Shown here: positions 1 through 64,000 of the stretch, piece after piece | How positions within the stretch are numbered: the first letter of the stretch is position 1 | Layout of the letters: each line of letters starts with the position of its first letter | NCBI RefSeq assembly: GCF_902167145.1 | Contig: NC_050096.1 | Location: 265,134,622 to 265,198,621, forward strand | Reading direction: 5' to 3' | Source: Zea mays | Taxonomy: Eukaryota > Streptophyta > Magnoliopsida > Poales > Poaceae | Length of the DNA stretch: 64,000 bases | The notes under the pieces: model-generated | What the model was told of the DNA's origin: nothing | The model's database searches: none | Seen by the model: only the letters and a program-made list of their open reading frames with translations | Program-made: the position numbers and the translations under genes

Positions 1-682
1 TAAGATTAGGAATAAAAAGATTAGGAACTATTGGAGATGCTCTAAGGTCTAGGTCTACAGCTGGCTATGGAGATCTTATGGTCAACCATCGAGGGAGGTA
101 AAGGACACCATTGGATTAGAGGGAACGTGGTGAGGGGCACAGATGCATTAGATGGAGCACGTTGAAGAGCGCAATTAGATCAGAGGGAGGGCCAAGAGGA
201 GGATGACCAAAGCGAGTAGGTGAAGCAACATAAGTTAAGAGAGCAGGAAGTAGATGACTTTCTTCTAGCTTGTAAGGCTAACCGCAACGGAGCCTCCTAA
301 AGCTTCTCCTAAAGCTTTAAAGGCACCCTAAAGCTGTAGCGGTTGCCCCAAAAAAGGACCCTAAATTTAGGGACCATTGCTTCTATCCCTAAATCTAGGG
401 TGTCCTCTCTCTCCCTCTATTTTTTATACTCTAAACTACTAAGTAAACATAGAATTTATATAAACATACCAATTTAGATTGACAAATATGTATGTAAAAA
501 CATATTTAAAATATTTTACGAATATGGTATATTGTGTATATAGGGGATGGATTTAGAGGGAACCAGTGCGAGCGCTAAAATTTAGGGAGATGGAATCTTT
601 TAGAGGATGATTAAAAGTGAAATTTAGGGAATGATGTAGAATCTAAGTTTTTTATGGCGGCGGTGCTCGACCTGGAATCAAG
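1..682. other. AT-rich flank, no gene recognised
   Basis: Non-coding, AT-rich sequence with no open frame of note and no recognisable transposon end. A short repeated motif (aaagcttct / aaagcttta around 298-320) is visible but too small to classify. Confidence 0.5.
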
Positions 683-1531
683 GCCGGCTCTAGCACTAGG
701 CGGGAGGGGCGACTGTCTAGGGCCCAAGCAACAAGGGGCACAATTTTTTTCAAAGAATTATTCTCAATATAGAATTCTATTACACAATTTTTAAAAATGG
801 CATTTCAGATTTTGCCTATAAAATCGTATTCCCTGAGTTTTATCTAGATCTCTCTTCTTATTAAATTCTTGTCATATCATCAAATTTTATGATATGGCGA
901 GCTATTTAATGAAGATGAAACTTAAATAAAATCTCCACTTAGGAAAGCCTAATACCAAACCAGCTTGTCCGATCTCTTCTCTTGAAGGTATATTCTTATA
1001 TGGATCCGTATATGGATCCCTGATTATTTATCTTACATCATCTATATATTAGGATAGTAGTATTTCCTTATGAATTTAGTTCTAAAAGTTCGTCTAAGAA
1101 GCATCTATTTAGTGCTCAAAAGAGGAACAAAAGAAAGAGAGGTCGTCAGCCTCATATGAAAGGACTTTCTCAAAGTCAAAGTTACTGAAAATTTTTGAGG
1201 TCAACTATATCGCAAGAAAGATTAAATAGATTAGCTACATGTTATATCGAGAGGGGGTATATTGGAAAACGTTGATCTGAAAATTGTTCTCACAGATTTT
1301 GCTTCAAGAAATACTCAACAAAGTTATTTATTTTAAGACATTATAACTATATGTAATCTAAAATTATTTAATGCCCTAAATTTTATTCTCACTTGATGTG
1401 ATCGTATATATTTAGTATTGTTTTACTATTTCATTTTCTTCTATTTTACTATAATTATTGACTATACAAATGAAAAAAAAGACCCAAACTTTGGGACTGG
1501 TCTAGGGCCCACCAAAACCCCGAGCCGACCC
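683..1531 (+). mobile_element. Degraded hAT-type relic
   Basis: The left edge has ggccggctctagcac followed by an ...ctagggcccaag stretch. The right edge, read on the other strand, has a related ggtcggctc...gggccctag stretch, so imperfect terminal inverted repeats seem present. The interior (about 1165-1330) resembles the C-terminal end of a hAT transposase of the zinc-finger-MYM/TTF type. No clear target duplication was found, so the ends are approximate. Confidence 0.4.
1165..1335 (+). pseudogene. hAT transposase C-terminal fragment
   Basis: Translated on the plus strand with frame changes, this stretch resembles the conserved tail of plant hAT proteins annotated as zinc finger MYM-type/TTF-type. 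That tail reads: serine-lysine-leucine, a conserved tyrosine, an 'isRG-ILENVDLK' stretch, then an 'FASRN' stretch. It holds several stop codons and cannot make a protein. It is read as the relic of a transposase inside the surrounding hAT-like element. The assignment rests on remembered motif similarity only. Confidence 0.35.
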
Positions 1532-1709
1532 TTCCTAGCATTGTGTGAAATTGTGAAAACATGTAATGACTTGAAGGCTATTCGTTTCAGATTAAAGTCG
1601 GCTATTTGGACTGGTGAAACTATAATCTACAGAGACAAAAATATTGTAGAAACAGTAGAAGCCAATATAGATTAAAACCAAAGCAGTAGCATGTTGCTCT
1701 ACAGTATAA

Positions 1710-2100
1710 GGCTGTCCGCAGTGATCTACTCGATCACGTACGCTACAAAGGTAGCGTCGAATATGGAGTAACGCGATGACTGCAACGGCAAACTCTACGT
1801 ACTACTCTATCACGCAGTAAGGAGAGAGGAACACTATATACAGCGTACGCTCGTTTCTACTCTACGTACTGTTCCTGGCTGACAGCGCTGTTGGGAGTTC
1901 GGAGGGATAGACAGTGGCAGGCGCGGTGGGATAGAATAGTGTGGGAAAAATATAATATAATATATGGTAGTTGGTATATGGTAGATATATAGAGTAATTG
2001 TGACCGCGGATGATTGTGGTATAGAGTAGAGAATCTCGCTGACCAGGATGAAATATTTCTTTTAGAGTAGAAATTTAGGGTTCCACGAGTGCGGATAGCC
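1710..2100. mobile_element. Tourist (PIF/Harbinger-type) MITE, 391 bp
   Basis: The ends are inverted repeats (left ggctgtccgcagtg, right reading ggctatccgcactc on the other strand), flanked by a direct TAA at 1707-1709 and 2101-2103. A 3-bp TWA duplication and this kind of end fit Tourist MITEs. A second copy in opposite orientation lies at 56881-57281, and the two share a long stretch (left part of one, right part of the other) including gagattctctactcta. Confidence 0.75.
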
Positions 2101-2103
2101 TAA

Positions 2104-5100
2104 TAAAGCAGTGGGGCTGTCTGACTGTGAGGCAGGCTTTTAGATATGCCGGAGACTATCGCCTCCTAGCCACCTTTTTCTTTGTTTTCTTCGTCGTACT
2201 CATGTATTTCCCGCCGAGGACGAGCGCATGGAACGGTGATCATTCAAGGCCTGTGCCTGTCGGTGTCCGCAGCAACAAGTACCGCACCAAAATCAACAAG
2301 GATTTAATGGCCCCCCGGGCCCCGGCCCATCCCACCTCCCTCCCGTGCTCTGTGGTCCGAGCATTGTTCAGACCTGCTAGCTTCCATTTACCGGGCTTGT
2401 GATAGTGCGTTGTTCAGGTGGCTGGGGGGGAGCTGGTCTGTCTGAATTGTAAAAAGAAAACAAAAAAAAACAGCTGAACTTCAATTACATATCCAAATGT
2501 TTGTGATAGAACTTGCTTGCAGCATCCTAGCTAGGAGTAGGTTTTCAAACTTTGGAGACGCGCCCGCAGAATAAGCACATTCGTGCTAGCAGTGCTCCCA
2601 GCTTGCCTTGAAAAAAATTCAGAATAAAAAAACATAATACCCAAAATCCATGACATCGAATTAGAGCATATTTGGATCAACTAAGAGCCTATTTCGAAGC
2701 ACTCAGAGTTTTTAAGAATCTGGTTTATAGAAATTAGGATGCTTCCAAACATGTCAGTTTCTAGAAATTGAATTCCCCGAATCCCTATTTCTAAAAAAAC
2801 CAAGAAGTTAGCCTTCTCTAACTAAAACCTAATTTTATCTGGCAAATTACATACTGCTCTTAGTTGGTTTGGGGCAAACTAGGTGATTGACATCACTCCC
2901 AGGCATATGTATGCGATCCCCTCGTTGCCTGCTCTGTCCGATTTGAATGTTTAATTACTATTTAAAATTTTAAACTAAAAATATGAGTTCAATCTGTATT
3001 TAAAATTTGGTAGCAAAGAAAAATAAAGAGAATAATTGAATTAATTACTTTTAAAATAGATTAAGTGTAGACTCGTGTATTGAAAAAACTAGAAACCTGT
3101 TTCTAAGAAACTAACTTCTAAACACGCACACCTAGTTTAATTTTTCCCCATAAACCAGTTTCTTAGACTTTGTAAGGGTAAGAGCTGACTATAATCTTTG
3201 TTGATTCAAACTAGGGGCTGATTGAGCTAGTCCCTTTCATTAGGTCATCCAACACAACAAAATTTATTCCTTCAAAAGACTTTGTTTCTCTAGCTTAACT
3301 CTATTGTTTTTTAGTGGAGCTGACCCTAATGCCACTTCTGATCAGCTTCGCCCCCGCTTCAAACCTAACACATATAGGTTAAACCTTGTACATGAAGTGA
3401 TGACAAGAGTATAAGGGACGTGCACGTGTATGTGAGCCTATTTAACATGAGGACCTAGCTTGTAAGTATTATTATGGGCATAGATTATTTAGTGACATAT
3501 CCCATTGATGAAATAAAATATAAAACTATATATAAAAATTGAGGAAAAACATTAGTAGCTAAAGCATAGAGTCATTTCATTACACACAAAGAAATAAAAT
3601 ATGAAGTGATCATTTGAAGTATTATAGGTCATTGAGCATGTTGACACTTTATGTGGCAAACAGAAATCCACAAACGCACAAGGATATTAATAAAATTTTC
3701 ACTTAGGAGTACTCTAAGACATGGGATTATTATGGAGAACATGAAATGAATTAGTTAAGGGTTAATATCATTCCAAGAATAGTAACAAGGGTAAATTATG
3801 GTTGGCAAACATGATATCTATGGTTTCTAAGATACTTTGGAAATATTAACCAAGATTTTACCATGATTGTTTACTCTACGGCACCATCCAAGATATCAAT
3901 GAAAAAGGATGGGAATGGTTGATAGGTACAAACTATTTTGGAGCCCTATAATGTATGAACCTATACAAACATGGTGGATTATGAAGGCTAGATTAGCCTA
4001 TCACCACCTGCTATCTACCATAACTATCAGCGTGGCAAACGATATCTACATGTAACTTATATCCTAAACATCATGTTTACCCTAGAGACTTGTTACTCTA
4101 ACTTGGATCCCTTCAAATTCAATAGAGCACTCTATAAGAGAGATGAACCAGTAAACACTAACAGTTTGACACTTAATCAACATATATAGGAGATGCCATG
4201 TGTTACTAGAACAAGAGTTGCATCCACTGAGATACGGGTAGAAGATGCTGATAGCCCTAGATCCTCTTTAAGATTCCAAACACTTTCTCCCTATTTTGTA
4301 AGACTAAAGTGGTATGGATTCACTAGTGAGTGGGATCTCGTTGCTTCTATGCTTGATATTGGCACCAAACGTGGTATTTACAGGGACATTGAGTAGAGGG
4401 GGTACTTGTAAGATAGTGTGGAGCAATGGATCTTCTAGGTGTGATCGATTGACCTCCTTAATGGTTGGTCAACTCTTGGATATATCGCCTCATCTCCTAT
4501 GCACTCCTAATGGCGACAAACAAATATCTTAGGTTGTTCAAAGCAATTTGGTCTCTCGGCTAGGTCGACTGGCCTCACTAAGCTCCACCCAAAGTGAGCC
4601 CAACAACATATTTCGTCCATCCTAAGGCAGTGGATTGGTCATTAGTCCACATGATCTTGCATACGAGTTTTTAGTAAAGTGAAATTTTTTTGGACTTGTT
4701 GTATGGACCCATGAATCCAAGTGACCTCCATTTGGCTCCATCGTGTTCACTATTGCAAAGGGTCATTGGATCAACATGTGAGTAGCAACCTAAGTGTGTT
4801 TATTCTACATGGATCGAAGAGGAAAGCATGGGTGAGCATGGGCTAGGTCAACGATCGTAGATCATATCGCTTGTACCCCCTCCCCCGTCAACCAATTCTA
4901 GCCCAACTTATGTATATTTATCTCTACACTCACATTGTCATCAAAACTTATAGAATTTGTTAGAAACAAACCTAATGACTATGGTGGATATTATACATAT
5001 TTCCATATTAAGCATGCTGATGTTATGGAAAAAAGAGATAGTGACTATCAACAAGCTTCCCTGCACCTAGATCTTTGCTCGCCTCCTATGTAAAAGGTTA

Positions 5101-5775
5101 CGAACAAGAAATGACTTAGTCAATACTAAGACAGATCTGATATATAACATCTTATTATATGAAGCGAGCATAAAGAATATTTCAAGTCACATGCTCATAC
5201 CTATGTGTTTTCAAAGTGGATGTGACATCATTTGGGATGGTTGAGAAGTGTGATAATTCTAATTTTGAGATTGTTATACTCTTGTTTCTCAAGTCATTTT
5301 AGACTTTTTATAATATCTTTCAAAATAAAGTATACATCATATTTCTCCTCATATGCATGGTGCCCTCAGATCACTCAGTATATGTGTGTGGGTATTCGTC
5401 ATCAAAATCTTTGTTTGTTTGTTTTGTCTCAAGATCCTACAACTGTAGCTTATGTGAAGTTTTGAATAGGCTAACTTGGAAAGCATACTTAGATTGTTTT
5501 TATTGAAATAGTGTTAGAGCATGGATCCATAGACAAAAATAATATACAAACGACGATCAAGAGTGCAGGTGTATGGGTATGAATGAAATCTTGACTTCTG
5601 GAATCATTCTGTTTCCATTTCCAAAAGTTTGAGACTATGGACTCTTTATTTCTCATCTCTTCTTCTTTTTCATCACCCTTTTTTCCAATTCTATATAAAT
5701 ATATCTTTTTCTTGGAACACGTGTTTGTGTATAGTGTGGTACAGTACAATGAAACATAGCGAAATGAATGGGAGT
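2104..5775. other. Intergenic AT-rich DNA
   Basis: No gene is supported. Open frames at 2127-2402, 4193-4396, 4314-4532 and 5232-5465 are short and have no recognisable domain. Around 2660-3190 there are weakly inverted stretches (tttctagaaattg / ctgtttctaagaaac) that may be an old MITE, but no end could be fixed. Confidence 0.5.
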
Positions 5776-6603
5776 AATACCTCCGTATCTAAATAAATCA
5801 GTTTTTATAGTTGTTTTAAATCATAGTTTTGAAGGTTTAACTATATATATAAATTTATAGAAAAGAGTGACAAGATTTATTACACAAAATTAGTATCATT
5901 AGATACACAACTAACTACATTTTCATGGTGTAGCTCTTTACATAGAGACCACGTATTCTTGCATTTTTGTATAGTAAACTTGTAATTTTTAAAGAAAGCG
6001 CTAATTTTTATAAACATTATTTGAGATTCGTAACCAGTAGATATAAGTGGTACTATGTACAAACACGTACATACATATCATGAAGCCATTACAAATCACC
6101 TAGCTAGATGAGAAGCACGTAATAAATGTGTAAGCGTATTTGAGCTGTACACTCAAAATACTAAGTACGTACTCTCGTATACAGTATAGTATGTACTCCT
6201 CCACTAGCTGTACTGTTTTCTATTCATTGCTTTGTGTACCTGGAAAGACGTAGTACTACTGTTGGGTCATTAAGTCCCTCGGAAATCAGAACAAGTCAGT
6301 TCGCGCATTGAAGCCAAGCCGTGACTTAAACGGTGTGACATCAATAATGAGGCGTGTTTAATTCTGTAGCATGGTCGCAGGTATTAATGAGCGCTAGAGC
6401 GATCGACTGGCAGTACTAGTATCTTTGTTTCCGTTTACTACTCGATCTCGATGAGGAATCGAGCGAGGATTACCTAGATTCTTACACACATATATATTCT
6501 TACACAGGGTGATTAAAATACCTATTAAACTTTAGTGGTCGCAAAACAATCAAACAGGGCGATTAAAATAGATCGCATAAACTCTAGTCTATTAGTCACC
6601 AAG
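5776..6603. other. Intergenic; possible Stowaway-type end
   Basis: At 5778-5810 the text acctccgtatctaaataaatcag resembles the start of Stowaway MITEs (cctccgt...taaat), but no matching opposite end was found. The rest to 6603 holds nothing recognisable. Confidence 0.3.
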
Positions 6604-6611
6604 ATGACTAA

Positions 6612-6768
6612 GGGATTGTTTATTTAGAATTATAATCTGTCCATATTATATAATCTAACTAATTTTAAACTAACACCTAGTTCAACATAAGTAAGATTAC
6701 CTAGTTCAAAATAATTTAGATTATATAATCTGAATAGCTTATAGTCCCAAACAAATAGAACATAAACT
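6612..6768. repeat. Small MITE-like inverted repeat
   Basis: Ends gggattgtttattta...ttataatctg and, inverted, ctatttgtttgggactataa...cagattatataatct are similar. The interior is rich in attatataatct. The same motif family recurs at 6816-6925 and in the MITE pair at 40287-40891, so this is probably a diverged relative. Exact ends are uncertain. Confidence 0.4.
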
Positions 6769-6815
6769 TGCACACCTTTACATGATTTGTTGAGCACACA
6801 AAGAAGACCAGAACT

Positions 6816-6925
6816 ATGGGTGTTTGTTTGGATTATAATCTGTCTAGATTATATATTTGGATTATAATCTACCTAGATTATATAATCCAACAATTTTTGA
6901 ACTAAGTATTAGTTCAAAATGAAGA
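6816..6925. repeat. Truncated copy of the same MITE family
   Basis: Begins gggtgtttgtttggattataatctgtctagattata and holds several attataatct/agattata repeats, but has no matching right end. It seems cut off by the CACTA-related sequence that follows. Confidence 0.35.
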
Positions 6926-7252
6926 TCGGATAGATTTCTACACACATAGTGGGTGGCAAATTTCAGGAAATAGTCTCAAATTTTTATCAGAGTCTCTATA
7001 TATAATATCATGATATGCCGACAAGTTTCATAATTTTATGGCTTTGTTTGTGTTTTATACAATTTTAAAACAACTAGATCACAAGTTTACATTCATGTTC
7101 CGTGACCATGTTGCTCGAAAATTCCAGTCTGTTACTGAAATAGGCCGTAATTTGTGCTAAATAACATGAATTGCATTTTTGCATTTATTGTTTTCCATTT
7201 TTCGAGTTACTTGCAATTCAAATCTAAATTATCCGAACAAATTCAATTAAAC

Positions 7253-7874
7253 TGTTGACGCCTTTTTGAGCGCCAAACACTCAACAAGAACTGTGGCAGT
7301 GCTCTCTGGTCAGACGTGGACGGTCCGCGGTCAGGGGCCGGACGGTCCGCGACCTGGCGCAGGGGCTAGGGTTTCCTGTCTGAGGCCGGACGGTCCGCGT
7401 GTGCGCAGGGGTGGCGGAAGATCACCGGCGGCGCTTGGATCTCGCTCCCGGGAGGGACCCCGTCGGGGAGGAGAGATCCTAGGAGTTGTCTAGGCTCGGG
7501 CAGGCCGACCTAGACTCCTCTAATCCACGTAGAGTCAAAGAGAGGCGAAGAATTTGGGGATCGGAAGGCTAAACTAGAACTAGACTAGAACTACTCCTAG
7601 GAAATAAAAGCGAAATAGAAGTGTTTTGATTCGATTGATGATTACAAATCGGCCGTATACCTCTCTATTTATAGAGGAGGGGGGCTGGACCCTTTACACA
7701 ACTGATTTCCGAGCTAATTCCGCGAATCTAGCTAACAACCGTAGCACAAAACTCGGAACCCTAATCTGCTCTGCGCACGCGCGGACCGTCTGGCCCACAG
7801 ACGCGGACTGTCCGGACCGCGGACTGTCCGGCCTCAGGGCCAGACCGTCCGCACGCTCATTTTGGTGCCAAACA
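7253..7874 (-). repeat. 3' LTR of the gypsy element (622 bp)
   Basis: Starts tgttgacgcc and ends ggtgccaaaca. It carries several GGACNGTCC-type palindromes (for example near 7318, 7337, 7387 and 7804-7830). A TATA-like cctctataaatagag reads on the minus strand at 7663-7678. It is 57 bp longer than its partner because the block at about 7788-7845 is missing from the other LTR. Confidence 0.9.
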
Positions 7875-7896
7875 TATGCCCCCTGCCTTTTGGTGG
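7875..7896 (-). other. Polypurine tract of the gypsy element
   Basis: On the minus strand the bases just before the 3' LTR read ccaccaaaaggcagggggca followed by ta. This purine-rich tract next to the LTR is the usual plus-strand primer site of LTR retrotransposons. Confidence 0.75.
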
Positions 7897-8021
7897 AGTT
7901 GGGCAAACCAAAAGCATCTTAACTCAATGTGATCACATCGGTTTTCTTAAGCATCTTGCCACATACTAGGATGGTACTGCTTGAGGAAACGCCCATTCAA
8001 AGCTTTAGGTAAATCCTTGCC

Positions 8022-9119
8022 TTATAATGTTTGTAGTAAATAGGCGTTACCAGATTTTACCTGTTTTACTTTATAAGGACCCTCCCAGCTTGGCGACCAT
8101 TTTCCAAACTTCCGGTCTTTATTCCTTAGAGGCAGGACGGTCTTCCACACCAGGTCCCCTACTTGAAATGACATTGCTTTGACCTTCTTGTTGTAGGCCC
8201 TGGCTACCATGATCTTGTCCTTTTCTATTGCTCCCAAAGCTATCACCCTCTTGTCGGTCATCTCATCAATATTATCCATCATTGCATTGTAATAATCAGT
8301 GAGAGTTAGATCATTTTGTCTGGCGAACCTGACAACATTCAAACTTATTTCCACAGGCAACACTGCTTCCTGTCCATAGACAAGCTCAAAAGGAGACACT
8401 TTAGTATCACTATGTTTAGATATTATGTGAGCCCATAAAGCTTCAGACAAAATCTTATGCCAATGCTTAGGATTATCATATATCTTCTTTTTTATCAAGT
8501 TAATCACTGTCCTATTACTAGACTCGGCATGTCCATTGGCCTGAGCATAATATGGAGATGAATTAAGCAACTTAATTCTATATAATTCAGCAAATTCACG
8601 TACCTCCTTTGACTTAAAAGAAGTCCCTTGATTCGTAGTCAAGGTCTAGGGAATGTCGAATCTATGAATAATATGCTCAGTTATGAACTCAATTACCTCC
8701 TTGTGTGTCATGTTCTTCAGAGCAACGGCTTCAGTCCATTTGGTAAAGTAGTTAGTGGCAACTAACACGAACCGATGCCCCTTTGATGATGAAGGATAAA
8801 TTTCCCGAATAAAGTCTAATCCCCATCCTCTGAAAGGCCAAGGCTTGATGATAGGATGTAATTCAGCTGCAGAGACCAACTGTAGGTCGCCAAATTTTTG
8901 ACACACTTGGCAACCCTTGTAGTACTTGAAACAATCAGCTATCATATTAGGCCAATAAAAATCAGACGTTCGCAACAACCACTTCATCTTTGGAGCCGAT
9001 TGATGGGTACCACAAATTCCTTCATGTACTTCGGCCATGGCTAATATAGCATCAGCTGGGCCCAAGCACTTAAGCAGGACGTCGTTGACTATTCGGTGGT
9101 AGAGCTCATCACTCATCAA
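8022..9119 (-). pseudogene. Integrase region of gypsy pol, interrupted
   Basis: Two frames in line on the minus strand encode an integrase. The upstream part (9119-8646) has the zinc-binding HHCC module (H...H then CQVCQK) and the start of the catalytic core with the GWGLDFI aspartate. The downstream part (8642-8022) has the 'TTNQGTSFKSKEV' stretch, the 'NGHAESSNRT' glutamate motif and a C-terminal 'FQVGDLVWK...WEGPYKV' module. The two frames are separated by a stop near 8646. The second aspartate motif, usually TDNG, reads TNQG here, so that catalytic residue also seems lost. It would have inserted cDNA copies into chromosomes. Not functional as it stands. Confidence 0.85.
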
Positions 9120-9279
9120 AACATACTTGAAAGCTGAACGCCGAATGTTCTTATCAGTCCTGACATTGGGATTTTGTAAATAATTAGTTATGGGCGTCCT
9201 CCAATCTCTTGCATCGGCTTCATTATCAGCCGAATCGATTAGGAGAACTTTCCTGATAACCCCGGACGGTCCGGCGTCT

Positions 9280-9760
9280 TCACGCGGACGGTCCGCGACC
9301 TGGGGATTTGGCCTTGCACTCGTTATTAGATTTTTCAGTATTGTGAAATTTCCCTCGCTTTACCCGATAACCTGATGCATCTTGTGCCAAATTGTTAGCT
9401 CTATGATTCTCAACCCTAGAGATATGTCGAATACTGAATTCATCAAAAGAATGGATTATGCTCCAACATTTTTCAAGGTAACTATTTAGAGTACCATCAA
9501 AACATTGATATTCTTCTAACACCTGTTGGACGACCAGCTGAGAATCACCAAATGCCTTCACATGTTTTACTCCCATACAGTTTAAAAGTTCCAAGCCGAA
9601 CAAAAGGGCTTCATATTCGGCTTGATTGTTAGTTCAATAAGTTTTCAATTGGCTAGAGAAGTCGAAGGAGACATTACTTGGTGAAACAAGCACAATGCCA
9701 ATCCCTTGCCCTTCATTGCAAACCGATCCATCAAAATATAAAGTCCAAGGAGTAATAGTG
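9280..9760 (-). pseudogene. Second RNase H-like domain (aRNH) of gypsy pol
   Basis: Minus-strand frames encode an RNase H fold: a 'YFDGSVCNEGQGIGIVLVSP' start near 9750-9690, then 'ALLFGLELLNCM' with the conserved glutamate, 'GDSQLVVQQVLEEY' with the conserved aspartate, and 'HISRVENHRANNLAQDAS' near the end. A second RNase H between the first one and integrase is typical of the Tat lineage. A frame change or stop near 9632 breaks it. The tail picks up a GGACGGTCC-type motif (about 9262-9298) translated as an extra linker. Confidence 0.75.
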
Positions 9761-9799
9761 AGGTATGACATGTCTAGTTTATGAATATCATTAATCCGA

Positions 9800-10238
9800 T
9801 GTTCTACAAGAAAATCCGCTACGACTTGGCCTTTCATAGATTTCAATGGTTCATAGGCCAAGTCATACTCTATGAGTGCATAAGCCCACTTACCAATTCT
9901 ACCACTCATAATTGGGTTATGCAACATGTATTTGATCACATCGGCTTGACTAGAAACAGTGCAATGACTAGACAGTAAATAACATCTACACTTGGCGCAT
10001 GCATAAAACAAGCATAGCATAACTTCTCAATAAAAGTGTACCTTGTTTCAGCATCCACCAACCTCCGACTTAAATATGTCACCACATGCTCCTTTCCTTC
10101 AGTTTCTTGTGTCAGAACAACCCCAATGACCTTATCTTCAGCTGCAATGTATAATCGGAATGGTACTCCTGCTCGTGGTGCTTTTAATACGGGAGCCGAA
10201 GACAACTATTTTTTAATGAGATCAAATGCTTCTTGCTG
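9800..10238 (-). pseudogene. RNase H region of gypsy pol, interrupted
   Basis: The minus strand encodes the first RNase H. The frame at 10205-9936 has 'LYIAAEDKVIGVVLTQETEGKEHVVTYLSRRL' and 'DAETRYT.IEKLCYA'; the frame below has 'NPIMSGRIGKWAYALIEYDL' and 'QVVADFLVEH'. This is the standard RNase H that follows reverse transcriptase in gypsy elements and digests the RNA of the RNA:DNA hybrid. It is split by frame changes around 9940-10020. Confidence 0.75.
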
Positions 10239-11075
10239 TTATACCCCCCAAGCGAATTTGGCATCATTATCAAGCCAAAGGATAGGGTTGAACGCATCAA
10301 TCTTCCCGGCTAGGTTAGAAATAAACCTTCGTAAATAATTCACCTTGCCGAGAAACTTCTGCACTTCGACCTTACAGGTCGGAGGTCCCACATTCCGAAT
10401 AGACTTAATTCGGTCAGGGTCTATCTCTATGCCATGTTCATGGATGATAAATCCTAAAAACTTACCAGACGACACCCTAAAATCACATTTACGTGGGTTC
10501 ATTTTCAAACCATACTGACACATTTTATCAAAGGCTTTGCGCAAATCAGCTATATGAGAACTAAACTCAGCCGATTTGACTACAATATCATCAATGTAGA
10601 CTTCCACAGTGTTTCTTAACAACTCATGGAAAATCAAATTTATAGCCCTCTGATAAGTAGCACCAGCATTTTTAAGACCAAATGTCATGACAATCCATTC
10701 AAATAAACCAATGAAAATCTGATTATATCTGGCATTACCATCAAGAAAGCTAATAATTCTATTTCCTGATGCATTATTGATTAATGTGTCGGTTATGGGC
10801 ATGGGATACTCATCTTTAGGAGTTGCTCTATTTAAATTGTGAAAATCAATGCATACTCTAAGCTTACCTGACTCCTTCTCCACCGGCACAACATTGGAGA
10901 CCCATTGTGCGTATCTGCAAGGTCTAATAAAATCAGCTTCTAGTAGCCGGTGGATTTCGTCCTTGATCCGTGGGAGAAGGTCTGGACGAAATGTTTTAGC
11001 TTTCTGCTTGAAAGGTCTGAAACCAGACTTAATAGGCAGTCGATGCTCTACGGTCTCTCGGCTTAATCCAGGCAT
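10239..11075 (-). pseudogene. Reverse transcriptase region of gypsy pol
   Basis: An open stretch of 278 codons holds a near-complete reverse transcriptase. It shows 'SNVVPVEKESGKLRVCIDFHNLN', 'YPMPITDTLI', 'FLDGNARYNQI', 'FGLKNAGATYQRAIN', the catalytic 'VYIDDIVVKS' at about residue 160, and 'GKFLGFIIHEHGIEIDP'. The YIDD form of the YxDD motif is common in plant gypsy elements. 'FLDGNARYNQI' replaces the more usual 'FLDGNAGYNQI', so a glycine to arginine change is likely. The frame is open, but the polyprotein on both sides is broken. Confidence 0.9.
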
Positions 11076-11576
11076 CTCAGTGTACTTCTAAGCAAAGCAA
11101 TCTGAATATTCCTTCAATAGACCGATCATCTCATTTCTAGGATCGGTCTCCAGGGTCTTGTTTACAAAAGTCGGCCTTGGAGTTTTACCATCTCCTATGT
11201 CAATCTCCTCCAAAGGATCAGCCGATGTAAACCCCTGTCCTAGTTTATCAAGATCTCTGAATTCCTCTATCATGTCCCCCACAGAGGAATCAGATGATCT
11301 TTGTGTGATGGCGAGCTTTCTGGTCTCGGGGACCGAATCATCCATAACACTGTCTTTACGCTGCGATAGATGTTCGGTCTTAAAGTTCAAACTATTTTAT
11401 GAAAGACCAGACCATTCAGCCTTAGAAGCCGAACTGCCCATGACCAAAGACTCATGAACTTTGTGTGTACTCATCATTTAAACTTTATTTAGGATTTAGC
11501 CGATTCTCCATCGGCTCTAGCATTACAGGAATGAAACCCTTCTTATCTATACTTATGAATTGATAATCAGAAAAAT

Positions 11577-12060
11577 CTACTCCTGTGAGACATGTAGCAG
11601 TCTCATAAGTCCAGAGTACATGGGCATCGACCACAGCGATACATGAGCATGTACTTGTTCTACATCATCGCCTAGCCAGTGTATTAACATTTGATGTAAT
11701 GTAGAAGGTATACATTGATTGGCATGAATCCAATCTCTACCTAGGATTAAACTGTAATTTCCTTCTACATCAGCGACGAAGAATGCAGCAGCAAGGGTCT
11801 TAGTCCCGATGGTTAATTCAACGGACGTGACTCCCCTGGCTTTGATCGAACTATCAGTTCCAACACCGCTAAGGGTCATGTTGGTCTTGATAAGTTCGTC
11901 ATCTTGTTTACCTAATTTTCTGTATAATGAGTAAGGCATTAGATTTACAGCTACCCCTCCATCTACCAACATTTTAGCAATCGGTATCCCATCAATGTGA
12001 CCGCGCACGAAGAGCGGCTTTAAATGATTTACCGATTCCTTTGGTTTAGTAAAGGCGGCT
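11577..12060 (-). pseudogene. Protease region of gypsy pol
   Basis: The minus-strand frame has 'AKMLVDGGVAVNLMPYSLYRKLG' with a DGG triplet where retroviral-type aspartic proteases have DSG or DTG, and further on 'SLILGRDWIHA', the usual flap and ILG-RDW end. DGG at this place also occurs in other grass Tat-type elements as I recall, so it may be a family feature rather than a mutation. The enzyme would cut the gag-pol precursor. Sequence upstream and downstream is out of frame. Confidence 0.75.
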
Positions 12061-12080
12061 TCTTTAGGACCAAAATCAAA

Positions 12081-15000
12081 CTAGGCAACAACAGGTTCAT
12101 CGTCACCGACAATAGTACAATCGGCGGAAAATGTAATAACATTTACGTCCATACCTGGGCGCTCTAGAGAAGCCTCGTAGTCGACCAGGTCTTCTCCCAG
12201 TAGGTCGTCTTCTTCCATTGATGTTGGTATGTCGTTGGAGGCTTCCTGGTGTGGTGCGGATAGTCCGGACTCCAAGGGCGGACGATCCGCGCCTGGTGCA
12301 GATTGTCCAGCCTTGCTGGCCAAGCTATCTGTTGTACCTGCAGGGTGCTGCACAAGTGTTGATTTATTTTCTATTTTTGTGGCCGTTTATTTTTCTTCAA
12401 CGGCCTTTGGTCTCCATTTCTTTTGTGGTGGCGGGTACTGTGGATGTGTGTCATTGAATATCTTTTCTGCCTCCTTCTCCTGGCTCTCCTTTGCTCTTAG
12501 GCGCTGCAATTTCCGCTTTTGGGACCGTGTCAATCCCGCTGGGCACCATCGAGGCATGGAGTATTTTGGGTCGGCTGCTTTGATGGTAGCTGTATCTTCT
12601 TTTTTGGTTGTGTTGGCTGATTCGCCAAAAATCATCGGCCCTTTACTATCTTCCTGTATGACAACATCTGCAGTACCTATTTTGATGATGTCCTTTTTTG
12701 TTGTTCTTTCAGTTGCTGCAGGCATATGCCCCCCTGCCGGATTGGTCGGCCTTGGAGGCCGAGTAGTCCGGCAATCTTGTTGGGTCTGTGCCTGGTGACC
12801 GGATTGAGCGGCGCTCAATTGGTCTTGTACTGGAGGTGCCAACCTGTCGAATACAGATGTTTGGGGTGCCCCCCAAGCGGGGTACTGTGGCATCCCAAAT
12901 GGATATGGTGGCATGCCCCACATTTGATTTGGGACATATGGTGGAGGTAAATATGTGTATGGATATGGCATATGCGGATAAGGGGGTGGAGGTGTCCATG
13001 TAGGTATGTCAGGTCTCACTTGTACAGTATGACCTTTCATTTCTTCCGATTGGTGGGGTGGTCCAATCGGCCTGACCTGGCATTGCTCATGAATGGGTGA
13101 GCGGGGTCGCTTTGTTGGCCGGTCACTGGGGCCGGCCTTCTTTTTCACGTATTTAGACAATAATTGATCGAAAGTCAGGCCGATTTTGACCAACCGACCA
13201 GCTGCCTTGAATGCATTTGTTTTCCACGTACCTATCTCTAGTCGTCGTGGTTTGAAGGTACGTGGCCGTTGCGAGTCTTGAGTAGGGCCGGACCGTCCGG
13301 CGTGGTCCCGGACCGTTCGCGCCTGTACGTCGGACCGTCTGGGATGCGCAGCACGGGTTCTTGCTCCTTGGTCCGTGCCTGCCCTCTAGTGCCGGAGGTC
13401 GTGATGGTCACCTTAAGAATTTCCCCTCCATCGGGAGTTTTCTTTGCCACCACTTTCCTGCAAGAAATTTTATGATTCTCATCGGCCTCTCTTGCATTGC
13501 CGATAACTATCTCCTTGCCTTTGCCTTTATCGGCTGTGTTTGGCCGAACCAGGACTTTCTTGCCCTCGAAGTCGATCATGTTCATTGGAAAGGGCTCTGT
13601 ATCCACCTGCATTTCCTGAAATTTCAATCGTCCCTCGTTAAAGTCCGATTGAATCTGTCGACGGAATACATTACAATCATTAGTGGCATGAGAAAATGAG
13701 TTATGCCACTTGCAGTATGCCCGATGTTTTAGCTCGTCGGCGGATAGAACAGTGTGATTTATCTTAATGTTGCCATTTTTGAGTAATTCATCAAATATTT
13801 TATCACATTTACCAACATTAAATGTAAACTTAAGTTCCTCTTGTCGTTTCTTCTGAACCAGCTGCAAGGAGGAACAAGCCGAAGATTTGGCCTGCTTAGG
13901 CCAAACCATTTCAGCAGTATAAACTTCTGTTGATTCGTCATCTCAGCTACTTTGGTCGCATTCTACTATATGGACATTGTGACGAATGGTTTTGGCAGTT
14001 TCTTTGCTTCGACTTTCACAGGCCAAAGCTCTCTGGTGTAACTGTGCTAGTGTGAAAAATTGGATGCCTTCCAATCTTTCTTTTAAATAATATCGCAGAC
14101 CATTAAAGGATAATCCTACCAGCTGTTTTTCTGCTAAATGAATTTGGAAGTATCAGTTTCTTGTATCTCGGAATCTTCGGATGTAATCATTAACCGATTC
14201 ATCTTTCGCTTGTCGCAAGGACACTAAATCTACCAAATCTAACTCAAAGTCACCAGAGAAAAAGTGATCATGAAATTTTTGTTCTAAATCCCCCATGACA
14301 AAATAGAATTAGGAGGTAAAGTGGCGTACCATGCAAACGCGGTTCCTGTTAAAGATAATGAAAATAAACGCACGCGAAATACTTCTATGTCGGCCAATTC
14401 CCCTAACTGTGCTAAAAACCGGCCTATGTGTTCGCACGTGTTTTTTCCTTGGTCACCCGAAAATTTTGCGAATTCGGGTATCCTGATTCCCTGTGGGTAT
14501 GAGTGGTGATCAAATCGGCTGTCATATGGTTTCTGATATGATTGCCCCCTAGGGACCACACTTACTCCGAGCTTATCTCGGAACGCCCCGACTATTTCTT
14601 CCCTTACTATATCAATGGCAGCCGGTGCAAGACCACCGGCTCTCTGGTCAAACATAGGTGGGGTTGGCTGGAAATTAGTGTGTTGTCTTCCCCCCACTGG
14701 TTATGTGGTGCATTGCCACTTGCCCTATATGGTTCATAGGTTTGATCGTTCCTTCTAGGTGGGGCTGGAAAGCTATCTTGGGCTCTAGATCTTGAATTAG
14801 TGGGCTGATGCATTGCATAGTGTGATGGGAAGTGTTGCTAGGACGGGTGAGGATTCAGGTAATAATCCTCCTCAAAAAGGTCATGTGCGGACTGTCCGGA
14901 CATTGGCCCGGACCGTCCGTGATTATGTGCGGACCGTTCGTCGTGGTATGCGGACGGTCCGACTGGGTAGTTTGAATTTTGCGCAAAACGATGTGGCTCG

Positions 15001-15602
15001 GACACATGTGTTGGTAATTCATTAAAAATGGGCCCGAACGTTGCTGGCCCGGACGGTCCGCGCTCACGTGTGGACGGTCCAGGCATGTGTAGATCGACTT
15101 ATTTGCTGCCGATTTGTGGTTGCTCAGGGTATGTGTCCATCGGCATCCCATAAAGGGGTTGTGACTGGTCGTGACAACCTGTAGCTGATGTATTACGCGT
15201 GTTACCCCCTAACTCAACCTCGTGCGAAGGAAAATTTGTGATATTAGATTTATCAAATGCACGTACTAGTCTCCTATAATCGTTTTGCATACCCCCTATG
15301 ATATTTTGCATTTGTTCACGCTATTCATCTACATAATTCCTAAGAGATTGTAGCTCGTTAGTATTACTTACATTGGGGATATCTGGTGTGGGTCGGAGCG
15401 AAGCCGGATCCGTCGCCCGATGTCGGACGACCTTGTTGTTTCTGTCCACTTTGAAGTTGGCCAAGAACTTTGCTTTTGCCTCCTGGATCATCTGCTCCTT
15501 GTGCTCCTTGAACTGGAGTTGTTCGTCAGCCGGCAAGGTCTCCCAAGTCGACTCTATGATGTTGCTTGGGGAAATATCAGAGCTATCCCTTGAACCGGCC
15601 AT
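12081..15602 (-). pseudogene. Gag region of the gypsy element, many stops
   Basis: The likely start is the ATG at 15602 (a 'MAGSRDSSDIS' start), preceded by the primer-binding site. Frames at 15602-15321, 15311-15099, 15086-14838 and 14813-14607 stay in the same register but are cut by stops. The capsid-type gag domain is at 14697-14284 ('IRIPEFAKFSGDQGKNTCEHIGRFLAQLGELAD...FRVRLFSLSLTGTAFAWY'). A C-H-H-C cluster ('YCKWHN..SHATNDC') is at about 13710-13670. A proline- and tyrosine-rich linker is at 13193-12387. GGACNGTCC-type palindromes interrupt the coding text at 12260-12290, 13290-13345 and 14880-15085, giving repetitive insertions. Confidence 0.8.
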
Positions 15603-15633
15603 TGAGGGCCGATTTGATGAGTCTATATTTGTA

Positions 15634-15652
15634 GTCCCCAGCGGAGTCGCCA
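15634..15652 (-). other. Primer-binding site of the gypsy element
   Basis: On the minus strand, just inside the 5' LTR, the text tggcgactccgctggggac matches the place and style of a tRNA primer-binding site. I do not assign the tRNA species. Confidence 0.65.
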
Positions 15653-15659
15653 AAAAGTA

Positions 15660-16224
15660 TGTTGACGCCATTTTGGAGCGCCAAACACTCAACAAGAACC
15701 GTGGCGGTGCTCTCTGGTCAGGCGCGGACGGTCCGCGGCCAGGGGCCGGATGGTCCGTGACCTGGCGCAGGGGCTAGGGTTTCCTGCCTGACGGCCGGAC
15801 GGTCCGCGCGTGCGCAGGGGCGGCGGAAGATCACCGGCGGCGCCTGGATCTCGCTCCCGGGAGGGACCCCATCGGGGAGGAGAGATCCTAGGAGTTGTCT
15901 AGGCTCGGGCAGGCCGACCTAGACTCCTCTAATCCACGTAGAGTCGAAGAGAGGCGAAGAATTTGGGGATCGGAAGGCTAAACTAGAACTAGACTAGAAC
16001 TACTCCTAGGAAATAAATGCGAAATAGAAGTGTTTTGATTCGATTGATGATTACAAATCGGCCGTATACCTCTCTATTTATAGAGGAGGGGGGCTAGACC
16101 CTTTACACAACTGATTTCCGAGCTAATTCCGCGAATCTAGCTAACAACCGTAGCACAAAACTCGGAACCCTAATCTGCTCTGCGCACGCGCGGACTGTCC
16201 GCACGCTCATTTTGGTGCCAAACA
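15660..16224 (-). repeat. 5' LTR of the gypsy element (565 bp)
   Basis: Starts tgttgacgcc and ends ggtgccaaaca like its partner. A TATA-like box reads on the minus strand at about 16070-16085. By eye, about 15-18 base differences separate the two LTRs, mostly C/T or G/A changes crowded in the GC-rich first 220 bp, plus the 57-bp deletion. The element is therefore much older than the Sirevirus at 22527. Confidence 0.9.
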
Positions 16225-16442
16225 TAAACGAACAAAATCTAATAGTTATAGCAAACACTTTGACAATTGTGCCAAAATTGAACATGTAAGTCTACATATT
16301 GTACGAACATACTACACAAAGTTTGGTGGGGAAAAGAAAAATATATATATTTTGCCGAGTGTCACGGAAATACACTCGGTAAAGAACAAGTATCTTACAT
16401 ACACTCGACAAAGAAATTTTAAAAAAATAAAAATATCTTTGT

Positions 16443-17690
16443 ATGGATACATCGTCTTTGTATGCAGGTTTGTTTAGATACGAGGCTAGTTATGGCCAGG
16501 CCGACAGGGTGGATGTGGTGGCTACCACGAGCTGTAAGAAACTCGTTGTGGACATGCACTACGAGGCGTGCATTCATGTCGTCGTCACTTACTACAACTC
16601 CATCCTTGGGAAGAAGGTTAGCAAGACGGACGCCCAGACCATGTTGTTGACTCCGAACCAGTACTTACATGTAAATATAGAACATTAATATTGATATTAA
16701 ATATGCTTAATTTTATCTTCTGATATGTTGTATACTTTTTTTTGTAGATGATTTTTTATTGGTATGTCGTGCATCCTGAGTGCTAGGAGAAGATAGTGCA
16801 AAGGTGGTACTCGACCGAGTGGGACAAGGCTCACAACGCTAGCTAGGAATGACGTTTGATTATACAAGGTCCCCCACACCACCAATCAGCCACAACCTCG
16901 GTAAATACGTAGAAGTATAGGTAGACATTCTCTTTAATTTAGTCTAACTTTCGATTAGGCATGATTACTAACCATCATGTTGGCTTTCTCGTAGTCGACG
17001 TCACATGGTGGCTAGACTTGCTCCATCTTCTCGACGTATCCTATGGCCCCCAAGGGCAAGACGACGCCCGACGTCACCTACAACCCGGAGGACGGGCCCG
17101 ACGCGTATAACAACCTCGTCGTTTACAATCACCTCAATGAGTACACTTCCATGGCACATCAAGTTTATGGGTCAGATTACGATCCGGGGATTGAGGACAT
17201 CAACACAGATGTCCTCATGAGGGTCAGAGGAGGCAAGAGGCATGTGCGATTCTGGATTGCCGACGGGGCAATGGACTCGTCCTCCACTCCCACCCTATCT
17301 CAGGTGCGAGCAAGGAACACGAGCGCGAGCTCAGCCATATGACCTCGACAGGACAACTCATAGCATCACATCCAGAAACTCCAGATTAGTTCTTCTGTAA
17401 CTCATCATTCATTGAGTTATATAGCTTCTCTTTGCATTATTATAACATTGAGGTGAAATATTACATGTCCAACTAGAAGAAGAGAGGATGGAATCAATGG
17501 AGATGGAGGCGAGGGGAACCGATGGAGATGGAGGCGAGGATGACGGCGGAGCGGGAGGCTCGCTTGGCGGATCGGGAGAGGATGATGGAGATGTTACAAT
17601 ACATATAGAGCCTTGACGCCGCACAAGGTTTTGTTCCACCACGTCCGTTGTTCCCTCCAGCTGACCCTACTCAATTCCATACTCATGTGA
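16443..17690 (+). pseudogene. Ptta/En-Spm-type transposon protein relic (CACTA)
   Basis: Three exon-like blocks resemble the plant transposase Ptta/En-Spm family protein (Transposase_24 type). Block 1, 16443-16672, has 'DMHYEACIHVVVTYY' and 'LTPNQYLH'. Block 2, about 16745-16860, has 'VVHPEC*EKIVQRWYSTEWDKAHNAS*' with two stops. Block 3, 17040-17340, has 'VTYNPEDGPDAYNNLVVYNHLNEYTSMAHQVYG' and 'GGKRHVRFWIADGAMDSSSTPTLSQVRA'. Candidate introns with gt...ag ends lie between them (for example 16671 gtaaatat and 16747 ttgtag). A coiled-coil tail rich in E, M and R follows near 17480-17600. The stops make this a pseudogene. It belongs to the surrounding CACTA element. Confidence 0.7.
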
Positions 17691-17919
17691 GTATCAAAAT
17701 TTCTAGTACTACATGATATATATTCATCTGGTCTCACACATGCAATCTCTTCTCCGTGCAGGGACAATCGACAACATCAAACGACCCTCATGGATCGCCC
17801 AGCCCATCGCCAAACCAGTCCAACCGTCCACCTTGCTAAGATATTTTGTGCACATGATCTTATGTTTGTTGGTGTTGTTAATACTTTGTGAGATAACCTG
17901 GCCTGAACTTGTTGATGTT

Positions 17920-19332
17920 TGTCGGGGACCATAATTAGGGGTACCCCCAAGACTCCTAATCTCAGCTGGTAACCCCCATCAGCATAAAGCTGCAAAGGCC
18001 TGATGGGCACGGTTAAGGTCAAGGCTCAGTCCACTTAAGGGACACGATCTCGCCTCGCCCGAGCCCAGCCTCGGGCAAAGGCAGCCGACCCCGGAGGATT
18101 CACGTCTCGCCCGAGGGCCCCCTCAAGCAACGGACACACCTTCGGCTCGCCCGAGGCCCAGTCTTCGCAGAGAAGCAACCTTGGCCAGATCGCCACGCCA
18201 ACCGACCGTATCGCAGGAGCATTTAATGCAAGGATCGCCTGACACCTTATCCTGACGCGCGCTCTTCAGTCGACAGAGCCGAAGTGACCGCAGTCACTTC
18301 GCCGCTCCACTAACCGACCTGACAAGAAAACAGCGCCGCCTGCGTCGCTCCGACTGCTGTGCCACTCGACAGAGTGAGTCTGACAGCAGCTAAGTCCAGC
18401 CTCGGGCGCCATAGGAAGCTCCGCCTCGCCCGACCCCAGGGCTCGGGCTCAACCTCGACGCTGGACGACGGACTCCGCCTCGCCCGACCCCAGGGCTCGG
18501 ACACAGCCACGGCCTCGGAAGACGGTCTCCGCCTCGCCCAACCTAGGGCTCGGACTCAACCTCGACCTTGGAAGACGAACTCCGCCTCGCCCGACCCTAG
18601 GGCTCAGACTCAGCCTCGACCTCGGAAGACGGACTCGACCTCGACCTCGGAGGAGCCTCCGCCTCGCCCGACGTAGGGCTCGGACCGACCACGTCACAGG
18701 GGGGCATCATTACCCTAGCCCTAGCTAGCTCAGGCTACGAGGAACAAGACCGGCGTCCCATCTGGCTCGCCCCGGTAAACAAATAATGATGGCGCCCCGC
18801 GTGCTCCATAACGACGGCGGCTCTCAGCCCCTTACGGAAGCAAGGAGACGTCAGCAAGGATTCGACAGCCCCGACAGCTGTCCTTCCATAGGGCCCAAGC
18901 GCTCCTCCGACGGCCACGACATCACATGAATAGGGTGCCAAAACCTCTCCGACTGCCACGACGGCATGTACTTAGGGCTCTAGCTCCTCTCTGCTAGACA
19001 CGTTAGCACACTGCTACACCCCCCATTGTACACCTGGACCCTCTCCTTACGCCTATAAAAGGAAGGTCCAGGGCTCTCGTACGAGAGGGTTGGCCGCGCG
19101 GGGGAACGGGCCGACGCATAAGGCTCTCGCTCTCTCTCTCCCACGCGAACGCTTGTAACCCCCTACTGCAAGCGCATCCATCCGCCCTCGGCGTAGGACA
19201 ACACGAAGGCCGCGGGTTCCCCTTACTGTTCTCCCCCTTTGTGTCCCGTCTCGCGCCGACCCATCTGGGCTGGGACACGCAACGACAATTTACTCGTCGG
19301 TCCAGGGACCCCCCAGGGTCGAAACGCCGACA
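17920..19332 (+). mobile_element. Solo LTR, Huck-like gypsy (1413 bp)
   Basis: Begins tgtcggggaccataattagg and ends ggtcgaaacgccgaca, flanked by a perfect 5-bp duplication atgtt (17915-17919 and 19333-19337). The body is full of ctcgcccgaccc.agggctcgg repeats (18420-18680), and a TATA box gcctataaaagg lies at 19051-19062. The start, repeats and length match maize Huck LTRs as I recall them. With no internal region and an intact duplication, it is a solo LTR left by LTR-LTR recombination. It sits in the 3' part of the CACTA element. Confidence 0.85.
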
Positions 19333-19559
19333 ATGTTGGAAATACTTTGTGAGATATTTGAGATTTATGTTTGTGAGTGTTGGAGATTTATGTTTGTGTC
19401 CGAACTTGTTTGATATGGTGATATTTGTGAGATTTATGGTCTTTATGACATATGTGGTGTGTAAGATGTATGTGATGATTCAGTAATATTTATGATGTAT
19501 ATGTGATGATTTTGTAATATATCTTTTGTTTGTTTGGATGGAATGATAAAACAAATAAA

Positions 19560-20278
19560 AAGGGGTATTCTCGTCACTTTGACGAGTGTACACTCGATAA
19601 AAAAGGCACATTTGGGAACCAATAAAGCTTCTATACGAGTGTTGTGGCCGCGACACTCGGCAAAAAAGCAACTTTTGTCGAGTGCCTGCTAGAGCACTCG
19701 GCAAAGGGCAAGACAAAGGGCCCCTGGTGCTCTCTTTGTCGACCGCTAGTCCAACAGGTACTCGGCAAAGGAGTCTCTATCGAGTGCCTCTTGGAGCACT
19801 CGGCAAAGGGACTGGCAATGTAACACCCCATCCAATCCCTGGACCGGTGGCACTTACTCCTGACAGCTATCTAGGATCATATATTGTCCACACAGACCAA
19901 CCCGGGTCTTTTATGCACACTTTATCCTCACTCATGCGCACCCGAGAAAACTTACCGTTCGATCACTCATCCCAAATTGCTCCAAGCCAAACACGCTTAA
20001 CTTGGAGGTTCTTTCGAGACATGCTTCCGAAAAAGAAGATGCACATTGTTGGTATGAATATTTTATTAATTATGTTTAGCATTGGGCCAGGATATCACCA
20101 TTCCAGAGCGCTAGTCACAGAGGACACTCGGTAAAGGCTCTATCGCCGTCACTTAATACCGTGACAACGACTTTTTTACCAAGTAATAACAGACCGGGTA
20201 TCCGATAAAAAGTACTCGACAAAAAATTTATCGAATATTTTTTAGCTTTTGCTGAGTGTCCAGCTGCGTCCGGCAGTG
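19560..20278 (+). repeat. CACTA 3' subterminal repeats and end
   Basis: Many copies of gagtg...cactcggcaaa-type motifs occur in both orientations (19575-19815 and 20120-20278). They run up to the terminal inverted repeat, which reads inverted as cactgccggacgcagctgg. Repeated subterminal motifs of this kind bind the element's own protein in CACTA transposons. Confidence 0.7.
19819..20117. mobile_element. Possible 5S-like (Cassandra-type) LTR fragment
   Basis: Starts tgtaacacccc. It contains ccaagccaaacacgcttaacttgg (about 19982-20006), which resembles the complement of 5S rRNA around its internal promoter (..aagttaagcgtgcttgg..). It interrupts the subterminal repeats of the CACTA. No clean target duplication was seen. 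Cassandra TRIM elements carry a 5S-derived block in their LTRs, but other grass LTRs share such text, so the name is tentative. Confidence 0.4.
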
Positions 20279-20281
20279 GAG

Positions 20282-21031
20282 GTTCGTCAAGACGACGGCG
20301 GAGAGATCGATCGAGCTGGTAGCCCGCCGTCCCGTGCAACAACGGCGTTGAGCACGGCGGGCGACGGCCACCCGTCCGGGCAAGCTGGTGAATGTGATTA
20401 TTGTGAATGGAATGGAGCGTCGTCCGTCCTGGACTCCTGGTTACGTACCGTACGTGTGTCGTGCGTGCAAAGGACATGCATGCATATATTATGCATGTCT
20501 GTTCGTCTGTTTGGCGTACGTTACGGCACCACGCGCTGGGCCACGGAGACAACGGTATCCGGGCGACGGATAGGGGCGGCAAGTACCACGGCGTCGGCGT
20601 AAGAACAGGAGTACGTCCGCCCCTGAACGATACGATGACGGATGACCCCACCCAAATCACACGCCCGCCACTATTGTATACAGTATACTCCAGGTTGATG
20701 ACTCTCGATCGGGTCCTCCTGTGTGTGTCTCGTCGATCGCCCGGCTCCATTATATTGGCGTGGCTAATCAAGCTTCGTCATTAATTGTCAAATGTAATTC
20801 TATTTAAATTTCTATTAATTCATTACCGGTATTCGAAATAAACGTGTGAGTAGTATATTTCAAGTAGAGTACCGCCACACTATATACTTATTCTAAAGTC
20901 ACAAAAAAATAATACTAGTATGTTTTATAAATTTAGTTAAAGCTAAAACAGTTTTGACTAGAATCTATCAGAAGTTCATAACTAGTTCTCTCTTTCTGCC
21001 GGGGCCGGACTATGCCTAAAGATAGCAATGG
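20282..21031. other. Stretch without a recognised feature
   Basis: A GC-rich part (20282-20770) holds overlapping open frames on both strands (20115-20771 minus, 20407-20784 plus), none with a known domain. The rest is AT-rich. It lies between the CACTA right end and the hAT target site. Confidence 0.45.
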
Positions 21032-21866
21032 GTAAATACTATAGATGAAAATACAGCCCAGAGCACGACAACCCGGCACGAGGCCCGATTTTTTGGCCCG
21101 GCCCAAGCACGGCACGACCCGGCAGGAGTCGTGCCCGGGCCGGCCCGGACCAATTAACCAGGTCGTGCCTGGGCTGCCGGCAGCGCCCGCCGGGCGGCAC
21201 GGGCCGGCCCGGTATCGGGGAGCGGGGGCATAAGCCTGGCGCTCGGCCTCCCTCTCCCGGTCTCCCCACTCGGCCACTCCGCTCCCTCTCCCTAATCGAT
21301 TCGCTCGCTCCACGCCGCGCCTCCGCCCGCTGCTCTCGGCTCACCGCAGCACCACCTCACCGTCGGCCCGTCGCCGTCATCTCTGTCGGATCTTGGTCAC
21401 CGCCCCCCCTTCCGTGCGGCGCCCCTCTCCAGACTCTGTCTCTCCCTCGGTTGCTCGGTCCCTTCCCAATCAAGAAATCCCTAACCCTAATCTCCTCTTC
21501 TCCGGCTCTCCCTCTTGTGTCATCGTCTCCGGCTACGAGCTGCGGCTTGGCAGATACGTCCCTCTCCGGTTCTCCATCTCCGGTCGTCAATCCCAATCCC
21601 TAACCCTAACCCTAATCTCCTCTTCTCTGGCTCTCCCTCTCGCGTCGTCCGTCGTCGTGCACTTGACCCTCGTCTCCGGCTCCGAGCTCCGGCTTGGCAG
21701 GTATGTCACTCTCTGGCTCTTCCTCACCAGTCCTCAGTCGGCAATCTCTAACCCTAATATCCTCTTTGCTGCTTGCTTGTGGGCTTTGGAAGGTCGCCGA
21801 CCGACTACGTGTTCGTGCTAGTGCCGCCAGGGGCGTCGAGGTACGGTGCCGAGATAGAAGTGGGTT

Positions 21867-22526
21867 ATGGATGACGACGACAACAACAGTCGGTACCTTA
21901 GAACCATCAACGACGAGCTCGTTGAGTTAGGGCAGCTTCCCAATGACGTCGACAACATGGGAGATGCTGCTGCTGCCTTGTTTGGTGTCGATAGCACTCG
22001 TAATGTCGGGTCGGTAAGTGATGTTGCTGGCTCTAATGAACTTGATTCATTGACTTCTTCTAGCACTGGTAAGCGTCGATCTACTGTTTGGGATGACTTC
22101 ACTAAAGTCACAGAAAACATCTTATGCTAAAACATCTCTTGCCATATAAGTCTGTGTTTTCTGTGTTCATTAATACACACTATGGCTATCCTCTACTGAA
22201 TGAACAACATTGGTATGTAGCTGAAAAGGTTTTGGAGTTCCTTGAGTTGTTTTATGAATCAACTGTTGTTTGTCTGGTGTTTATTACCCCACCAGTCCTT
22301 TGGTAATCCATCACATACTTGAATTTGCTAGCCACCTGCATGAACATGAACATGATACTAATCTAAGTGATGTTGTTGTTCCAATGAAAGCTAAGTTCAT
22401 GAAGTACTGGAAGTCTATACCAATGTTATATTCCTTTGCATTTGTTCTAGACCCTAGAGCTAAAATGAGGGTTTTGTATAATGTTCTTGAACTGCTTTCT
22501 CAGTCTAACAATTATAATTACAGTAC
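21867..22526 (+). pseudogene. hAT transposase, 5' part (defective)
   Basis: The first block (ATG 21867 to 22130) encodes an acidic N-terminus ('MDDDDNNSRYLRTINDE'). It reaches 'STVWDDFTKVTE', the start of a BED zinc finger, then stops. The second block (22124-22526) continues much further along a normal transposase ('LPYKSVFSVF', 'QHWYVAEKVLEFLELFYESTV', 'SGVYYPTSPLVIHHI', 'FAFVLDPRAKM'). The zinc finger and most of the RNase H-like catalytic core are therefore deleted. A further frameshift lies near 22275. Just before 22526 the frame is 'NNYNYS', and it resumes at 31763 beyond the Sirevirus. It cannot encode an active enzyme. Confidence 0.8.
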
Positions 22527-23834
22527 TGAAAGGGAATTAGGCTTACACCTAGTTCCTATATAATTTTGGTGGTTGAATTGCCCAACACAAATCTTTGGAC
22601 TAACTAGTTTGCCCAAGTGTATAGATTATACAGGTGTTAAAGGTTCACTTTCAGTCAATAAAAAGACCAAGTGTTGGATTCAACAAAGGAGCAATGAGGC
22701 AACCGAGGGCACCTCTGGCTGGAGGCACCGGACTGTCCGGTGTGCACCGGACAGTGTCCGGTGCGCCCAGAGGACATCAACTCAAACTCCTCGCCCTCGG
22801 GATTTCTCGGAAGCCGGCGCGCTATAATTCACCGGACTGTCCGGTGTGCACCGGACATGTCCGGTGCTCCAAGGAAGCGCGGTCTTCGGAACTCGTCAGC
22901 CTCGGGTTCGCGCGGCAGCCGCTCCGCTAAAATTCACCGGACTGTCCGGTGTGCACCGGACTGTCCGGTGTGCCAGCGGAGCAACGGCTCCCTGCGGCGC
23001 CAACGGCTCCCTGCGGTGCATTTAATGCGCGCGCAGCGCGCGCAGACGTCAGGCTCGCCCATACCGGTGCACCGGACATCAAACAGTACCTGTCCGGTGT
23101 GCACCGGACACCCTGGCGGGCCCACAAGTCAGAAGCTCCAACGGTCAGAATCCAACGGCAGTGATGACGTGGCAGGGGGCACCGGACTGTCCGGTGTGCA
23201 CCGGACTGTCCGGTGCGCCATCGAACAGACAGCCTTCCAACGGCCACTTTTGGTGGTTGGGGCTATAAATACCCCAACCACCCCACCATTCATTGCATCC
23301 AAGTTTTCCACTTCTCAACTACTACAAGAGCTCTAGCATTCAATTCTAGACACACTAAAGAGATCAAATCCTCTCCAATTCCACACAAAGCCCTAGTGAC
23401 TAGTGAGAGTGATTTGCCGTGTTCATTTGAGCTCTTGCGCTTGGATTGCTTCTTTTCTTTCTCACTTGTTCTTGAGATCACAACTCCATTGTAATCAAGG
23501 CAAGAGGCACCAATTGTGTGGTGGCCCTTGCGGGGAAGTTTTGTTCCCGGATTTGATTTGAGAAGAGAAGCTCACTCGGTCCGAGGGACCGTTTGAGAGA
23601 GGGAAGGGTTGAAAGAGACCCGGCCTTTGTGGCCTCCTCAACGGGGAGTAGGTTTGCAAGAACCGAACCTCGGTAAAACAAATCTCCGTGTCTCACTTGC
23701 TTATTCGCTTGGGATTTGTTTTGCGCCCTCTCTCGCGGACTCGTTTATATTTCTAACGCTAACCCGGCTTGTAGTTGTGTTTATATTTGTAAATTTCAGT
23801 TTCGCCCTATTCACCCCCCTCTAGGCGACTATCA
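22527..23834 (+). repeat. 5' LTR of the Sirevirus (1308 bp)
   Basis: TG...CA boundaries. It has at least five blocks of caccggactgtccggtg-type palindromes (near 22727, 22831, 22937, 23066 and 23178), then a TATA box ggctataaatacccc at 23261-23275 that marks the LTR promoter, then a long transcribed leader. Confidence 0.95.
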
Positions 23835-23836
23835 AT

Positions 23837-23848
23837 TGGTATCAGAGC
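23837..23848 (+). other. Primer-binding site (tRNA-iMet type)
   Basis: tggtatcagagc, two bases after the 5' LTR, is complementary to the 3' end of plant initiator methionine tRNA, the usual primer of Ty1/copia elements. Confidence 0.9.
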
Positions 23849-23882
23849 CCGGTGCTTCATTAGAGCCTAACCGCTCGAAGTG

Positions 23883-26429
23883 ATGTCGGGAGATCACGCC
23901 AAGAAGGAGATGGAGACCGGCGAAAAGCCCACTACAAGCCAAGGGAGCACTTCATCGGAAGAGTCCCACACCAAAAGGAGGGAGAAGAAGAAGAGCTCCT
24001 CCAACAAAGGGAAGGAGAAGAAATCTTCTTCTCACCACAAAGAGAAGAAGGAAAAATCTTCTTCCCACAAGCCGCATCGGAAAGGCGACAAGCACAAGAG
24101 GATGAGAAAGGTGGTCTACTACGAGACCGACACTTCATCAACATCGACCTCCGACTCCGATGCGCCCTCCGTCACTTCTAAGCGCCAAGAGCGCAAGAAG
24201 TATAGTAAGATCCCCCTACGCTACCCACGCATTTCCAAACATACACCTTTACTTTCCGTCCCACTAGGCAAACCACCAACTTTTGATGGTGAAGATTACG
24301 CTAGGTGGAGCGATTTAATGCGATTTCATCTAATCTCGCTCCACAAAAGCATATGGGATGTTGTTGAGTTTGGTGCGCAGGTACCATCTATAGGGGATGA
24401 GAACTATGATGAGGTAGCCCAAATCGAGCACTTCAACTCACAAGCCACAACAATTCTCCTCGCCTCACTAAGCAAAGAGGAATATAACAAAGTACAAGGG
24501 TTGAAGAACGCCAAGGAGGTTTGGGATGTACTCAAAACCGCGCACGAGGGAGATGAGCTCACCAAGATCACCAAGCGGGAAACGATCGAGGGGGAACTCG
24601 GTCGGTTCCGGCTTAACAAAGGGGAGGAGCCACAACACATGTACAACCGGCTCAAGACTTTGGTAAACCAAGTGCGCAACCTCGGGAGCAAGAAGTGGGA
24701 CGACCACGAAGTGGTAAATGTTATTTTAAGATCTCTCATTTTTCTAAATCCCACTCAAGTTCAATTGATTCGTGGTAATCCTAGATATACTAAAATGACC
24801 CCCGAGGAAGTTATCGGGCATTTTGTAAGTTTTGAGTGCATGATAGAAGGCTCGAGGAAAATCAACGAGCTTGGCGAGCCATCCGAAGCTCAACCCGTTG
24901 CATTCAAGGCGACGGAAGAAAAGAAGGAGGAGTCTACACCAAGCCGACAACCAATAGACGCCTCCAAGCTTGACAATGAGGAGATGGCGCTCGTCATCAA
25001 GAGCTTCCGCCAAATCCTCAAACAAAGGAGGGGGAAAGACTACAAGTCCCGCTCCAAGAAGGTTTGCTACAAATGTGGTAAGCCCGGTCATTTTATTGCT
25101 AAATGTCCCATGTCTAGTGACAGTGACCGAGGCGACGACAAGAAGGGGAGAAGAAAGGAGAAGAAAAGGTACTACAAGAGGAAGGGCGGCGATGCCCATG
25201 TTTGTCGGGAATGGGATTCCGACGAAAGCTCAAGCGACTCCTCCGACGACGAGGACGCCGCCAACATCGCCGTCACCAAGGGACTCCTCTTCCCCAACGT
25301 CGGCCACAAGTGCCTCATGGCAAAGGACGGCAAACGGAAAAAGGTTAAATCTAACTCCTCCACTAAATATGAATCTTCTAGTGATGAAAATGCTAGTGAT
25401 GAGGAGGATAATTTGCGTATTCTCTTTGCCAATCTTAACATGGAGCAAAAAGAAAAACTAAATGAATTGATTAGTGCTATTCATGAAAAGGATGACCTTT
25501 TGGACTCCCAAGAGGATTGTCTAATTAAAGAAAACAAGAAACATGTTAAGGTTAAAAAGGCTTATGCTCTAGAAGTAGAAAAATGTGAAAAATTGTCTAG
25601 TGAGCTAAGCACATGCCGTGAGATGATTGACAACCTTAGAAATGAAAATGCTATTTTAAATGCTAAGGTTGATTCACATGTTTGTAATGTTTCAATTCCC
25701 AATCCTAGAAATAATAATGATGATTTGCTTGCTAGGATTGAAGAATTAAACATTTCTCTTACTAGTCTTAGATTAGAGAATGAAAATTTGATTGCTAAGG
25801 CTAGAAATATTGATGTTAATGCTATTCATGATCATATGGCTTTAATTAAACAACAAAATGATCATATAGCAAAATTAGATGCTAAAATTGCCGAGCATAA
25901 CTTAGAAAATGAAAAATTTAAATTTGCTAGAAGTATGCTCTATAATGGGAGACGCCCTGGCATCAAGGATGGCATTGGTTTCCAAAGGGGAGACAATGTC
26001 AAACTTAATGCCCCTCCTAAGAACTTGTCTAACTTTGTTAAGGGCAAGGCTCCCATGCCTCAGGATAACGAGGGTTACATTTTGTACCCTGCCGGTTATC
26101 CCGAGAGTAAAATTAGGAGAATTCACTCTAGGAAGTCTCACTCTGGCCCTAACCATGCTTTTATGTATAAGGGTGAGACATCTAGCTCTAGGCAACCAAC
26201 CCATGCCAAGTTGCCTAGAAAGAAAACTCCTAGTGCATCAAATGATCATACTATTTCATTTAAAACTTTTGATGCTTCTTATGTTTTGACTAACAAATCC
26301 GGCAAGGTCGTTGCCAAGTTTGTTGGGGGCAAGCACAAGGGATCAAAGACTTGTGTTTGGGTACCCAAAGTTCTTGTTTCTAATGCCAAAGGACCCAAAA
26401 CAGTTTGGGTACCTAAAGTCAAGAACTAA
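23883..26429 (+). CDS. gag: Sirevirus Gag protein (848 aa)
   Basis: Structural protein of the retrotransposon particle; it packages the RNA. The first ATG is at 23883, shortly after the primer-binding site. The order is: a lysine/serine-rich basic region (residues about 10-110); the gag core with 'PPTFDGEDYARWSDLMRFHL' near residue 135 and the UBN2-type region to about 320; a zinc knuckle CX2CX4HX4C ('CYKCGKPGHFIAKC') near residue 395; an acidic patch; a long coiled coil with heptad-like leucines (about 520-680); and a basic tail ending 'VWVPKVKN'. Long coiled-coil Gags are typical of Sireviruses. The frame is fully open, in keeping with a young copy. Confidence 0.92.
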   Translation: MSGDHAKKEMETGEKPTTSQGSTSSEESHTKRREKKKSSSNKGKEKKSSSHHKEKKEKSSSHKPHRKGDKHKRMRKVVYYETDTSSTSTSDSDAPSVTSKRQERKKYSKIPLRYPRISKHTPLLSVPLGKPPTFDGEDYARWSDLMRFHLISLHKSIWDVVEFGAQVPSIGDENYDEVAQIEHFNSQATTILLASLSKEEYNKVQGLKNAKEVWDVLKTAHEGDELTKITKRETIEGELGRFRLNKGEEPQHMYNRLKTLVNQVRNLGSKKWDDHEVVNVILRSLIFLNPTQVQLIRGNPRYTKMTPEEVIGHFVSFECMIEGSRKINELGEPSEAQPVAFKATEEKKEESTPSRQPIDASKLDNEEMALVIKSFRQILKQRRGKDYKSRSKKVCYKCGKPGHFIAKCPMSSDSDRGDDKKGRRKEKKRYYKRKGGDAHVCREWDSDESSSDSSDDEDAANIAVTKGLLFPNVGHKCLMAKDGKRKKVKSNSSTKYESSSDENASDEEDNLRILFANLNMEQKEKLNELISAIHEKDDLLDSQEDCLIKENKKHVKVKKAYALEVEKCEKLSSELSTCREMIDNLRNENAILNAKVDSHVCNVSIPNPRNNNDDLLARIEELNISLTSLRLENENLIAKARNIDVNAIHDHMALIKQQNDHIAKLDAKIAEHNLENEKFKFARSMLYNGRRPGIKDGIGFQRGDNVKLNAPPKNLSNFVKGKAPMPQDNEGYILYPAGYPESKIRRIHSRKSHSGPNHAFMYKGETSSSRQPTHAKLPRKKTPSASNDHTISFKTFDASYVLTNKSGKVVAKFVGGKHKGSKTCVWVPKVLVSNAKGPKTVWVPKVKN

Positions 26430-26442
26430 ATTTGTTTTGTAG

Positions 26443-29400
26443 GTTTATGCATCCGGGGGCTCAAGTTGGATACTCGACAGCGGGTGCACAAACCACATGA
26501 CCGGGGAGAAAAGGATGTTCTCCTCATATGAGAAAAACCAAGATCCCCAACGAGCTATCACATTCGGGGATGGAAATCAAGGTTTGGTCAAAGGTTTGGG
26601 TAAAATTGCTATTTCACCTGACCATTCCATTTCTAATGTTTTTCTTGTTGATTCATTAGATTACAACTTGCTTTCTGTTTCCCAATTATGTCAAATGGGC
26701 TACAACTGTCTATTCACTGATATAGGTGTCACTGTCTTTAGAAGAAGTGATGATTCAATAGCATTTAAGGGTGTGTTAGAGGGTCAGCTATACTTAGTAG
26801 ACTTTGATAGAGCTGAACTCGACACATGCTTAATTGCTAAGACTAACATGGGTTGGCTCTGGCACCGCCGACTAGCCCATGTTGGGATAAAGAATCTTCA
26901 TAAGCTTCTAAAGGGAGAGCACATTTTAGGATTAACAAATGTTCATTTTGAGAAAGACAGGATTTGTAGCGCATGCCAGGCGGGAAAGCAAGTTGGAGTC
27001 CATCATCCACACAAGAACATCATGACGACCGACAGGCCGCTTGAGCTACTCCACATGGATCTATTCGGCCCGATTGCTTACATAAGCATCGGCGGGAGTA
27101 AGTATTGTCTTGTAATTGTGGATGATTATTCTCGCTTCACTTGGGTATTCTTTTTACAGGAAAAATCTCAAACCCAAGAGACCTTAAAGGGATTCTTGAG
27201 ACGGGCTCAAAATGAGTTCGGCCTAAGGATCAAGAAGATAAGAAGCGACAACGGGACGGAGTTCAAGAACTCACAAATTGAAGGCTTCCTTGAGGAGGAG
27301 GGCATCAAGCATGAGTTCTCTTCTCCCTACACTCCACAACAAAATGGTGTAGTGGAGAGGAAGAATCGAACTCTATTGGACATGGCAAGGACCATGCTTG
27401 ATGAGTACAAGACACCGGACCGGTTTTGGGCCGAAGCGGTCAACACCGCCTGCTACGCCATCAACCGGTTATATCTTCACCGAATCCTCAAGAAGACATC
27501 ATATGAACTCCTAACCGGTAAAAAGCCCAACATTTCATACTTTAGAGTTTTTGGTAGCAAATGCTTTATTCTTGTTAAAAGAGGTAGAAAATCTAAATTT
27601 GCTCCTAAAACTGTAGAAGGCTTTTTACTTGGTTATGACTCAAACACAAGGGCATATAGGGTCTTTAACAAGTCCACTGGACTAGTTGAAGTCTCATGTG
27701 ACGTTGTGTTTGATGAAACTAACGGCTCTCAAGCAGAGCAAGTTGATCTTGATGAGATAGGTGAAGAACAGGCTCCATGCATAGCGCTAAGGAACATGTC
27801 CATTGGGGATGTGTGTCCTAAGGAATCTGAAGAGCCTCCGCATGCACAAGATCAACCATCCTCCTCCATGCAAGCATCTCCACCAACTCAAAATGAGGAT
27901 GGGGCTCAAAATGATGAAGAGCAAAATCAAGAAGACGAGCCACCTCAAGATGATAGCAATGATCAAGGGGGAGATGCAAATGATCAAGAAAAGGAGGATG
28001 AGGAAGAACCAAGACCGCCACACCCAAGAGTTCACCAAGCAATCCAACGAGATCACCCCGTCGACACCATCCTCGGCGACATTCATAAGGGGGTAACTAC
28101 TCGATCTCGGGTTGCTCATTTTTGTGAACATTACTCTTTTGTTTCCTCTATTGAGCCACACAGGGTAGAGGAAGCTCTCCAAGATTCGGATTGGGTGGTG
28201 GCGATGCAAGAGGAGCTCAACAATTTCACAAGGAACGAGGTATGGCACTTGGTTCCACGTCCTAACCAAAATGTTGTAGGAACCAAATGGGTCTTCCGCA
28301 ACAAGCAAGATGAGCATGGTGTGGTGACAAGGAACAAAGCTCGACTCGTGGCCAAAGGGTATTCACAAGTCGAAGGTTTGGATTTCGGTGAAACCTATGC
28401 ACCCGTAGCTAGGCTTGAGTCAATTCGAATATTATTAGCCTATGCTACTTACCATGGCTTTAAGCTTTATCAAATGGACGTGAAAAGTGCCTTCCTCAAC
28501 GGACCAATCAAGGAAGAGGTCTATGTTGAGCAACCTCCCGGCTTTGAAGACAGTGAGTATCCTCACCATGTTTATAGGCTCTCTAAGGCGCTTTATGGGC
28601 TCAAGCAAGCCCCAAGAGCATGGTATGAATGCCTAAGAGATTTCCTTATTGATAATGGCTTCAAAGTCGGCAAGGCCGATCCTACACTCTTTACTAAAAC
28701 TCTTGAAAATGACTTGTTTGTATGCCAAATTTATGTTGATGATATTATATTTGGGTCTACTAACGAGTCTACATGTGAAGAGTTTAGTAGGATCATGACA
28801 CAGAAATTCGAGATGTCGATGATGGGGGAGTTGAAGTATTTTCTAGGATTCCAAGTTAAGCAACTCCAAGAGGGCACCTTCATTAGCCAAACGAAGTACA
28901 CTCAAGACATTCTTGCTAAGTTTGGGATGAAGGATGCCAAACCCATCAAGACACCCATGGGAACAAATGGGCATCTCGACCTCGACACGGGAGGTAAGTC
29001 CGTGGATCAAAAGGTATACCGGTCGATGATTGGTTCATTGCTTTATTTATGTGCATCTCGACCGGACATTATGCTTTCCGTTTGCATGTGTGCAAGATTC
29101 CAATCCGACCCTAAGGAATCACACCTTACGGCCGTAAAACGAATCTTGAGATATTTGGCTTATACACCTAAGTTTGGACTTTGGTACCCTCGGGGATCCA
29201 CATTTGATTTGATTGGTTATTCGGATGCCGATTGGGCGGGGTGCAAAATCAATAGGAAGAGCACATCGGGGACTTGCCAGTTCTTGGGAAGATCCTTGGT
29301 GTCTTGGGCTTCAAAGAAGCAAAATTCGGTCGCTCTTTCCACCGCCGAAGCCGAATACATTGCCGCAGGTCATTGTTGCGCGCAATTGCTTTGGATGAGG

Positions 29401-29688
29401 CAAACCCTGCGGGACTACGGTTACAAATTAACCAAAGTCCCTTTGCTATGTGATAATGAGAGTGCAATCAAAATGGCCGACAATCCCGTCGAGCATAGCC
29501 GCACCAAGCACATAGCCATTCGGTATCATTTTCTTAGGGATCACCAACAAAAAGGGGATATCGAGATTTCTTACATTAATACTAAAGACCAATTAGCCGA
29601 TATCTTTACCAAGCCACTTGATGAACAATCCTTTACCAGACTTAGGCATGAGCTCAATATTCTTGATTCTAGGAATTTCTTTTGCTAG
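26443..29688 (+). CDS. pol: Sirevirus Pol polyprotein (protease, integrase, RT, RNase H)
   Basis: The open frame reaches up to 26443, just after an in-frame TAG (26440-26442). Its first ATG is 26497, which lies after the protease active-site triplet DSG ('WILDSGC'), so translation must begin upstream of that ATG by some other route. Counting from that ATG, the integrase zinc module HHCC is at 123-160 and the integrase core D188, D251 and E287 follow. Reverse transcriptase has 'YVDDIIFG' near 747, and RNase H has 'DADWAGC', 'STAEAEYIA' and '[14 protein letters not shown]' near the end. All catalytic motifs look intact. The frame differs by +1 from gag, and the two do not overlap. Confidence 0.92.
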
Positions 29689-30453
29689 TTTGCACACATA
29701 GCTCATTTGACTACCTTTTGATCATATCTCTTTTATATGCTATGACTAATGTGTTTTCAAGTCTATTTCAAACCAAGTCATAGGTATATTGAAAGGGAAT
29801 TGGAGTCTTCGGCGAAGACAAAGGCTTCCACTCCGTAACTCATGCTTCGCCATCACTCCGAGCAACTCTCTATTCCTTGGGGAGAAATGAGCATCAAAGA
29901 AGAGGGCTCTAATGATTCCGTTTTTGGCGATTCATGCCAAAAAGGGGGAGAAATGAGCCCAAAGCAAGAGGACCGCACCACCACCAATTTCAAAAATTAG
30001 TGTTTTCCAAAAGTATTTATCAATTGGTATCCTATTGTGTTCAAAAGGGAAGAAAGTAGTATTTTTAAAATATATATCAAAACCCTCTTGATCACTAAGA
30101 GGTGGATCTCCTTTAGGGGGAGTTTTGTTAAGTCAAAGGAAAAGCATTTGAAACAGGGGGAGAAAAATTCAAATCTTAAAAATGCTTTTGCAAACTCCTA
30201 TTCATTTACCTTTGACTATTTGCAAAAGATCTTTGAAATAGATTTACAAAAGGATTTGCAAAAACAAAACATGTGGTGCAAACGTGGTCCAAAATGCTAA
30301 ATAAGAAAGAAACATTCCATGCATATCTTGTAAGTAGTTTTATTGGCTCAATTCCAAGCAACCTTTACACTCACATTATGCAAACTAGTTCAATTATGCA
30401 CTTCTATATTTGCTTTGGTTTGTGTTGGCATCAATCACCAAAAAGGGGGAGAT
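29689..30453 (+). other. Sirevirus 3' internal region with repeated polypurine motifs
   Basis: Non-coding stretch between pol and the 3' LTR. Polypurine-like aaaaagggggaga-type motifs recur near 29878, 29938, 30115, 30155 and finally at 30440-30453, directly next to the LTR, where the last acts as the polypurine tract. Repetition of this motif is a described Sirevirus trait. No envelope-like frame is present; the 87-codon frame at 30037 has no recognisable domain. Confidence 0.8.
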
Positions 30454-31762
30454 TGAAAGGGAATTAGGCTTACACCTAGTTCCTATATAATTTTGGTGGT
30501 TGAATTGCCCAACACAAATCTTTGGACTAACTAGTTTGCCCAAGTGTATAGATTATACAGGTGTTAAAGGTTCACTTTCAGTCAATAAAAAGACCAAGTG
30601 TTGGATTCAACAAAGGAGCAATGAGGCAACCGAGGGCACCTCTGGCTGGAGGCACCGGACTGTCCGGTGTGCACCGGACAGTGTCCGGTGCGCCCAGAGG
30701 ACATCAACTCAAACTCCTCGCCCTCGGGATTTCTCGGAAGCCGGCGCGCTATAATTCACCGGACTGTCCGGTGTGCACCGGACATGTCCGGTGCTCCAAG
30801 GAAGCGCGGTCTTCGGAACTCGTCAGCCTCGGGTTCGCGCGGCAGCCGCTCCGCTAAAATTCACCGGACTGTCCGGTGTGCACCGGACTGTCCGGTGTGC
30901 CAGCGGAGCAACGGCTCCCTGCGGCGCCAACGGCTCCCTGCGGTGCATTTAATGCGCGCGCAGCGCGCGCAGACGTCAGGCTCGCCCATACCGGTGCACC
31001 GGACATCAAACAGTACCTGTCCGGTGTGCACCGGACACCCTGGCGGGCCCACAAGTCAGAAGCTCCAACGGTCAGAATCCAACGGCAGTGATGACGTGGC
31101 AGGGGGCACCGGACTGTCCGGTGTGCACCGGACTGTCCGGTGCGCCATCGAACAGACAGCCTTCCAACGGCCACTTTTGGTGGTTGGGGCTATAAATACC
31201 CCAACCACCCCACCATTCATTGCATCCAAGTTTTCCACTTCTCAACTACTACAAGAGCTCTAGCATTCAATTCTAGACACACTAAAGAGATCAAATCCTC
31301 TCCAATTCCACACAAAGCCCTAGTGACTAGTGAGAGTGATTTGCCGTGTTCATTTGAGCTCTTGCGCTTGGATTGCTTCTTTTCTTTCTCACTTGTTCTT
31401 GAGATCACAACTCCATTGTAATCAAGGCAAGAGGCACCAATTGTGTGGTGGCCCTTGCGGGGAAGTTTTGTTCCCGGATTTGATTTGAGAAGAGAAGCTC
31501 ACTCGGTCCGAGGGACCGTTTGAGAGAGGGAAGGGTTGAAAGAGACCCGGCCTTTGTGGCCTCCTCAACGGGGAGTAGGTTTGCAAGAACCGAACCTCGG
31601 TAAAACAAATCTCCGTGTCTCACTTGCTTATTCGCTTGGGATTTGTTTTGCGCCCTCTCTCGCGGACTCGTTTATATTTCTAACGCTAACCCGGCTTGTA
31701 GTTGTGTTTATATTTGTAAATTTCAGTTTCGCCCTATTCACCCCCCCTCTAGGCGACTATCA
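30454..31762 (+). repeat. 3' LTR of the Sirevirus (1309 bp)
   Basis: Offset 7927 bp from the 5' LTR. The short frames in both copies translate identically. The only difference I see is one extra C at about 31740-31747. It contains the same palindrome blocks and a TATA box near 31190. Confidence 0.95.
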
Positions 31763-32332
31763 AGTACTTATTTTGTTGATGTTAAGACTAAGTTGTATAA
31801 GCTATATTCGAAGTATGAAACTAAGTTTGGTGCTGCTAGGCCATCCAGAACCACACATCAATCAGGTATGACAGGTAAGAGAAAGCAGGCATGGGGTAAA
31901 ATTTTTGGAGGAACAGGTGCTTCTAGATCCTCAACTGCATCAGGTTCTTCAGGTAGTAGTGGACCTGGTGTGGGTCTTTGTGAGCTAACTGTTTACCTTG
32001 ACAGTAACAATGTGGCTGTCTATGAGGATGATTTTGATATCTTAAATTGGTGGCATGAGCATAAACTAACCTATCCAATTCTTTCAATTATGGCTAGAGA
32101 CATTATGTCTGTTTCTACCTCAACTACTTCTTCAGAGTCTACTTTCAGTTTGTCTGGCAGGATTATTGAGGATCGGCGACGACGCTTGAACTCAGAGACA
32201 GTGGAGATGTTGGTGTGCATCAAAGATTGGGAGCTAGGCCAACAGCGGGCACAACATGCTATGGTGGACAATGAATTAGAGGAGTCCTTCAAGGAGCTGT
32301 GGCTGGATGAACGAAGGTGCTGGTGCTACTGA
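31763..32332 (+). pseudogene. hAT transposase, 3' part with dimerisation domain
   Basis: This continues the reading frame interrupted at 22526 ('TYFVDVKTKLYKLYSKYETKFG'). It carries the hAT C-terminal dimerisation domain: 'DDFDILNWWHEHKLTYPILSIMARDIMSV', then 'TTSSESTFSLSGRII' and 'RRRLNSETVEMLVCIKDW'. A stop follows at 32330-32332. These motifs are the best evidence for the hAT family. The domain mediates multimerisation of transposase, but here it is separated from the rest by 9.2 kb. Confidence 0.85.
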
Positions 32333-32795
32333 CACTTTAGCTTGATCTTGTGGGTTGAGAGTTGAGACTTTGGTTGGATGTAAAGTGTTTCTGATTTCTG
32401 ATATGACCTGACACTTTGGCTTGTAAATTGTAATAACTTTGAACATTTGAATTATAAACTGAGATGGTTGTACTCTTTTTTCTTTTCTAGGGTTTCTCAC
32501 GAGGTGTGAGTTTTACCTAGAAAGGTTTTTAATGAGGCGACATTGCACTAACAGCTCAATATTTGTGTATATTTTTGTGCAAGTTGTATTTTTTCTGTTA
32601 CCGGGCTTTGGGCTGGCCCGACATGTTTTGGGCCAGGGCTTTTCGGGCTGGCCCGGCCCGAAAAACGGCCCGAAGGGTCGTGCCTCGGCCCCTGGTAAGG
32701 TACGCAGGACTGTGCAGGCCCGTGGGCCTGGTCGTGCCGTGCCTAGTTGGGTCGTGCCGGGCCGGGCAGACCGTTTGCTCATCTATAGTAAATAC

Positions 32796-33342
32796 CCAAG
32801 ATTATTACTATCCAATACTCATACGACGAAAAAATAGCCTCGTCGTACCCATCTTCTCTCGTGGGTATGGGTCACCCATCGGATTACCCGTACCTACAAA
32901 GATTAAAGATATGCATTATACAAATGTCAAGTATGTATCCATCTAAATATCATTATAAAATTGCTAGCATCATTCAATCATCTATTCAAGAACATCAAAG
33001 ATAATTAGATAAAGTAGCAACACTAGGATAATATCACATAACACATTACATGTTCCAGTATATGGTTATCAAAATAGTTGTTAAGCCTTATATGACATCA
33101 TCGTCCAAAAGGTTATTAAATAGTCAAAAGAGATGAATGACGAGCTCAAGTTCATGTTTTTGGGATAAGTTTATACTAACTATTTTATACCCACGAGTTA
33201 ATGGGTATGGGTGATGGCGGAACATTCTAATATCCGTTTAGCCATTGAGTGAAGGTTTTTGTCCAATGAAAAACTATGGATAAAACATGTAGCATATATA
33301 CATACCCTACCCATCGGGTATGGAGTCGTGGGTACCCACTTA
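32796..33342 (+). repeat. Non-autonomous element relic, copy 1
   Basis: The flanking DNA of the hAT insertion holds gggta / taccc motifs at both edges (cgtgggtatgggtcacccatcggattacccgta; ccctacccatcgggtatggagtcgtgggtaccc). It also holds an AT-rich body that matches, in inverse orientation, the body of 41000-41330 (for example aaagataatt.gataaag.a.caacacta.). These are probably two diverged copies of one non-autonomous DNA element. The ends are not fixed. Confidence 0.45.
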
Positions 33343-33479
33343 GGGCTTGTTCGGTTAGCTCTCAATCCATGTGAATTGAGAGAGATTGGATGAGTTTAAA
33401 TCCTAAACAAGTCAAATTTCTTCTTAAATTTTTCCAATCACATCTAATACATAGATAACGAGATTAATCGAACAAATCC
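33343..33479. mobile_element. Small Tourist-like MITE (137 bp)
   Basis: Left end gggcttgttcggttagctctc; right end, inverted, ggatttgttcgattaatctcg. Left flank TTA, right flank TGA, so the 3-bp duplication has one mismatch. The tgttcggtta-type ends are common in maize Tourist/hAT MITEs. Confidence 0.55.
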
Positions 33480-35519
33480 TGATATGCCGTGGGGTTGGTG
33501 CGTGCGTGGGTCTGGGAATTGCCGCTGTGCAGTGCTGCGGGACTACTACTGTCTACTACCATTTACCTCTCTGTTTGATATCTGTACTTGCGATCGCATT
33601 CTTAAAGCTGTGGATACTCCTACATTTTAGCGCCCAGTACAACGCGCTGGGGTAGCGTGCGGAGTACTCGGAGGTACCGTACGTGATCGACGTAGTAGGC
33701 CAGCCGGAGCCAGGAGTGTATAAATGATTTCACGAAATAAGGATGTACGTGTACATTACAGAATGTATGTGTATATACATGAATACACAGCCGGCTCCGC
33801 CGACTGCAAACTGCGTTATTTAGAGCATGTCTAGCGGTGCCGTACGTACGCCCGTGGCTTTCGAAAAAAAGAATGGCACGCTGCTCTGCTGGAGTGCTGG
33901 GCCACACGCTAGCTAGCTAGTACCCTGGACAACGTCGTCCTTCCGAGTTCCGACCGGCCGGCCACCGGGAACCGCTGGTTACGCGTGGTGGACAGCAGTC
34001 AAAGTACCACGGGTAAGGGGTCGTTAATATATACGTGCATCCACGTTATTTTCTTCTTATATTGTCGTATTCACTTTAATTCACATACGCTAACATAGAT
34101 TAAAGTAAAATTAAGTTTACTTTCATTCACCTCAACGTATATAGATTAATAAGAATTTGGCTACATCAAAATAAAGGACATGTTTGGTTTCTATATAGGG
34201 CACCACAACCAGCCAAATCTTACTCGCTCGAATTAAAGAACTAAACTTATGTATAAAAGTTAGTCACAATGTGACATCTTAGACAACGAACTAAACAATC
34301 CTAAAGTCTCCTGGCTCGATGAGAACATGCGTAGCGTGTTTTCATTTATCTCTTCATTCATTCCCTAAAGAAGGTAGAGCGCTGGAAATGGCTCGGTTAT
34401 GTGAGCGTAGTAGCCTCAACTCTAAAACTATAATTCCTCCGTAAAAATGTAAATCCGGCTTTACAAAATAAAACATCTAATATCCAAGGGCGGATCCAAA
34501 ATTAGTCAGTCGTCACGCCCTAGACCATTCTATTGAATCTAGTATTCTTCTGATTTATTTTAATCTATAGATGGAAAATATAATTAGAGACATATGGATC
34601 ATGTCCCAGGCCACGGACCAGGTGGCCCGGGGCTTATATATGTCTATTGATATCGGACTAAATATATATAGAAAATTATCTAAACATATTATAAGTAATA
34701 CATGTCACTAAATTGATTATAATTTTTTATAATTAACATATTTGATGATACCGATATTGATGATACTAAATGTTATAAACTTTTAGGTCATATTGTTAAT
34801 ATATGTGTTCTACAACTTTTTGACGCTTGCATTCTCAATGGGTGTTTCATACTTATTAAATATGGTTACACATATCATCGTGCCTGGCACATGACATTGC
34901 AATAAAGAGGAGAGATATAGAGAGAATTTCATAGGAGATGGTAGTGTTTCAAGGGAATAAAACTCTGATTACACAGTTATCTAGTTTAAACCTGATGTGA
35001 TATTATTGCAAACAGTACGTTGAAACTCAACGATGAGAATGACCTTAGAGCTAGCTGATCCTTAACCTTCTCACCTATCCTTTGAAAAACAATGATGGAT
35101 GTCTCAATTATAATAATCTTGCATTGCATTAAGCATCAAAACCCAACTAGAGACCTAGATATGTTCGTGAGGCCTTCTACCAAGATCAAGAAAGAAAGGG
35201 GAAACAAAGAGAGAAATGAGAAAAAGAAAAGGTGGTAGGACTGGTATGTTAGTCGGCTTGGCATCGAGCTCTATGCCAATCTTAGCTCCAAAAAAACATG
35301 ACGATGAGCCAGACACCAAGTTATCGATCATGGATGACGCCACATTGGCTAGAGCATCTAGTTGTGATGCCGAGACACGTTATCTCGGTGTCATGAGTCA
35401 TACCACCAAACTCCTAGGATAAACAAATAAAACATCCAATGATATAAATGTATTTTTTGAAAAAATAAAAAATAAAAAATGAGCACATGGGGCTTCGTAG
35501 TGTGTGGCGACAACCACAT
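33480..35519. other. Intergenic AT-rich DNA
   Basis: No gene supported. Frames at 33620-33907 (minus) and 35216-35422 (plus) lack domains. Around 34490-34640 there is text like that of degraded DNA-element ends, but it cannot be placed. Confidence 0.45.
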
Positions 35520-36690
35520 AGAGCCACATACACGAAAACAGAAACGGTAATTTTCCGTTATCGGGAATAGTTTTAGAAATTTTATTGAAATTTAAAATTT
35601 AGAGCTAAACAGTAAAATGGTTACCAAAAATACAAAAATAAAATCGACAGAAAAAATTCAGAAATGTAAACTGAAATGTTTTAGGTCTCATGCAACAGTT
35701 TCCAATAAATATCGTATTTATTTATTATTTTACGGTCGGTCATGAATTCGGCATTTTTTTTAGAAAAATATTAAATCTAAACTAATCTTTGTATATTCAT
35801 TTTAACTTAAAAATTATGAAATTAATTCTATTATCATTCTAAAATCAAGATCTATTTAATGGTACATAGTTCAGAGTTGTTTAAAACTTTTGTGGCTCTT
35901 ATTCGTATTTTTTCCAATTAATTCTCATGATACATATATTCATAACTTGTGTGAGAACTTGAGAAGGATCACGAGGACACCGATTATGTTGACTATGTCA
36001 AGTAGTATAAGTATAACAATAATGCAAGTAACATGTCATTATACATGTCTTGATTTTGTAGTCATATAATTTGCTAACGCTTTATTTAAGTACATTATAA
36101 TGACTTTATTATCGCATTACATTGTCTTATATTGATTGTGACCTTTTACCTTGTATTAAAATATCTTATACACTATTACTTATATTATGATAGGTCAAGT
36201 TATATGTCTAGGTCTATCTTCTATAGTTTGATGTGTGATATTATTTTATGGTTTTTGATGGTTATCGATGTGTTTTAAATCGAATAGTTTTGTTTTATGA
36301 GGTATTGAGTTGTGACTTTCTAACTATATGTATGTGTGCATGACACTTGTCACTTATATTTGTGAGATATATTGCTTTAATGCTTTGTAAGATATGCTTT
36401 AATCGTTCATAAAACTCTATGAATATTCATATGTTATTACTAGCATCTATGTGGATGTACGACTTGTGTGAATTTTTTTAAGTCAAATGAGGGTGTCTAC
36501 TAGTCGCATTTTAGATTTCGACTGTGACCGGTATATTTTCTATATCAAACTTTCATTTTTTATGTTTCTGAATTACCGATGTTGATTTCGTTTTCGGAGT
36601 TATCAACTTCAATTTTGTTTCCGGAAAAAATAAAAGTGAAAATATTTATCGATCATTTCGGACCATCTTCTTTCGTACATAGGCGCATAA
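35520..36690. repeat. Possible relic of an Ac-like hAT element
   Basis: The left edge has gaaaacagaaacggtaattttccgttatcggg; the right edge, inverted, has related accgaaa / ttccggaaac / cgaaaacgaaatc text. These repeated cggtaa / gttttcg motifs recall Ac/Ds-like subterminal DNA. No target duplication or transposase frame is visible, so this is a low-confidence reading. Confidence 0.3.
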
Positions 36691-36749
36691 CTGTGAAGGG
36701 CTAGCGAATTGGGGATGCATGGCACGATGAGGAAGGAACTGCGGTCAAA

Positions 36750-39363
36750 CATATTGACATCTATAGAAAACATTACCTTTGGAGAGGGAATGACATCAAT
36801 TCAAAAAAGCTCCTTTAGTTGCCTAGTCAATGATAGTCAAACCGAAATTAGAGTGTGGTTTAGGGGTATTAAAGCTGGAGATTCAGAATGAGGCCTTACT
36901 TATGAAATATCTATATAAGTTCTACAATAAATCTGATCTATCATGGGTTTAGTTAATTTGGAACAATTATTACAGCGGTGCCAGATTATCGGGCCAGCGA
37001 AGAACAAGGTCTTTCTGGTGGAGAATCTTGCTGAATTTGTTGGACAATTATAAGGGGTTGGCTCTTCCCTCGATCGGAGATGGACAATCAATTCAATTCT
37101 GGCGTGATTTGTGGAATAATGGAGTACCTACGCGACAATACCTAGAATTATTCTCATTCGTCAATGATACAAATTTATTTTTAGCTGAGGTAAAGCAAAA
37201 ATCACTTATACCAAGTATTTCAGTGAACAAGCTTATGAACAATATATGGACCTGAGTGAAGTATGGGATAATATTAATCTCGAGGACACAAAAGATAACT
37301 GGAAATATATTTGGGGCTCTGGTTTTTTCTCGGCGCAGCAGGCTTACAAAAGGCAAATGGGACACTCTAATGGTCATATTGTATACAAATGGCTTTGGAA
37401 AAGCAAATGTCAGCCCCGACACAAAGTTTTCTTCTGGTTATGGTTAAAGAGTAGGCTAAACACAAGTAGGCATGGCAATTTAACCCGCGGGTTCGGGTAC
37501 CCGTCGGGTACCCGACCCGACGGGTGCGGGCGCGGGTGCGTTTTTTCACCCACGGGTGTGACCCGACCCCGACCCGCACCTTTTCGGGTTCGGGTTCGGG
37601 TTTCTCACTTCACCCACGGGTGACCCACGGGTACCCGAACATGAACCGGTCTGCTGGCCCAAGCCCACTACGGTCTACGGCAGTACACCACCGAGACGAG
37701 ATCTAAACCTAATCCCTGATTCCCCTTCCCAGGTCCCAGCAGCGGAGCAGCCGCCAGCCGTAAATCTCAGCAGCCCAGGCGCCCAGCCGCCCACCGGCCA
37801 CCGACCAGTCTTGCCCGCAATCTTGCCCGCAGCCCAGCCGCCAGCCGTAAATCCCAGCAGTCTTGCCCGCAGGCTCGCAGGCGCTGCCCACCGACACCGT
37901 AAATCCCAGCAGCCCAGCCGCGCACAGGTCCCACCGGCGGCCGGCCACCGCAAATCCCAGCAGCGGAGCAGCCCAGCCGCGCCCGCGCTGCTTCTGCTGA
38001 GAGCTGACACCAGTGGACGCGCCCGGCCGCCCGCACTGCTTCTGCTTCTGGAGTTCTGGACGCGCCACGCGCCGGGGCTGCTTCTGGAGTACTGGACGCG
38101 CCACGCGCCGGGGCTGCTTCTGCCTTCTGCTTCTGGATGGCTGGACGCTGGAGCTTTGCTGAGTGCTGACCTCGCCGAGTCGCCGCGCGCTGGAGCAGTG
38201 GAGCTGCTGCTGACCTTGCCGCGCCACTCAGCCACTCTTTTGTGTGTGCGTTGACAATTGCATTACATGTGCTGCTGGTGCGCCTACTGCTACTTCTAAT
38301 CCAAGCGTTCAGATTATGTGTATATACCTATGCTACTTCTAAGCAATTTGTCATTGATTCCAGGTTCCTCAAAATCAAATACGCGTTTCGGTGTGTACAG
38401 GAACAGGAACTGGGCAAACTTTTTCTGTGCTGGCGACATGGCAACTTATTTCATCCAACTGATCCAAGCGACCAAGCCATAGCCAATTAGCCAAGCACTC
38501 AACTGCTATGTTTGTGGACTACTACCTGTAACCTGTGTGACTGTCTTTGTGAAATGTGAACTATTTTATGTATTATCTGTCTTCACTCTTCAACTGCTAT
38601 GTTTATGGTCTTATGGACTACTGGGCTGCCTTAATCCTTATGCCCTTATGTATTTGTTAATTTGTGTGCACTTGTATTCTCGCGGGGTGCTTTATATATT
38701 TGTAATTTGTGGACTACTGTCAGTACTAGCCTGTGTATTGCTGTTTTTTTTCTGACTTCCGATTATATTTTTGCTGTTGAACATGCTATATTGCTACGTA
38801 ATGAAAAACCCGACGGGGACCCGAAACCCACCCGAAACCCGATGGGTGCGGGTGCGGGATTCCACCCGCGGGTGCGGCCGCGGGCGGGTTTGGTCACATT
38901 TCGTGGGTGCGGTCGCGGGCGGGTTTTTGCTCCACCCGACCCGAACCCGACCCGTTGCCATCCCTAAACACAAGGAATATGCTGCGCAGACAAAAATATG
39001 GGACTTGAGTCTTATTCATGCGAAAATTGCATTTGGCAGAAGGAGGAAACACTTTATCATCTCTTCCTCACATGTAATTTTGCAAAGGTCTGCTGGAATT
39101 CAATAAGGCTCACTTCTCCAAGAATTGCTCATCCAGAGGAAGCATCTGTTAACCTAAAGCAGCAGCTAAATGTATATTTCTTCATGGAAGTGATCAACGT
39201 AATGACATGGAGCATTTGGAAATGCAGGAATGAATGGTTCTTTGAAAACGTGGGTCCAATAGTACATCACTGCAAAAATGACTTCAGGAAAGAAATGCTT
39301 TTGGTTATCCATAGAGCGAGAGTAAAATATAGCATTGAATGGTTGCAACATATCTACACTTAG
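36750..39363 (+). pseudogene. LINE ORF2 C-terminal fragment (zf-RVT region)
   Basis: Before the insertion (to 37458) the text encodes 'SIGDGQSIQFWRDLW' and 'YKWLWKSKCQPRHKVFFWLWLKSRLNT', the linker and zinc-binding region downstream of plant LINE reverse transcriptase. After the insertion (38975-39363) it encodes 'SYSCENCIWQKEETLYHLFLTC' with the Cys/His cluster, then 'MTWSIWKCRNEWFFEN', and stops at 39361-39363. Frame changes occur near 36840 and 37255. The reverse transcriptase and endonuclease domains are absent because of 5' truncation. Confidence 0.8.
37467..38966. mobile_element. Non-autonomous hAT element (1500 bp) inside the LINE
   Basis: Ends taggcatggcaa... and, inverted, tagggatggcaacgggtcggg. 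A perfect 8-bp duplication aacacaag is present (37459-37466 and 38967-38974). The subterminal DNA is gggtacccg / cccgaccc repeats. The interior has imperfect repeats: gtaaatcccagcag-type units at 37758-37980, and a tandem block with ctggacgcgccacgcgccggggctgcttctg at about 38056-38120. No transposase frame is present; the GC-rich open frames on both strands are repeat artefacts. Confidence 0.88.
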
Positions 39364-39514
39364 TTATTTGCGTAGATTTACTCCCCCTATTCATCGTCTA
39401 TACTCTCTCATCAAGTTGTAACATAATTCTCGCTATCTCTATATTCGAACACCTTAATATAAAATAATTACAGGGGCCCCTCCTATTTCTCAAAAAAAAA
39501 TGAGGAAGGAACTG

Positions 39515-40286
39515 ACATAGGTTCGAGTACCCTTTGTCTCGTCTATCATGAATACTAATCTATTTTACCATGAATACTAATCTATTATTTGGATGTTTGG
39601 TTTTCAACAAAAAAGGAGCGGAGCGGCTCTTGAATTCTCCATATGTTTAGTTAAGTAGTGGAGATGAACGGAGTGGCTCAATTTCTATTTTCTGAATGTT
39701 TGGTTTCCAACAAAAAGGAGCAGAGCGGCTTATGAGGTCTCCATATGAAAATTTACCATAAATTGTTGGAATGCTCCTGCTTCACCAAAACGATCGGATG
39801 TGAGCCCTCTCCTCCCCTCTACAGTCATATGATTGTCGAACCAAACAAAGAACGTAGCGACTAAGCTCTATTGAACTATTGAATCAAACAAAAAAATGGA
39901 GTGACTCTGTTGTACTTGCTAAACGCATAATAGGATAGCTTAAGTCTTAAAAATTGGAATTGAGCCGCTTAATTCTAGTTGACTCTCTAACTAAGGCATG
40001 ATTAGATTTAAAAAATGAAACTCCCGGCGACGTAAGTAGAACATGGTAACGGCCTAGCAAAAGTAGTTGTGCAACTGTTCCGTCCACAGTGCAACTACCC
40101 GGACACATCGCATTGATTGGGTAGCTTGCACCTCTCGGCTCCCGCTCGCGTTGACAATCGATACAAGATGGATAGTACGTATTTGCTAGCCTACCTCTAC
40201 CTGATCGATGGACCGTCGGTCCGCGCACCCAACAGCTACCGATGCTGACCTCGAGACGATACTAGCCATAGCATAGCCTCGATTAG
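39515..40286. other. Intergenic
   Basis: Contains a duplicated short block (atgaatactaatctatt twice at 39549-39585) and two related gtttggtttycaacaaaaa.ggagc.gagcggct blocks (39597-39628 and 39699-39730), which may be an old small DNA element. No gene supported. Confidence 0.4.
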
Positions 40287-40479
40287 GGCTCTGTTTGTTT
40301 ACCCTCTAGATTATATAATCCAGCTTAAATAAGTTGAGAGGTAAACAAACAACACACAGATTATTGGGTGGATTATGTAATCTAGATACCTAGATTATAA
40401 TAATCCATAAGCAGGTCAATAGGTGCTTATATAATCCATAAGCTGGATTATATAATCCTGGAAGGAAACAAACAGGGCC
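40287..40479. mobile_element. Tourist-like MITE A (193 bp)
   Basis: Inverted ends ggctctgtttgtttacc and ggccctgtttgtttcc, with the interior made of agattatataatcc-type palindromes. Possible 3-bp flanks tag (40284-40286 and 40480-40482). Closely related to the neighbour at 40488-40891. Confidence 0.65.
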
Positions 40480-40487
40480 TAGATTTA

Positions 40488-40891
40488 GGGCCTGTTTGTT
40501 TACCCCTTAGATTATATAATCTGGATTAAATAATCCTAAGAGGCAAACAAACAGTCTAGCTTATTTGCCCAGATTATATAATCTAACCCCTTGGATTATG
40601 ATAATCCATAAGCAAGTGAGGAGGTGCTTATTTCAGATTATTTTTTTCCCACTTCTCCACTACCCTTTCAAGTTTCCTAGAAATTACCCCATCATTGCCA
40701 TTATAATCTACCGAATCGTTTTTGCGCCTATCGGGTCGGAGAAGCCCGCCGCCCAACAGAAACACGCCAGATAATCTAGGTAAACAAACAGGATTACTCA
40801 GATTATATAATCCAAATTATATAATCCAGATTATATAATCCTCCAAAAATAATCCAGATTATATAATCCATTGGGGTAAACAAACAGGCCC
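40488..40891. mobile_element. Tourist-type MITE B (404 bp)
   Basis: Inverted ends gggcctgtttgtttacccc, perfect on both sides. TTA duplication at 40485-40487 and 40892-40894. Several agattatataatcc repeats lie close to each end. A non-palindromic core (about 40630-40765) is not shared with MITE A. Confidence 0.8.
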
Positions 40892-40894
40892 TTA

Positions 40895-41430
40895 GATATG
40901 GCGACGAGTGCCCGTGATTCGATACTCTACATGTATTTACTCTACTAGAGCATGTATATGGATTAAATATTCTATGTATGGATCTTTTATTAGGCAAAAA
41001 TCTCTATCCAATAGGTAAACGAGTATTAAAACGTTATGCCCTCACTCATACTCGTTAATTGGTGGGTATAAAATAACTAATATAAATTTAGCTCTAAAGA
41101 ATGAATCTGGGTTTCAGTCATCCATCTTTTCTACTATTTAATGACTATTTGATGATCATGTAATGAAACATGTAATATGCTATGTGATATTATTCTAGTG
41201 TTGTTTCTTTATCCAATTATCTTTGGTGTTTTTGAATATATGATTAAATGATGCTAGAAATTTTATAATGATATTTTGATGGTATATTTGACATTTATAT
41301 AATATATTATTTTAATAGATATTTAATTTTTATGGATACGCTTAATCCGACGAATGATCCATACCTGCATAGATATAGATATGGGGTAAATCTAAACCAC
41401 CACTGTATGTCTGTATATGGGTAATTTATT
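40895..41430 (-). repeat. Non-autonomous element relic, copy 2
   Basis: Inverse relative of 32796-33342. Read on the minus strand, 41040-41240 aligns by eye with 33000-33250, including aaagataatt.gataaag, aatatcacata..a.attacatg and attttatacccac. Flanking gagta / gggta motifs resemble those of copy 1. Confidence 0.45.
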
Positions 41431-42804
41431 TTTTTATCGTGATTATTTATCCATTGACATCTCTGACCTCGACGGCCGCCGCACGGTCGATTCTAATCTT
41501 CACCCTCTCGGAACGGCCGAACCAAACCGAGTTGCCACTCCCAGGCCCACCCAGCAGTGATCTGACCTCAGCAGCAGCGCGTCTAGATAGCCGCGCCGCG
41601 CATGATTGCTTTGAGGAGACGCAAGTGCCTCCGGCCGGCGTCCCGGAGGCCGGACCCAGCCCAATTGATGGCGAGCCTGGCCCGCTCGGTCGGGCCCCCC
41701 CATGGCCGCATTAACGCCGCTGTTGGCTTTGGCTGCGCCGGCTTCAATTCCCGTTTGGCCGCGCTTCCGTTCCGTGGCATGCCCACCCCACCTGCTGCAC
41801 TGCATGAGCCCCCGTGTCTCCGTCACCATCCGGTCTCGTCCACGCCATCGCTGCCGGCGGCCACGTACACCGGCCGGCCGGCACTCGCTCACCTTTTATG
41901 AGTTGCCGCTGCGCCCAGTGCGTGCGTGCGTGTGCGACCGCCGATACGATCCGTTGATGGCAACAGCAACACGCCCGGCCCGCCGCACCCGCGCGCGCTC
42001 GACTCGTCGCCAGCAGCAGGGGCGGCGCCGACTGTTTAAAAATTCCAGAACTAATTAAGACATAGCCTTTAGTTTGCGTCCAATTACTGTGAGGAGCAGG
42101 GTACTAGTTCAAAGCTATGCAGTGGTATGTACGTTGGAACGTGGTTCACATCAACTTGCTTCGTCTTCGTAGATCCGTGTCAATCATTTCTGTTAGTTGG
42201 AACGTGGTTTCAAGTATACGTTGAGTCTGAGGTTCTAGATTCTTTATGTTGTACTATTTCGTTGCTTTCTTGGGGCTGCACTGTATAACCTGTGTGAGTG
42301 TGTGTAAGAACTAAAAATATATATAAGGACGAAACCAGCACCTCGAATATAGTTACGGTTGTATTGTTTATGCGTCATTTAAAACCCGCAACTATTCAAT
42401 TGTTGGTTTCATATTTGTATCTTTTTTGCGCAGGTTTTTTTTGTTGCACCTCAGATTTTACATGAACACAGAAGTTTGCATCATCCATTGATTTTTGTTT
42501 TTGTTGGAATTTTTTTGACACGTTTGGGCGTGCTTTTTATATAAAAAAATGGGAGCAGAGAAGCATGTGAGGGAGCAGTGTAGTGGTATGTAATATAGAT
42601 ATACGTGATTTGTGTTGAATATATGAGATTTTGTAATATAGAACTGTGAAACAAACTTCTTTATTTAGTGAGTGTGACGGAAACTTCCGCATGCATTCGA
42701 TATTATGACGATAACGTCATGTGACACAAGTTTGATTTTCTAAAGGCGTCTCCAATGATTAGCTATTCCTACATGGATAGAAAATATGGGGAAAACGAGA
42801 ATAG
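41431..42804. other. GC-rich patch and flank, no gene supported
   Basis: Positions 41460-42050 are GC-rich and have overlapping open frames on both strands (41500-41892 minus; 41602-41901 and 41702-42058 plus) but no recognisable domain, splice structure or conserved motif. It may be a low-copy remnant or a captured gene piece. Positions 42060-42804 are AT-rich with nothing recognised. Confidence 0.4.
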
Positions 42805-42812
42805 CTAGTAAT

Positions 42813-43592
42813 TATAGGTGTATATTTAGGCCGGATCTAATGGACCGGCCCGAAGCACGAAAAAAAAGCACGGTCCACGTACGACACGGCCTAAAATATT
42901 TTAGTGTCGGGCCGGATTTGGGCTAGGTCGTGGCCCATGGGCGGGCACGAGCACGACCCGTTTAAGGTAGACACGAAATGGCCCATATAGAGGCACGAAA
43001 AGGTCCATATATTTATTAAAACCACACTTTATTCCACATTTTCATGCACTTTATAAAGAACACAAAGCTAGAGATAATGCTAGTTACATGTTTTTTGTAG
43101 CTTTGAATTAGAGTATGTGATGTAATTTTATTTTTGTTATGAACATTAGATAATGAAATGAAATTACGAACTTTGTATAGAGCTGACTATACTCTTTTTT
43201 CTTCTAACAAAATGATTTGTAAACGAGGTAGTCATTGCATAGCTCCGGTAACTTAATACAAATATTAAGTTTGCTTTTGGTCAAATTTATTTGTCTTATC
43301 TTTTATTTGCTTTATTAAATTTGTTTTGAATTTAGGACTCTGATGTGAATTCTGGGTCCTGATATGAATTTCGGGCCAAAAACTGAATTTCGGCCCAAAA
43401 TTGAATTTCGGGCCGCCCGAAATGAGTCCGACACGTTTAAGCAATTACGTGCCAGGTCATGAGCCGAGGGCTAGGCCCGTGGGCCGACGCGGCACGACCC
43501 AAAATTCAATCGGGCCGAACCGGCCCGAAATTCAAACAATACGGGCCTTTTCGGGCTTAGGCCCGGCCGGGCGTCCCGAATGTATACCTATA
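42813..43592. mobile_element. Non-autonomous hAT element (780 bp)
   Basis: Ends tataggtgtatat... and, inverted, tataggtatacattcggg. The 8-bp flanks ctagtaat (42805-42812) and ctagtgat (43593-43600) differ at one base. Subterminal GC-rich ggcccg / gcacgacc repeats resemble those of the larger hAT at 21040, while the core is AT-rich and non-coding. Confidence 0.75.
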
Positions 43593-43796
43593 CTAGTGAT
43601 GACCAAATAGATAAAAGATTTCACGTATTTCAATAAACTGGGTGTATTACGTGTGTGACCGAATACTAGTGGTGAGATAGATTACTATTTTTATTTTTCT
43701 CTCAGCTCCAAATCATTTAGTTATTTGAGACAGCCATTGCGGACGGCCTAATTATAAGAGATGGCTAAGAGACTTCATGATACAACCTTGAGACTA

Positions 43797-44916
43797 TCTA
43801 TACTACTTATTAAGAAGGTAAGAGTAGTCTGCCGTTCTGCCCTCTCCCGTGTTCTGCCGTTCTGCCCTCCCCCGTTTCGCGCGCAGAAAAAAAATCAAAC
43901 TATGGCTGCTTAGGGATTGAACCTTGGATCTATTGAGTAGGATGCCTAGCCTTCCACCCTCTAACCAACATGACTCATGTTGAATTGTGTACAACTTCAA
44001 CTAAGAATTTATTTGTGTTTAACCCGCCGTCCATTCTGTATGCTCACTGAGTCTAGAAAAACATTTATAGCTTGGTCCCTGATCTTTCTGGAATTTGGAA
44101 CGCAGTCTAGGAAATAAAGAAAATAGGGAAAAGGAGTTTAGAAATTGATTTTTAGTTTAAAAATAATTGCAGAAACCCATTTAATTCATGGAAATTTCAT
44201 ATTAAATCCAAATAAGTTCATTCCAATTTCTATAATTCTATAATATTATTTTTTATCACATAATACCTATGTTTTGTCATGAAAACAACAATAAATTGAT
44301 TTCCTAATTAATCATATATCAAATACATAGAAACTTTGGAAATTCGCAGCTTCCTCATTTTAATTCTAAATTGAACTGTTTCAGTTGTGTTAGTCTCGTA
44401 TGAATATTTACTACGCAGTAACAACATTGATTATACCATGTTTCATACTTTTATAATTAGATATTTATTTTATTCTATGTTAATTGGGTTAATCTATATC
44501 TATTGGATTAATTTATTTAATATATTAATATAGTATTCTAACTTTATGGTTATACGATGTTTGACCATTCGTCTTGCAAATACACACACTCACCTTTTTG
44601 TTTAAGCAAAAGCGTATGGTGGTACGTGTCCGATGACTAACGATGTACGAGGGAATTTCTTCCGGTATGTGTGAAACATGCTCTCCAATAATGAGACCAT
44701 GCAAATCGTGACATATATCGAAGTCTGCATGATACTGATGGTTGCAATATAGTGGTGAAACAGATAGATTATGAATAACAAAATTTATGTATGGCCAGAA
44801 TCACAAATTGATTATGAAACATTTTCGCATAACGGTATAACACATATTTTATATATAAGTTATCGTAGTATACTGGTATTATATATTTCCGTTGCAACGC
44901 ACGGGCATTCAGCTAG
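43797..44916 (+). mobile_element. Non-autonomous Helitron (1120 bp)
   Basis: Begins tctatactacttattaag and ends gttgcaacgcacgggcattcagctag. It lies between A (43796) and T (44917), as Helitrons do, without a target duplication. The 5' TC and 3' CTAG ends and the gcaacgcacgggc text before the end match maize-type Helitrons. No Rep/helicase frame or obvious captured exon; the 65-codon minus frame at 43803-44000 has no domain. Confidence 0.85.
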
Positions 44917-45698
44917 TAGATCATAAATACAGCTAAGACACAACGTGTATAGAAAGTCGTGAAAAACGGACTCTTCGCGAAGAGTTCACCTATTTTATTT
45001 TTTCAATTAGGCCTTAGACTCAAGAAGCTCTATATTAAGTGCAGTTGTAAAACCCTAAGCTACGAGAATTAAGAAAAAGGGAAAAGATTATTCGTCCGGC
45101 ACCACATTCCTAGTGTGTCAATTGTTTACCGATCCCAATGAAGATCTCGGGGCGTGGGTCCCGCGTGATCCCCACGCAACCCGCAAGTGTGTGTGTGGCG
45201 CTGGAGCTGGAGTACGGTACTCAACTACGACGGCTCGGCTCCTCCGGTTCAGCTACGCGTAGTACACGAGAGTACTAGACGGGGGAGGCGCAGAGCAGTG
45301 AGTGGCATAGGCTGGTCCATCCCCATCACACACAGCGGGCGCCATCTGCCATCAATGCGGCCTACCCCGCTCGCATTCATTGCACATCTTGTCCTCATGC
45401 CTCGCCTTTCCAACACCTTAATTAATGCCGCGCCCATACGTGCCTCCAAACCCCGACCCTTTTTTATCACTCGCTCGCTCCCTCCTCGTCCTCTGCCCTG
45501 CTCGCCCACGCACCTCCTCTCTCTCCCCTCCTGCGCTAGCACTACTACTGCTACCAGCGAGTGCACGACACACACATCCTCCTCCCCCCTTCGTCTCTCT
45601 CTCCCTCTCTCTCTCTGCCTGCGCGCCTGAGAGCTGCCACCGCCAAGGCGAAACGGCCGTCGCCGCATGCTGCGGCTGAGCTAGAGACGAGAGGCGAG
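44917..45698 (+). promoter_or_regulatory. Upstream region and leader of the DLN-motif gene
   Basis: It holds a perfect 16-bp palindrome actcttcgcgaagagt (44970-44985). Then comes GC-rich DNA ending in a pyrimidine-rich tract (tctctctctccctctctctctctg, about 45595-45619), a common trait of plant 5' leaders, just ahead of the ATG at 45699. No convincing TATA box was found. Confidence 0.45.
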
Positions 45699-46982
45699 AT
45701 GGCGGCCGAGGCGCTGGGGTTCATGGCGCGGGGAGCCACCGGCGGGAGGGCGGCGGAGCTCGTCACCAGGGACTTCCTCGGCGGGTGCGCCGCCGCCGAA
45801 GACGACGCCAGGGACGCGTCCGCCAGGAATGACGCCGTGGTAAGCACCTCGGCCCCGTGCTGTCTTTGAATTCGCAAAGCCTCTCTGTTCTCTGCTCTCC
45901 CCTGCCTCTGCGTGTGATGTGCCTGTGCATGCTCGCCTTCGGATCGGACCCGCTTGCTGATGTTGCTTGATTGAATTGGAAGAGCGCACCTTGACCTTGG
46001 TGTTCATAAGTTTTTCGAAGAAGGAAGAACTTTCTTCGCTTTCTCCAACGTGGAAAAGTCTTGGTCCGAGGCCTCCATCCAAGACGACTATTCTGCTATA
46101 GCCTATAGTATCCAGTTTGGATTTGCAAGTGGTCAATAGTAATATTAGTCCAAATTCCATTCCCTCGTGATCAGAATTTTATATGAAACATGTTGCTCTA
46201 CCAGAACCATTAAACATTCCCACTAAACTAAACGCGAAATACTAAAATCTGTACTTGCACATGCATGCTGTCCTTTTTTGTGCTTTATTATCTATAATCA
46301 CAATCAGTTGTGATTATAGAAGAATTTACTAGCACATCAGTAGCTGCATTAGCTTACGCTTATCTATAATCACAATCAGTTGTACTTGCTCTAGTTGAGA
46401 AACGAAGCTAATGTTTTTTTTTTGTGCGCCCACGTGCAGCCCGCGAGGGTGCACCAGCAGAAGCACGCGTGCCCGGCGGCGCCGAGGGACCTGAACCTGT
46501 TCCCGGTAGCCGCCACCACGAAGCCCTGCGCCGCGACGGCGGCAGCGGCAGCGGCACCAGCGGTCGCGGGCGGCGCCACGGCTACGTACCACAGCGTGTG
46601 CACGATCGAGAAGGTGAAGACGGCCCTGGAGCGGTTCGAGCGCGGCAGGCAGCACCAGTCCCCGCACCCGCACCAGCAGCAGCAGCACAGCGGCGCGGGC
46701 GCGTCCCCGTCGTCGTCTTCCGTGACCACGTCCTCCGTGAAGCGCCGCGGCGGCGGCGGCGGCGGCGGCGGCGGCGTGGAGCAGGGCGACGGCTGCGACT
46801 CGCCCTCCGGCGGCGGGATGGTGGCCGCGGCGTGCCCCAGGTGCTTCCTGTACGTGCTAATCTCCCGGAGCGACCCGCGGTGCCCGCGCTGCGAGTCCCA
46901 CGTCCCGGCCCCGCCGGCGCCAGCGCCGGCCGCGAGCAAGAAGCCGCGGATCGACCTCAACGTCGGCTACCTGGGCACATAG
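45699..46982 (+). CDS. DLN/EAR-motif protein with paired CPRC motifs (227 aa)
   Basis: Two exons, 45699-45839 (47 codons) and 46440-46982 (180 codons plus stop), are joined in phase 0. The intron has gtaagc at its 5' end and a T-rich tract with gtgcag at its 3' end. The protein has 'RDLNLFP' near residue 64, 'YHSVCTIEKVKTALERFER' at 97-115, histidine/glutamine, serine and nine-glycine low-complexity runs (117-159), a CX2CX12CX2C cluster at 179-198, and a C-terminal 'KKPRIDLNVGYLG'. DLN motifs often recruit TOPLESS-type co-repressors, and the cysteine pairs suggest a small zinc ribbon. It resembles plant proteins such as Arabidopsis At1g16500/At1g79160 or GIR-like repressors as I recall, with no proven function. 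A nuclear, repressor-associated role is inference. Confidence 0.82.
46289..46383 (+). repeat. Hairpin and direct repeat in the intron
   Basis: tctataatcacaa and ttgtgattataga form a perfect 13-bp inverted repeat with a 4-base loop (46291-46320). A 23-base stretch, tatctataatcacaatcagttgt in part, recurs 72 bp downstream (46289-46311 and 46361-46383). It lies about 60 bp before the 3' splice site. Confidence 0.8.
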
Positions 46983-49546
46983 CTTGTGGTTTAGGCATAT
47001 GGGGCGATGGCGTAGCCTCCTAGATGGAGCGGCTGCCGTCTCCTACCGTACCGTACGTGACGCCATAAATTTTGCTTAGGCTCGTGTAATGTGATGACCC
47101 ACGGACCGAGTCGGGTACGTAGGAGTACGTAGACAGGGGAGGGGGGCGCCGTTTTTTGAACTGAAACAGAAATGCATGCCCTCCCCTGTCAGGAAATTTA
47201 TGGCCGATCAGACACCGCATACAAGAACATGAATGAATGGTGACACTGCTTTCTGTTCCTGCTCCTGTAGAACCAGACAATCCCGCAGCCACAATTGGTC
47301 AAAGCTGCTATACTTGTCGATCTAGCATGTTCGAGCTCCGTGGTGGTGGTGGTGGTGGAGATGTTTGCAAATTGTAAGCTTGGATGTGCCGCCGCCGCCG
47401 CCGCCGCCGCCGCCGTCCCATGGGCGCATGGCCTAGTGTCCCTAGTCGCCGTCGGTCGCAGCGGTGCCAAGGCCCAAGCGCTTGGCGTTCGTGTTCTCTC
47501 GTCTCCTGCGGCCGGCCGTTTTAATGCCAAGGGCAGGGAGTTGACGTCGCGGGCGCAGAGGCAGGCACGTCGTCGGAGCAGATCACTCCTCCGGCCTTGT
47601 GACCGGCGTGAATGCGAGTTTTAATGACGCGATGGCGATGGGTGTCCGTGCCCTTGGTCGCGGAAAGAGAGGCGGGCGAGCCCTGCCGGCTGGCTGCCGT
47701 TTTCAGCCGCAGCGGGGGCGTAATTGCGCGCAGCAGGCGCTGGCCGCCGCGCCGCGCCGCGCGTGAACTCTACAAGTCGTCGTGGCATTATTATTATTTA
47801 TTGGAGTGGAGGTGAGTCAGGCAGGCATTACCGTTTCCGTTTGTTCACGTCCCCCCCTAGTACGTACGGTACCACGAGCATTCCTGCAGATACGATCGGA
47901 GCGGGACCGTATCCCCCCGTGCTTGCCATCAATAATGTTGCAGTACGTGTCTGCGCTGCGCCTGCGGCCTTGATTGCGCAATCGTTCGTGCTGTTGGCGT
48001 GCCGGATCAGCGCGCCTTATTAAACACGCCGCGCGGCACGGCTGCACCTGCACGGGCGTGTACTTGTACCGGTCTAGTATTTCGTGGACGAGATCTGCGT
48101 ACGGCGTACCGGGCACACGGGGCGTTTTGAGCGACACGCCCGGCCCAGCTTCTTCGCTGCACGGCGGATTGCTGGTCGACGACAGGTTGGCCCAAACCGA
48201 GGACCGTGGCGCCGAACAAAAGGCCGGCCCGCGTGAACGAGCCGCAAAGTGGGCGTAAAGGGCCCAACTCGACTTGGAGTTGGCAACGAATCGGGAAGTT
48301 TGGTCCAGCCCAGAATCTAAAATCATAACCCTTTTCGTTCATTCATTCATTCATTCATTCATTCATTTATCTATCTATCTATCTAATCCAGCGTCGCCGC
48401 CTACTGAACTTAGTACAGTGCCCTTCCGTTGCAACTTGCGTTGTTCCATAAAATGTCCCAAAAACTTTAAGAGTCAAATATCATGCCCATTTCCCATCAT
48501 TTTTCAGTAATCCATACAATGGTTACACCTCAGATTATGATGTCAAGGAGAAATGAAGAAACGTCAGGAATAAGACATCGGTATCTAAATACATCAGTAT
48601 ATACATACATTGATGTTCTACCGAATGGAATTCTCAGGTACTGGAAAATATTCTTTTGATGTTACTGTCTTATACATGACTCATATTCCATGGTGATGCG
48701 GCCGACGATCTCACCGACATCCCAACAGGAGGCTTACGCACCTCGTGCTTGACATACGCTTGGTGGTTTATTTGGAGCATAATGCTTGACGATGGAAACT
48801 CTGCTTCAAAGAAGTAGATATTTCATTTTTTTTAATAATAAGTTAACACTAAAATTATTCCCATGCATAAATCTTTTTCTTTTTTTATTTAACCGTGTCT
48901 AAGCACGGTTGTTTATATTAATAAGACCGACAGCGTTACGACTCACGGTTACTAAGGTCAACACGATACTTGTAGATACTTGTACGACTAATCATACAAA
49001 CCATGACCAACACGATACGTACGGCTTCATTTTGCGAAGCCAATGGTTGAGAGCGCGTCTGCAATGCCTATTGCAAGAATACAAATAAAGAAAAGACTAT
49101 GGATGATGAACATGTATTCTTTCTGGTTTGCAGTGCGTGCATTATATATTGAGAAAATTATGTCACAATCATGTATTCTTTCTCCATATCCGTATGTCAC
49201 TATGATTTTGTTGAGTACTTTATTTGTCATTATAGATGTTATAATTCCTTCTCTATAACACTCGGATACTTTTTTTTTACTCTTTCATGCATGTTATTAC
49301 TACAAGTGATATCCTTAATTATATGTCACTGGTGATGACATGGAAATGTAAAAAGTTATATCCGACTAACATAGAATATATTAGGAAATTTACGATGATA
49401 AATAAAATATTGAACAAAATTACAACGTTTACAGACAATTGACTTCGTATTATTTGTGACAAACTGTCACACCCGCGCCCGCCCTGGCAGGCAGGCACCA
49501 GACAGTACACAGAACGGTGATCTGGTCTGTAGAATACAGCGGCCGT
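46983..49546. other. Intergenic; 3' region and microsatellites
   Basis: The gene's 3' UTR probably lies in 46983-47300. Simple repeats are (GGT)n at 47339-47356, (GCC)n at 47388-47416, (TTCA)n at 48336-48366 and (TCTA)n at 48367-48385. GC-rich frames at 47295-47624 and 47817-48326 (minus) lack domains. Positions 48400-49470 are AT-rich with nothing recognised. The last part (about 49460-49546) would be the 3' UTR of the split SAUR gene. Confidence 0.5.
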
Positions 49547-49585
49547 CTACCTGCTGGCCATGCACGCCAGACCCATGAGCTGCTG
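49547..49585 (-). pseudogene. 3' end of the split SAUR gene
   Basis: Read on the minus strand from the CACTA target duplication (cag, 49585-49583), the text gives 11 more codons, 'QLMGLACMASR', and a stop (49549-49547). The frame matches the SAUR coding part at 55812-56081, where the same cag triplet closes codon 90. This fragment is therefore the original C-terminus, now 6.2 kb away and beyond stop codons. Confidence 0.8.
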
Positions 49586-49915
49586 CACTACAGTAAACGA
49601 GGAAATTTCCGACGGCTAAAACCGTCGGACATAAGAACTAAACCGTCGGAGATAAGCTATGTCCGACGGCATTAACTTATCTCCGACGGTTTTAAGCCGT
49701 CGTGGATAACGCGTCGGAAATAGCATTATGTCCGACGGCTGCCGTCGGACATAGCGTATGTCCGACGGCCCTATCCAACCGTCGGAGATAAGGCGGAGTA
49801 ACCGTTTTAACCGCTGCCTGGGCCCACAACTACTATGTCCGACGGTTTAAAGCCGTCGGACATAACACAAACCTTATGTCCGACGGCCTAAACTAAGCCG
49901 TCGGACATAACGTTT
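49586..49915. repeat. Left subterminal repeat array of the CACTA
   Basis: About a dozen tgtccgacgg / ccgtcggaca / ccgacggt motifs in both orientations, some paired as short inverted repeats (for example atgtccgacggtttaaagccgtcggacat at 49833-49863). Such motifs bind the CACTA-encoded DNA-binding protein in related elements. Confidence 0.85.
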
Positions 49916-50204
49916 TTCAGAAATTGCACAAAAATCTGAATTTTAAAAAATCTGATATTTGCAAATACAAAACAGAATTCATACACATATACACATTCAC
50001 ATTAACAAATATACTCACATAAGTATACACATTCACAAATATAATCACATAAGCATTCACATTCACAAAATTTAACATAACAACATAGTTCCAAAAGGTT
50101 CCAATAAGTGTTTACATAAACATAGTTGTCCAAACTCCAAAATGAACATTATTCGACGGGTAGGCTTTCACATGAAAGGTTTCAACAAGTGTTTTACATC
50201 AGTA

Positions 50205-52683
50205 TCACTCATATCCATCGCCACCTCCTCCGGCTGGACTATGCGTGCTGAAAAGATTGTTCACCCACGAATGTGTTGTGTCGTCCTGACCAGACCCATC
50301 TCCAGGTGCGGCAACTGAAGCGGGTGGTGTCTGAAATCCCTATAACACAAGCACATGAAATAGTAACCACTCAGTTGTTCATTTAAACACATAAGACATC
50401 TATGAACATGTCACACACGCATATGTGTACATACCATAGGGAATTGTGACGGAGGCGGAGGCGGTGGTGGAGGCGCCAACATTGGCATTGGCAGTGCAAA
50501 GTCCGGAGGCGGCATCCCATATGTCGGCATCGGGACGCCCGCTTGTTGGGCTAGTTGCTACAAATTATATACAAGTCATTGTTGAGCAAACAAGATACAC
50601 ATCAAGTGTTTTGCAAAATAAGCTACAAAATGTTAGTTCAACTTACCGAGAGAAGAGCTTGATTTTGGGCCTGGAGGCTTGCATAATACTCGTCCCTCTT
50701 CTTCTGGTACTCGGCTTGTTGTCTCTGGTATTCAGATTGTTGCCTCTGGTACTCCAATTGATCCCTCAAGACTGATTGATGGTACTCTGCCTGTTGACGC
50801 AACACCGCAAGCTCTATCTCATGGGCTGCTGATCGTGAACGGGACGACTGTGAAGACGACGATGTGGATTGTCGTCCACGGCGTCTCAGCTCTCTGGAAT
50901 CAATCGTAGAATCAAAAATACCCAACCTACAAGAGTGAACCATGCACTTAGTATAGTAACTCATGCCTCAGTTGAATCGCAAGCATATGATGACAATTTT
51001 GAAAACCAAATCAAATAATCTCACCGTCCATGGGCTTGTCCTCCTGCACTAGCATATGCTGCCTGAGGGTCGATTGGCTGGCTCCTCCAATCGTACTCCT
51101 CCCCATGGCGTTGAACCATCTCCTGCCCATACGAAGCCTGGAGGCAAACAATATCAAATATAAGTGCATAACCCTATGCCATTGCAAACAATATCAAACA
51201 CATAATAGAGTATCAAAAACTCACTAGACGGTCGGTGGCCGTCTGAGTGCATAACACATCAGGATTCTGAGGATCAGAACCCCTATGGCCTTGCATATAC
51301 ACCTCCACATCCGTGGGCGTACGGCCGGATTTGACTTCCTGTACATAAAAGTTATATTGACACATTTCTATGTAATTCAAAGTTACGACAAACTGAGACT
51401 TACCATTCGCTTAGCCAAGCGCACATGACCATCACCGCCGTAGTTGTGGAACGACTCAGTTCCACGGTTTCCCCTGTTCCTTTCGGAAATGGCACGAAAC
51501 TCAGGGGAACCCCACCATCTGCACAATGCCCGATAACCGTCTGATCGGGTGGCCATCCACGGCACCGACACCTACATGAAATTTTTTAAATAAAGCAAGC
51601 AAATACATGGCTTCGTGCGATATGAGAGGCAACAACCTGTTTACCTCTAGGTATTGCTCCTCCGTCAAGTAAATTGATGACCACTCGGCCTTTGTATTTG
51701 GCATCGGTCGATCATCAGCATTTGCTCTGTACCATGCCTTTATAGCCTGAATTCGTGCATAGTACATTGCATCTGCAACGACATCGTTCGCGTTATACTC
51801 AAACACGTAACGAGCGTTCATATCATATGATCCATCGTCCGACAACTTGTACCGTTTCTGCAAAAACCATAGTGTTATCATAAAAGCAAACATATATGGA
51901 ATAACTAAAATAGTATAAACAAGTCATACCCAGAATGCATCCCAAACTAGTGCTTGTGTGTTGCCAAACGTTCTACAGACACCATAGCGATAATGCTCCC
52001 AAGTGGTGGCGGGGACAGACTCGCCAGTAGGCAAAGTCACAAGACCAGGCCAGTGTAGACGAACAAGATTACCAAGAACCATGTTCACCTGCCTGTAGTG
52101 TCCTGTGCCTGTGAACGAGTCGTCGATCCAAGTCTTGCAAACAGAAATCAATGTAGAAATTAAAACATAACTTTCAATAACATTTAAGCAAAGATATGTC
52201 ACTCACTTTCCACTAGGCTTTATCACAACCCGAGATTCGGGTGGAAGCTCTGGAGGTGGTCCAACAAAATGCAGCTTCCTCGTTCTCTTAACTCGAGAAG
52301 TTCCAGACCCAGCTGCAGAATCTCCACCAGCCCCAGAATCCCCAGCCCCAGAATCTCCACCAGCGTCGTCTCCAGCTTCATCTCCCACATTATCTCCACC
52401 ATCATCTTCATCATCATCTCTTGCATGATCCTCTACCACTGGTTCCTCAATTTCAGCATCCTATGAAACAAATAACTTACATCATACAATATTAAGTAAC
52501 TCAAATAATGTAATTTAACAACTAACTTACATCTTGTGGAGGCAAATGTTCTGCCAGCGCTCTCCGTCTGCTCATGGTAGAACCTGTGCCCTGAAAAACT
52601 GAATCCTCACCCCTCGAGCTGCTCCTCGAGCTACTCCTCGACCCAAGCAAACTACGAGCTAAAGACTTCATTTTCTTTGACAT
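50205..52683 (-). CDS. Ptta/En-Spm-type CACTA protein, multi-exon
   Basis: The likely ATG is at 52683 ('MSKKMKSLARSLLGSRSSSR'), 100 bp after the end of the TNP2-like frame. Exon 1, 52683-52531, ends at gtaagt. Exon 2, 52460-52207, is acidic ('DDDEDDGGDN' and GDSGAG repeats). Later exon-like blocks are near 52145-51935 ('TWIDDSFTGTGHYRQVNMVLGNL'), 51857-51645 ('NARYVFEYNANDVVADAMYYARIQAIKAWY', 'LTEEQYLEV'), 51570-51405 ('RWWGSPEFRAISERN'), 51342-51228, 51138-51026, 50930-50646 (EYQRQQ coiled coil), 50555-50436 (proline-rich) and about 50342-50205 (stop 50207-50205). This is the domain order of Transposase_24-like proteins. The exon 2/3 join does not fit the expected frame by one base, so a splice detail or a small mutation is unresolved. 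Confidence 0.65.
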
Positions 52684-52783
52684 CCTATTTTAACAAAAAC
52701 AAGTTAGTACATAAATCGACAATAAAATAATAAAATATGCAATAAAATCATAAAATATGCAATAAAATCATGATCCATACTCG

Positions 52784-54352
52784 TCAATCGTAATCGTAAT
52801 CAAAATCAGGATCTAGTTGCTTTCGTCGATTTAATGGACGCCAAGTAGCTTTCTTCTTTCTCGTCACTCGTTTTCTTTTTGGAGGAACCTCTACATCATT
52901 TTGATCGCCTAATAAAGATTCTTCCAACATTTCAGTTTGTACATTAAACGTGCTTGTAAGTTCTTCATCTTGGAAAATCTCAGCAGCCCCCACTTCCTGC
53001 TCGATTTGACTTTCAACATAACCAGCATCACCAGGAGCATATAGTCGTTCACGAGGATTAACTTTGTACACTACCCTCCAATCAACCAAACCGTTTTTCT
53101 TAGATGGATATGTCATATAATACACCTGCTCGCATTGGTGGGCAAGGATTATAGTGTCGTGGCCTTTTAATCTATCGTTGTGTTTGACTTCAACCATGCC
53201 ATATTGATTTTCTCGCGTTGTATTTGGGGAAAACCAATCACAATCGAAGAACACCACTTTGAGTTGTTTATCTCCAAAAAACTTGTATGGAACAGCAAAG
53301 ACGGGCCAACATGAGTACGACGTTGCAGTTACATTGAATGGCGAGAAACCATCTGTTGCCAAACCGAAGCGGACATTCCGCACTTCATCAGCAAAGCTGG
53401 AATCAAAAGCATCTAGTGCCTTCCATGCATCTGTATCAGCTGGGTGCACCATGACATTTGGATTCTCACGTACCCCTTCTTTGTGCCACCTCATGTGTCT
53501 GGCTGTATTCTTGGAGATGAACAAACGTTTCAACCGAGGTATGAGAGGCATGTAACGAAGCTGCTTACGTGCAATCTTCGTAGTCACGGTCAAACCATCG
53601 TCATTTTCAACCTCAACGAATCTACGCTCACCACATACAGTACACTTCTTCTCACCTGCGGTCTCCTTCCAGAAAAGCATACAATTATTTTCACAGACAT
53701 CGATTTTTTCGTAGTCCATACCGAGGCCAGATAACAGTTTTTTAGACTGATACATGTCCTTTGGCATCTTGTGATTCTCCGGAAGTACATCACTGATCAA
53801 GTTCAAAAGTTCCTTGTAACAGTTGTTTGAGAATGCAAACTTAGACTTAATAGCCATAAGTCGAGTCACAAATACAAGGACGGTCACTTTTGTGTGCTCA
53901 TGCAACGGCTCTTCGGCAGCTTTAAGGAGCTCGAAGAACTTCTGAACCTCAGGTGTAGCTGGATCCTCAAACTCGGTGGGTTGACCGGGGTTCTCCGAAT
54001 CGACGGTTAGAAACTCATGGCGTACATCGTCAAGCATCTCTTCCATCCTATCGTAGTCCTCCTCTTCATGTGACTGAACTTCCGATACAATACGAGGAGG
54101 TGGGTCCTCACCGTGGTGCACCCACACCTCATAGCCTGGCATATAACCGTTCTTGCAAATATGTATCGACATAGTCCTCCTGTCAAGGAAATTAATGTTC
54201 CGACACTTGCTACAAGGGCACCTAACATCGGTTCCAGTCTCTGACCGAGCGAAAGCATGGTCGAGAAAAGCATCAGTCTTGGCCACCCACTCACTTGATA
54301 GAGCACCTCTTTTCTTCCAACCTTCATACATCCATCGACGATTCTCCTCCAT
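52784..54352 (-). CDS. TNP2-like transposase, internally deleted but open (522 aa)
   Basis: One uninterrupted frame. Residues 1-80 are the transposase-associated domain ('RRWMYEGWKKRG...WVAKTDAFLDHAF' with 'CPCSKC' at 45-50 and a later HHG). About 200-352 is the N-terminal part of the Transposase_21 domain ('MYQSKKLLSGLGMDYEKIDVC.NNCMLFWKE', 'KCTVCGERRF', 'FGLATDGFSPFN', 'SYSCWPV'). From about 358 the text jumps to a DUF4216-like C-terminal part ('LKVVFFDCDWF', 'YGMVEVKHNDRLKGHD', 'CEQVYYMTYPS'), then a basic tail. The rest of Transposase_21 is missing, with the join near 53285. A normal TNP2 protein is far longer. It keeps an intact frame, so it could make a truncated DNA-binding or regulatory protein; that is inference. 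Confidence 0.85.
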   Translation of the reverse strand: MEENRRWMYEGWKKRGALSSEWVAKTDAFLDHAFARSETGTDVRCPCSKCRNINFLDRRTMSIHICKNGYMPGYEVWVHHGEDPPPRIVSEVQSHEEEDYDRMEEMLDDVRHEFLTVDSENPGQPTEFEDPATPEVQKFFELLKAAEEPLHEHTKVTVLVFVTRLMAIKSKFAFSNNCYKELLNLISDVLPENHKMPKDMYQSKKLLSGLGMDYEKIDVCENNCMLFWKETAGEKKCTVCGERRFVEVENDDGLTVTTKIARKQLRYMPLIPRLKRLFISKNTARHMRWHKEGVRENPNVMVHPADTDAWKALDAFDSSFADEVRNVRFGLATDGFSPFNVTATSYSCWPVFAVPYKFFGDKQLKVVFFDCDWFSPNTTRENQYGMVEVKHNDRLKGHDTIILAHQCEQVYYMTYPSKKNGLVDWRVVYKVNPRERLYAPGDAGYVESQIEQEVGAAEIFQDEELTSTFNVQTEMLEESLLGDQNDVEVPPKRKRVTRKKKATWRPLNRRKQLDPDFDYDYD

Positions 54353-54466
54353 ACTAGATACGAGACGTTAACTTAATTAGATAAGTAATGCACGGACCAT
54401 CCGTTTTTACGAAGAAATCACGCCCCTACATCTGTAGGAAAGGATAGGTCCTAAACCCACCCAGGA

Positions 54467-54645
54467 GTGACCGACGAGGCCGTGTTTATGACAAGACATG
54501 TGGTCGTGCGAAATTTCGGCAGCATAACCCCGCTGTTCTCCAATCGCACGCCTAAAAATGGTGCAATTGGAGAACAGAGAGGTTATGCTGCCGTAACTAA
54601 GCAGGAGCACATGCTTTTGTCATAAACACGGACTCTGTCGGTCAC
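54467..54645. repeat. Long foldback upstream of the TNP2-like frame
   Basis: Left arm 54467-54549 and right arm about 54562-54645 are inverse copies with a few mismatches. Shared blocks include gtgaccgac, ccgtgtttatgacaa, cggcagcataacc and ctgttctccaat. The loop is roughly 12-28 bases. It lies between the TNP2-like ATG and the likely start of transcription, so it may be in the leader RNA. Confidence 0.8.
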
Positions 54646-54673
54646 ACCAAGGCTGTCCAATAAAGGGACAATT

Positions 54674-54724
54674 TCGGCCCAACATACCTCACATGCGTCG
54701 CTTGTAAGGTGTGTTGGGCCGAAA
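54674..54724. repeat. Second short foldback
   Basis: tttcggcccaacatacct... pairs with ...aggtgtgttgggccgaaa across a short centre. It is adjacent to the longer foldback. Confidence 0.75.
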
Positions 54725-55179
54725 CGGGTGACGCCTAGGTTTCGTTTGTTCACACTACGATACACTATGATTAACTATAATCATCGTGCATTATTAAATA
54801 ATTAAACTAATAAACCACAATACAATATTACATACGAAATAACATTGTTATAAATGACAAATCATATAAAATGACCTTATTTCCGAGGGCATAATAATTA
54901 CCCTCAGAAATTAAAAATTTAAATTATCTAAAGTACCACTAAATAAACTAAAACAAGCTACTTTAATTACGTAATCAAATTTTGGGCGTCGGACATAACA
55001 AACTAAACAATCAAATGCATTCATACATACATTTCTAATCAAATACATTAATACAAACATACAATTCTAATCAAATACATTAATACAAGCATACAATTTT
55101 AATAAACAAAATTGCTAATTAAGTATACTCACTTAGCGGGTGTGGAGAGACGGCCGGTGATGGGTGCACGGGCGGGCGG

Positions 55180-55545
55180 CGGGCGCACGGGGCCGTTGGC
55201 CGGAGCACGGGGCGGCGGCGACCGTCGAACGGGGCGGCGGCGGCGCCGGAGCACGGGGCGGAGCTCGGGGCGGTGGCGGCCGGAGCACGAGCGTGGCGGC
55301 GGCGGCACGAGCGTGGCGGTGGTGGCCGGAGCACGAGCGTGGCGGTGGCCGGAGCACGAGCTCGGGGCGGTGGCGGCAGGACCAAGGGGCGGCGGCGGCC
55401 GGAGCACGAGCAGTGGGGGCGGGCGGTACGGCGACCGGGCGGGACGGCGACGAGCGTGGCGGCGACGAGCGTGGCGGCGACGGCGCGGCGTGCTCCTCGG
55501 ACGGCGGCGGCGGCAGAGAGAGAGAAACGGCTGGGTGAAACTGAA
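55180..55545. repeat. GC-rich minisatellite in the CACTA 5' region
   Basis: Imperfect repeats of ggcggccggagcacgagcgtggc-type units, giving long but meaningless open frames on both strands (55112-55798 plus; 55119-55407 minus). Confidence 0.85.
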
Positions 55546-55569
55546 GGCGCGCGGGTCGGATCCGCGCGT

Positions 55570-55811
55570 TAAAAAGCCTTATGTCCGACGGCTCGGTACG
55601 AGGCCGTCGGACATAAGCTTATGTCCGACGGCCAGGGTGCAAGCCGTCGGACATAAGGTAATGTCCGACGGCCAGTCTGACAGCCGTCGGCTGTTTTCCG
55701 TTATTTTCGACGGCCGCTGTTGGCCGTCGGACATACCCTTATGTCCGACGGTTGCCTATAGGGCCGTCGGACATAATACGACCGTCGGAATATTATAGTT
55801 TTACTGTAGTG
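55570..55811. repeat. Right subterminal repeat array of the CACTA
   Basis: Paired ttatgtccgacgg...ccgtcggacataa units, each a short inverted repeat, run up to the terminal repeat. It mirrors the left array at 49586-49915. Confidence 0.85.
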
Positions 55812-56081
55812 CTGGAAGCGGCGGGCGTCGCAGGGGATCCGCAGCACGCCGGGCTGCCCGTACCCATACAGCCGCTCGGCCATCTCCAGCAGCTCCACCA
55901 TGCGAGGCTCCTTGAGCAGCGCCACCGGCACGAGGATCCTCTGTTGCTCCTTGCTGCCGCCGACGAGCCGCATGGGTACGTACCCTCTGGGCATCGTCGC
56001 CCCGTCGCCGGCGCGCACCGGCGAGGAGCCCTTGCTCGTCGTTGCCGCTTGCTTTCCCCACAGAACCTTCGCCTTCGCCAT
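55812..56081 (-). pseudogene. SAUR gene, 5' 90 codons, split by the CACTA
   Basis: Small auxin-up RNA protein. The start is the ATG at 56081. The SAUR core has 'PRGYVPMRLVGG' (31-42), 'ILVPVALLKEPRMVELLEMAERLYGYG' (49-75) and 'GVLRIPCDARRFQ' (78-90). SAURs are single-exon, auxin-responsive proteins of about 100 residues that in known cases inhibit PP2C.D phosphatases and promote cell expansion. The intact gene would have had 101 codons (90 here plus 11 at 49550-49582). The present frame runs on into the CACTA end for 36 foreign residues to a stop at 55701-55703, so a chimeric protein of 126 residues is possible. The core is complete, so function may not be fully lost. Confidence 0.9.
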
Positions 56082-56202
56082 ATATATATGGTGAGGCGCG
56101 CGCTCGCGTCTTCTTGTAGAACGCGCCGTGCGCTTTGTTACGTCCTCGTAGCAGCAATGTGTAATGGCACTGGCGGCACCCTGCAGTTAGGCACGCCGAT
56201 CG

Positions 56203-56211
56203 TTTATATAG
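56203..56211 (-). promoter_or_regulatory. TATA box of the split SAUR gene
   Basis: On the minus strand the text reads tctatataaacg, 122 bp upstream of the ATG at 56081, a normal distance for a plant gene with a leader of about 90 bases. An (AAGG)n microsatellite follows upstream at 56221-56247. Confidence 0.65.
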
Positions 56212-56247
56212 AAAAGCAGAGAGGAAGGAAGGAAGGAAGGAAGGAAA

Positions 56248-56610
56248 GGTGACGGCGGGATTTGTCAAGGCTGTCGTAGAACGACGCTGCTGGCTGCGCA
56301 AAGAAGTGCATTGGATTGGAGAGCAGGTCTTTGTCGGCTCGTGTGCAGACGCTTTGCACACGATGACACGACCACGCTGACGGCTTTCGATCGTGACGAA
56401 ACGTGATAAAACCTGCCGTTAGGTGCGTAGCCAGGATTTTTTTTTTATAAAAGAGATCATAAACAATATTTAATAGATTATATATAGTATATGAGTGTCT
56501 GATTTCAGTTTAAATTTAACTTCATATACTATATATTTTTATCAGACGCACAAACGAAGAAATAACTGAATCAATCACTGTTTTTATATACGTAACTACT
56601 TAAAAATTAG
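56248..56610. other. SAUR upstream region, nothing further recognised
   Basis: Possible promoter DNA of the split SAUR gene, turning AT-rich after 56430. No recognised auxin-response element cluster or transposon end. Confidence 0.4.
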
Positions 56611-56694
56611 TACTTCCTCCGTTTCTTTTTATTAGTCGCTGGATAGTGTAATTTTACACTATCCAGCGACTAATAAAAAGAAACGGAGGGAGTA
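56611..56694. mobile_element. Very short Stowaway-type MITE (84 bp with flanks)
   Basis: A near-perfect palindrome: cctccgtttctttttattagtcgctggatagtgtaa against its inverse, with a 2-base loop. TA flanks on both sides (56611-56612 and 56693-56694). The (c)ctccgtttc... ends and TA target are typical of Stowaway (Tc1/mariner) MITEs. Confidence 0.8.
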
Positions 56695-56880
56695 TGTATT
56701 TATATGTATGTACAAACCTTAGGGGCCAGGGTCTGCCTGCCGTTTCTACACCTCAGGCTACCAGCTAGCTGTTGCTGTCACCAACTTTAGTTTTCGTCCG
56801 TGGACCCGCGCGGATTGGAATGGAACGAGCAAAACAAAACTATCAGAGAGTAGTAAGTAACTTGTAAAGATGCACCGTTA

Positions 56881-57281
56881 GGCTATCCGCACTCATGGAA
56901 CCCTAAATTTCTACTCTAAAAGGAATATTTCATCCTGGTCAGCGAGATTCTCTACTCTATCCTATAATACTCCGTGTTCATATTTACTCTAAATATCTAC
57001 CCTATGCTAACTATCACATATTCTATCATTTTTTCCCGCACTTTTTTGTTACCACCCACATGCATCTGCGAACGTGGCGCATCGCTACAGCCTGTGCTGC
57101 GGTTGCGAAAGTACGCTGGCAGAAGATAGGGTAGGAGAGAGAGTACGCTGGATATGAGGTGAGAGACGAGCAACCCTACGGTAGGGATGGATTTCGAGTC
57201 TACCGCTGCAGCTTGTTTTTACTGCATCTGTGACTGCATCGGCGATAGCGTAGGGCGTCCAGTACACCACTGCGAGCAGCC
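56881..57281. mobile_element. Tourist MITE (401 bp), relative of 1710-2100
   Basis: Ends ggctatccgcactc and, inverted, ggctgctcgcagtgg. TTA duplication at 56878-56880 and 57282-57284. The first part matches the inverted right half of 1710-2100, including tggaaccctaaatttctactctaaaag and catcctggtcagcgagattctc in part. Confidence 0.78.
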
Positions 57282-57742
57282 TTAGTAGTGCTCGGCTCAG
57301 ATGATGCACCACCGGTTCTTCACATACTAAGGGCGTCTATAATGGAGAGACATTAAAATGGTTCTCCAAACATAAGAGATAACTAAGAGACTCTATAATA
57401 CAATGAGGTGTCTATAAATATAATTTATTAATAAATACAAAGTAAATGCGTTTATACAACATCGAATCGATAGAACAGACGACAAATTCGTACAGTGGGA
57501 GTGAGACGTTGGTTGTTACTTAGGTTACGAGCCAGAGACGTCTTTTCACGGAGAGACGCCTCCACGATTTCTTTGCAAATACTCTCTTTATACACCTCAA
57601 GAACCTCTACATTAAACAACGATGTACATGCCCTAATACCAAGTGTTTGAAGGTTTTGCAATTGTTCATACCACCGGGTCAATGATGTGGACAGAATGCA
57701 TGCATACGGTCAACCTGTCGCAATCTCCCAGCTTTATTTTTA

Positions 57743-57870
57743 GGGTTAGTTTGGAAACTTAAACCCCCTTCATATTTTCATATTCTCAGAGATCGAAGGA
57801 AAAGTTAAGCTAATTTTCCCCTTAATCTCTAGAAATCTCCCAGAAGGGTTTTAAGTTTTCAAACTAGTCC
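57743..57870. mobile_element. Short Tourist-like MITE (128 bp)
   Basis: Ends gggttagtttggaaacttaaa and, inverted, ggactagtttgaaaacttaaa. TTA flanks at 57740-57742 and 57871-57873. Confidence 0.65.
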
Positions 57871-59476
57871 TTAGTTTTTAAGTTGTTTTGGAAAAAAATT
57901 ATTCATATTTATACTTCTGTATCCGTTTTAATTATTCTTGTTTTGGAGCTTACATTAGCGTCATAGATCACCGTACCTAGATGCTTAACAAGGTATCTGA
58001 TCGTTCACGTCGTGGATAAGCCTTGGTATATAAGACAGTTAAAAAAACGCAATAGTTTTTATTGTAGTCAGCTAAAAGACTTATATATTTAAGTCCTACT
58101 GATAGCATGTTTTATAAATAGTAAATAATTAAAATATACGTGGGATCGAAAGTTTAATGACTTTGACTCCATCTTCAGGGGCCTATTCGGTGGCAGCAAG
58201 GTTTATTTACGGTTCTGATATGATACTGTGGTATTCGATAATACTGTATTATTCTAGGCCAAGGGTGTTTGATTGAACTTTATAAAACGCTATTCAAATA
58301 CATCAGTATAGTCAAAAGTGCACTGTTTTTTGGAGTACTAGTACTACAGCCGAGACCAAAATTTTCTAATAAATATGGTATTGTTGTCGCATATAAATGT
58401 AGACCATGGTTTCTAAAACCATGCATAGTATCAAAAAAATGCTGCACCTTCACCATGGTTTCAGCATGTGGAGGAGCCCGCTCTGTGCTGTAGGGATCAA
58501 AACAATTATTCAGACTAGTACAGCTACAATTTATCAAGACAAAACACTGTATAAACAGTTAAACACTGCATCTTAAAACAGAGGCTACAACTTGAAGGCA
58601 CGTGAGGTTAAACAACCTGGTCAAAAAGGGAAGCCAAGCGGCAAGGCTAAACAACGGTAGGCCGTAGGGCTTTGCAAGTTGCAAACATCCCCTTTAATTT
58701 GTGTTCTGTCTCAAGTTTCTCCAAGTGAATTGGAAAAGTCAATTAACTTAAAAAACGTTTCGCTTTCCCCCGCTATATTACTAGTACTAAGTCTTTGCCA
58801 CAATAATGAGCCGTGACTTTTGCAACAATCAACAGAAAGGACAAACACAAACTACGTCTAGGGTTATTTATGAAATTCACGGCAATGACCCCTCTTCTCC
58901 TACAATTGCAGTGCCCTAAAACTCTTCCTTATGATGAGTTATGATCTAGAAAAATGGTCATGGTAGCAGCCGCCAGCCAACGACTAAAGCTAGGAAGTAG
59001 GAACTGAAGCTGCACGCGGCCAAACCACGTCAATATCAATTCAAGCAGAAAATTGGCGGCCAGAACCCAGTTGGAAAATAACCTCGCCATCGTTGGAGCA
59101 AGGAAAAAGAAGAGGAAAATTGACGGTAAGGAGGGGAAGGGGGAGGGAGGGACGACACGACTTGGGTTTGATGTTGCCCGAGTCATCTCGGGAGAGACGG
59201 TGAGAGAATTGGAATCGTGGTTTTCCACGACATAAAATGCATTTATGTAAGTTACATGGTAGACACAATGAGATCGGATACAATGACCCATTTAAATAAA
59301 CAATAATTTAATAGTTTGAAACATGTTTAAACAACTATCTCATTTAAATAAAATCTAACTATATAACATACTGAAAATTAGTCGAATCCAAATGAGAGTT
59401 TCGTTTGGCTATCACTCTTGGGTTGGTGCTGGACATGAGACGAACTAATCAGATATATGACCTCTGAGACAACAAT
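57871..59476. other. Intergenic
   Basis: AT-rich with no supported gene. The 120-codon minus frame at 58929-59291 has a hydrophobic centre but no recognised domain or start context. A short inverted pair tgtttctaaaaccatg / catggtttcagcatg is near 58408-58465. No transposon ends could be fixed. Confidence 0.4.
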
Positions 59477-61678
59477 TGTCGGTGTTTCCAACCTAGTTCC
59501 GACAAGTAGATTTATTTGTGTGCGTTTGAGAGCACCTAGAGGGGGTAAATATGTGATCCTGTAAAAACTTAAAACTTAAAGCCACAAAACTTGGTTAAGT
59601 GTTAGCACAGTGAAATCAAATGGCTAAGGACTAGAGTAGGGGAGGGAAGCAACACACAAGACACGATGGTCACAGTGAAAAACAAGCACACGAGACATGA
59701 TGATTTATCCCGTGATTCGGCCAAGTATAACGCTTGCCTACTCCACGTTGTGGCGTCCCAATGGACGAGAGTTGCACTCAACTCCTCTCAAGTGATCTAA
59801 TGATCAATTTGAATACCACGGTGTTCTTCTTTCTTTACTCTTTTCCCGTTTGCGAGGAATCTCCACAACTTGGAGTCTCTCGCCCTTACAATAAGGATCA
59901 AAGTGAAAGCACTAGAGTAGGGGAGGGAAGCAAAGACACACAAATCCACAGCAATTACGCGCACACACACAACCAAGACTTGAGCTCAAACGAATAACAC
60001 AAGGTTCACCACTACAACGAAGCTCAAATCACTAAGAATGCCAATCAAGTGCGCAAAGATGGAGTGTGAATGATCAAGAATGCTTAGAGTATGCTTGGTG
60101 TACTCCTCTATGCGCATAGGGGTCCCTTTTATAGCCCCAAGGTAGCTAGGAGCCGTTGAGAGCACCGGACAGTCCGGTGCTGATTTCTTTCCTATTCTGG
60201 CGTAGCCGACCGTTGGAGATTTGGAGCCGTTGGCGCACCGGACAGTCCGGTGCCCCCATCAGACCGTTGGCTCGGCCACGCGTCACGCGCGGATTGCGCG
60301 ACCGACCGTTGGCTCGGCCGACCGTTGGCTCACTGGACAGTCCGGTGCACCACCGGACAGTCCGGTGATTTTTAGCAGTACGCCGCCGACGAAATCCCGA
60401 GAGCGGTCTTTTCACCAGAGCTAGCCTGGCGCACTGGACACTGTCCGGTGTACCACCGGACAGTCCGGTGCACCCAGACTGAACAGGAGTTGGCTGTACA
60501 CAGCCAACTCTTTTTCCTTTTGTCTTATCTTTGATTCTAGCACTTAGATAAATATGTTAGTACACAAAAACTAATGTACTAAGTCTAGAATCATACCTTT
60601 GTGTTGATTTGCACTTCTTCCACCATTTGGCATAGTTTCATACTTAAACCATTTGTGTTGGCACTTGATCACCAAAATACTCAGAAATGGCCCAAGGGCA
60701 CATTTCCCTTTCAGCGTTCCAGGTTCTAGATTGTGTGCTCAGTGGGCGTGAGGTTTATACTCGTTCGGGTAGAATGTCCATACATCCAGTCTTCGGTGGC
60801 TCGCGCTACTGACACCGTTGTTGCTCAATGCTCATGGTATGGGTTACAAGCGGGCGAGAGAGGGAAGAAGAGCTCCCAAGTCTCTTATGTGTGGGTAGAC
60901 CTAAGGACCATGGGACTAGAGCTCTCTGCTAAGCCTTGGACGTCGCGGTGGTTTGCTCCTCGACTCCAGCCTCCGTGGTCCTCCGGGTCCTCTGGCCCGT
61001 CTGTGTATTTCTCGTGTCCACCTTCTCGTGTTCGTCTCTGACCCTTCCCTTTTATAAACCAAGGTGGGGGTCGATTACCGTCTCATTCTCTTAAAAGGAG
61101 CTATCGAGCCATGGTAAAATGAGACATTTCACCCCGGTAAATCGTGCTTGTCTCCTTGCGCCCCGGTCGTTTGGGCTTCCGTGGCTGTGTCCTTTATCGC
61201 AGGCGTCACGAGCGGCGTGGATCCCTAACGCCATCATTACTGCCCCTGCTCCACGCTGACCCTTGGCGTGGCTCGTCGTATTGTGGGTCCTGTAAATGGC
61301 CAGCGTACTGGTTCAATAGGTCATGGGTGCATCACAGGCCGAGTGGCTCATAGGTCATGAGTGGGAGGCGGACCGACTCTCCTACTGTGGCTTAGTGCCA
61401 GGCACAGTTAATGCGGTCGATCATTTATGGCGGGTCAGTCTTGGGCTAGGCGAGGAATCCACTCGACTGGCTTCCTCTCAATTCGTTCGCCGCCCTCTGG
61501 CTCCGCCTCACCCAACCCCGGGCTCGGTGCCTCAGGGTTTATCTGGAGGCGGGTCCTTCCGGGGTAGACCTTGCCCATGTTCTCCTTCTAACTAATGTGG
61601 ACCGGTACTCCGGAGACCTTTTCCCCAATACTCTCTCTAACTGTGGGTGTCAAGGGACCGAAGATCCTTTCCCCGACA
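59477..61678 (-). mobile_element. Gypsy-type solo LTR, interrupted by a Ji-like LTR
   Basis: Starts tgtcggtgtttccaacc and ends gatcctttccccgaca. On the minus strand a TATA box (ggtttataaaaggg) lies near 61048-61061, so the LTR runs leftward. Apart from the nested 1187-bp insertion and its duplication it is about 1.0 kb. The flanks acaat (59472-59476) and acgac (61679-61683) match at only three of five bases, so the duplication is decayed or the boundary is off. No internal region remains. Confidence 0.6.
59527..60713 (-). mobile_element. Solo LTR, Ji-like Sirevirus (1187 bp)
   Basis: On the minus strand it starts tgaaagggaaatgtgccc and ends ccccctctaggtgctctca, with a perfect 5-bp duplication gcgtt (59522-59526 and 60714-60718). 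It holds caccggacagtccggtg-type palindromes (60160-60475) and a TATA box (ggggctataaaaggg, about 60127-60141, minus). The start matches maize Ji as I recall. It sits inside the gypsy-type solo LTR. Confidence 0.88.
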
Positions 61679-61739
61679 ACGACACTTGCGTTGTTCAACC
61701 TGCACCGCCTTTACATCCCACCAGGACCCACATACTACA

Positions 61740-62244
61740 TTTTTTTCTATCATTGATGCTTAACTACATGATGTTGTGTTGGTGTTGAATGATATGAACA
61801 ACATAGTGAATGTGAACTCTGAGTCGTGAACAATGGAGTGATGACTGTTATGAATTATATTGGTTTTATATTGAATGTATGTCATGAACTATGTTGTGAT
61901 GTCTATTTTGGTATTTTGCATTGGTACATATGTACATATCAAAATGTAAATATATTGAATAATGTCTCTGGAATAACTTTTAGTATCGGTTATAGTTTAA
62001 AACTGATATGAAAGATTATCTTTAGTACCGTTTAAAGACAAGAACCAATAATAAAATATGGTCATTTAGTAATGGTTCAAGTCTATAACCAGTACTAAAA
62101 GATTGTTATTTACTACTGATTCAATTCAAGAACTAGCACTAAAAATCCTTTATAGTACCAACTGTTGCAACCAGTACTTAAAGATTGAGGCCTTTAGTTC
62201 TGGGTGTCTAGTACTGATTGGGAATCTGGTACTATAATCAGCTC
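61740..62244. repeat. CACTA-like subterminal relic
   Basis: Repeated ttagta.cggtt / aaccagtactaaa motifs in both orientations (61979-62235), preceded by gtgttgaatgatatg-type AT-rich text, resemble the 3' end of a grass CACTA element. The terminal repeat itself is missing, cut by the LTR relic that follows. Confidence 0.5.
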
Positions 62245-62863
62245 TGTTGGCTTTGATTTGAGGTCAAACACTAGAGATGTACCTCCTGACGGTGCTCTCT
62301 GCGGGAGCGTGGATAGTCCACGACTCGGGACTGGATGGTCCACGACCTCACTATAGGAGTGCTCTTTGTGTCACATCGGACGGTCCGCAACAGCGTAAAG
62401 CGTCTTTCTGACGGTGTGGAACCCTAGAGCTCACCTCCTGGGAGAGACTCCGTTGAGAGGATAGTTCTATGGGTGCTCCTGGGTCGGCAGCCTATCTAGG
62501 ACGTCCCCATACTACGTAGAGTCGTCAAGGGATTAAGAAAATAGGTCGAAAACGACTGATACTAGACTAATTACTTCTATTCCTAGGGGAAAAGGTAAAT
62601 TAAATGATATGTAGATTGATTGGATCGATTGTCGTCGTTCCAATCGGTCGTACCCCTTTGTTTGTATATGGGGGAAGTCTGGACCCTTTCCTTGACGGTT
62701 CCCAACAGATTCCCTCGTGATTAACTAATCGGATATAAGCACACACGATATAAGGAATCTCATCTGATCTAATCTAATTGCGGATGGACTCTATCCGTGG
62801 ACCGTCTGGCGCCGACCCTGTGGGCCTCAGGCCGGCCGAATGGTCGGGCACTTTTGGTGTTCA
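62245..62863 (-). mobile_element. Solo LTR or LTR fragment related to the Tat-like gypsy
   Basis: Starts tgttggctttgatttgaggtcaaacactag and ends ttttggtgttca. The order of landmarks follows the LTR at 7253-7874: ggtgctctctg, GGACNGTCC motifs, tcctgggagagactccgt, cacgtagagtc in a changed form, cctaggg, gattgat, gg.cgtacccctttgt, ctggaccctt, ggcac..ttttggtg. It is a diverged member of the same or a sister family. No target duplication was found. Confidence 0.55.
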
Positions 62864-63256
62864 AAAAGTTCCTCAACTGTATAAATGTGATTACAGCTAG
62901 GACCCTCATTTCTTAGTCGCTGATGGGTCGATCTTTTGCATTTGGAAGGAACATAGGTTGTACCACGTACGTTCTCAGCTGTGTACCATCATCTATAGTA
63001 TCTGTTTAAAAATAATCAACATATACAATAAGCGTGTCTGCGTGTGTATGTATACATATGTTCATCAAAGAATCTAATCGACCTAATAATAACAAAGAAC
63101 AAACTATTTTCATCTATCTATATAATAATAAGATAAACTGAAGCTGCCCAGTGCTACTGCTGTACTAATAGCTACTACTAGCTCCTCTCATGGGCCGGGG
63201 CGCCGGGCGTTGTCGTCATCCATGGCCAAGCCAAGCCAGCCGGCCGGCCGGCCATT
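62864..63256. other. 3' region of the intact SAUR gene
   Basis: No gene. Positions 63130-63256 would be the 3' UTR of the SAUR gene to the right; the rest is AT-rich. Confidence 0.45.
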
Positions 63257-63583
63257 TCAGGCTGACGAGCTGATGATGCCGCGTCGGTGCATGGCGCCGT
63301 GGAGGACCTGGCGGAAGCGGCCCGCGTCGCAGGGCACCCGCAGCACGCCCGGCTGGCCGTACCCGTACCGCTGCGCCGCCATGTCCAGCAGCTCCGCGAC
63401 GGAAGGGTCGCTGAGAAGCGTCACCGGCCCCAGCACCCGCTCGCCGACGTCTACCGCGTCGTCGTCCTCGCCGGCGGCCAGCATCGGGACGTGCCCTCTC
63501 GGGACCTTCTCCTGCTCGGCCGCGCCCCGGATGGGCGACTGCGACTCCCCGCCGCCGCCGCGCTTCTTCTTCCACGACACCAT
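63257..63583 (-). CDS. SAUR family protein (108 aa)
   Basis: Single-exon, intact. The start is the ATG at 63583 ('MVSWKKKRGGGG'), with a TATA box 148 bp upstream. SAUR core motifs are 'KVPRGHVPM' (about 26-34), 'GPVTLLSDPSVAELLDMAAQRYGYGQPGVLRVPCD' in parts (51-86), and 'GRFRQVLHGAMHRRG' at the end. The core closely parallels the split SAUR gene at 55812-56081, so the two are probably tandem paralogs, once about 7 kb apart. Likely an auxin-responsive growth regulator acting on plasma-membrane proton-pump control through PP2C.D phosphatases, by family knowledge. A CACTA element begins 36 bp upstream of the TATA box. Confidence 0.92.
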   Translation of the reverse strand: MVSWKKKRGGGGESQSPIRGAAEQEKVPRGHVPMLAAGEDDDAVDVGERVLGPVTLLSDPSVAELLDMAAQRYGYGQPGVLRVPCDAGRFRQVLHGAMHRRGIISSSA

Positions 63584-63730
63584 CGCTAGCTGCTGCTGAG
63601 AGCGGTGGTTGATATCGATCAGGTCGTCGATCGTCGCTGCTTATTGTTTGTTTGTTGTTTGTTCGTGCGCTGGTGGGTCGTCTCCTCGTCACGTCAAATA
63701 TGCGGGGTACGGAAGACGAGGATGGTCGAA

Positions 63731-63736
63731 TTTATA
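63731..63736 (-). promoter_or_regulatory. TATA box of the intact SAUR gene
   Basis: On the minus strand the text is gcctataaattcg, about 150 bp upstream of the ATG. A run of about eleven G (63746-63756) lies just upstream of it. Confidence 0.75.
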
Positions 63737-63771
63737 GGCTACCGGGGGGGGGGGCACGAATGAGAAACTGC

Positions 63772-64000
63772 CACTAGTAGAAAAGAGCTCAAAGCCTGCG
63801 GCACCCATAAATTATCACTGGTGGTTTCAGTTATCACGCGCCAGTAAAAAAAACAAGGTGGACCCGACTTAGGAACCGCCAGTGGAAACCCATTTTCACT
63901 GGCGGTTCTGTTACACCAACCGCCAGTGGAAATAGGGTATTTCCACTGGCGGTTGGTGTAACAGAACCGCCAGTGAAAATCTATTTCCACTGACGGTTGG
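63772..64000. mobile_element. CACTA element, left end (cut by window)
   Basis: Starts cactagtagaaaagagctc, preceded by tgc. Subterminal motifs ccactggcggttggtgtaac / gttacaccaaccgccagtgg recur in both orientations and form a long inverted repeat (about 63893-63979). Unlike the CACTA at 49586, whose subterminal motif is tgtccgacgg, so it is a different family. The rest lies outside the window. Confidence 0.8.

What the first reader, a model, noticed from the sequence alone, without database searches (positions are those of the whole stretch)
49547..56081. A CACTA transposon splits a SAUR gene exactly between codons 90 and 91
The ctg target duplication flanking the 6.2-kb CACTA is the cag codon of the SAUR frame. 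Joining the flanks without the element and one duplication gives a continuous 101-codon SAUR frame ending in TAG. With the insertion, the SAUR core stays intact and the frame runs into the CACTA end for 36 more codons. The insertion may therefore create a chimeric SAUR and replace its 3' UTR, where SAUR mRNAs often carry an instability element.
Basis: partly seen in the sequence, partly recalled or inferred. Interest (0 to 1): 0.75.

Follow-up and report, generated by a model that had tools for sequence, protein, structure and literature searches.

The report
Jumping gene splits maize auxin-response gene
In what is almost certainly a maize genome, a 6.2-kb CACTA jumping gene has cut a small auxin-response (SAUR) gene just before its last eleven codons, most likely weakening or killing that copy while two intact copies remain on another chromosome; it is a clean but ordinary kind of mutation.

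Summary
A 6,226-bp CACTA element (49586-55811, CTG target duplication) interrupts a minus-strand SAUR gene between codons 90 and 91. Joined, the flanks give a 101-codon frame. Two contig-C5 copies in the same genome align through the junction without a gap, and end in the same 11 residues. A database protein without an intact match in this genome (P0010) equals the last 53 residues of the joined frame, so insertion-free alleles probably exist.

The 36-codon run into the element is real, and a database protein (P0001) has it with one change. But the tail belongs to this CACTA family's end: 28 of 29 readable genomic copies, this one included, have it, without sign of codon-level constraint. Read-through RNA folds into very strong hairpins (-142 kcal/mol). 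No ATAGAT instability motif was found in the displaced 3' flank or the C5 3' UTR. The last conserved SAUR segment is cut off, so the core is not fully intact. Most likely this is a loss-of-function or weak allele covered by two intact copies; that effect is inferred.

The parts
55812..56081 (-). SAUR gene, codons 1-90 (codon 90, CAG, is one target-duplication copy)
   Evidence: PF02519 E 2.4e-12; aligns with the C5 SAUR copies
49547..49582 (-). SAUR gene, severed codons 91-101 (QLMGLACMASR) and TAG stop
   Evidence: same residues in L002/L003 and in P0007, P0008, P0010
49586..55811 (-). CACTA (EnSpm) element, 6,226 bp, main frames in the same direction as the SAUR
   Evidence: termini and TSD; PF13963, PF02992, PF13952; right end found in 29 other fetched loci of the own genome at 85-97% identity
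49583..49585 (.). target-site duplication CTG, left copy
55812..55814 (.). target-site duplication CTG, right copy
49586..49597 (+). left terminal inverted repeat (12 bp identical to the right one)
55800..55811 (-). right terminal inverted repeat
49609..49904 (.). left subterminal repeats, 13 CCGACGG/CCGTCGG sites
55585..55788 (.). right subterminal repeats, 10 CCGACGG/CCGTCGG sites
55701..55811 (-). 36-codon tail (HYSK...GRRK) and TAA stop added to the SAUR frame by the element end
   Evidence: 36 codons in 28 of 29 readable copies, this one included
55574..55772 (-). two strong hairpins (55623-55772 and 55574-55620) that read-through RNA would form; the new stop is in the apical loop of the first
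   Evidence: -142.4 kcal/mol for 55570-55811, 200 shuffles mean -73.1 sd 5.0, z -13.8; positions
52784..54352 (-). 522-codon internally deleted tnp2 frame (Transpos_assoc, positions 2-61 of 213 of Transposase_21, DUF4216)
   Evidence: about 1,895 bp shorter here than the C4 copy L043
50638..50964 (-). Gln-rich frame of the element, probably part of its second gene
   Evidence: 96% over 47 residues to a Zea mays protein, P0111, that also holds part of the tnp2 frame
49250..49546 (-). displaced SAUR 3' flank, now more than 6.2 kb from the rest of the gene
   Evidence: aligns with the C5 3' UTR for about 60 nt after the stop; no ATAGAT
56203..56210 (-). SAUR TATA box (TATATAAA), intact
   Evidence: conserved in the C5 copies

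Best explanation
A non-autonomous CACTA element, an internal-deletion copy of a multi-copy family, inserted into the single-exon SAUR gene between codons 90 and 91 and duplicated CTG (shown). The SAUR TATA box and first 90 codons are untouched in sequence. Any transcript must leave the SAUR within its last conserved segment and enter the element's right end, where the frame happens to stay open for 36 codons (shown as sequence). That end is a dense array of inverted repeats, so the RNA forms very strong hairpins with the new stop in a loop (computed); this should hinder translation and invite small-RNA silencing (inferred). The protein loses its last 11 residues, including the conserved QLMGL, and gains a basic tail. 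The most likely net effect is a loss-of-function or weak allele, tolerated because two intact copies lie on C5 (inferred). Excision could in principle restore it.
For: Termini, TSD and frames; two C5 copies colinear through the site from upstream of the TATA box to about 60 nt past the stop; P0010, identical over the last 53 residues of the joined frame, with no intact match in this genome (best by score 87% on C5; 93% over its residues 3-60 at the window locus); P0001, a database record of the chimera; internal deletion against P0024/P0079 and L043; hairpins; conserved QLMGL removed. In Arabidopsis SAUR63, 8 of 24 six-residue block substitutions, m15 and m18 among them, lost the root phenotype in one assay (passages of PMC9522268).
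Against: No expression, methylation or small-RNA data, so loss of function is not shown. The 90 codons hold no stop or frameshift and score almost as well for PF02519 as the joined frame (47.4 against 49.4 bits), so a working shortened SAUR is possible. SAUR N- and C-terminal parts vary, and large C-terminal fusions leave SAUR63 active (PMC9522268 passages); most of its block substitutions kept the root phenotype, and replacing m12 or m13 did not eliminate function. P0001 and P0010 are protein records from a jgi source; their plant of origin is inferred.
Confidence: 0.78

Rival explanations
1. The insertion makes a working chimeric SAUR: residues 1-90 plus a basic 36-residue tail, perhaps longer-lived than the normal protein, under the unchanged SAUR promoter.
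For: Open frame in phase 0; the same chimera in a database record with no change in the 90 SAUR residues and one in the tail (Y108H); large C-terminal fusions stabilise SAUR63 and make it active (passages).
Against: The tail RNA folds at -142 kcal/mol; a 3xHA fusion left SAUR63 with a half-life of about 10 min (passage); the tail shows no codon-level constraint among copies (synonymous:nonsynonymous single-step variants 8:18 in frame, 5:21 and 8:13 in the other two frames); QLMGL is lost.
Confidence: 0.12
2. One reading: loss of a SAUR mRNA instability (DST) element stabilises the transcript.
For: The 3' flank is displaced by 6.2 kb; DST elements in SAUR 3' UTRs are documented (PMC10675480 passages); two loose GAT-N-GTA matches lie in the displaced flank.
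Against: No ATAGAT in the displaced flank or in the C5 3' UTR; the loose form is at chance level.
Confidence: 0.05
3. The locus was already a pseudogene, or the 11-codon tail is unrelated sequence that merely falls in frame.
For: No positive evidence found in these calls.
Against: Alignment without a gap at the junction with L002/L003, including the stop; identity of P0010 over 53 residues; no other stop or frameshift in the joined frame.
Confidence: 0.02

Closest known systems
CACTA (EnSpm, DTC) DNA transposons of grasses
   Same: CACTA termini, 3-bp target duplication, subterminal inverted repeats, tnp2 (PF02992), Transpos_assoc and DUF4216 domains
   Different: This copy keeps only profile positions 2-61 of 213 of tnp2, so it should need a helper element (inferred)
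CACTA insertions in plant pigment genes (soybean R locus PMC4219821, raspberry Ans-1 PMC11790086; listing and start of abstract only)
   Same: A CACTA element within a gene, changing its function
   Different: Here the cut is 11 codons from the end, in phase with a 36-codon open element end; no phenotype known
[quoted passage not shown] SAUR40-like grass proteins
   Same: Domain, uninterrupted frame in the C5 copies, PRGYVP and GVLRIPCD stretches, 76% identity over 95% to a Miscanthus SAUR40-like protein (P0004)
   Different: C-terminus severed and replaced by element sequence

Membership tests
CACTA transposon | 5'-CACTA...TAGTG-3' terminal inverted repeats | tested here: met
   12 identical terminal bases
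CACTA transposon | 3-bp target-site duplication | tested here: met
   CTG/CTG; with one copy removed the alignment with C5 has no gap there
CACTA transposon | subterminal repeats at both ends | tested here: met
   13 and 10 CCGACGG-type sites
CACTA transposon | tnp2-type transposase domain | tested here: met
   PF02992 E 2.2e-19, partial: profile positions 2-61 of 213
autonomous CACTA element | complete tnp2 gene | tested here: not met
   internal deletion against P0024/P0079 and L043
SAUR gene | Auxin_inducible domain in an uninterrupted coding frame | tested here: met
   PF02519; continuous frame in L002/L003
SAUR gene | DST instability element in the 3' UTR (a feature of many members, not a condition) | tested here: not met
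   no ATAGAT; loose form at chance level
SAUR gene | rapid induction by auxin | not testable with these tools
   no expression data; no TGTCTC in 1,019 bp upstream, one CCGACA (TGTCGG)

The most novel reading that the evidence does not exclude
The ends of this CACTA family act as ready-made C-terminal tails: an insertion in phase 0 with this end adds much the same 36-residue basic peptide to any frame, and in the SAUR case this yields a translated, longer-lived chimeric growth regulator that segregates among maize lines.
Probability: 0.08. Interest if true: 0.55.

Novelty: new member of a known kind. Interest (0 to 1): 0.3.

Why it matters
It is a cleanly delimited insertion allele in a gene of a growth-related family, with two intact copies in the same genome as controls and a probable insertion-free allele elsewhere. 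It would allow a direct test of what the last 11 residues of a SAUR do, and of whether read-through into a hairpin-rich transposon end silences a gene. Annotation may list the 126-residue chimera as an ordinary SAUR: one source names P0001 'SAUR family protein'. By itself it is an ordinary event.

Tried and rejected
DST loss: scanned the displaced flank and the C5 3' UTR, ATAGAT not found. Intactness of the core by structure: AlphaFold2 models of the chimera (mean pLDDT 51.7) and of intact P0007 (57.1) are too poor to compare; the only solved-structure hit at E <= 1 was an unrelated design at E 0.37, so no fold search was run. DNA of an empty site in other lines: the SAUR part and the empty-site pattern gave nothing in viral contigs, and the element-end pattern nothing in viral contigs or prokaryote genomes; these collections are not of plants, so this says little. 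A conserved peptide in the element's tail: rejected, no codon-level constraint. P0010 as the second SAUR of this window: rejected, the SAUR at 63257-63583 is a different gene, 46% identical over 95 residues. The same deletion in related copies: the five copies that I fetched whole (L043-L047, chosen by right-end identity out of 29) all differ from the window copy at that place; the other 24 were not looked at whole. In one search loci on the minus strand were not turned; one search repeated the count correctly and is the one cited. Of the 30 right-end loci (the window's own, L013, included) L041 had no recognisable end and was dropped, leaving 29. Only 40 of 886 first-look candidates were scored, so the copy number is a lower bound.

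Full report
What is there. The element spans 49586-55811 (6,226 bp), has 12 identical terminal bases, 13 and 10 subterminal CCGACGG-type sites and a CTG duplication. It lies inside a minus-strand SAUR frame between codons 90 and 91. Removing the element and one CTG gives 101 codons ending in QLMGLACMASR and TAG; keeping it gives 90 + 36 codons. Pfam gives PF02519 for the SAUR part and PF13963, PF02992 and PF13952 for the element's main frame.

Organism and place. The window lies at C1:265134622-265198621 of a 2.18-Gb genome in 655 contigs. Maize is inferred from a Zea mays record 94% identical over 160 residues of the element's tnp2 frame (P0111) and from the genome's size.

The empty site. 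The SAUR part finds itself (100%) and, next best, two loci on C5 (80% over 234 of 267 bases); 11 matches in all. Both C5 loci encode a 108-residue SAUR ending in EQLMGLACMASR. They align with the joined flanks without a gap at the junction; the alignment (70% identity, 19% gaps, the gaps mostly upstream and in the 5' part of the frame) runs from upstream of the TATA box to about 60 nt past the stop. Over the last 54 codons, stop included, 154 of 162 nt agree, with 3 synonymous and 5 nonsynonymous codon differences. The two C5 copies lie in a repeated block, 99.7% identical over at least 4,013 bp (cut by the end of my fetch) and 11 kb apart. I call them homeologous because further SAUR matches sit near both places; wider synteny was not tested.

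Other records. Among 20 protein hits, P0001 is the chimera with one change, Y108H, in the tail. P0010 (69 aa) is identical to the last 53 residues of the joined frame. A search of the own genome with P0010 gave 45 matches but no intact identical copy: 87% on C5, and 93% over its residues 3-60 at the window locus. P0010 therefore probably comes from an insertion-free allele of another Zea plant; its plant of origin is not recorded.

The tail. In this copy only phase 0 gives the 36-codon tail at this end; phases 1 and 2 give 5 and 2 codons. In other copies phase 1 gives 5, 23 or 39. Of 30 fetched right-end loci, the window's included, 29 have a readable end; 28 of these have a 36-codon tail in phase 0 and one has 19. 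Four of the 29, the window included, have an ATG-started host frame of at least 60 codons running into it in phase 0. Two of the other three are copia-like: L027 differs from P0022 by one residue in its host part, and P0022 carries PF07727; L024 resembles the gag frame of the window's own copia element (my reading). The host frame of L019 was not identified and may be spurious. The protein search with the tail alone found three records, P0001, P0021 and P0022. Single-step codon variants among copies are 8 synonymous to 18 nonsynonymous in frame, 5:21 and 8:13 in the other frames: no sign of constraint. The tail is a by-product of the subterminal repeats.

RNA. The 242 nt of the right end fold at -142.4 kcal/mol against -73.1 (sd 5.0) for 200 shuffles, none as low; the new stop codon lies in the apical loop of the main hairpin, 55623-55772. 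With the SAUR part included the z-score is -10.4. Effects on translation, small RNAs or methylation are inferred.

The element. Its tnp2 frame is identical to P0024 over residues 8-356 and 99% identical to P0079 over 354-522; most of the domain that P0024 carries is missing between them, without loss of frame. The C4 copy L043 is 98.7% identical over 3,455 bp and 98.6% over 2,534 bp on the two sides, 94.2% over the first 326 bp, and about 1,895 bp longer at that place. At 1.3e-8 substitutions per site and year (recalled), 1.3% divergence puts the shared ancestor of the two copies near 0.5 million years ago. This suggests a young insertion but is no strict bound on it.

What it does. PMC9522268 (passages only): N- and C-terminal parts of SAURs vary; large C-terminal fusions stabilise SAUR63; a 3xHA fusion had a half-life of about 10 minutes; of 24 six-residue block substitutions m2, m3, m8, m9, m11, m13, m15 and m18 lost the root phenotype in one assay, m7 gave no protein, and m13 was active in another assay. 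By the stated scheme m18 is residues 104-109 (my arithmetic); I could not align that block with this protein. PMC10675480 (passages only) gives the DST motifs used here. On this evidence loss or weakening of function is likeliest, with the C5 copies as cover.

In print. Searches for SAUR with CACTA and maize (20 of 56 papers seen in the listing), CACTA truncation or chimeric transcripts (12 of 45), CACTA read-through (12 of 14), SAUR with transposon insertion (12 of 191) and CACTA fusion proteins (none) showed no report of this allele by title or start of abstract. One paper was checked by passages (PMC11440433); its CACTA mention is a reference to ZmCCT. The library lacks most subscription journals.

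Noticed in passing
63257-63583 (-): A second, divergent SAUR gene (108 codons, 46% identical over 95 residues); further SAUR matches at C1:265219713, 265322962 and 265327160 suggest a local cluster, with matches on C5 at 15730907, 15741965 and 15818409.
   Followed up: partly
63772-64000 and beyond: Another CACTA-like end (CACTAGTAGAAAAGAG, GCCAGTGG-type repeats) begins about 36 bp upstream of the second SAUR's TATA box, so both SAURs here may be hit by CACTA elements. No match to its first 10 or more bases in reverse was found in the next 19 kb; one 8-base match at C1:265209856 was not examined.
   Followed up: partly
L009/L010 (C5:15727001-15745000): The intact SAUR on C5 is duplicated in a block of at least 4 kb, 99.7% identical, 11 kb apart, in the genome whose C1 copy is broken: dosage compensation or coincidence.
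   Followed up: partly
56592-56713: Near-perfect palindrome about 0.5 kb upstream of the SAUR start, Stowaway-like (name recalled); Rfam MIR1120 72.6 bits, below its cut-off of 86.
   Followed up: no
54448-54669 and 54672-54724: Two hairpins inside the element upstream of the tnp2 frame; the longer matches Rfam MIR869 at 57.8 bits, far below its cut-off of 330. Possible small-RNA source.
   Followed up: no
46395-46982 (+): Gene-like frame with a GIR1-type zinc ribbon (PF24747), 2.6 kb from the severed SAUR end.
   Followed up: no
22527-31763: Copia element with RVT_2 and integrase domains and LTRs 99.9% identical over 1,310 bp, so probably very young; a frame with a hAT dimerisation domain lies at 31643-32332.
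   Followed up: no
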